From a virus, in IMG/VR virus record IMGVR_UViG_3300017756_000074, positions 1 through 28,472 of that record: a stretch of 28,472 nucleotides of DNA; one strand, given 5' to 3'. Position 1 is the stretch's first letter; each line of letters starts with the position of its first letter. Of the stretch, positions 1 through 28,472 are shown in pieces. The position numbers and the translations under genes are program-made. The notes below the pieces were generated by a model, which was given only the letters and a program-made list of their open reading frames with translations, had not been told where the DNA came from and made no database searches.

Positions 1-1
1 G

Positions 2-1447
2 ATGTGGATCAACAACTCTGTTGGTGCTACTATGTTTATAAACTTTAGATCTGCAACATTACAGTCTTTATCTTTATTTAACTATATAAACTACGGTGAT
101 AATAATATATTTAAAGCTGCAGCAGCTTTTGCTAACCTACCTAATTATGTAAAACATGTTGTAAAAATATTTAATTCACCTAAGCTAAAACAAAGAAGAA
201 CTGGTTTAAAGCTTAATGTACAAGAAGCTGAAATGGCAGAAGCAGCTAATAGCGGTGGTTTCAAAGGTATGTTAGCTTATTTATTAAAGATAGGTTTTAC
301 ACCTACAAGAGCTGTTGATAGTTTAGCTATTGCAACTGGTGGTGCTACTTTTCTTATAAACAGAACTAAAACATACATAAAGCAAGGCATGCCTAAAGCT
401 GAAGCTGAAGCAAAAGCATTTGAAGATTTTTCTGAAGTAACAGAAAGAAACCAGCAGTCTGCGGATCCTTCTAAAATATCACCATTACAAGCTGGTCCAT
501 TAGGTAGAACGGTTTTTGCTTGGCAAAATACACCTTTCCAGTATAATAGAGTTATGAAAATGGCAGGTTTAGATTTAGTAAATAGAAGAATAACACCTCC
601 TTACAAAACTCAATACCAAAGTGATATGTCTAATATTGGTAAAATAGTATACTATGGAGCTTTACAAAACTTTATATTCAATGCTATGCAGACAGGTTTA
701 TTCGCGTTGTTCTTTGATGAAGATGATTTAGCAGATAATGAAAAACAATTAGCTAAAGAGTATGGTCAAAAGTTTAGAGCGGTAAATCAAATGGGTGATA
801 CAATACTTAGAGGATCTGGTTTACCTGGAGCTATAGTATCTACTATTAAAAATATACTACTACAGTATCACGCGCAAGAAAAGAAAGGTTGGAACGCTGA
901 TCACACATATACATTGATAGAAGCTATAAACATGTCACCTACATTAGGTAGTAAAGCAAGGTTAATGTACTCAGGTATACAAACTTACAAGTTTGAAAAA
1001 GATGTTATAAACGCTAGAGGATTAGCATTAGATAGTCCATTGTGGGATATTATAGGTGCTGAAACTCAAGCAGCAACAAACATACCTTTAAGTAAAGCTA
1101 TACTGTTGTTAAGAAATATACAAGGTAGCTTACAAGAAAGACATGCTACTTGGCAAAGAGTTGCTGTTGCTATGGGTTGGCCATATTATCAAATGAATAT
1201 GGAGTTATACCCTGAACACGAAGATATAAAAACTCAAGCAAAAGAAGTACGTAAAGAACAGGGTAAGATAAAAGCTAAAGAAACTAGAGAGAGAAACAAA
1301 AAGATTAAAGACGCTGCGGAAGCATTTATATTAGACAATATGTCTTGGGCTGAAGAAGATGAATACTATGATTTATCCGGTAAAGAAAGACGTGCTTGGA
1401 TGAAAAAGAAAGTAGATGAATATCTAAATAATCAAGAAAACAAGTGA
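2..1447 (+). CDS. C-terminal part of a very large virion protein (truncated by window edge)
   Basis: The reading frame is open to the left edge, so the true start is probably upstream and only the last 481 or so residues are seen. The visible part is mostly helical, with short hydrophobic stretches (for example around residues 90-115 and 220-240) and a charged, Lys/Glu-rich C-terminal coiled region (about 410-481). The opening block with NFRSATLQ followed by NYINYGDNN resembles the end of giant multidomain phage proteins (polyvalent or ejected internal virion proteins) of marine podoviruses. It is followed directly by exported and lysis genes, which fits the end of a structural operon. Virion or ejection protein is inference from style and position; no catalytic motif is seen. 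Confidence 0.6.
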   Translation: MWINNSVGATMFINFRSATLQSLSLFNYINYGDNNIFKAAAAFANLPNYVKHVVKIFNSPKLKQRRTGLKLNVQEAEMAEAANSGGFKGMLAYLLKIGFTPTRAVDSLAIATGGATFLINRTKTYIKQGMPKAEAEAKAFEDFSEVTERNQQSADPSKISPLQAGPLGRTVFAWQNTPFQYNRVMKMAGLDLVNRRITPPYKTQYQSDMSNIGKIVYYGALQNFIFNAMQTGLFALFFDEDDLADNEKQLAKEYGQKFRAVNQMGDTILRGSGLPGAIVSTIKNILLQYHAQEKKGWNADHTYTLIEAINMSPTLGSKARLMYSGIQTYKFEKDVINARGLALDSPLWDIIGAETQAATNIPLSKAILLLRNIQGSLQERHATWQRVAVAMGWPYYQMNMELYPEHEDIKTQAKEVRKEQGKIKAKETRERNKKIKDAAEAFILDNMSWAEEDEYYDLSGKERRAWMKKKVDEYLNNQENK

Positions 1448-1471
1448 TAATAAAAGAATAACGACTTAACT

Positions 1472-2650
1472 ATGAAAAAACTACTATTAATTGTAGCACT
1501 GCTGATCTCTAGCAATGCTGAAGCACAATTTTTTAAAGAATTATACAAAGATTTCCTTAAGTACGGAACGTTCTATACCGCCGGTAATATAGAGAACGCT
1601 AGGTTGGTCCAACCTAATTACTTCATACGTACAGATCCTGAAGATTTTTATGGCATACCACAAGTAGAAGACAGAGCAGACTACCACCCTTTCAATTATA
1701 GATATGGTTTTGGTATTCGTAAGTTAGCTAGGTTTGATTATGAAATAAAACCTGGTAACTTTTGGACAGGTAACCAAAAGGTAGAAAAACAAATAGGTTT
1801 ATCAGCACCTACATCAGCTGTACAAGGATTAGAATATTTATTACACTGGGAAAAAGAAAGATTTAACGGTGATAAATTTGAAAACAAAAGGTTATTTGTA
1901 AGACACACAGGAGACTATCACATAGCTAAGTTTGAAGCTAGAGAAACTGGTAAAATAAATTTTCAATACATGTCTGGTGAATTAAGAGCCAGGTTACCTA
2001 TTGGTAAGAAACTTAGTATATCTGCTGGTGCAATATATAGAACACATCAACGTCCTTACGGTTATAATCCAGTAGAAATATGGTTAAACGAACAAGATGA
2101 AAATGGTGATGCTGTAAACCCATGGTACACTCTAGGTTTTGAGTATGGTTATGATGACATATACTATTCACAAAATGATGAGTTTGGTAACTCAACATAT
2201 GACTGGTATTGGGTTAACGAACAAGGAGATATTGTGGCTTATACCGATGCTGATTTTAGAGACAGAATAATGCCTGGTTTATTGAATAGATACAATCAAG
2301 AAGCTTGGGCTGATCTTGATGCTTTTGGTGAAGTTGCTCCAGTCATCGGTGCAGACTTTTACCATTACAAAAATAACTTTTGGCTACACGCTTATGGTAG
2401 CTGGATATTACCTTACCACAAATATATACAAGGTAATGAAGATTTCAGCTATTTACACAGAAACAGCTGGGGTAAAGGTGGACACAATAACTTATTAGAC
2501 GGTGAACAATGGAGTGACTATCAAGCTGGTTTAGTACTTGGAGTTAAGATTAGCAAATCAATCGGTTTGTTTGTTGAGGGAGAGTATACTAAATTTTGGG
2601 ACACTGAAATGTTCAATTCAAACTTTGGAATTAATTATACATTTAGATAG
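1472..2650 (+). CDS. Exported outer-membrane beta-barrel-like protein
   Basis: This 392-aa protein starts with a clear signal peptide (MKKLLLIVALLISS, then NAEAQ), the cleavage style common in Bacteroidetes. The rest is rich in Tyr, Trp, Phe, Asn and Gly with alternating hydrophobic/polar stretches, and ends in NYTFR, close to the C-terminal aromatic signature of outer-membrane beta-barrels. No enzyme motif was recognised. It lies between a large virion protein and the lysis genes and reads in the same direction. Possible roles are insertion into the host outer membrane (superinfection exclusion, lysis) or a virion protein borrowed from a host porin-like gene. The fold is inferred from composition, the export signal is direct. 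Confidence 0.65.
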   Translation: MKKLLLIVALLISSNAEAQFFKELYKDFLKYGTFYTAGNIENARLVQPNYFIRTDPEDFYGIPQVEDRADYHPFNYRYGFGIRKLARFDYEIKPGNFWTGNQKVEKQIGLSAPTSAVQGLEYLLHWEKERFNGDKFENKRLFVRHTGDYHIAKFEARETGKINFQYMSGELRARLPIGKKLSISAGAIYRTHQRPYGYNPVEIWLNEQDENGDAVNPWYTLGFEYGYDDIYYSQNDEFGNSTYDWYWVNEQGDIVAYTDADFRDRIMPGLLNRYNQEAWADLDAFGEVAPVIGADFYHYKNNFWLHAYGSWILPYHKYIQGNEDFSYLHRNSWGKGGHNNLLDGEQWSDYQAGLVLGVKISKSIGLFVEGEYTKFWDTEMFNSNFGINYTFR

Positions 2651-2652
2651 TC

Positions 2653-2937
2653 ATGGCAAAACAAATAGGCGAAGAAACAAAGGTAACATTAGATTTAAAA
2701 ACATTAGGACTTATAGGAGCAGGCGTATTTAGCTTGGCTGCTATGTGGTTCGCTTTACAAGCTGATATAGCTTTAGCAAAAGAGTTGCCTGAACCAGTAA
2801 TAGATAGAATAGAGTATGATCTAAAAGACGAGTTGATTCGCCAGACAATACTTGACACACAAGAAGATGTTGAGGCGATGAGAGATCAATTAGATAAAAT
2901 TGATGAAAGATTATACGAAATACAAAAAAACAAATAA
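2653..2937 (+). CDS. Small membrane protein with N-terminal TM and C-terminal coiled coil
   Basis: The start ATG lies 2 nt after the previous stop. The 94-aa product has an amphipathic N-terminal strand, one transmembrane helix at about residues 18-40 (TLGLIGAGVFSLAAMWFAL) and a charged helical C-terminus (about 48-94) with heptad-like spacing (QEDVEAMRDQLDKIDERLYEI). This layout matches small single-TM proteins next to phage lysis genes, some of which act as holins or inner-membrane spanins. Which role applies here cannot be told from the sequence. Confidence 0.65.
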   Translation: MAKQIGEETKVTLDLKTLGLIGAGVFSLAAMWFALQADIALAKELPEPVIDRIEYDLKDELIRQTILDTQEDVEAMRDQLDKIDERLYEIQKNK

Positions 2938-2938
2938 C

Positions 2939-3349
2939 ATGAAATATTTAATTTTAATTTTAATTCCATTTATATCATTAGGTCAGGTTGATGTACCAGA
3001 GGAGTATTGGTTAAATGATTCTAACTTTGAAGATAAAATAAAAGAACATAAAGCATTTGGTGATGATCAATCACTACCAGTTGTTGTGGAGTTTTGGGCT
3101 AAATTTAATGAAGCTAATTGTTTTGCTGAGTGGCAACAAATAGAAGATGCAACTTATTATAGAGTTAACATAGCTGAAGCACCAGAAGCAAAGAAAAAAT
3201 ATAGAGTACGTATGGCACCTACAATAATAATATTTAAAGGTGGTATAAAAGAAACAGTTTTTAAAGCAGGATTAGACCTTGAATTACCTGCTGGTTTAAA
3301 AGAAATTCAAGAGAGTATTAACGAAGTCAACACGGCTTCTAAATTTTAA
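2939..3349 (+). CDS. Exported thioredoxin-fold protein without the CXXC motif
   Basis: The chosen ATG is 1 nt after the preceding stop and gives a good signal peptide (MKYLILILIPFISLGQ); a longer reading with an N-terminal extension would bury it. The mature part follows the thioredoxin pattern: VVVEFWAKF strand and helix, then YYRVNIAEAPEAKKKYRV, the MAPT cis-proline loop and the strand TIIIFKGG. The position of the active-site WCxxC reads WAKFNEANC, so the first cysteine is missing and a redox exchange of the usual type is unlikely. It may be a structural or binding thioredoxin-like protein in the periplasm. It sits in the lysis/late cluster. Fold call fairly sure, role unknown. Confidence 0.65.
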   Translation: MKYLILILIPFISLGQVDVPEEYWLNDSNFEDKIKEHKAFGDDQSLPVVVEFWAKFNEANCFAEWQQIEDATYYRVNIAEAPEAKKKYRVRMAPTIIIFKGGIKETVFKAGLDLELPAGLKEIQESINEVNTASKF

Positions 3350-3353
3350 AATT

Positions 3354-3389
3354 ATGTGTCCATTTTGTGAAATATGTATTTGTAAATAA
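3354..3389 (+). CDS. Possible 11-aa cysteine-rich micro-ORF
   Basis: Between the thioredoxin-like gene and the next small gene is a complete frame, ATG to TAA, encoding MCPFCEICICK. Four of eleven residues are cysteine in a C-x2-C-x2-C-x-C layout. It sits 4 nt after one stop and 6 nt before the next ATG, the same close packing as the neighbouring genes, and each start in this stretch is preceded by AAATT. It could be translated as a metal-binding microprotein or be chance; length alone cannot decide. Confidence 0.25.
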   Translation: MCPFCEICICK

Positions 3390-3395
3390 TAAATT

Positions 3396-3536
3396 ATGTG
3401 GAAATTAACTAAAGAGTATTGGAAAGATATGTGGGTGTTGCTTTGGAACAAGACCACTGTAGATGATATTATAATAGCTAAAGCTAAAAACATCAAAGCA
3501 AAAGCTAAAGCTATCAAAGAAGTAATAAAAAAATAA
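3396..3536 (+). CDS. 46-aa basic helical small protein
   Basis: ATG to TAA frame between the preceding micro-ORF and the endolysin gene; its stop overlaps the next start by one base (TAATG). The N-terminal half is Trp-rich (MWKLTKEYWKDMWVLLWNKT), and could form a membrane-surface amphipathic helix; the C-terminal half is a Lys/Ala helix (AKAKNIKAKAKAIKEVIKK). The tight coupling to the endolysin suggests a lysis-related part, perhaps membrane-active. No family recognised. Confidence 0.55.
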   Translation: MWKLTKEYWKDMWVLLWNKTTVDDIIIAKAKNIKAKAKAIKEVIKK

Positions 3537-3997
3537 TGCAAAGAATAAGTAAACACGTAAGTTACAAGGAAGGCGTGTATAGCATAACTGCGCTAAGATT
3601 AGGTTTAAAAAACGATCCCTCTGACGATCATCTATATAACATGATAAAGGTTTCAGAAAATGTGTTTGAACCTCTTAGAACTCACGTAGGAGGTCCTATA
3701 AAGATAAATTCGTTTTATCGTGGACCTGAACTTAATAAAGCTATTGGCGGATCAGCTAAATCACAGCATTGTCACGGACAAGCAATTGATATTGATGATA
3801 CATTTGGCCACGCTTCTAACGCAGAGATGTTTAATTGGATAAAAGCTAATTGCGATTACGATCAAATGATATGGGAATTTGGTACTGATGAAAACCCAAA
3901 CTGGGTACATGTCAGTTACGTTAGCGAAGAAGCAAATAGAAAAAGATGTTTAAAAGCTTACCGTAAAGACGGTAAAACTAAATATATGGTAATATGA
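3536..3997 (+). CDS. Peptidase M15-type endolysin (D-Ala-D-Ala / L-Ala-D-Glu peptidase family)
   Basis: The 153-aa protein carries the zinc-peptidase M15 signature: S76-x-H78-x2-G81-x-A83-x-D85 (in KSQHCHGQAIDID), then W113-E114 and the third ligand in NWVHVSY (H125). The family cleaves peptide bonds in peptidoglycan; M15_3-type proteins of this length are common phage endolysins. No signal peptide, so it would need a holin or pore. It overlaps the upstream small gene by one base and the downstream lipoprotein gene by four, making a compact lysis cassette. Confidence 0.88.
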   Translation: MQRISKHVSYKEGVYSITALRLGLKNDPSDDHLYNMIKVSENVFEPLRTHVGGPIKINSFYRGPELNKAIGGSAKSQHCHGQAIDIDDTFGHASNAEMFNWIKANCDYDQMIWEFGTDENPNWVHVSYVSEEANRKRCLKAYRKDGKTKYMVI

Positions 3998-4422
3998 CAG
4001 ATACACAAAGAGACAAAGGAAGAGTAATAGCTATACTTACTTTATTAAGTATAATGTTATTTGCTATGCTATCTGGTTGTTCACCTTATTACTATAAATC
4101 AAATCAACCTAAAGTAACACACGTACTCGCTTTAACAGAAGAAGGAGATACTTTAAAAATACCAATTAATTCTATTAAACCTAATGTAATATATAATGTA
4201 ATAGGTTATGATTACTACAGGCCTTACAACCATAACTATTATTGGAGACCTTATAATCATAATTATAATAATTATAAACCAAACAACAATGCACATGGTA
4301 ATAGCAACTATAATAATAACAGTTCTAACAATACGCCAACTAATACGACACCTACGATCAAACCAGCAGGATCGGTAACACCACCAAATCCAGTAATCGT
4401 TAATCCAAGAAAAAATAATTAA
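3994..4422 (+). CDS. Asn/Tyr-rich lipoprotein, possible outer-membrane spanin
   Basis: Overlaps the endolysin stop by ATGA. After a short charged N-terminus there is a hydrophobic segment (about residues 10-26) ending in the lipobox LSGC, so the protein is likely lipidated at Cys29 and exported. The mature part has a short folded stretch, then low-complexity Tyr/Asn/Pro-rich sequence (PYNHNYYWRPYNHNY and following) to the end. Position directly behind an endolysin plus a lipobox suggests an Rz1-type spanin component linked to the outer membrane. Lipoprotein call is direct; the spanin role is inference, and length (142 aa) is larger than typical Rz1. Confidence 0.65.
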   Translation: MTDTQRDKGRVIAILTLLSIMLFAMLSGCSPYYYKSNQPKVTHVLALTEEGDTLKIPINSIKPNVIYNVIGYDYYRPYNHNYYWRPYNHNYNNYKPNNNAHGNSNYNNNSSNNTPTNTTPTIKPAGSVTPPNPVIVNPRKNN

Positions 4423-4423
4423 T

Positions 4424-4651
4424 ATGGGAAAGAAAGGTTTATGGGCAAATATCCATGCAAAAAGAAAAAGAGGAGAATCACCAGCGAAACCTGGAGATAA
4501 GAATTATCCAACTGATAAAGCTTTAAAAGACTCACAAGCAAAAAAACATAATCACAACGTATCTATGACACCATTCAAAAGATGTTGGAAAGGATATAAA
4601 GCTGTGAAAGGTAAAAAAGCATATTCGCCTGGTAGTTGTAAAAAAGCATAA
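4424..4651 (+). CDS. Small basic phage protein of the LWANIHAKRKRGE type
   Basis: 75-aa, strongly basic protein beginning MGKKGLWANIHAKRKRGESP and ending with a Lys/Gly region holding two cysteines (FKRCWKGYK, PGSCKKA). The opening motif (LW-x-NI-x-AKR-x-RGE, then PAKPGD) is one I recall from short phage proteins annotated as domains of unknown function (DUF5872-like). It is 1 nt from the preceding stop and 2 nt from the following start. A DNA- or RNA-binding virion component is plausible from charge; function unknown. Confidence 0.65.
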   Translation: MGKKGLWANIHAKRKRGESPAKPGDKNYPTDKALKDSQAKKHNHNVSMTPFKRCWKGYKAVKGKKAYSPGSCKKA

Positions 4652-4653
4652 CA

Positions 4654-5337
4654 ATGGCATACTCTCAAAAAAATAATCCATTTCAAAAGACAAGCTGCGG
4701 TCGTAGAAGAAACTACATGACTGTTGGTAATAGTAGTCCTGTCAAAAAAAACAAAAGCAAGTTATCTAAAGAGGTTATTCAAAACTATGAAGATATAAAT
4801 ATAAGTGAAGATGTTTTAAATGCTTTAGGTACTACACCTTCTGATACTGTAACAGTAAGATCTAGTAGACATAGAGGTATGGATCCTCGTGTAAATGCAG
4901 CTATGTCGTTATCTGGTAAAAACTCAGGTAAAACCCAAACTGGGTATTTGATGGGTGAGGAGTTAAGCACTAGAGGTGAGCAAGGTGGTAAAAAAGAAAA
5001 GATAGTATATGCAGGAGCTGACCGAACGTATACAAAAGATAACAAAGAAGAATTAGCTGGCTCTGTTGCACAGAAAAGAAAAAGAAAACCTGATGTAAGA
5101 AAAACTACTAAAGGTAAAGGTCGTAACTTCCGCACAACAAAAGAAGGCGCAGGTATGACATCTAAAGGTGTAAAAGCTTATAGAGCTAAAAATCCTGGTA
5201 GTAAATTAAAAACAGCTGTAACAGGTAAAGTTAAAAAAGGTAGCAAGGCTGCTAAAAGAAGAAAATCATTCTGCGCTAGATCAAAAGGTTGGACTGGACC
5301 AAGAGGTAAAGCCGCTAGACGTAGATGGAAATGTTAA
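4654..5337 (+). CDS. Highly basic virion-type protein with C-terminal GSKAAKRRKSFCAR motif
   Basis: 227 aa. The N-terminal 100 residues are mixed; from about residue 125 the chain is dominated by Lys/Arg. The last 60 residues (GMTSKGVKAYRAKNPGSKLK... ending AARRRWKC) contain the GSKAAKRRKSFCARSKG block seen at the ends of small proteins in many marine phages (DUF6321-like). Two cysteines flank it. It follows another basic small protein and precedes a membrane protein. Packaging with virion DNA or nucleic-acid binding is suggested by charge only. Confidence 0.65.
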   Translation: MAYSQKNNPFQKTSCGRRRNYMTVGNSSPVKKNKSKLSKEVIQNYEDINISEDVLNALGTTPSDTVTVRSSRHRGMDPRVNAAMSLSGKNSGKTQTGYLMGEELSTRGEQGGKKEKIVYAGADRTYTKDNKEELAGSVAQKRKRKPDVRKTTKGKGRNFRTTKEGAGMTSKGVKAYRAKNPGSKLKTAVTGKVKKGSKAAKRRKSFCARSKGWTGPRGKAARRRWKC

Positions 5338-5340
5338 GAT

Positions 5341-5556
5341 ATGTGGAAATTATTTCAAGATAAAAACGAAATTAACGAGAAGAATATAATAGGATTTGCA
5401 TCCTTTATAGTAATGGTATTATTTGCTGTAGCTGACTTGATGACAAGCTTGATAGCAGATAAAGATCTTATTATAAATGAAGTAGTTTATAACTCATTTG
5501 TATGGGTTACATTAGGCTGCTTCGGTATATCTGCTGTTGAAAAAATTAAGAAGTGA
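5341..5556 (+). CDS. Two-TM small membrane protein, holin candidate
   Basis: 71-aa protein starting 3 nt after the preceding stop. Hydrophobic segments at about residues 18-41 (IGFASFIVMVLFAVADLMTSLI) and 48-65 (VVYNSFVWVTLGCFGISAV) separated by a short charged turn, with charged N- and C-termini. Size and two-TM layout match class II holins, and the lysis genes lie just upstream, but no holin family is recognised by sequence. Its stop overlaps the next small gene's GTG by four bases (GTGA). Confidence 0.6.
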   Translation: MWKLFQDKNEINEKNIIGFASFIVMVLFAVADLMTSLIADKDLIINEVVYNSFVWVTLGCFGISAVEKIKK

Positions 5557-5675
5557 AATTCTTTGATTTAAATAATAATGGTAAATATGATTGGTGGGAA
5601 TATATACTACCTATTATATTATTATTATGTGTTGAAGTTGTAGCTGAGGTTATAGCTAAATTTTTGATATCTTAG
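5553..5675 (+). CDS. 40-aa EF-hand-like loop plus transmembrane microprotein
   Basis: A GTG start inside the GTGA overlap with the upstream gene opens a 40-aa frame: MKFFDLNNNGKYDWWEYIL followed by a hydrophobic helix and a TAG stop. Residues 5-16 (DLNNNGKYDWWE) fit the canonical calcium-binding loop with acidic/amide ligands at positions 1, 3, 5, 9 and 12 and Gly at 6. Residues about 18-38 are a single TM segment. The 3' end overlaps the convergent glycosyltransferase gene by 20 bp. Whether it binds calcium is inference; the start codon is the only in-frame option close to the upstream stop. Confidence 0.5.
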   Translation: MKFFDLNNNGKYDWWEYILPIILLLCVEVVAEVIAKFLIS

Positions 5676-6444
5676 TCTTTTTAGGTATAGACGATATAAT
5701 CTTTTCACCTTTCATCCAACCGTTGTATTTCACAACACCTTTCTCAAGATCACTTAATATATACCAATGTAACAGCTTATTCTTTTCTAGCTGCTTAACA
5801 TATTTCTGTTCCATTTTAGAATCGTGAGCTGGTCTTTTTAAAACATATACTGGTAAATGCCAGCTATGAGGTTTGCAACCACTTTCAATTCCTTTTTTGT
5901 CTCTTGGTTTTATGTTAGTTTGTTTAGCAAAAAAATCAAAACCTATTAAGTGTATATCTTTATACACTTTTATTTTTTCTATAAACCATATAAGACTTAT
6001 AAAACCTGCACTAGGTCTATACTCACTAGTATCGATCATGTCTTTATTAAACCTATTCTTCATAAGATCTATAATCTCTTGATCTGAATACATAAACTCA
6101 TAAGGCATGTTCTTAGGTAAATGTTCTTCTAACTTCCACTCTTTTAATATAAAATTACCTCTACATCTATTAACTAAGATCTTAGTATTTTTATACTTAC
6201 CTGTTTCAAAGTTTTTTCTATTCTTGTGCCATTCAGGAGCTCTAAACTGACCTGTTATCCATATGTCACATTTACTACCTAACTGTTTTTGTTGTGTTTC
6301 GTTGGCTGATATAGCTCTACCAAACCTAACAACAATATCAAAGCCGTCAATAAACTCAGCAAGATTATGTTCCATCATCTCAACTGAGTTACCAACGAAT
6401 AACACTGATTTATCTTTTACAAACTCTTGTATACTGTCCACCAT
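5656..6444 (-). CDS. Glycosyltransferase family 29-like (sialyltransferase-type, CMP-sugar user)
   Basis: 262 aa without TM or signal. It shows the layout of GT29: an L-type motif at residues 12-62 (SVLFVGNS, then FDIVVRFGRA and GSKCDIW) and an S-type motif at about 142-171 (YRPSAGFISLIWFIE, then IHLIGFDFF), followed by HSWHLP (193-198). GT29 enzymes transfer sugars from CMP donors. The two genes upstream in the same operon make CMP-Kdo, so the donor here is more likely Kdo or a related acid than sialic acid; that is inference. It overlaps the upstream transferase by 28 bp and is the last gene of the long minus-strand unit. Confidence 0.72.
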   Translation of the reverse strand: MVDSIQEFVKDKSVLFVGNSVEMMEHNLAEFIDGFDIVVRFGRAISANETQQKQLGSKCDIWITGQFRAPEWHKNRKNFETGKYKNTKILVNRCRGNFILKEWKLEEHLPKNMPYEFMYSDQEIIDLMKNRFNKDMIDTSEYRPSAGFISLIWFIEKIKVYKDIHLIGFDFFAKQTNIKPRDKKGIESGCKPHSWHLPVYVLKRPAHDSKMEQKYVKQLEKNKLLHWYILSDLEKGVVKYNGWMKGEKIISSIPKKTKISKI

Positions 6445-7058
6445 GCTAATGATTTTTCTGCTCCTTTAAATTTATCAAACCAAGGTCCACCGTTAGTATA
6501 ATGTAATGCTTTAGCATTGTTACACTCGTAATGACCTACTAAACAATTATATTCTTTAGGTATATCACCTATGCTCTCTGCCCACCTTAATTCATGTAGC
6601 TCTGATGGTTTTGCTTTGTCTAAATATTCTTTTGTTAAATGTTTTAATTTAGAACAATTAAAAATAACTAAGCTCGACCAGTTTTTTCTTGGATAAGACT
6701 TGTTTTCTATACCGTCCATTTTAGTTCCAGTGACACTATAGTACTCATGCTTTACTACAGCTATATCGTTATCACCTAAGTAACTTACTAACTCCATAGG
6801 ATCACATTGCCACAAAAAGTCGTTATCACAAAACATTGCTATACCGTCATATCCACATAGCAAAGGCACATAAAACCTGGTAAACGAAAACTCTGTTGAT
6901 TCACCAGCTACATCTTCTCTACCGTATACATCTGTATGTTTTAATTTAGCTTTGTCTAAGTAGTATATCTTTAACTGTTTATTAAAGTCTAACATAGATT
7001 TTCTACAAACTTGAGTTGCTTGTGGAAACTTACTATCGTGCCCTATAAATATTCTCAT
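6417..7058 (-). CDS. GT8-like glycosyltransferase
   Basis: 213 aa. The start MRIFIGHDSK, the helix with FSFTRFYVPLL at 57-67 and the acidic motif CDNDFLW (D78, D80) are typical of GT-A fold family 8 type enzymes, in which the DxD motif holds a metal and nucleotide sugar. Later features are the NWSSLVIFNC strand and ALHYTNGGPWF near the end, the usual His region for metal coordination. Start overlaps the kdsA stop by ATGA. Together with the GT29-like enzyme it would build or extend a glycan; acceptor and donor are not known. Confidence 0.72.
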   Translation of the reverse strand: MRIFIGHDSKFPQATQVCRKSMLDFNKQLKIYYLDKAKLKHTDVYGREDVAGESTEFSFTRFYVPLLCGYDGIAMFCDNDFLWQCDPMELVSYLGDNDIAVVKHEYYSVTGTKMDGIENKSYPRKNWSSLVIFNCSKLKHLTKEYLDKAKPSELHELRWAESIGDIPKEYNCLVGHYECNNAKALHYTNGGPWFDKFKGAEKSLAWWTVYKSL

Positions 7059-7819
7059 AATTGTTTTAGTATTTCTTCAAATTTATCTAAACGTACCATA
7101 TTAGATCCGTCACTCCAAGCAGCACTAGGATTTTCGTGTACTTCAAAAAAGTAGCCATCAACGTTTAATGCTTTAGCAACTTTAGCTATAGGTAAAGTAT
7201 ATTTAGGTTGACCAGCTGTTGTATTACCTGAGTTAGGTCTTTGTGTAGAGTGAGTGCAATCCATTATAACTGGTACACCTAGATCTTTCATATCAACTAT
7301 TTGTCTAGGATCTACAACAAGATCACCCATACCAAACATACTACCTCTTTCAGTTAACATAACTTTATTGTTACCTGTACTCTTAACTTTATCAATAGCG
7401 TGTATCATACTACGACCATCTACAAATTGTCCTTTCTTAATATTAATAGTTTTAAAAGTATTACCTGCGGCAACTAATAAATCAGTTTGCCTACATAGAT
7501 AAGCTGGTATTTGTATAATGTCTACAACATTGGCTAACTCTTCTGCTTGCCAAGGTTCATGTATGTCAGTTGTAATTTTACAACCTTGTAACTCTTTTAA
7601 TTCAGCAAATATATCTATAGCTTTATCTATACCAATACCTCGTTTAGAGTTTACAGATGTTCTGTTTGCTTTATCAAAAGATCCTTTAAAATAATAATCA
7701 AATCCATACTTTTCTGCTAGTTGACTACACTTGTCAGCTATCTCATGTGCTTGTATTCTACCTTCGATACTACAGCTTCCAGCTATTAATATCGGCTTCT
7801 GTGTTGATTTCAATTCCAT
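7055..7819 (-). CDS. kdsA: 3-deoxy-D-manno-octulosonate 8-phosphate synthase (KdsA), metal-dependent type
   Basis: Condenses phosphoenolpyruvate with arabinose 5-phosphate to Kdo-8-P in the cytoplasm. Family motifs in order: ILIAGSCSIEG, FKGSFDKANRTS, TTDIHEPWQ, QIPAYLCRQTDLL, KKGQFVDG, LTERGSMFG, MDCTHSTQ, FFEVHENP, WSDG. The Cys of GSCSIEG together with His in CTHST, Glu in FEVH and Asp in WSDG match the four metal ligands of the metal-dependent class (the metal-free E. coli type has Asn in place of Cys). The ATG chosen encodes MELKST; a TTG five codons upstream is possible. It overlaps the 3' end of kdsB by 50 bp. Full-length for the family. Confidence 0.92.
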   Translation of the reverse strand: MELKSTQKPILIAGSCSIEGRIQAHEIADKCSQLAEKYGFDYYFKGSFDKANRTSVNSKRGIGIDKAIDIFAELKELQGCKITTDIHEPWQAEELANVVDIIQIPAYLCRQTDLLVAAGNTFKTINIKKGQFVDGRSMIHAIDKVKSTGNNKVMLTERGSMFGMGDLVVDPRQIVDMKDLGVPVIMDCTHSTQRPNSGNTTAGQPKYTLPIAKVAKALNVDGYFFEVHENPSAAWSDGSNMVRLDKFEEILKQL

Positions 7820-8426
7820 TATATTTAGTTTCAATTACTTCTATATCGTAGTTTGCTAGTATTCTATTTTGCTCTAAGCTCTCTTGTTTATATTTATCTT
7901 CCATAGTTCTATATGTTTTCAATAAATAAGGGTGATAACCATATATACCTAAATGCCTATCACCATAACCTATATCGGATCTCGTAAACCACATTGCTTT
8001 ACCTGATTGATGTATAACTTTAACATCGTCAGCTTTAGCACCTTTAGTATAAGCTGTTAAACACAGTGGAGGTTCTGATGTACCTAATATTCTTTTCTTA
8101 ATAGGTTTCATAGTCTCGTGGTTTATATCTATCATGTCTCCTTGTATGTTTAGTATATAATCATAACTACCTACTAAATCTAACACAGCACGTTTAGATA
8201 ACCTATGTGTACCATTTTCAGCTGGGCCTGTTTGTATACACCATTTAATTGGTATATGCTTTGCAATACGTTTACTATCTGTTGCAACAAACGTATCAAA
8301 ACCCATCATACGTACTTTGTCAAACACAATACGTATCAGAGGTTCATCTTCAAACTTCATCAACATCTTGTGTTTGATTCTAGTACTATTAAGTCTTGCT
8401 GGTATTACTACAGCTATGTTTCTCAT
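7770..8426 (-). CDS. kdsB: CMP-Kdo synthetase-like cytidylyltransferase (KdsB)
   Basis: Activates Kdo with CTP. 218 aa, somewhat shorter than cellular enzymes (about 250). Motifs: IPARLNSTRIKHKML at 9-23 (nucleotide-binding loop), ENGTHRLSK, LNIQGDMID (cellular consensus VNVQGDEP), HLGIYGYHPYLLK, and QESLEQNRIL, followed by GIEINTEADI at the C-terminus. The loop motif and the HLGIYGY motif are specific enough to separate it from other cytidylyltransferases. Start overlaps the cupin gene by ATGA. Supplies the CMP-sugar for the family 29-like transferase downstream. Confidence 0.88.
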   Translation of the reverse strand: MRNIAVVIPARLNSTRIKHKMLMKFEDEPLIRIVFDKVRMMGFDTFVATDSKRIAKHIPIKWCIQTGPAENGTHRLSKRAVLDLVGSYDYILNIQGDMIDINHETMKPIKKRILGTSEPPLCLTAYTKGAKADDVKVIHQSGKAMWFTRSDIGYGDRHLGIYGYHPYLLKTYRTMEDKYKQESLEQNRILANYDIEVIETKYNGIEINTEADINSWKL

Positions 8427-8767
8427 ATCTTCTTACCTGCAGTTCTTCTGATTATATCATCGTGATTAAACTCAGCCCAATATAATTCAAAAGCTACACC
8501 ATCTTCAATACCTTCAAACTGATGTATCTTACCAGGTTTAACCATAGTAAAATCACCTGCTTCAAGTATTGTTTCATCTAACAAGCCTTGATCTTCTTGC
8601 CAAACTCTGACAAGCATTTTGCCGGACTCAACAAAAAATCCGTTCCATTTAAATCTATGCTCGTGTTCAGAGCATTTAAATCCTTTATTAAATTCTATTC
8701 GGTGAAACTCTAATACTCCATTTTTATGGACCATTTCTGTTTTACCCCATATTTTTCCTGCTTTCAT
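8423..8767 (-). CDS. Single-domain cupin
   Basis: 114 aa with one cupin barrel. Metal-binding residues by motif: H35 and H37 in SEHEHRFKWNGFFV, E47 and H82 in KPGKIHQFEG, with the GD(F) turn at 71-73. Opening MKAGKIWGKTE is the style of small cupins that travel with sugar-acid genes. Coupled at both ends by 4-bp overlaps (ATGA) to the oxygenase and kdsB. Could be an isomerase, epimerase-like or sensor protein for the sugar pathway; no specific reaction can be assigned. Confidence 0.75.
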   Translation of the reverse strand: MKAGKIWGKTEMVHKNGVLEFHRIEFNKGFKCSEHEHRFKWNGFFVESGKMLVRVWQEDQGLLDETILEAGDFTMVKPGKIHQFEGIEDGVAFELYWAEFNHDDIIRRTAGKKI

Positions 8768-9543
8768 ATTTTTTTATTAAAGTAAGGTTTAGACCATCTA
8801 GCTTTGTTCATAAGTCTTACAGGTCTTTTCTTTTTTTGTTTAGGCATATCTGGTAACCAGTTATACCATTTATTTCTATTGTTTTCACTTAACGAACTTA
8901 TATTAAACTTATCTAACGCTTGATCTTTTTTATTAGCAAAATGAATACTAATAAGCATCCTAGCACCAGGTGCATCTACCTTATGCCACATACCTATTGG
9001 TATGTAAAGTAAATCACCTGCTTCCAGAGTTATCTCTTCTAGTATTTCTTTGTTATCAAAGTCTTTATATAAAGTCCATTTAACTCTACCCTCAGTGTGA
9101 AACAAAAAGTTTTCTGTACCATCTTTATGAGGTGGAAAACTCTTTGACCCTGCTTTCGGTGAAGCATATATGTTACATTGGCCATGAGAAAAATATCTTT
9201 CTAACTCAAAGCATATATCAACTAAAGGTTTATTCTCGTAGTCTGCAAAAGGTATAACAAAAGATTTACCTTTTTTCCACAAGTTATGTACCTCTTGTTT
9301 ACTTAACATAGGTTGTTTTAGTTTCTTGTGTTTATCTAAACACCATCTAGTATCTTCATCATCATAGTCTAGTATCTGTAAACTTCTAATGTGAGGGTAC
9401 TTGTTTAAGTAAGTATCTAGTAATTTAAAATTAAATAAATTTTTAAATTTATTTCTTCTAATAACAAGATGTTTCTTTTTCCAATACTCTTTAAAAAAAG
9501 TACCTACATCTATTGGATCTAGTATTTCATTTATTGTTACCAT
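8764..9543 (-). CDS. JmjC/cupin_4-type Fe(II)/2-oxoglutarate oxygenase
   Basis: 259 aa. Iron-binding triad visible as H139-x-D141 (SFPPHKDGTENF) and distal H187 (LLYIPIGMWHKVDAPGAR); the barrel strands between them (HTEGRVKWTLY, ITLEAGDLLYIP) and a preceding NIYASPKAG strand match the ribosomal-oxygenase/JmjC family. These enzymes hydroxylate protein residues, for example ribosomal proteins. Substrate here unknown; it may act on a host protein or on a sugar since it lies at the head of the Kdo cassette. A 17-bp overlap joins it to the small upstream gene. Confidence 0.78.
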   Translation of the reverse strand: MVTINEILDPIDVGTFFKEYWKKKHLVIRRNKFKNLFNFKLLDTYLNKYPHIRSLQILDYDDEDTRWCLDKHKKLKQPMLSKQEVHNLWKKGKSFVIPFADYENKPLVDICFELERYFSHGQCNIYASPKAGSKSFPPHKDGTENFLFHTEGRVKWTLYKDFDNKEILEEITLEAGDLLYIPIGMWHKVDAPGARMLISIHFANKKDQALDKFNISSLSENNRNKWYNWLPDMPKQKKKRPVRLMNKARWSKPYFNKKI

Positions 9544-9685
9544 AGGGAAACCATTTATTTAATAATTCTTTTCTTCTTTCACAACCACAAGGTATATTAT
9601 ACTTTCTTGATAAAGTCATTATCAACCAGTGTATACCTGTAGCTTTAGTAAACCTTTCAAATGTATCGCCAAAACCTTTATCCAT
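9527..9685 (-). CDS. 52-aa conserved-type small phage protein (CGCERRKELLN motif)
   Basis: ATG at 9685 overlaps the 3' end of nrdA (stop of nrdA lies inside its first codons) and runs to a TGA overlapping the oxygenase start. Product begins MDKGFGDTFERFTKATGIHW and ends with CGCERRKELLNKWFPYG. The GDT(F/V)E-x-FTKATGI and CGC-x-x-RK-x-LN-x-x-FPY blocks are a pattern I recall from short proteins in many phages, so this is likely a real gene. Two closely spaced Cys suggest metal binding; function unknown. Confidence 0.7.
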   Translation of the reverse strand: MDKGFGDTFERFTKATGIHWLIMTLSRKYNIPCGCERRKELLNKWFPYGNNK

Positions 9686-11399
9686 CACAACTTAAACAGT
9701 TAGGGTCCATAGCTTGAGAAGCAATATCACCTCTCAATACAGATTCAGTTCTCATATAGTATAAAGTTTTTATACCTTTTTTCCATGCTTCTAAATGTAC
9801 TTTATTAATCCATTTAGGATCAGCTTGAGATGGAAAAGCTAGATTTAAACTAACAGCTTGATCTATATATTGCTGTCTGATACCAGCTTGATTAACCAAC
9901 TCTAGTTGGTTTATCTCTTTAAAAGTTTTGTAAACTTCTTTTATAGGTACGTTGTGTTCTCCTAAAGTAACGTTCTCTAATTGTTTGATACCTTGAATAG
10001 AACCTCCGTCTCGTAGTATTTGATCCCATATTTTTTCAGTGTTTAATTTATGCTTTTCTAATTCTTTAACTAAAGTTGGATTTTTGCGGATGAAAGTTCC
10101 TTTTGCACTTTGGTCTGTAAAGACGTTCGCCGCCCAAGGTTCAATACCCGGTGAAATATTACCAGCAAGCTTGCTGTTGCTAACAGTAGGAGCAATAGCA
10201 CGTAAATGAGTATTGCGGAAACCAGTTCCAACACACCATAAAGGCTCTCCAAACTCCTCTGCAAGAGCATAACTAGCTCTTTCACTTTCAATTTTAATTT
10301 GTGAAAATATTCTTCTTGTTTCATATTGTGCTAATAATCCTTCAAAAGGAAATCCTTTTTGCTGTAGATATGTATGCCAACCTAAAACACCTAATCCAAG
10401 TGCTCTACCTTTTTCTGCAGATCTAACAGCGTTTTCAAATCCTCTTCTGTTTTTTGCTTTTTGTATAAATTCCTCTAATACACCGTCTAAAAACCATATG
10501 CTATCATATATTAAATTAGAGTCTTTCCATTCATGGTATTTAGCTAGGTTCAAACTAGATAAACAACAAACAAAGCTATGGTTTTCATCCGTGTGTAATA
10601 CTATCTCTGAACAAATATTTGTCATAAATACTTTCAGAGCATTATCCTTGTATGCAGAAGGGTTGTTCTTATTTACATTACCCTTGTACATTATATAAGG
10701 CTCACCAGTTGCTTTACGTTTCTGTAGTAATTTACTCCATTTACGTCTTGCAACTTTATCACCGTCTCTAAGTTTACGCATAAACTTATCTCCGATTATA
10801 GTACATTGATGTAGGTTTAATGATTGTCTATTAACATCACCCTTAGGTTCTCTTATCTCTAACCAGTCTTCCCAATCTTTGTGATCTATATTTAAATTTA
10901 CTGATGCAGCTCCTCTACGTACAGCTCCTTGATTTGTAGCTAGTATTGTAGAATCATAAACTTTACAAAAAGGTACAACACCATCGGATGTACCGTTCAT
11001 TGTAATGTTTGCACCAGAAGGTCTGATCATGTTTAAGCCAACACCAACTCCACCACCGTGTTTAGCTAATAGCATCATCTCTAGGTTTTTTTGTCCTATG
11101 TCTAATATACTATCTGCAACATCAATACCGAAGCATGATATTGGTAAACCTCTTTCAGTACCAGTATTTGATAACACTGGAGAGGCTAGACATAACCAAC
11201 CTTTCCATATGTAATCAAAAAATATTTTAGCCATTTCTGGCTTGTTTAAACGTCTTGCTACAGTTGTAGCTACACGTTCATAAGCTTCTCTCGGTGTTTC
11301 TCCATTATACAGATAACCACCAGCTATAGTTTTTTTATAAACTTCAGCGTCTGCCCACTCTGGGTAATCAACGCCTTTTTTCCATCTATTACTCCACAT
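9678..11399 (-). CDS. nrdA: Class I ribonucleotide reductase alpha subunit, no ATP-cone
   Basis: Reduces ribonucleoside diphosphates to deoxynucleotides with NrdB. Motifs: SPVLSNTGTERGLPISCFG (C89), NICSEIVL (N261, C263, E265, the catalytic trio), CCLSSLN (C278/C279), the LYYMRTES tyrosine pair (Y547/Y548) and a CLSCDG tail (C568, C571) for redox exchange. At 573 aa it is far shorter than cellular NrdA (about 750) and starts right at the ten-stranded barrel region, so the N-terminal ATP-cone that gives dATP feedback is absent. Start shares one base with the upstream membrane gene (TAATG). Confidence 0.92.
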   Translation of the reverse strand: MWSNRWKKGVDYPEWADAEVYKKTIAGGYLYNGETPREAYERVATTVARRLNKPEMAKIFFDYIWKGWLCLASPVLSNTGTERGLPISCFGIDVADSILDIGQKNLEMMLLAKHGGGVGVGLNMIRPSGANITMNGTSDGVVPFCKVYDSTILATNQGAVRRGAASVNLNIDHKDWEDWLEIREPKGDVNRQSLNLHQCTIIGDKFMRKLRDGDKVARRKWSKLLQKRKATGEPYIMYKGNVNKNNPSAYKDNALKVFMTNICSEIVLHTDENHSFVCCLSSLNLAKYHEWKDSNLIYDSIWFLDGVLEEFIQKAKNRRGFENAVRSAEKGRALGLGVLGWHTYLQQKGFPFEGLLAQYETRRIFSQIKIESERASYALAEEFGEPLWCVGTGFRNTHLRAIAPTVSNSKLAGNISPGIEPWAANVFTDQSAKGTFIRKNPTLVKELEKHKLNTEKIWDQILRDGGSIQGIKQLENVTLGEHNVPIKEVYKTFKEINQLELVNQAGIRQQYIDQAVSLNLAFPSQADPKWINKVHLEAWKKGIKTLYYMRTESVLRGDIASQAMDPNCLSCDG

Positions 11400-11656
11400 T
11401 ATATATTTCTAATTAAATGATTTATCCATGCAACTAGCCCGTTAATATTTAACGCGACTAAGTTCCATTGTTTTCTCGCTGTAACTTGACATAACACACA
11501 GCAAAAGCCAGCTATGTATAAAGCAGGTTCCACAGTCCATTGTGCTGCCACTAAAAACCCAGCACCCATGTAACCTATTCTACTAGCTAACTTTTCCCAA
11601 GCTGTCTGTCTTTTGTTTTTTACTAAGTATTTTAATACTTTATATTTCCAACCCAT
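11399..11656 (-). CDS. Small membrane protein between nrdB and nrdA
   Basis: 85 aa. Charged N-terminus (KVLKYLVKNKRQTAWEK), then hydrophobic segments at about residues 27-60 (GYMGAGFLVAAQWTVEPALYIAGFCCVL) and a final NLVALNINGLVAWINHLI stretch. The QVTARKQWNLVALN(I)NG-x-x-AW block looks conserved-type and faintly recalls small transporters such as PnuC, but is too short to be one. One-base overlaps (TAATG) on both sides bind it to nrdB and nrdA, so it is translated with the reductase subunits. Function unknown; a link to nucleotide supply is inferred only from place. Confidence 0.65.
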   Translation of the reverse strand: MGWKYKVLKYLVKNKRQTAWEKLASRIGYMGAGFLVAAQWTVEPALYIAGFCCVLCQVTARKQWNLVALNINGLVAWINHLIRNI

Positions 11657-12624
11657 TACCAGATGTCTTCGAAGTCTTCGCCTTCATTTGCTTTGCTGTA
11701 ATCGGTCGGCCTAATAGCAAAAAAGTCAGTATGGGTATGACCACCAGTAAGATGATAAAACCAATCCAAGTTTTTCGCTGCTTCTTTATCGTACTTAAAT
11801 TCTTTTGAGAGCTTTTTGTAACCAAGCTCAACAAGTTTTTCATTTAGTCTCTTTTTTATAAACTGTTTAAGATCGTAAGATTTCAACCCTTCAATATCCC
11901 CTGCCTCAAACATCTTATCTATGTATTTCATTTCAGCATCATGCATTACATGTGCTGCTTCTACTATGTGTGGTTGGCAAGTCTTTGCAAGAAAGTCTTT
12001 TTCTTCACACATATGTCTAAATAATTGACAACCCATTTTACTATGTAATGATTCGTCTCTTACAGACCATTTCATTTGTTGTCCAACTCCTTTAAGTAAA
12101 TTACGTAGCTGAAAGCTATAAAGTACTGCAAAAGCAGAGTATAAAGAAACTCCTTCTGCGAAAGCACTAAAAATAGCCAATGATCTACCAATTTCAACAG
12201 GGTCGGTGCCACTATATGAAACGAGATTATCAAAACGCTCAGCCGTAGCTGGCTCATGTAAAAACGCTTCAAAGTCTTCAAGTCCAAGTGTTTCATTTAA
12301 ATAACTATATGCTACAGCATGTATTGTCTCTTGACTTCCGAACATCATGGCCATCTGCTGTATTTCGTGTTTAGGAAACCATGATACTACTTTCTGTGTC
12401 CAGTAATCACTTACTGCACATTCAGTCTGAGCAAAGCCTAATAAGATATTTCCTACTAGGTTTTTCTCTGCGTCTGTTAACTTCTCGTTCCAGTCTTTTA
12501 CATCACCCGACATAGGGATCTCTGTATGTAACCAAAATGCTTGAGCTTGTTTCAACCAACCCTCAGTATAATACTCAGGGTACTCAAAAGGTTTATATGC
12601 TACTCTATTATCAAATAATCCCAT
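11656..12624 (-). CDS. nrdB: Class I ribonucleotide reductase beta subunit
   Basis: 322-aa ferritin-like radical-generating subunit. Metal ligands read from motif: E68 (FAQTECAVSDYW), E99 and H102 (SQETIHAVAY), E157 (FSAFAEG), E191 and H194 (RDESLHSKM). Tyr106 lies seven residues after E99, the place of the radical tyrosine of the E. coli type, so a Tyr radical is possible. The first ligand is Glu where E. coli has Asp. The acidic C-terminal tail (NEGEDFEDIW) would dock into NrdA. Its stop overlaps the next start as TAATG. Confidence 0.92.
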   Translation of the reverse strand: MGLFDNRVAYKPFEYPEYYTEGWLKQAQAFWLHTEIPMSGDVKDWNEKLTDAEKNLVGNILLGFAQTECAVSDYWTQKVVSWFPKHEIQQMAMMFGSQETIHAVAYSYLNETLGLEDFEAFLHEPATAERFDNLVSYSGTDPVEIGRSLAIFSAFAEGVSLYSAFAVLYSFQLRNLLKGVGQQMKWSVRDESLHSKMGCQLFRHMCEEKDFLAKTCQPHIVEAAHVMHDAEMKYIDKMFEAGDIEGLKSYDLKQFIKKRLNEKLVELGYKKLSKEFKYDKEAAKNLDWFYHLTGGHTHTDFFAIRPTDYSKANEGEDFEDIW

Positions 12625-12627
12625 ATC

Positions 12628-12768
12628 TTAATATTGTAAAGTTAAACAGACATCGAATATAAATACGTAAAACACGTGATCTATCTTGTTGTTTTCTGCG
12701 TCTGGATAATTTCTATACCCAAACAATAGGCCTTCAAAAAGACCAAAACTTAATTCCCATTTTTTCAT
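12628..12768 (-). CDS. 46-aa small phage protein (MKKWELSFGLFEGLLFGYR)
   Basis: The start chosen has a good ribosome site for this genome (AAGGAAG a few bases upstream of ATG) and a TAA-T-ATG junction with the gene before it. A longer GTG/TTG-started reading would run through that gene. The product is a compact sheet-forming sequence with W, F and Y (KWELSFGLFEGLLFGYRNY, then HVFYVFIFDVCLTLQY). This pattern is familiar from short unannotated proteins next to nucleotide-metabolism genes in marine phages. Function unknown. Confidence 0.65.
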   Translation of the reverse strand: MKKWELSFGLFEGLLFGYRNYPDAENNKIDHVFYVFIFDVCLTLQY

Positions 12769-12769
12769 A

Positions 12770-12907
12770 TTATCTTCCTTGTCCGCGGTAAGGAGTACCT
12801 GAGTAATACTTACCTGATTTTTGTTTAGTGTTTCTATTTTTACTGTGTACACCTGGTCTTTTCTTCTTAGGTTTCCACGAGTAGTTTTGTAACGTTAATT
12901 TAGCCAT
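12770..12907 (-). CDS. 45-aa basic small protein (KKKRPGVHSKN)
   Basis: ATG at 12907 lies inside the last codons of the nuclease gene (8-bp overlap) and the frame ends one base before the next ATG. Product MAKLTLQNYSWKPKKKRPGVHSKN... ends SGTPYRGQGR. The KRPG-x-HSKN and Y-x-GQGR blocks recur in small phage proteins as I recall them, so translation is likely. Basic and probably nucleic-acid binding; no function known. Confidence 0.6.
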   Translation of the reverse strand: MAKLTLQNYSWKPKKKRPGVHSKNRNTKQKSGKYYSGTPYRGQGR

Positions 12908-13343
12908 GTTTTAATATTAATCTAACTGTTTCATCACATTCTTTTTGGTTTTGAGGCTTATACAATACAGAGTTTAAATTATGTTCTGCGTAATGCTTAA
13001 ATAATTTCCATCTCATAGGAAAAGCCTCATTAGCTCTACCTTTAGTTTCTATTATAAAACCTTTACCAATAAAATCTGGTGTATATTTAATAGGTAATAT
13101 CTTTTTATTACCTCTATCCTTATACTCACCTTTTCCATTAGCACATCTTTCATAACAAGTAACGTTTAAATCAAAACCCTGAAAGATCGTATATGTACTA
13201 CCTTCATAAGCAGCATCAATACCTGCTTGTTTTAAAGCTTTATACATATACGCTTCTAGACCTGAGGCAAACTTAATCCCGTCGATACTAACTTTTTTAC
13301 TAACGACAGGACCTCGTTTCCTTTTATAATTCTTTTTCCTCAT
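12900..13343 (-). CDS. Phage endonuclease I-like PD-(D/E)xK nuclease (Holliday-junction resolvase type)
   Basis: 147 aa. Catalytic set by motif: E30 (FASGLEAYMY), D90 (YTPDFIG), E99 and K101 (FIIETKGRA), the same order and similar spacing as T7 gp3 (endonuclease I), which resolves branched DNA and helps degrade host DNA. Basic N-terminus (MRKKNYKRKRG) fits the DNA-binding extension of that family. It sits among replication genes and overlaps the upstream MazG-like gene by 20 bp. The match is by motif, moderately strong. Confidence 0.8.
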   Translation of the reverse strand: MRKKNYKRKRGPVVSKKVSIDGIKFASGLEAYMYKALKQAGIDAAYEGSTYTIFQGFDLNVTCYERCANGKGEYKDRGNKKILPIKYTPDFIGKGFIIETKGRANEAFPMRWKLFKHYAEHNLNSVLYKPQNQKECDETVRLILKHG

Positions 13344-13590
13344 GTACTTTCATTTGTTTAAGCATTGATTCTTCTATCTCGTCTTGCAAACATCTTTTTG
13401 CAGCTTCGATATATAATAACGCATCCATTATTTCTTCTTGTACATCAGTTAAAAACATATGCAGATCTTTCTCGCCTGTTTGTATCTCGTTATACATTGT
13501 TGAGCCGTATTTCTTTTGGCCAACTAAGCTACGATCGTCCATCTTCCTTAGTACAGCTTGTACTATCTTGTCTTTGGTTTTAATCTGCAT
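13324..13590 (-). CDS. Small MazG-superfamily-like alpha-helical protein
   Basis: The ATG at 13590 is preferred over a TTG three codons upstream. 88 aa, all-helical by composition. The block VQEEIMDALLYIEAAKRCLQDEIE has the E-E-x-x-x-D spacing of the metal-binding helix in all-alpha NTP pyrophosphohydrolases (MazG/dUTPase superfamily), and GQKKYGSTMYNEI lies ahead of it. It is too short to hold both halves of a full MazG domain and may act as a dimer. It overlaps the MazG fusion gene by 11 bp, so two related proteins lie next to each other. Confidence 0.6.
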   Translation of the reverse strand: MQIKTKDKIVQAVLRKMDDRSLVGQKKYGSTMYNEIQTGEKDLHMFLTDVQEEIMDALLYIEAAKRCLQDEIEESMLKQMKVHEEKEL

Positions 13591-14371
13591 CTTTAACAAA
13601 TGTTCCGTTAACCATTTTACCCGTACGTTTAGATATTACGTTGTATGCTTCTGCTATACACGTTTCTATGTTTACGTTGTTTAAATGTGCTAGGTTAGTT
13701 AATACTACAACCATATCGCCAATAGCATCTATAACTTCTGGCTGATCATTTTCTAGTGTAGCTTTTGCTAGCTCACCCATTTCCTCTTGTAGTTTGATTA
13801 ATTGCGTTTTAGGATCACCTTTATCATATAATCCTCTTTCGCTTGCCCATTGTCTAATGTTCTCAAACATTTTTAATGGTTTCTTGGAGCATTTTACTGG
13901 AGTTGGTTGCGCGAATATGTCATTGTTATCGTAAAACCTTGCAAATGCTTTATTGTATATATAACTTCTTTCTGTGTTAAACATAGAAGTTTTAACGTTT
14001 TTCATTATCCAGTCTATTGTTCTAGGTGTAATATTTAATTCACCGTGTTCAGTCTGCCATTTCATACCTAAGTTATCAAACAGCTGACCTTTCAACTTGT
14101 CTACTGGACATGGAAACGTTGTGGTCTGTTCGGTTATATTTATATTCATTTTAGTTTTTGGTTTAAGTTTTTTGTATGGTACCATATCTACTTTGTAGCC
14201 ATACTCTTTTTGTAATTTTATCTCTTTAGACGATATATAATCTACATCTTCAGAGCTTTCTAGTACTTCATACTCGTTAGGTTCATAACCTTGTTGAACT
14301 GTGACCCGGTTATTAAGATCACAGGTAACACCGATCTTTTTACCTGGAATATGATAAATATAATAAGTCAT
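13580..14371 (-). CDS. GIY-YIG-like domain fused to a MazG-like pyrophosphohydrolase
   Basis: 263 aa in two parts. Residues about 1-75 (MTYYIYHIPGKKIGVTCDLNNRV...QQGYEPNEYEVL) match the start of a GIY-YIG nuclease-like fold: YYIYHI strand, KIGVT-x-DL-x-x-RV helix start. Residues about 165-260 are MazG-like: LIKLQEEMGELAKATLE followed by VIDAIGDMVVVLTNLA, giving the EExxE and DxxxD metal sites that hydrolyse non-canonical or excess NTPs. The middle has no recognised domain. GIY-YIG activity is uncertain because the full catalytic Arg/Glu set is not clear. Overlaps its neighbours at both ends (4 bp upstream, 11 bp downstream). Confidence 0.75.
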   Translation of the reverse strand: MTYYIYHIPGKKIGVTCDLNNRVTVQQGYEPNEYEVLESSEDVDYISSKEIKLQKEYGYKVDMVPYKKLKPKTKMNINITEQTTTFPCPVDKLKGQLFDNLGMKWQTEHGELNITPRTIDWIMKNVKTSMFNTERSYIYNKAFARFYDNNDIFAQPTPVKCSKKPLKMFENIRQWASERGLYDKGDPKTQLIKLQEEMGELAKATLENDQPEVIDAIGDMVVVLTNLAHLNNVNIETCIAEAYNVISKRTGKMVNGTFVKDAD

Positions 14372-15009
14372 AATTTATCGTTGTATATATGCATGTTATG
14401 TGCGTGATGGTAATACCACCCGAGGTCTATAGACAATCTCTCTGCGACATATTTTTGTAATGATGAGAATTGATACTGATCATTGCAAAAGCCGTACCAG
14501 AGATCATTAGATCGCATGTAAACAGACATATTAAGTTTATCATTAAGTATTGTAAATTGAACAGCATACGTACAAGGAGTATCAAACTCATATGTACCGT
14601 GTTCTTTACAATCATATATACTAATTGCAGCGTGTCTGGTTTCTTTATTATTTTTAAGCTTATTGATTACATAATCTAATTGATGATTACGTTGCCATTG
14701 CCAACCATAATTACTTCTAACCATATTGTTTTCATCTGCCATCTTTTCCCATATAGGAGGAACCTTACCATATATTTCACCTAGCTTGTTTATACTAGGA
14801 TCACCAGATAAGTACCATTGCCATTCAGCTTCAGCGTAATCAGGTTTCCAATTACGTTCTTTGTTTGTTATATAATTCTCTGTTGGATTTTCCATATAAA
14901 AACCACAGTTGAATATAGCTTTTGTATTATCAAAATCTACACCTGTTTCTCGTATGTGATCCCACAAATAATTATAAGCATGATTAGCGTTATAAAATTT
15001 ATTTTCCAT
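14368..15009 (-). CDS. Thymidylate synthase-family protein
   Basis: The ATG at 15009 (MENKFYNANHAYNYLWD) is preferred: an upstream ATG would overlap the previous gene by over 70 bp. In the 213-aa product, catalytic Cys146 lies in FDTPCTYAVQF, then RSNDLWYGFCNDQYQFSSLQ (N176 at the place of the Asn that selects dUMP) and HNMHIYNDKL (H207, Y209) at the end. Known family members methylate dUMP or hydroxymethylate dCMP/dUMP; the latter often carry Asp at the N176 position, so dUMP use is more likely here. It lacks the canonical LGxPFN wording and is shorter than cellular ThyA (about 264 aa). Neighbours are MazG and primase-helicase genes. Confidence 0.75.
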   Translation of the reverse strand: MENKFYNANHAYNYLWDHIRETGVDFDNTKAIFNCGFYMENPTENYITNKERNWKPDYAEAEWQWYLSGDPSINKLGEIYGKVPPIWEKMADENNMVRSNYGWQWQRNHQLDYVINKLKNNKETRHAAISIYDCKEHGTYEFDTPCTYAVQFTILNDKLNMSVYMRSNDLWYGFCNDQYQFSSLQKYVAERLSIDLGWYYHHAHNMHIYNDKL

Positions 15010-15238
15010 ATTTCTTATAATAATATAATTGATACTCTGATACTTTTTCCCATATTGTATTTGGTCCATAAGAATCAGACGTACCTAATAGTTTACGATT
15101 AGGGTATTTACCTTTTTCAATATCTACAACCCATATTCTTTCGCCATACTTTACAGCTCTTGGAGTTATACATATATCGTTGTTTATACACCATATCGCT
15201 GCGGCATCTTCTTCGGTGGTTCGAGTGTAAACACCCAT
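14999..15238 (-). CDS. 79-aa conserved-type phage protein (GVYTRTTEEDAAAIWCINNDI)
   Basis: The start at 15238 (MGVYTRTT) leaves a short gap to the helicase stop; an ATG 36 bases upstream would overlap the helicase end by 26 bp and is less likely. The protein reads GVYTRTTEEDAAAIWCINNDICITPRAVKYGERIWVVDIEKG. I recall similar short phage proteins with IW-C-x-NDI-x-ITPR and W-x-VDIE blocks. No catalytic signature. It overlaps the thymidylate synthase-like start by 11 bp. Confidence 0.6.
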   Translation of the reverse strand: MGVYTRTTEEDAAAIWCINNDICITPRAVKYGERIWVVDIEKGKYPNRKLLGTSDSYGPNTIWEKVSEYQLYYYKKYGK

Positions 15239-15248
15239 ACCAAACTTT

Positions 15249-16976
15249 TTACTCCCACGGAAGGCCGCTGTCATCTTTTTCGTCTAATACATTAACTTGA
15301 GGCACAAAAGAACCTGACTTAGGTTCCCATGTAAAAAACGATTCACCACCGTTTTCACCTAGGTTTTGAAACTTAACTTTTAATACTTTTACCTTTGTAT
15401 TTTTAGCTTCATAATCTCTATGTACTAATAAGCCGTGATAACTAGCATCATACCATTCACCACCACCTTTTATATTATACATTGTAGGTTCTTGTATTTT
15501 ACCGTTTTGGTCTCTCATCATCTTTGTCGGATGTGCTACTATAAACGTTAGAACGTCATACTTTTTACAGAACTGCTCGATTTTACTTAAGTAATCCATA
15601 GTATATCTATTAACATCATCTGACACAGCGTTTGTGTCTCTTATTTTATTATAAGGATCTATCACAAGGCATTTAATACCTTTACGTTTAACTAATTCAG
15701 CACCTTTACGCAATACAGAGTCTAGACTATATTTGTCCATGTCTATAAAATAAAAGTTATCGTTAACGTGTTCTGATACTTCCTTCCACCTACCGCCACC
15801 AATATCACTTGGCGATGGCATATCACCCCAACACTTACGCATAAGCTTGTGAGCATGTAAATAAATAGGTTGGTTTTCAGGACTAGCAAATGCTGTCTTC
15901 CAACCATACTGTTTATTATAGCCTACAACCATTTGGTCAACAAAATCAGACTTGCCGCTACTAGGTATGCCAGTAACAGTAATAAACTGACCAGTGTATG
16001 TACTGAATATCTCGTCAAAGTTATTGAGGCCAATTTGAAAGCCTGGTTTAAAACCGTTTTTAACAAAATCTTTAAGTTCACCTTCTACGTTTTTAAGTGT
16101 TGTTACGTTTTCTAATGGTACTTGTTGCGCTGTATGTATAGCACTTTTTAGATCTTCTGCGCCGTACTTAATTAAGTACTCGTTAGCATCTTTACAGTCT
16201 AAGAAATCTACTATATAACAGTTTTCTGCACCTAGCCTACGCACAAACTCTTGTTTGAGCATTTGTCCAGGTTCATCAGCATCTACCGCTAGAATTATTT
16301 TTACTTTGTCTTCAAAGTAATCAATACAATTATCAAGATAATCTAAGTTGTTGTGATTTAACGTTGCACCGTTAGGTACTGATATTACGTTAGGCACACC
16401 TGCCTCGTGTAACGATAAAACATCGATTTCACCTTCAACAATTACACATGTATCATTATTAACTATACTGTTAATATTATAAAATACTTTTTCTGCGCCC
16501 TTGTATAATTTAAAATTCTTTGCACCGTCACGATACTTAATATTGATAAGTTGATTACCCATAAAGTAATTAAACTTTATTGTGTTCTCTTGCTTACCAG
16601 TCTGAGGCATAAACTCAGGGCCTTCAGAAACATTTAATGCTTCTAATGTACCCTGAGATATTCCTCTTGACTTAAACCATTCTACAACTTTACTACTGGG
16701 TGCCTTATGAGTTTTTGTAGAAAAACTCGGGCGTACGTATTCACGGTCGCTTGCACCCTTACGTTCGTAAGTATGTAGTTGAAAAGTTGAGTTACAGTTG
16801 TGGCAAGTACCGAGACCACGTTCCCAATCATAAGAAGCACATTTAAGCTTCTGATTCTTAGGTTTCCTGTCGTGAGAACACAGAGGACAAATCCCCTGTG
16901 TCTTACCCACTTCAAGACCATGTTGATTGAACTCATCAATCAAAAATCCATTAATCTCTTTATTCTCTACTTGCAT
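15249..16976 (-). CDS. Primase-helicase (T7 gp4-like, TOPRIM plus DnaB-type)
   Basis: 575 aa. N-terminal zinc finger with C30, C33 (CPLC), C58 and C61 (CHNC). TOPRIM primase core: VIVEGEIDV (E181, D185) and LAVDADEPGQ (D232, D234). DnaB/gp4 helicase: Walker A GIPSSGKS at 336-343, Walker B CLVIDPYN and IVAHPTK as sensor-type motif. The one protein can synthesise RNA primers and unwind the fork with the phage polymerase (outside this window). Ten bases separate it from the SSB gene, making a replication operon. Confidence 0.92.
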   Translation of the reverse strand: MQVENKEINGFLIDEFNQHGLEVGKTQGICPLCSHDRKPKNQKLKCASYDWERGLGTCHNCNSTFQLHTYERKGASDREYVRPSFSTKTHKAPSSKVVEWFKSRGISQGTLEALNVSEGPEFMPQTGKQENTIKFNYFMGNQLINIKYRDGAKNFKLYKGAEKVFYNINSIVNNDTCVIVEGEIDVLSLHEAGVPNVISVPNGATLNHNNLDYLDNCIDYFEDKVKIILAVDADEPGQMLKQEFVRRLGAENCYIVDFLDCKDANEYLIKYGAEDLKSAIHTAQQVPLENVTTLKNVEGELKDFVKNGFKPGFQIGLNNFDEIFSTYTGQFITVTGIPSSGKSDFVDQMVVGYNKQYGWKTAFASPENQPIYLHAHKLMRKCWGDMPSPSDIGGGRWKEVSEHVNDNFYFIDMDKYSLDSVLRKGAELVKRKGIKCLVIDPYNKIRDTNAVSDDVNRYTMDYLSKIEQFCKKYDVLTFIVAHPTKMMRDQNGKIQEPTMYNIKGGGEWYDASYHGLLVHRDYEAKNTKVKVLKVKFQNLGENGGESFFTWEPKSGSFVPQVNVLDEKDDSGLPWE

Positions 16977-16985
16977 CTGTGTTTT

Positions 16986-17306
16986 TTAAAATGGTAAATC
17001 GTCTGCTGGTGCAGCTGCTGCTGCTGGTTGGGCCATTGCTTGCGCAGGTTGGCCATCTCTTGGAGCTGGTTCAACATTTGTACCATTGCTCCATACTACC
17101 TTTACATTACCTAGATAAATCTTCTCAGTCTTAGCATCTCTTTCCTCTTTCGTTTGTTGAACGACTACAGGACCTTGATTACCAAACTGATCTGTTTCAT
17201 CATTAACGGTTATTGTAATAGGTAAGTATTTACCTTTTTTACCTTCGATAATTTTATCTTTAGGTATTTTAGTAAGGTCAATACTTGTAGCTATTATACT
17301 TGCCAT
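16986..17306 (-). CDS. Single-stranded DNA-binding protein-like
   Basis: 106 aa: a small OB-fold-like N-terminal part (KYLPITITVND, IYLGNVKVVWSNG) and an Ala/Pro/Gln-rich linker ending in DDLPF, the acidic tip that SSB proteins use to recruit partners. N-terminal sequence diverges from cellular SSB, so the call rests on the tail, size and position between primase-helicase and recombination genes. Start is directly coupled (TAATATG) to the upstream 55-aa gene. Confidence 0.75.
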   Translation of the reverse strand: MASIIATSIDLTKIPKDKIIEGKKGKYLPITITVNDETDQFGNQGPVVVQQTKEERDAKTEKIYLGNVKVVWSNGTNVEPAPRDGQPAQAMAQPAAAAAPADDLPF

Positions 17307-17307
17307 A

Positions 17308-17475
17308 TTAATAAGTATTTAATTGGTTAAACATTCTAGACATCTGTTGCTTTGTAGCACCTGTGCCTCTTCTTAAATTATCAACAGCTTTAACATGTGA
17401 TTGATTATTGTAAAAGTTGTTGGTACTCGTTGTAACGCCTGATACGTCACAAGTTCTTTTTCTTGTTCTTGCCAT
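17308..17475 (-). CDS. 55-aa basic small phage protein (CDVSGVTTSTNNFY)
   Basis: Complete frame from ATG 17475 to a TAA one base before the SSB start. MARTRKRTCDVSGV...ends LRRGTGATKQQMSRMFNQLNTY. The NNFYNNQSHVKAVDNLRRGTG pattern followed by TKQQ-x-x-RMFNQL looks like a compact conserved phage protein; basic pI. Its place between the exonuclease and SSB suggests a DNA-related role, not shown by motif. Confidence 0.65.
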   Translation of the reverse strand: MARTRKRTCDVSGVTTSTNNFYNNQSHVKAVDNLRRGTGATKQQMSRMFNQLNTY

Positions 17476-17486
17476 ATAATTAAAAA

Positions 17487-18218
17487 TTAAAGTGTTTTAC
17501 TTATGAAATATTGTTTCGGATTAAAATCCTTGGTTTTATAGAACAGCTCATAAGCGTCTTCTGCTCTATCGACCTTGTCTTTACCTGACGAATAAAACTC
17601 AGGCGAACAGTCAAACACACCTAACTGATGAGTTGTCTTATCAATTACTACAAACACCATATCATAGCCAAATAACTTTCTATATATGTATGCTTGTGAA
17701 TCGTAATTATAACGATAAGCACTGTTCTTGAATTTTTGAATATCAGCTGTAGTTTTAATATCTACTACTAATCCATCTTCATGGTTAATAATATCAGCTT
17801 TTCCTTTCCATACGTATTTACCGACTTTATCTACACCCGGTACCTCGTAGTCAACATCTTTAGCTTGTATTAAACCTTTACACACATCGTTGCTCATCAT
17901 CTTTTGAGTCATCAGTTCGATACGATCAACCTCGTGTTGTAATAAACATAGTTCTCCACCTGACATTTCTTTGTACATCTTTGTATTTCTAGTAGATGAT
18001 TGTATTACTTTATACTTCTTAAGCTTATCTGGCTCAAGTATTGCAGTATGAAAGTAACCACCTACTAAAAATGCAGATGATGGTTTACTTGGTTCTCCAA
18101 ACGCTAGTGGGTTAGTTAGTAACGTACCAATGTCTGAGTTACTCAAGTATTTCTTACCAAAACTGCCATAGTAATCTTCGTCATTACGTAGCCTTTTTAG
18201 TACGTCTTCTTTTTTCAT
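17487..18218 (-). CDS. RecE/Cas4-type PD-(D/E)xK exonuclease
   Basis: 243 aa. Nuclease core: H57 (VGGYFHTAILEP), D142 (WKGKADIIN), D153 and K155 (LVVDIKTT), Q175-A-Y (DSQAYIYR). This order (H, D, D-x-K, QxxxY-type) is that of phage exonuclease VIII/PDDEXK_1 enzymes that resect 5' strands to give 3' overhangs. It is one base from the annealing protein gene, the classical exonuclease plus annealase pair used in phage recombination and end repair. Confidence 0.82.
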   Translation of the reverse strand: MKKEDVLKRLRNDEDYYGSFGKKYLSNSDIGTLLTNPLAFGEPSKPSSAFLVGGYFHTAILEPDKLKKYKVIQSSTRNTKMYKEMSGGELCLLQHEVDRIELMTQKMMSNDVCKGLIQAKDVDYEVPGVDKVGKYVWKGKADIINHEDGLVVDIKTTADIQKFKNSAYRYNYDSQAYIYRKLFGYDMVFVVIDKTTHQLGVFDCSPEFYSSGKDKVDRAEDAYELFYKTKDFNPKQYFISKTL

Positions 18219-18737
18219 TTATAATGTTGTTAGTTCTTTCTCTTGTTCAGGAGTAAGTTGATACTTTTTCTTGATTGCATCTATTTTACCACCAGACTGT
18301 ATATAGCTTTTAGCCTTTTTAATATCGGCTAGCTTGTCTTTATGTGTGTTAGTTGCGTCACTGTCTTGAGTATCATCTATTAAAAATAAATTTCCTAAAG
18401 CATATTTCTTACCATAAGAAGATGCAGAGCCAAATTGCTGAGGTGTTTGCATACCTTTTTGATTAAGATCTACACCAACTATAGCTTTTGCTTTTAACGA
18501 CATACCTTTGCCGTCGTGTATAGCAGCTGTAGTTTGAAGCACAGGAATAGGACCATCAGCAATTAACTTTTCGTTAACTGTGACTGTTATATCGTACTTC
18601 AATAAAAATGGTTTGATTGCTTCTAAGATGTCTTCGGCTGATCGGAAATAATATTTGCCGAAGGAGTTAAATCTACTCTTTTTCGATTTAAACTCAGTCT
18701 GGACTTTAGCCAGCTTCTGTTGTAAAGTTAATTGCAT
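18219..18737 (-). CDS. ERF-family single-strand annealing protein
   Basis: 172 aa. ERF hallmark: YYFRSAEDILEAIKPFLLKY followed by FGSASSYGKKYALGNLFLI and DDTQDSDAT. These proteins anneal complementary single strands and work with the adjacent exonuclease. The C-terminal tail (KAKSYIQSGGKIDAIKKKYQLTPEQ) is helical and may contact SSB or another partner. First gene after a phage promoter-like site 30-50 bases upstream. Confidence 0.85.
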   Translation of the reverse strand: MQLTLQQKLAKVQTEFKSKKSRFNSFGKYYFRSAEDILEAIKPFLLKYDITVTVNEKLIADGPIPVLQTTAAIHDGKGMSLKAKAIVGVDLNQKGMQTPQQFGSASSYGKKYALGNLFLIDDTQDSDATNTHKDKLADIKKAKSYIQSGGKIDAIKKKYQLTPEQEKELTTL

Positions 18738-18763
18738 TTAATTTGATTTAGTCTATATATATA

Positions 18764-18785
18764 ATTACACATTAGTGAAACGTAT
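18764..18785 (-). promoter_or_regulatory. T7-like phage promoter, variant copy, upstream of ERF/exonuclease genes
   Basis: Read on the minus strand: AAATACG, TTTCACTAA, then a G-containing start (TGTGTAAT). It keeps the ATACG core and contains TCACTA, which the T7 promoter also has, with the same 8-9 base spacing to the first G. The GGATAAT block found in the other copies is degenerate here. It precedes the ERF start by about 30 bases. Confidence 0.5.
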
Positions 18786-18808
18786 TTAAATTTATTGTTC
18801 ACCATAAC

Positions 18809-19576
18809 CTAAAGATAATCAAGCACTTGCGAGTGATCTACATTATCAATAAGCTTTTTAACAGCTTGTTTCTTGAGTTGTGAAACTCTTACATAAGAGC
18901 TACTGCCTTGCATATTTAATTTAGCTGCAATTTCTTTAGCACTATGCTTATCGCTGTTCAAACCGTAACTTAATGTTAATACATTATATTCTTTCTCATC
19001 TAAATACTTTCTTAATAAACTATCTAAATAAGCATTTAACATTTCTAAGTTGTACGGTTCAGATTTATCAGGTATTTGATAGATCATATCTTCATCTTGT
19101 TTTGGCTTTTCGTCTATGCTTAAGAATATAGAATTAAAAAACATTTCAACCATCTTTTTATCTTTACCAAAGTTCCTACGTATCTCATTTAGTTTATGCT
19201 CAGGTATTCTCATGTCTCCACGATTAATATCTACAGCTCTACGTATGTGACCTCGTATTCTTTTTGATAAGAAAGATTTTAATGTTTTTTCTTGATCTTC
19301 TGATTCTTTTAAAACCATATAGTCTAATCTATCAACTGCTTTAACTAAGCCAGAATTACCTTCCTGTATAAGGTCTTGTATATCCATTACACCACTTGCT
19401 TGTTGTGATGTTGAGAATTTTCTAGCTAAATTTTCTACCAAAGGAGTAAATCCTATTATCATCTGTTCTCTATTCCAGATAGTAAAGTCTCCATCTTTTA
19501 CCTTAGGTAGTTTATAAATTTTATATTCAATGTCTTTTTTCCACCGAATATAATTTTGTACATTATAACTTTTCAT
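18809..19576 (-). CDS. Sigma-70-family-like factor encoded by the phage
   Basis: 255 aa. Region 2-like core: FTPLVENLARKF, then DLIQEGNSGLVKAVDRLDY (the 2.1-2.2 hallmark that binds the RNA polymerase coiled coil). Region 4-like HTH: YNVLTLSYGLNSDKHSAKEIAAKLNMQGSSSYVRVSQLKKQAVKKL. Regions 1.1 and a full 3 are missing or short. It could direct the host RNA polymerase to particular phage promoters; the T7-like sites nearby are not of the sigma-70 type, so the phage may use two transcription systems. Overlaps the upstream HTH gene by 14 bp. Confidence 0.8.
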   Translation of the reverse strand: MKSYNVQNYIRWKKDIEYKIYKLPKVKDGDFTIWNREQMIIGFTPLVENLARKFSTSQQASGVMDIQDLIQEGNSGLVKAVDRLDYMVLKESEDQEKTLKSFLSKRIRGHIRRAVDINRGDMRIPEHKLNEIRRNFGKDKKMVEMFFNSIFLSIDEKPKQDEDMIYQIPDKSEPYNLEMLNAYLDSLLRKYLDEKEYNVLTLSYGLNSDKHSAKEIAAKLNMQGSSSYVRVSQLKKQAVKKLIDNVDHSQVLDYL

Positions 19577-20189
19577 TTAATATTTGTTTTTCTCGTTTTA
19601 AATCATCACTCATGTGGCGATGCACTGTTCTTGTAGAGCAACTTAAAAGCTTGGCTATTTTACTAATAGTAATTTTTCCGTCTACCTCAACCATAGCATC
19701 GTATATATCATACTTGTCTATGCTTGGTCTACCTATTAGTTGACCTACGATTTTTAATTTCCCACTCAGGTCTAAACCAGAGTAAGGTTTGAATACTACT
19801 TTACGTAGCTTGTTTGCAGGTGGATCACCACCTTGGTTAAATACATCTTCTATCATATCATTTAATATTTTCTGTTTTATGAAGAAGGTTACAAAACCAT
19901 TATCTTTATTTGCTATAAATTTAAATACAGAACGCATATCATCTTCTAATGATATTTCATCACCTTCAACTCCATCTATATTTAAATAATATAATACAAG
20001 CATGTGCCACTTTAATGATTTATATGTAGTTATCTTAGCCTTGCTGTTAAACAAGTGATAACATTCATATGTACCATCGGCGTAGTATTTATACTGCTCG
20101 GTTTCAATAGTAGGTACATCGGTAATAGGATCTCTCCTATATACGATGCGTCTATTATTTAACCATTTTAAATTTCTGTCTTGTGACAT
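19563..20189 (-). CDS. HTH-containing DNA-binding protein paired with the sigma factor
   Basis: 208 aa. The first 150 residues have no recognised family. Residues about 165-200 (DAMVEVDGKITISKIAKLLSCSTRTVHRHMSDDLKREKQILNEKL) form a clear helix-turn-helix: ISKIAKLL turn then CSTRTVHRHM recognition helix. It lies directly before the sigma-like gene with a 14-bp overlap, so co-translation is likely. It may regulate phage promoters or act with the sigma factor; anti-sigma function is possible but not shown. Confidence 0.7.
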   Translation of the reverse strand: MSQDRNLKWLNNRRIVYRRDPITDVPTIETEQYKYYADGTYECYHLFNSKAKITTYKSLKWHMLVLYYLNIDGVEGDEISLEDDMRSVFKFIANKDNGFVTFFIKQKILNDMIEDVFNQGGDPPANKLRKVVFKPYSGLDLSGKLKIVGQLIGRPSIDKYDIYDAMVEVDGKITISKIAKLLSCSTRTVHRHMSDDLKREKQILNEKL

Positions 20190-20210
20190 TTGCCTGTTAC
20201 TTATTTATTC

Positions 20211-20564
20211 TTAATACCTTTTGTCATACCCTATTAATTCCAGTTTCACTGGATCCCATTTTCCATGCTTTATTGATTTATCAACTAATAAATCAATTCT
20301 ATTATTCCACCTATGATGCATTCTGTCCATTACTGTCCATATGCCATCAAAACCGTCTGTACCTGTAATTCTGACTTTTGCGCCAAATATAAAACCTTGT
20401 TCTTCAAGATCTCTACTTACAGCTATCCATCTATGTTCACCAGGACAACATTCCATTATATGTGAACCTGATGCGGTTATAAAAGGGGTACTATCTGTCT
20501 GTTCCGGCACCGCGTGGTATATCGTCGCAGTAACCAAAATGCTTTTTAATAAATTTAGTATCAT
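20211..20564 (-). CDS. 3D-domain (RlpA-like double-psi barrel) exported protein
   Basis: The start at 20564 (MILNLLKSILVTATIYHAV) gives a hydrophobic N-terminus; longer starts only add residues that overlap the neighbouring gene further. The core follows the 3D domain: TATIYHAVPEQTD, the RITGTDGFDGIWTVMDRM strand pair and NRIDLLVDKSIKHGKW, with the conserved Asp residues (in MDRM, RIDL, VDKS). Such domains occur in peptidoglycan-acting proteins (lytic transglycosylase-like). Its first 74 bp overlap the end of the gene upstream in another frame, an unusually long overlap here. Confidence 0.7.
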   Translation of the reverse strand: MILNLLKSILVTATIYHAVPEQTDSTPFITASGSHIMECCPGEHRWIAVSRDLEEQGFIFGAKVRITGTDGFDGIWTVMDRMHHRWNNRIDLLVDKSIKHGKWDPVKLELIGYDKRY

Positions 20565-21015
20565 ATTTTCTTTCTTTATTTTTATTATATATGTGAGCTT
20601 TGTCATATACATAGTATAACCAGTACGCATGTATAGCACAATCGCGCTTGTATACATCTGGCATAGCCTGTGGAGGTTGTGTAAACTTACCCTCTGGTAT
20701 ACCCGGAGGATAACAGGCTAATGGCTCTTTACATTTAGTTATTGTTAAATGTTCTTTACCATATCTAACATAATATTCTTTACCTAGTTGTATCATATGG
20801 TTGTATAACCACCTGTAATGATTTTTGTTTTGCCTACACCATATAGTTGAAGGGTGATTTAGATGTGCCGTTTTATAAGGTACATCTTCATTACCATAAT
20901 ATCTATGTGCAGTACAAAGCATTTGAGCTGACTCTAATACCATCTTCACAACATGTTTATTGTATTGGTATACAGCTGCCAGCTCAGGATCTTTATCTAA
21001 ATAAAATATATTCAT
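20491..21015 (-). CDS. Conserved-type phage protein (MNIFYLDKDPELAA...KHVVKMVLESAQML)
   Basis: 174 aa. The N-terminus MNIFYLDKDPELAAVYQYNKHVVKMVLESAQMLCTAHRYY is a pattern I recall from many unannotated phage proteins (MNIF-x-LD-x-DP...DKHV-x-KM-x-x-E-x-AQ-x-L-x-TAH). His, Trp and Cys are frequent, including HYRWLYNHM and CKEPLACYPP. Conserved His suggests an enzyme, but no known active site is recognised. Start overlaps the small gene before it by ATGA. Confidence 0.7.
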   Translation of the reverse strand: MNIFYLDKDPELAAVYQYNKHVVKMVLESAQMLCTAHRYYGNEDVPYKTAHLNHPSTIWCRQNKNHYRWLYNHMIQLGKEYYVRYGKEHLTITKCKEPLACYPPGIPEGKFTQPPQAMPDVYKRDCAIHAYWLYYVYDKAHIYNKNKERKYDTKFIKKHFGYCDDIPRGAGTDR

Positions 21016-21152
21016 AGTGTTTCTCGTATCATAATATCAGTTAGCTTATCACATAGCTGATCGTAATTCTTTTCCATAAAGTTATATTCTTGTTTACCGT
21101 TAATATCTACTGAGACCTTAAACAGTACTTCGTTTTTAAATTTTCTACTCAT
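21012..21152 (-). CDS. 46-aa small unknown protein
   Basis: The ATG at 21152 (MSRKFKNEVLFKVS) overlaps the ligase stop by eight bases, like its neighbours; a GTG further upstream would lie deep inside the ligase gene. Product is short and charged (KVSVDINGKQEYNFMEKNYDQLCDKLTDIMIRETL) with a strand-helix look. Stop overlaps the next ATG as ATGA. No family. Confidence 0.6.
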   Translation of the reverse strand: MSRKFKNEVLFKVSVDINGKQEYNFMEKNYDQLCDKLTDIMIRETL

Positions 21153-22020
21153 AGTTACGTATACATTTGAATAGCGGGTGTCTGTATGAACCTGCTTTAG
21201 TTCGTTGAAAATAAGTAAAGGTAGCACGCTGACCTATATAGTCATTAACTTTCAGTAACATATTTGCGAGATCCTTGTAGGTATAACCTTTGCCCGGCGG
21301 ACAACCGAACTGTATACCTTCGTCATCTTGCATCAGGAACTTTCCGAGCGTGCCTTGTCGCTTACCCTTACCTAATTCATAACCTATGATGGTTGCTTCA
21401 GTATCGCTGAAGTCTTTGAATTTCATTAAGTCGTAAGACCTACCGTGCTTGTATAAGCCATCTAGCCTTATGATAGAGCCTTCGTAACCAGCTGCAAGAT
21501 ATTCTTTATGTAATGTTCTAGCATAATTGTAGGAATCTACGAGCTTTGCAGGAACATATTTGATACAGTAAGAGTATATGTCTGAGTTTACTAGATTATT
21601 CATACGAGTTTTGTAGCTGTCATACTGCACACCATCGAAATAATCGTAGCAATGAAACTGAGTTAGATTTTTAGCATCTAATCTTTGTTCATCGGTAGGC
21701 TTTTGCTTACGAACTAGTGATATAATTTTCTCGAAGTCATCTTTCAGATCATGATTGTATAACTCGCCATCGAGTATAACATCAGGTTGATTAAAGAAAA
21801 ATGGTTTTAAACTATCGAGTATATGTTTTATGTTTTTAAATTCTTTACCTGTTCTTGAATATGCTTTTACGCTGAACGAGGCTAAGTTTTCTTGGCCAGG
21901 AAAATCTGACACGCGTTTTATTAGGCAGCGAACGCCGTCTAATTTAGGTTGTATATACACAGGTTGAGACCAGTCTACTCGTTTGTCGTCATACTTGTGT
22001 GCTAACATTGGTTTTATCAT
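21145..22020 (-). CDS. ATP-dependent DNA ligase
   Basis: 291 aa, minimal ligase. Adenylation motif IQPKLDGVRC with Lys26 as the AMP-bearing residue, motif III DGELYNHD, motif IV YEGSIIRL, motif V LMKFKDFSDTEATI, then a short OB-like end (LGKGKRQGTLGKF...). Seals nicks in phage DNA replication and repair. No extra domains; size fits the compact phage ligases. Start ATG overlaps the upstream gene stop by four bases. Confidence 0.9.
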   Translation of the reverse strand: MIKPMLAHKYDDKRVDWSQPVYIQPKLDGVRCLIKRVSDFPGQENLASFSVKAYSRTGKEFKNIKHILDSLKPFFFNQPDVILDGELYNHDLKDDFEKIISLVRKQKPTDEQRLDAKNLTQFHCYDYFDGVQYDSYKTRMNNLVNSDIYSYCIKYVPAKLVDSYNYARTLHKEYLAAGYEGSIIRLDGLYKHGRSYDLMKFKDFSDTEATIIGYELGKGKRQGTLGKFLMQDDEGIQFGCPPGKGYTYKDLANMLLKVNDYIGQRATFTYFQRTKAGSYRHPLFKCIRNYE

Positions 22021-22310
22021 AGGTTATTTAATTTATTTTGTATTTGATCTAGTTTTCTTTTTATAATTGCTGCCTTCATGTATTCTTCATTACCTTCGTA
22101 CAAACTCATTAATGTATGTAGTCTAGCCATTTCAGATACTAAGAACTCTTCTTCTGTTTCTTTAAAGGGCAATTGTCCTTTTATCAATTCACCTATAGTC
22201 ATAGGAGTATTGTATTGATGCCAGTTTGGGCTTTGAGCTTTTTGTATTAGTTTATCTAATACTTTTTCAGCTAGCTCATCTATTATTTTTTCGTTGTTTA
22301 TGAAACCCAT
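22017..22310 (-). CDS. 97-aa protein with UvrB/UvrC-motif-like helix pair
   Basis: The frame is open to an ATG at 22325, but that ATG straddles the start point of a phage promoter (core 22317-22337), so an RNA made from it lacks that codon; the ATG at 22310 (MGFINNEKIIDELAE) is the first available and gives a 13-nt leader. C-terminal helices EEFLVSEMARLHTLMSLYEGNEEYMKAAIIKRKLDQIQNKL resemble the small UvrB/C interaction motif (helix hairpin). Rest unrecognised. Stop overlaps the ligase start by ATGA. Confidence 0.65.
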   Translation of the reverse strand: MGFINNEKIIDELAEKVLDKLIQKAQSPNWHQYNTPMTIGELIKGQLPFKETEEEFLVSEMARLHTLMSLYEGNEEYMKAAIIKRKLDQIQNKLNNL

Positions 22311-22316
22311 ATCGTT

Positions 22317-22337
22317 ATTATCCATTTACTTTCGTAT
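22317..22337 (-). promoter_or_regulatory. T7-like phage promoter before the UVR-like/ligase operon
   Basis: Minus strand: ATACGA, eight bases (AAGTAAAT), GGATAAT. The first base upstream of ATACGA is the last base of the stop codon of the gene before it, so promoter and gene are packed without spare DNA. RNA start is expected at one of the two G residues. Confidence 0.75.
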
Positions 22338-22808
22338 TTAGTCTGTATTAAAATTTGCATATACTTTTTCAAATCTTGTTTTACCATTAGCAAAATCAGT
22401 GTAGTCCATATCTTTCATGTACTTAGATATAATCTTTTCTGGTTTTAATACAAACACACATCTACTACTGTATTGATCGTAGCAACTAATCCATATGTCA
22501 TCAGAATCACCTGTCCATATAATATAAGTATATTGGTGATCGATATTTTGATGGTCTGCGTATAAGTAGCAACTGTCATAGTAATGATCATGAACTAGCT
22601 TTGCAGCTAATGCGCTACCGTCTTGTCTAGCATTAGTGTGACACCAGTTTGCTAACTGTACACCTTGCCATTCAGGGTAACCATCATGATGTAAATACAT
22701 ATTTACATAGCTATTGTCAGCGTAAACTGAAGGGTTAGCAGCAAAACCTAAATCGTTTTGGCTTGCGTAGTCTCTATCTACTACCATAGTTAAATTTCTT
22801 GTACTCAT
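22338..22808 (-). CDS. 156-aa phage protein (MSTRNLTMVV...MYLHHDGYPE)
   Basis: N-terminus MSTRNLTMVVDRDYASQND and the NMYLHHDGYPEWQGVQLANW block are a pattern I recall from small proteins in several phages (STR... Y-x-HHDGYPE). Rest is Tyr/Asp-rich (YYDSCYLYADHQNIDHQYTYIIWTGDSDDIWISCY). No catalytic motif; the two His and Asp in HHDGYP could bind a metal. Its ATG overlaps the stop of the 48-aa gene upstream (ATGA). Confidence 0.65.
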   Translation of the reverse strand: MSTRNLTMVVDRDYASQNDLGFAANPSVYADNSYVNMYLHHDGYPEWQGVQLANWCHTNARQDGSALAAKLVHDHYYDSCYLYADHQNIDHQYTYIIWTGDSDDIWISCYDQYSSRCVFVLKPEKIISKYMKDMDYTDFANGKTRFEKVYANFNTD

Positions 22809-22951
22809 TTTATTCCGCCTTTATTTATTGTTAAACGTATTTCTCTGATATAATCATGGAACTTACTCCACTTGTCAGACTCTTCTTCAAAGTATGAATG
22901 TTCGATTCTTCGTTTTATTTCTTTTTCTATAAGAGATAACAAAGTCACCAT
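22805..22951 (-). CDS. 48-aa helical small protein
   Basis: ATG at 22951 to TGA overlapping the next gene. MVTLLSLIEKEIKRRIEHSYFEEESDKWSKFHDYIREIRLTINKGGIK: amphipathic, high Glu/Lys/Arg. It fills a 150-bp gap between two convincing genes with the usual 4-bp overlap on one side and a 7-bp gap on the other, so it is likely translated. Unknown function. Confidence 0.6.
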   Translation of the reverse strand: MVTLLSLIEKEIKRRIEHSYFEEESDKWSKFHDYIREIRLTINKGGIK

Positions 22952-22958
22952 TACATCT

Positions 22959-23273
22959 TTACACATCATCTCTTTCTCTGAATAATGCGAAGCCTAGCTT
23001 TGCGTAATTTATTATATCGCCAAACCTACTAATCATAGGTTCTGCCTTGTTTAGATCATGGTTGCTAACGTGAGCTGCAACTGAGCTAATTTGCTTATCG
23101 AAGTAAGCATACCACACAACTAGAGGATCTACATTTAGCTTTTTAGCCGTAGATTTAAAGTTGTTAAGTACATCATTATCCTGCATAGTATATTCAGGAC
23201 CTTTCTTGTTCATTGTTTCTTGCGCGTAATGATCTAACTCATGTACTAACGCGTTAAATTGTTCTGTCGTCAT
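22959..23273 (-). CDS. Small all-helical phage protein, DUF1599-like
   Basis: 104 aa. KKGPEYTMQDNDVLNNFKSTAKKLNVDPLVVWYAYFDKQISSV then MISRFGDIINYAKLGFALFRERDDV. The layout (KxxEY...DVLxNF...VWYAYFxKQ...RxxDIINYxxL) resembles the helical DUF1599-type phage domain, in which acidic and His residues may bind nucleotide or metal. Homology is suggested only by pattern; function unknown. Confidence 0.6.
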   Translation of the reverse strand: MTTEQFNALVHELDHYAQETMNKKGPEYTMQDNDVLNNFKSTAKKLNVDPLVVWYAYFDKQISSVAAHVSNHDLNKAEPMISRFGDIINYAKLGFALFRERDDV

Positions 23274-23274
23274 A

Positions 23275-23556
23275 TTAGTCTAGTAATGTCATATAAGCTG
23301 AAGCATTGTTGGTTCTAAACCAGTCTAAGCCTCTTCTCATATCGTTCTGTAAATTAATTGTATCAGGGTGCATTATATCATCGCTAAATTGTGTAGCTAT
23401 TGTAAACTCTGCACCTTTAATAAAGTCATACATACTTAGCTCAGCACCTGTTAACTTGCATTTGTCACCTGTAAAAGGGTTAGCTACTGTATCACCTTCG
23501 TTATACCACATACCGTGGAACCATTTAGGTTTTTCTTGTTTATTTTTTGTCTTCAT
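23275..23556 (-). CDS. 93-aa phage protein (KPKWFHGMWYNEGDTV)
   Basis: MKTKNKQEKPKWFHGMWYNEGDTVANPFTGDKCKLTGAELSMYDFI, then DWFRTNNASAYMTLLD. The NPFTG-x-x-C-x-L-x-GxELSMYDFI block and the ending WFR-x-NN-x-x-AYMTLLD form a pattern I recall from short marine phage proteins. Single domain, no catalytic sites seen. One base from the gene below, 17-bp overlap with the acidic gene above. Confidence 0.6.
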   Translation of the reverse strand: MKTKNKQEKPKWFHGMWYNEGDTVANPFTGDKCKLTGAELSMYDFIKGAEFTIATQFSDDIMHPDTINLQNDMRRGLDWFRTNNASAYMTLLD

Positions 23557-23998
23557 AGTAATCGCCTGAGTCTAATAACTCATCTTTTAATTCGTTAAAC
23601 TTTTCTTCGTATATGTCTTGCCACCATTGTTCAAGCTCATGGTTAAATTCGTATTCCATATCGTCCCATATATGAGACTCTACCCACACATCTTGACCAT
23701 CAGTCAATGCTTCAATAGCTTGTTCTGACCATGTAGTATAATCTTCATACTGATAACCATCTTGTGAAATATAAGGTTTCTCATCATAAGTACACCAGTA
23801 TATATCGTAGCCATCAGCTGTTGATTCACTGTATACTTTTAGGTTGTGTGATTTATCTGACCATGTAGTTTCAGTATCTAGTTTACCACCATATTCTGTA
23901 GTTATATATTCTAATAGCCAAGGTGCATCTGGTTCTTCCATGATACCATCTGCTTGTAGCTTATCGTTGACAATATCGTCTGTTAGTAATTCTGCCAT
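23540..23998 (-). CDS. Strongly acidic 152-aa protein, possible DNA mimic
   Basis: About 42 Asp/Glu against 9 Lys and no Arg in 152 residues; also rich in Trp and Tyr (WSDKSHNLKVY, YQYEDYTTWSEQ, MEYEFNHELEQWWQDIYEE). Such composition is typical of DNA-mimic inhibitors (for example the T7 Ocr idea) and of some calcium-dependent or chaperone-like proteins, but no family is recognised. Its stop overlaps the gene below by 17 bp; start is one base from the preceding stop. Confidence 0.6.
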   Translation of the reverse strand: MAELLTDDIVNDKLQADGIMEEPDAPWLLEYITTEYGGKLDTETTWSDKSHNLKVYSESTADGYDIYWCTYDEKPYISQDGYQYEDYTTWSEQAIEALTDGQDVWVESHIWDDMEYEFNHELEQWWQDIYEEKFNELKDELLDSGDYYEDKK

Positions 23999-24234
23999 TA
24001 TTTATTAATTATATTATCGCCATACATAAAGTCATAAGGTGACATTTTGTAACTGCTTAGATTAGAATACGTTATTAGTTCTGATAAGTCTCTCATTGTA
24101 AGCTCTGACCAAGTCATCTTAGACATAAGAGTATACTTAAGTAATTTAGCGCTGTCGTATTTTCTAGCACTAGCTTGCAACTCAGTTTTAACATTGGGTT
24201 TTAGCAAGTCGTAAATTGATTTTAGTTTATTCAT
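23998..24234 (-). CDS. 78-aa small unknown protein
   Basis: MNKLKSIYDLLKPNVKTELQASARKYDSAKLLKYTLMSKMTWSELTMRDLSELITYSNLSSYKMSPYDFMYGDNIINK. Basic, helical. It is the first gene after a phage promoter whose G start lies about 30 bases upstream and uses the AT-rich leader (AATAATAACAATG) typical here. No family recognised. Confidence 0.6.
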   Translation of the reverse strand: MNKLKSIYDLLKPNVKTELQASARKYDSAKLLKYTLMSKMTWSELTMRDLSELITYSNLSSYKMSPYDFMYGDNIINK

Positions 24235-24258
24235 TGTTATTATTTATTATTTAATTAT

Positions 24259-24279
24259 ATTATCCAACTGTTGTCGTAT
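24259..24279 (-). promoter_or_regulatory. T7-like phage promoter before the acidic/small-gene operon
   Basis: Minus strand: ACAATATAAATACGA, eight bases, GGATAAT; ATACGA-N8-GGATAAT is exact. It lies just after the 3' end of the tRNA-like/structured RNA region, so it restarts transcription after that RNA. Confidence 0.75.
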
Positions 24280-24287
24280 TTATATTG

Positions 24288-24365
24288 TGGAAGTGGGCGG
24301 AATCGAACCGCCGTTTGCTAGACGACCATATATTTATGGGTATTAGCACTAACCTTATCACTCCC
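24288..24365 (-). tRNA. tRNA-like element, anticodon unresolved
   Basis: 78 nt. Acceptor stem GGGAGTG pairs with CACTTCC (one G-T), discriminator A; a perfect T-arm GGCGG-TTCGATT-CCGCC. A D-arm-like hairpin (GGTTA GTGC TAAT ACC) follows the acceptor. The middle does not give a 5-bp stem with a 7-nt anticodon loop, and the region before the T-arm is about five bases longer than normal. The GGTCGTCTAGC stretch itself looks like the D-arm of another tRNA. So this is either a decayed or recombinant tRNA or a tRNA-like end of a larger RNA. CCA is not encoded. Confidence 0.35.
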
Positions 24366-24627
24366 AAATCCCTCACTTGTTTTCAACTCAAACGTTACTG
24401 AGTATTCCCGTGAGGGAGACAGAGATAGAAGTTTGGGACTGGTAGTTTCTAGAATTGTCGTTTATACCCAACTTTCTGTTTTGACGCACCACGATCGAGC
24501 TAATGCCCCGGTAATCGCCTAACGTGACCAGTATGCCGCCACTCTGTCTTATTTCAACCGAAGTTAATCGGATTTACTGCGACTTACTACCTGCTTTGTA
24601 CCACATGGGTGCATCGCTGCGCATATA
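24288..24627 (-). ncRNA. Structured non-coding RNA region, contains a tRNA-like 3' end
   Basis: No coding frame in 340 bp, and GC is visibly higher than in the flanks. Complementary pairs on the minus-strand RNA: 24542-24549 with 24417-24424 (8 bp), 24527-24532 with 24438-24443 (6 bp, nested), 24432-24438 with 24362-24368 (7 bp, crossing the first pair), 24410-24417 with 24369-24376 (8 bp), a UUCG-capped hairpin (24554-24558 with 24563-24567) and a stacked hairpin at 24579-24617. The crossing pair gives a pseudoknot order like that of group I introns, RNase P or tmRNA, but the conserved sequences of those RNAs are not present, and a tmRNA tag or intron exons could not be found. A candidate new or very diverged RNA. 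Confidence 0.5.
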
Positions 24628-24774
24628 TTATTTTGTTTTATTATAGATCTCTAATGCTTTTTCAATATCTTGAATATCATAATCTATTAATATTTTATAA
24701 GCTTTTTTAACATTACTTACTATTGCTTTATTTTCTTCTTGCATCTCGTGCCATTTTTTTATTGAATCACTCAT
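24628..24774 (-). CDS. 48-aa charged helical small protein
   Basis: ATG overlaps the stop of the gene upstream by eight bases; the TAA lies at the start of the structured RNA region. MSDSIKKWHEMQEENKAIVSNVKKAYKILIDYDIQDIEKALEIYNKTK, two amphipathic helices. Likely translated because of the tight junction; no family. Confidence 0.6.
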   Translation of the reverse strand: MSDSIKKWHEMQEENKAIVSNVKKAYKILIDYDIQDIEKALEIYNKTK

Positions 24775-24985
24775 CGTAGTATTTATTAGTTGTTACATCT
24801 AGTTTATTAGCTATGTGACGGCCGACCAGTCTCATGAGATAACTATGAGCTTCGTTTATTGTATTGCCCTCACTGGTTTCTGGTAAGAACTGGCCGATCT
24901 GCCAATCACATTGCTTGTAAATTTCATCTATTATATCTGTAGCTATTTCTTGTGCTACTACATCCATTTGTTTTATCTTTGCCAT
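24767..24985 (-). CDS. 72-aa small unknown protein
   Basis: MAKIKQMDVVAQEIATDIIDEIYKQCDWQIGQFLPETSEGNTINEAHSYLMRLVGRHIANKLDVTTNKYYDE. Mixed helix and loop, one His pair, no known motif. Four bases after the zinc-ribbon gene's stop, so part of the same operon. Confidence 0.6.
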   Translation of the reverse strand: MAKIKQMDVVAQEIATDIIDEIYKQCDWQIGQFLPETSEGNTINEAHSYLMRLVGRHIANKLDVTTNKYYDE

Positions 24986-24989
24986 ATTA

Positions 24990-25202
24990 TTATCTTAAGC
25001 ATGTTCCGTAACCTCGTCTAGCGCCAAGCTTTCTTACACGTTTCGCCTGACTTTTTGGCATGATTTGAATAGTATTGCCGGTTTTATGGTATGTGATTGC
25101 CACACAGCCATATGGTTCAGTGGTCGAACAGTCGACGCAAGAGGTATAACCTAGTGCGAGGCGCTGCGGAGGTATTATATTTTTACATTTACATTTTGTC
25201 AT
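24990..25202 (-). CDS. Small zinc-ribbon-like protein (TraR/DksA-type zinc-finger family look)
   Basis: 70 aa: MTKCKCKNIIPPQRLALGYTSCVDCSTTEPYGCV then YHKTGNTIQIM. Four Cys in the first half (CKC and CVDC, about 18 residues apart) form a zinc site, and the PPQRLALGY-x-x-C-x-x-CS phrase resembles phage DksA/TraR-like zinc-finger proteins. Its ATG is only about 13 nt from the expected RNA start of the promoter upstream (core 25210-25230), giving a very short leader. Confidence 0.7.
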   Translation of the reverse strand: MTKCKCKNIIPPQRLALGYTSCVDCSTTEPYGCVAITYHKTGNTIQIMPKSQAKRVRKLGARRGYGTCLR

Positions 25203-25209
25203 CGTATAT

Positions 25210-25230
25210 ATTATCCGAATTACTTCGTAT
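25210..25230 (-). promoter_or_regulatory. T7-like phage promoter before the zinc-ribbon gene
   Basis: Minus strand: ACAATACAAATACGA, eight bases, GGATAAT, exact. It lies inside the last codons of the gene upstream, where it encodes the RNYNTNTK ending, so the promoter is embedded in coding DNA. Confidence 0.75.
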
Positions 25231-25627
25231 TTGTATTGTAATTTCTAAGATAGTATTCTAACATATAATTCATTCTTGCAAGCTGAGACCATATTAAAGC
25301 TCTCGCTGTGCCTACATATTCGTTAGTTTTTAAACCATTTTCAGTTAAGAAAGTAGTTCTTCTGTTCTGCTTGTATTGTTTGTTTAGTTGATATGGTGAG
25401 TAAGTACCGTTCTGTTTTCTTACTGTACCACTTTTAAAGCAAGCTAATCTAAGATTACCGTTGTAGTATCTTGGGTGTGATGGAACAGGAAATTCAAATT
25501 CTCTTGTACCATTTAACGCTTGTCTTTGCGTAGTTACTTCTTTAATATTATACTTAAGGAGCAATTGTCTTGCAAAAGCATTTTCTAACGCTTCTTGTTC
25601 TTGTTGCCAAGTTTGTTTATTTCTCAT
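25220..25627 (-). CDS. 135-aa basic unknown protein
   Basis: MRNKQTWQQEQEALENAFARQLLLKYNIKEVTTQRQALNGTREFEFPVPSHPRYYNGNLRLACFK... ends LEYYLRNYNTNTK. Basic, with R/Q/N-rich stretches; no family. Its end codons hold a promoter, and the same RNYNxNTK ending recurs in the gene at 26151-26276, a consequence of the shared promoter sequence. Confidence 0.6.
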   Translation of the reverse strand: MRNKQTWQQEQEALENAFARQLLLKYNIKEVTTQRQALNGTREFEFPVPSHPRYYNGNLRLACFKSGTVRKQNGTYSPYQLNKQYKQNRRTTFLTENGLKTNEYVGTARALIWSQLARMNYMLEYYLRNYNTNTK

Positions 25628-25647
25628 AGTTATTTAATTTAATTTAG

Positions 25648-25722
25648 TTGCGGAAGGTGGATTCGAACCACCGACCTCAAGGTTATGAGCCTTGCGAGCT
25701 GACCAGACTGCTCTATTCCGCC
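25648..25722 (-). tRNA. tRNA-Met(CAT), initiator-like
   Basis: 75 nt, foldable cloverleaf. Acceptor GGCGGAA/TTCCGCA with an unpaired G1-A72 ending (a 1-72 mismatch is the hallmark of bacterial initiator tRNA), D-arm GAGC-AGTCTGGTCA-GCTC which matches initiator-type D-arms, anticodon stem CAAGG/CCTTG with loop CTCATAA, T-arm GGTGG-TTCGAAT-CCACC, discriminator A, no encoded CCA. The full three G-C pairs of the initiator anticodon stem are not present (two are), so it is initiator-like but not exact. The gene upstream ends inside its first ten bases. Confidence 0.85.
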
Positions 25723-25955
25723 GTATATTCTTTGCGCCATGACATATCATCGCCATGTGGTGCATATTTATTCCAGTGATCTACTACTTTGTTAGTCCAA
25801 CCACCATATTCTTTGTCAACTGCTTCATTAATTAGCTCTAGTTGTCGTCTACCTGACTCGTAAGATCTATTGTCATCACTCATACAGTAAGTAAAGTCAT
25901 GTTGCTTGATCATTTCGAAAGCAGGTAAGTCGTCGTAGTATATTTTTTTATGCAT
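25713..25955 (-). CDS. 80-aa unknown protein ending inside the tRNA gene
   Basis: MHKKIYYDDLPAFEMIKQHDFTYCMSDDNRSYESGRRQLELINEAVDKEYGGWTNKVVDHWNKYAPHGDDMSWRKEYTAE. Mixed acidic/basic, no family. The TAG stop lies within the first ten bases of the initiator-like tRNA, so this mRNA end and the tRNA 5' end are shared and RNase P cutting would trim the message. Confidence 0.6.
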   Translation of the reverse strand: MHKKIYYDDLPAFEMIKQHDFTYCMSDDNRSYESGRRQLELINEAVDKEYGGWTNKVVDHWNKYAPHGDDMSWRKEYTAE

Positions 25956-26133
25956 AAGTTCTATTATTTATTATTGTAAAAGCAGGGTAACTTCTGTATT
26001 TTTTGTCCGCACTGTCATAATATCTAGTGTTTGGAGCAAATTCTAGCACTTCGATGTCACCATTAGCATATTTTAGTATAGCGTTTTGTGGTTGGCCGAG
26101 TTGATTGTAGTTTGTTAATTTTAGTTTATTCAT
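25948..26133 (-). CDS. 61-aa small unknown protein
   Basis: MNKLKLTNYNQLGQPQNAILKYANGDIEVLEFAPNTRYYDSADKKYRSYPAFTIINNRTYA. Beta-rich composition, basic. First gene after a phage promoter (core 26150-26170) with an AT-rich leader of about 22 nt. Stop overlaps the next start by eight bases. No family. Confidence 0.6.
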   Translation of the reverse strand: MNKLKLTNYNQLGQPQNAILKYANGDIEVLEFAPNTRYYDSADKKYRSYPAFTIINNRTYA

Positions 26134-26149
26134 ATCATTTATTTGTATT

Positions 26150-26170
26150 ATTATCCAAATATCTTCGTAT
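26150..26170 (-). promoter_or_regulatory. T7-like phage promoter before the 61-aa gene
   Basis: Minus strand: ACAATTTAAATACGA, eight bases, GGATAAT, exact. It is embedded in the 3' end of the small gene upstream, whose last codons (TTT GGA TAA) run through the GGATAA block, so the promoter and stop codon coincide. Confidence 0.75.
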
Positions 26171-26276
26171 TTAAATTGTAATTTCTATTAAATTTATCAT
26201 ACCATTCATCTTCTACTAGCATTATTTCTTGTCTAGTTAGCTTAATTATCTTCTTACTCTTGTATTTTCTAGGCAT
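26151..26276 (-). CDS. 41-aa basic micro-protein
   Basis: MPRKYKSKKIIKLTRQEIMLVEDEWYDKFNRNYNLNTKIFG, ATG to TAA. Overlaps the gene upstream by eight bases. The end RNYNLNTKIFG is encoded by the promoter sequence. Basic N-terminus then acidic helix; no family. Below common gene-caller length, but the junctions match its neighbours. Confidence 0.5.
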   Translation of the reverse strand: MPRKYKSKKIIKLTRQEIMLVEDEWYDKFNRNYNLNTKIFG

Positions 26277-26397
26277 AGTAGTAATCAGTATATTCTTCAA
26301 CAGTTACATATTTTTCTAACTCGTTAGAGTATATCATACCATCTATTACATGCTCGTCATTAAATGACCACACTTTTTCGTGTTTAAATTTTCTCAT
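26269..26397 (-). CDS. 42-aa micro-protein
   Basis: MRKFKHEKVWSFNDEHVIDGMIYSNELEKYVTVEEYTDYYYA. Compact beta-like, no known motif. Starts with a 4-bp ATGA overlap with the gene upstream and overlaps the next by 8 bp, so it belongs to the same polycistronic small-gene run. Confidence 0.5.
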   Translation of the reverse strand: MRKFKHEKVWSFNDEHVIDGMIYSNELEKYVTVEEYTDYYYA

Positions 26398-26531
26398 AGT
26401 TTATTAGTTGATTTATAGAACTCTATTCTGTCAAGAACATCTTGTCTAGTTATTTTCTTTTCCATTTGTAATAGTATATCGCTTGACATATCTATTTCTT
26501 TACCGTTTTCACACGTCAATATCCACTGCAT
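26394..26531 (-). CDS. 45-aa micro-protein
   Basis: MQWILTCENGKEIDMSSDILLQMEKKITRQDVLDRIEFYKSTNKL. Short N-terminal strand then helix; no family. Two bases separate its start from the TM gene's stop. The four-base ATGA overlap with the following gene supports translation. Confidence 0.5.
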   Translation of the reverse strand: MQWILTCENGKEIDMSSDILLQMEKKITRQDVLDRIEFYKSTNKL

Positions 26532-26533
26532 AA

Positions 26534-26701
26534 TTATATAGTTACGCCGTTAAACAGTATTTGATACCACATGAATACTATTCCTGTTATCGCTAGTGGC
26601 ATTAAGAAACCGAAAGCGATGCCTTCAAATATTAAGTCAATAACTGACTTACCTTTTACATAGTTGTACACTTTATTGTACGTGAATTTAATTTTACTCA
26701 T
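26534..26701 (-). CDS. 55-aa single-TM membrane micro-protein
   Basis: MSKIKFTYNKVYNYVKGKSVIDLIFEGIAFGFLMPLAITGIVFMWYQILFNGVTI. Basic N-terminus (likely cytoplasmic) then a hydrophobic segment of about 28 residues. Could be a holin-type or host-membrane modifier; no family. In the small-gene run. Confidence 0.55.
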   Translation of the reverse strand: MSKIKFTYNKVYNYVKGKSVIDLIFEGIAFGFLMPLAITGIVFMWYQILFNGVTI

Positions 26702-26716
26702 AGTTATTATATTTAT

Positions 26717-26836
26717 TTAGTTATATTCGTTATATATTGCTAGAACTTCTTTTTGTTCTGCTTTAGTTAGTTGAAAAACATTCTTGTTAGGAAATAGTTT
26801 TCGTGAAATCATTATTAGTTGAGTTTGATTGTACAT
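26717..26836 (-). CDS. 39-aa micro-protein
   Basis: MYNQTQLIMISRKLFPNKNVFQLTKAEQKEVLAIYNEYN. Small basic helical peptide. Overlaps the next upstream frame by 50 bp, so at most one of the two ends may be as drawn. Weakly supported. Confidence 0.35.
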   Translation of the reverse strand: MYNQTQLIMISRKLFPNKNVFQLTKAEQKEVLAIYNEYN

Positions 26837-26927
26837 TATTATTATATTTATTAGTTAGTTTACCTTCTTCTGTGAAGTGACCGTACAGAATACCATTTAC
26901 TCTGTACTCGTTAGTTATTTTATTCAT
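26787..26927 (-). CDS. 46-aa micro-protein
   Basis: MNKITNEYRVNGILYGHFTEEGKLTNKYNNNVQSNSTNNDFTKTIS. Beta-like N-terminus, Asn-rich end. Begins just after the tRNA-like element (3 bp). Overlaps the 39-aa frame by 50 bp. No family. Confidence 0.4.
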   Translation of the reverse strand: MNKITNEYRVNGILYGHFTEEGKLTNKYNNNVQSNSTNNDFTKTIS

Positions 26928-26929
26928 AG

Positions 26930-27008
26930 TTGACATGAGTAGATTCGAACTACTTAGTGATACGTACCAATTTGGTCACACCGTTTTACACACTATACCG
27001 TAATGTCA
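26930..27008 (-). tRNA. tRNA-like element, anticodon unresolved
   Basis: 79 nt. Acceptor TGACATT pairs six of seven with CATGTCA, discriminator A, T-arm AGTAG-TTCGAAT-CTACT perfect. The middle folds as a single extended arm (TAGTG with CACTA right next to the T-stem; inside, ACG with CGT and ACC with GGT) instead of separate D and anticodon arms. So no D-arm and no standard anticodon loop. May be a decayed tRNA, a D-armless form or a tRNA-like processing signal. Confidence 0.35.
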
Positions 27009-27031
27009 GTTACTTGCTCAACTTTATTTAT

Positions 27032-27060
27032 ACTCGAGAGAACACAGCTCGACGCCGAGT
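27032..27060 (-). other. Hairpin-forming GC-rich stretch upstream of the tRNA-like element
   Basis: ACTCG (27032-27036) pairs with CGAGT (27056-27060); an alternative stem CTCG (27048-27051) with CGAG (27056-27059) overlaps it. The stretch between the small gene at 27081 and the tRNA-like element has no coding frame. May be a processing hairpin or weak terminator. Confidence 0.3.
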
Positions 27061-27080
27061 GAGATGTAAAGAATTAGTTA

Positions 27081-27308
27081 TTATACTAACTCTTTATCTC
27101 TAAGTACTAATGGAATATTATTAGTAGCAGTGTAGCTTTTGTATTTAGACCAGCAAGCTAAGTTGGTTAGTGTATCTTTCATTATTGAAAATACTTTGTC
27201 GTGATTGTAAGTTATCTTGTCACCTTTTTTGTTAGTGAATTCGAATGTTACATTTTTTCCGATTAGTGATTGTCTTACGACAAATCTTTTAGTAGTTAAG
27301 TTACTCAT
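27081..27308 (-). CDS. 75-aa basic unknown protein
   Basis: MSNLTTKRFVVRQSLIGKNVTFEFTNKKGDKITYNHDKVFSIMKDTLTNLACWSKYKSYTATNNIPLVLRDKELV. Beta-rich N-terminus, one Cys, no motif. First gene after a promoter 48 nt upstream, with an AT-rich leader. Translated in the leftward direction. Confidence 0.55.
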   Translation of the reverse strand: MSNLTTKRFVVRQSLIGKNVTFEFTNKKGDKITYNHDKVFSIMKDTLTNLACWSKYKSYTATNNIPLVLRDKELV

Positions 27309-27351
27309 AGTTTAAAATTTAATTGTTATTATTATTATTATTTAGTTACAT

Positions 27352-27471
27352 TTATATTATCCATATTGAGTCGTATTTACATTGTATAAAAGTATATGTT
27401 TTATTTAGTAAATGTTTTAGTGTTTCTATTATACCACACTCTCTCTCTATTTCTAATTTAGTTTGTTTCAT
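27352..27471 (-). CDS. 39-aa micro-protein carrying a promoter in its 3' end
   Basis: MKQTKLEIERECGIIETLKHLLNKTYTFIQCKYDSIWII. ATG about 18 nt from the expected start of the leftward promoter (core 27483-27503). The last codons (KYDSIWII) are the promoter for the next gene. Two Cys, helical; no family. Confidence 0.45.
   Translation of the reverse strand: MKQTKLEIERECGIIETLKHLLNKTYTFIQCKYDSIWII
27356..27376 (-). promoter_or_regulatory. T7-like phage promoter, closest match to T7
   Basis: Minus strand: AATACGACTCA, identical to T7 over eleven bases, then ATATG and GATAAT; ATACGA-N8-GGATAAT is exact. Embedded in the 3' end of the 39-aa gene. Drives the 75-aa gene through a leader of about 50 nt. 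Confidence 0.8.
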
Positions 27472-27482
27472 ATTACATATAT

Positions 27483-27503
27483 ATTATCCAACTACACTCG
27501 TAT
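27483..27503 (-). promoter_or_regulatory. T7-like phage promoter, leftward copy of the divergent pair
   Basis: Minus strand: TAATACGA, eight bases, GGATAAT, exact. It is the most upstream minus-strand copy in the window, opening the leftward transcription of all the genes down to the Kdo cassette. Confidence 0.75.
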
Positions 27504-27541
27504 TAACTATGTATATATTAATATATAGTTATACAAAGGAT

Positions 27542-27562
27542 ATACGTGGTGAAGCGGATAAT
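27542..27562 (+). promoter_or_regulatory. T7-like phage promoter, rightward copy of the divergent pair
   Basis: Plus strand: ATACGT, eight bases (GGTGAAGC), GGATAAT, same spacing as the minus copies. Begins 38 bp from the leftward copy, making a divergent promoter pair. Drives the genes at 27888 onward after a 330-nt leader. Confidence 0.75.
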
Positions 27563-27583
27563 ATAACTGTACTGCATGGGTGA

Positions 27584-27660
27584 AATGCTATACACCGAGC
27601 GGCCTAGTATAACATGTGAAATATGTAGGCGAAACATAGTTAGTAATAAATGCTATACAC
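27584..27660. repeat. Direct repeat AATGCTATACAC, 65 bp apart
   Basis: Twelve identical bases at 27584-27595 and 27649-27660 within the leader downstream of the rightward promoter. Followed by CGAG in the first and AGATG in the second. Possible protein or RNA binding sites. Confidence 0.4.
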
Positions 27661-27689
27661 AGATGCGCATCGGTATGTATGGGGTATGA
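27585..27689 (+). CDS. Possible 34-aa micro-ORF in the leader
   Basis: ATG to TGA: MLYTERPSITCEICRRNIVSNKCYTQMRIGMYGV. Three cysteines and basic charge; the leader has other possible roles, so translation is unsure. Listed because it starts 30 nt from the expected RNA start of the rightward promoter. Confidence 0.2.
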   Translation: MLYTERPSITCEICRRNIVSNKCYTQMRIGMYGV

Positions 27690-27804
27690 ACGCGGTGATA
27701 TCCGGCAAGGTGGGGCTGGGTAAATATAATTGACTTTCCTTTTATTGTAAAGGTGAAGAGGGGTAGGGGCTACCCTATACCTCAAAATATCTTATATTTT
27801 TTTT

Positions 27805-27855
27805 GTGACAGTAGCTATATAGAGTATACTAGTAATAGGCAAGTGTCACCTTTTT
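27805..27855 (+). terminator. Possible terminator-like hairpin with T run
   Basis: GTGACA (27805-27810) pairs with TGTCAC (27844-27849), followed by C and five T. The loop of 33 nt is large, so a weak attenuator-like role is more likely than a strong terminator. Confidence 0.3.
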
Positions 27856-27887
27856 AAATTTCCACTTAACTATGTGATTATTCCTGT

Positions 27888-28112
27888 ATGGCAATAGCAA
27901 ATTCACAAGGGCTCAGTCCCGCAGCATTAAGAAGAAAGAGAGCAAGGGACAAGGCAGCGGCTATGACGCCTGCTAGACGTAGGAAGAAAGCTGAGAACCA
28001 AAGGATAGGTCAGAGAAGTGATTCTGATTTACACCATACACCAAGTGGAACTGTTCGTAGAACATCTATTGCTTATAACCGAGCAACTCACGATAGAGGT
28101 GAGGTTGCATAA
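27888..28112 (+). CDS. 74-aa very basic phage protein, first rightward gene
   Basis: MAIANSQGLSPAALRRKRARDKAAAMTPARRRKKAENQRIGQRSDSDLHHTPSGTVRRTSIAYNRATHDRGEVA. Arg/Lys-rich helix with ALRRKRARDKAAAMTP-x-RRRKKAENQR, a pattern I recall near terminase or early structural genes of marine phages. Nucleic-acid binding likely; function unknown. Transcribed from the rightward promoter. Confidence 0.65.
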   Translation: MAIANSQGLSPAALRRKRARDKAAAMTPARRRKKAENQRIGQRSDSDLHHTPSGTVRRTSIAYNRATHDRGEVA

Positions 28113-28140
28113 CTAATTTTTTAACCTAAATACCAAAATT

Positions 28141-28461
28141 ATGACGTATTTTTATTACAAGACTAGCAGTATGCCTAGTCAATCCAAAGTTAATGATGAA
28201 ACCATTGCAGCGTGGAAGCACCTTGCAGAGAAGAAAAACTGGCGTATAGTCCAGTTACCTAATGGTTACTATCAAACAGAATACAAAGACATCGATTGTC
28301 CTTGTGACCCTGAAAAAGACAAGTGTTGTGAAAAATGGCACGATGTCACTAGACGTGAAACAATAGAAGGTGCTGAACAAGCAGTTGACGGTAGTGTAGA
28401 TCACTACAGTAAAAAACTAGAGTTTGTAAAAGGACCTAAAGTTGTTAAAACATTTAAATAA
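28141..28461 (+). CDS. 106-aa conserved-type phage protein (WRIVQLPNGYYQTEYKD)
   Basis: Two start choices: ATG 28141 (AT-rich leader, chosen) or ATG 28171 (MPSQSKVNDETIAAW, nearer to how similar proteins begin). EKKNWRIVQLPNGYYQTEYKD and HDVTRRETIEGAEQAVDGSVDHYSKKLEFVKGPKVVKTFK are familiar from short phage proteins near packaging or structural genes. A Cys-rich insert (CPCDPEKDKCCEKW) sits between, possibly metal binding. Function unknown. Confidence 0.65.
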   Translation: MTYFYYKTSSMPSQSKVNDETIAAWKHLAEKKNWRIVQLPNGYYQTEYKDIDCPCDPEKDKCCEKWHDVTRRETIEGAEQAVDGSVDHYSKKLEFVKGPKVVKTFK

Positions 28462-28472
28462 TAACAAAAATA

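Follow-up and report, generated by a model that had tools for sequence, protein, structure and literature searches.

Organization of the locus

On the minus strand of the window, by which we mean the whole 28,472-nucleotide stretch of viral DNA analysed here, lies an operon that comprises a gene for a 97-aa protein, a DNA ligase gene and further genes, and ends with a gene for a 208-aa protein with a C-terminal helix-turn-helix (HTH; 19563..20189, minus strand; sub-threshold HTH families) and a gene for a 255-aa phage sigma-70-family factor (18809..19576, minus strand; Pfam and PHROG), the HTH gene adjoining and overlapping the sigma gene. The sigma factor has regions 2, 3.0 (RIPEH) and 4; its gene went unmentioned in the preliminary description of this DNA.

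The pattern ATACG(A/T)-N8-GGATAAT, hereafter class 1, was found in the window in seven exact copies, six on the minus strand and one on the plus strand, all as previously reported. Scores below refer to a matrix built from the clade, on which real copies of the window reach 20-42 and the maxima of shuffled windows lie between -9 and +3; each putative promoter is given together with its core and the predicted +1. Copy 1 (22310..22348, core 22317-22337, minus strand, score 35.0), an ATACGA version, heads the operon ending in the sigma gene, and its predicted +1 at 22310 is the A of an ATG, which would make the mRNA leaderless. Copy 2 (24252..24290, core 24259-24279, minus strand, score 40.2) has its predicted +1 at 24252 and the ORF 23998-24234 downstream. 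It lies directly after a tRNA-like or tmRNA-like 3' end. Comparison of this copy with its counterpart in a near-identical sister genome shows changes at six of eight spacer positions and none in the two flanking blocks. For copy 3 (25203..25241, core 25210-25230, minus strand, score 36.6) the ATG of the ORF 24990-25202 begins one base past the predicted +1 at 25203, and copy 4 (26143..26181, core 26150-26170, minus strand, score 34.8; predicted +1 at 26143) is followed by the ORF 25948-26133. Copy 5 (27349..27387, core 27356-27376, minus strand, score 42.4), with a predicted +1 at 27349 and the ORF 27081-27308, carries a T7-like stretch, AATACGACTCA, discussed below. Copy 6 (27476..27514, core 27483-27503, minus strand, score 34.1; predicted +1 at 27476) is the outermost leftward putative promoter, and copy 7 (27531..27569, core 27542-27562, plus strand, score 20.4), divergent from it, has its predicted +1 at a G at 27569.

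The statement that each copy precedes a gene holds for six of the seven, which lie before an ORF, but not for the plus-strand copy at 27542, downstream of which no ORF of at least 60 aa was found for about 325 nt. An ORF of at least 60 aa is found no farther than 50 nt from five copies, and the ORF behind the one at 27483 is short, about 39 aa. When up to two mismatches were allowed, the window gave only two extra sites, each on the minus strand; on the clade matrix the one at 19226 scored below -4 and the one at 26245 scored -0.1, so they do not fit as members. A site at 18764, previously taken for a weaker copy, scored -31 and belongs to a different element, TGTAATTATA (18769-18760, within 18740..18806, minus strand), which stands behind an inverted repeat in the gap from the sigma gene to the ERF gene and is called class 2 below.

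A conserved element in the related phages

Relatives were gathered by ligase homology and comprised 74 IMG/VR loci, records that may be fragments. Searching 50 of the related records for the exact pattern gave about 100 copies in 33 records and none for the reversed pattern, so the motif is far beyond chance; a dinucleotide shuffle of the window with three mismatches allowed (29 sites observed, 22 expected) was an uninformative setting. The logo of 111 distinct exact copies displayed an earlier unreported TACAA block about 10 bp upstream of ATACGA, a nearly free N8 and further conserved bases following GGATAAT. With a matrix over columns -11 to 26, two to nine copies were detected in each of 19 near-full genomes and none in reversed controls, and the refined matrix yielded 403 sites (350 distinct) in 68 of the 74 contigs against one in the reversed-sequence controls.

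The clade element reads TACAAAC-N2-AAATACGA-N9-GATAATA. Counted from the predicted start, T(-37)ACAAAC is followed by AAATACGA at -29 to -22, a free spacer, GATAATA at -12 to -6 and then Y(-1) R(+1). Many near-full genomes are without the exact pattern, since TACAAA and GATAATA are constant among them but the first G and the ATACGA block are not; such variation is often uniform within a genome, as in G042, where all copies have CGATAAT, or G043, with TTGATAAT/AAGATAAT. The first G of GG is a G in 43% of copies, and the spacer columns 6-13 contain 0.04-0.37 bits (350 copies). GATAAT has the form of a -10-type hexamer, with A-11 in 100% and T-7 in 97%, and a second element stands at -35-type spacing, TACAAA starting 25 bp ahead of GATAAT in fixed register; it may alternatively be read as CAAACT with a 17-bp spacer. 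Class-1 elements frequently reach into the end of the gene before them, and some copies are divergent.

A putative start-site signature downstream of GATAAT

Column 27 lies seven nt past GGATAAT and did not belong to the matrix with which the copies were collected; it is a purine in 120 of 121 distinct copies (G 54, A 66), and the preceding base, column 26, is a pyrimidine in 84 of 121. An ATG-initiated ORF of at least 45 aa begins within 50 nt of 325 of the 403 copies, compared with 21% of random positions, and column 27 is itself the commonest position of the ATG (69 of 403 sites), a nearer ATG being present in 16 sites. Translation does not explain the purine, because it holds in the 108 copies lacking an ATG there (G 54, A 53, T 1, i.e. 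107 purines). Relatedness of the copies makes nominal p-values too strong, and the purine pattern is present in each genome separately. We infer that this purine marks the start site, which places the predicted +1 seven nt past GATAAT. At eight copies, which occupy one orthologous position (at least two lineages), ATG immediately follows GATAAT, and a start seven nt downstream would lose that codon.

Search for a T7-type RNA polymerase

The copies had been described as T7-like promoters, with transcripts starting at GG and a single-subunit RNA polymerase encoded outside the window. Of this interpretation the phage-specific, promoter-like elements of fixed layout before genes were retained, but not the T7-type mechanism. 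A 70,850-bp contig contains a part with about 99.4-99.7% identity to the window, and since both contig ends match the right end of the window, this sister genome is essentially complete. In the test that the preliminary description had itself named as able to refute its reading, a profile search with PF00940 found no single-subunit RNA polymerase in the sister genome or any other of 50 related records (0/50), and the T7 polymerase included as positive control was detected with E=9.9e-110. Multisubunit beta and beta-prime domains were absent from 19 of the relatives. ORFs of polymerase size were accounted for as terminase, portal, muzzle-like and structural proteins, a giant polyvalent protein, or orphans. 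The giant 2,886-aa ORF, tried as an RNA polymerase, had no family or PDB match; the orphan ORFs of 849, 746 and 639 aa, like the large unassigned ORFs of the sister genome, had no polymerase match and were missing from most element-bearing relatives.

The element itself resembles the T7 class III promoter in having ATACGA at a similar distance ahead of GG, and copy 5 does contain the reported 11-base identity to T7, AATACGACTCA. This single match arises where one free spacer happens to read CTCA, for which the column frequencies predict about 0.25 occurrences by chance among 111 copies, and it illustrates how an 11-base T7 look-alike can mislead. In T7 the specificity and melting region (-12 to -1, including the TATA region) is conserved, whereas the corresponding spacer here is free; the G-rich start conserved in T7-type promoters contrasts with a first G in 43% of copies and with a purine signature lying elsewhere; and the conserved TACAA block is upstream of the reach of T7 RNA polymerase (beyond -17). 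A start at GG would easily account for the eight sites with ATG directly after GATAAT. Nevertheless, given that no polymerase gene was found and that the +1 G is not conserved, we consider T7-type transcription from GG very improbable.

The phage sigma factor and its neighbours

The sigma gene was present in all 19 full genomes bearing the element, whereas five distant named phages that lack the element lack this gene as well; a Sigma70_r2 match was found in 30 of 30 clade records and in none of the five distant phages, although in G015 and G016 it falls in the giant ORF and not in the sigma gene. The protein matches RpoD by PDB sequence comparison over residues 40-242 (E=4e-6), and a Foldseek search with its AlphaFold model returned, among the matches listed, only sigma chains. 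With one full sigma gene and two promoter-like classes per genome, assigning the sigma to class 1 is a matter of judgement; we think it the best candidate reader of these sites, and probably the actual one. Co-variation of motif and sigma was weak (partial Mantel r=0.24 given ligase) and inseparable from that of the neighbouring HTH protein, a possible co-activator. Associations between sigma residues and motif were confounded by kinship and were set aside.

In most relatives the class-2 element TGTAATTATA, readable as an extended -10 (TGT-AATTAT), comes directly after the sigma gene; it is also found ahead of some late genes. Its copies per genome are few, and its signal is weaker than that of class 1.

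Comparison with known promoters

Promoters of Flavobacterium johnsoniae have a -7 element at -12 to -5, separated from the start by 4-5 nt (PMC6847099). Class 1 resembles these Flavobacterium/Bacteroidetes primary-sigma promoters (TTTG / TAHHTTTG) in A-11 and T-7, in an element at -12 to -5, in its AT-rich context and in a predicted start 12 nt after the first base of the element; it differs in having G-12, A-8, A-6 and A/T-5 where they have T-12, T-8, T-6 and G-5, and GATAATAW is invariant in place of TAHHTTTG. Sigma-28 (FliA/SigD) promoters, TAAAGTTT-N11-GCCGATAA, contain the core GATAA in their -10 element GCCGATAA (PMC2859248). This core, in the same register, is shared by class 1, and the phage sigma has RIRG in region 2 at the place corresponding to that of FliA. 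In contrast to sigma-28 promoters, class 1 shows no GCC ahead of GATAA, has an extra block in the spacer and carries upstream TACAAA with 19 bp to GATAAT (or CAAACT with 17) instead of a TAAA -35 element, GATAA alone being common to both.

The principle of a phage sigma with private promoters is already known from phiEco32 and 7-11, whose sigma factors read TAATGTATA (PMC4331800). These phages likewise are of podovirus type, encode their own sigma factor and carry several copies of a private, AT-rich promoter motif, but the sequence is another one, and class 1 is long, with upstream blocks. The class-1 copies lie upstream of and within the sigma operon, unlike in phiEco32 and 7-11, and TGTAATTATA fits the layout of those phages better.

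Interpretation of the class-1 sites

With moderate confidence, and on sequence evidence, we regard the class-1 sites as sigma-dependent promoters of bacterial type, most likely used by the host core RNA polymerase in combination with the phage sigma. GATAAT(A) at -12 to -6 would serve as the -10 element and TACAAA(C) at -37 to -31 as the -35-type element, with a third block, (A)AATACGA, within the spacer at about -28 to -22. Host core polymerase carrying the phage sigma (18809-19576) would initiate at the purine seven nt after GATAAT, which is sometimes the A of ATG and would then give leaderless mRNAs. Since the sigma gene closes the operon under the 22317 promoter, expression of the sigma would be autocatalytic; if the sigma is required for its own operon, something must make its first copies, and a host TAHHTTTG start promoter near this first site was not above expectation. 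A variant to which we give limited credence is that all three blocks are read, ATACGA (about -27 to -22) by a further factor alongside the phage sigma; the HTH protein encoded next to the sigma gene could be this factor, and so could a giant protein that is ejected and carries a segment resembling sigma region 2. If so, the phage would bring its own early-promoter code, with leaderless early mRNAs, into Bacteroidetes hosts.

Alternatively, class 1 may consist of sigma-type early promoters that the 255-aa phage sigma does not read and that host core RNA polymerase uses with an alternative host sigma or with a factor ejected along with the DNA, for example the giant polyvalent protein of about 2,880 aa, in which a weak sigma-region-2-like segment is present. 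The phage sigma would then read class 2 ahead of recombination and late genes, in an early-to-late cascade such as that of phiEco32, and the phiEco32/7-11 layout indeed implies that class 2 would be the target of the sigma (PMC4331800). The gene order agrees with this, with class 1 upstream of and including the sigma operon and class 2 directly behind the sigma gene and ahead of some late genes; so do sigma-region-2 matches in the giant protein, 24.3 bits in G015 (above the Pfam cut-off) and 18.1, 16.4 and 15.0 bits in three others. However, the segment has no recognisable -10-reading part and is undetected in some element-bearing genomes, class 1 is unlike the known Bacteroidetes primary-sigma promoter, and class 2 is sparse and weaker in signal; we hold this explanation to be a possible but less probable one. 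That class 1 is no promoter and acts before early genes as an operator or as an RNA-processing or translation element would suit the common overlap with the end of the preceding gene and the close start codons, yet it is improbable in view of two blocks at promoter spacing, the A-11/T-7 pattern, an ATG-independent start signature seven nt downstream and the existence of divergent copies. A hairpin in N8 is unsupported: a CGAC-AATA-GTCG stem, of the kind in hairpin promoters of the N4 virion polymerase, can be drawn at some copies, and pairing equals the expectation for independent columns.

Distribution and affiliation

In the named phages phi38:1, phi18:3, phi19:3, Gundel_1, elemoA, phi10:1 and ctfjg026 the motif was found only as 2-mismatch background, and the open-access literature gave no earlier description of GGATAAT or of phage-sigma promoters in Bacteroidetes. 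As far as searched, the promoter sequence, the third block in its spacer and the clade are undescribed. The putative promoters are restricted to a single clade of uncultured marine phages, distant relatives of which infect Flavobacteriia. These hosts use an unusual promoter language, and few phage promoters have been described for them. For this abundant clade a candidate promoter code emerges from the analysis, along with a sigma factor that may read it and predicted positions of the start sites; a single sigma protein and a single template would suffice to test this. The phage groups with uncultured phages related to Cellulophaga phi38:1 (Pervagoviridae), phi18:3 (Pachyviridae) and the elemoviruses; among named records Podoviridae sp. 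ctfjg026 is the closest (terminase 62.5%).

A second conserved element, TGT(A/G)ATTATA-N-TATA, was found on the minus strand behind an inverted repeat in the interval between the sigma-70-family factor gene and the neighbouring ERF gene (window 18740-18806). The arms of the repeat covary among relatives (GTGAAC/GTTCAC, GCGG/CCGC and GGTCA/TGATC). Several genomes have the same core ahead of a late ORF as well, at 33234, 49247 and 38869 of the related IMG/VR records G001, G014 and G005, respectively, and the element is likely a second promoter class. For the class-1 promoters, the start predicted at the purine 7 nt downstream of GATAAT is in conflict with the gene just upstream of the DNA ligase gene, where the ATG stands immediately 3' of GATAAT in two lineages and at many loci (e.g. 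the related loci G031, L011 and L053).

The C-terminus of a giant polyvalent protein of 2,886 aa (G001 35231-43891; L084:15231 onward in the locus numbering) is encoded at window 2-1447. A segment resembling sigma region 2 lies at about aa 1190-1290 of the G001 protein, with a Pfam score of 16.4 bits in G001 and of 24.3 bits, above the cut-off, in the relative G015. The protein is a candidate RNA-polymerase-binding protein, and it is possibly ejected.

The divergent plus-strand promoter is followed by a non-coding stretch (window 27563-27888, plus strand), where a GC-rich sequence resembling GGTGGGGCCCGG is conserved among relatives. An Rfam search of this stretch gave no match; it may perhaps specify a small RNA. 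Another non-coding stretch, of 350 nt and reaching to about window 24640, closes with a tRNA-like/tmRNA-like RNA end immediately before promoter copy 2 (window 24285-24365, minus strand), which matched the Rfam tmRNA model with 38.6 bits (E 5.7e-14), under the gathering score of 47. The early cluster also contains a tRNA-Met (CAT) gene (window 25647-25722, minus strand). Metabolic genes, all on the minus strand, encode a DAHP synthase-like protein, class I ribonucleotide reductase, a MazG-like protein and thymidylate synthase (window 7055-7834, 9678-12624 and 13580-15069).
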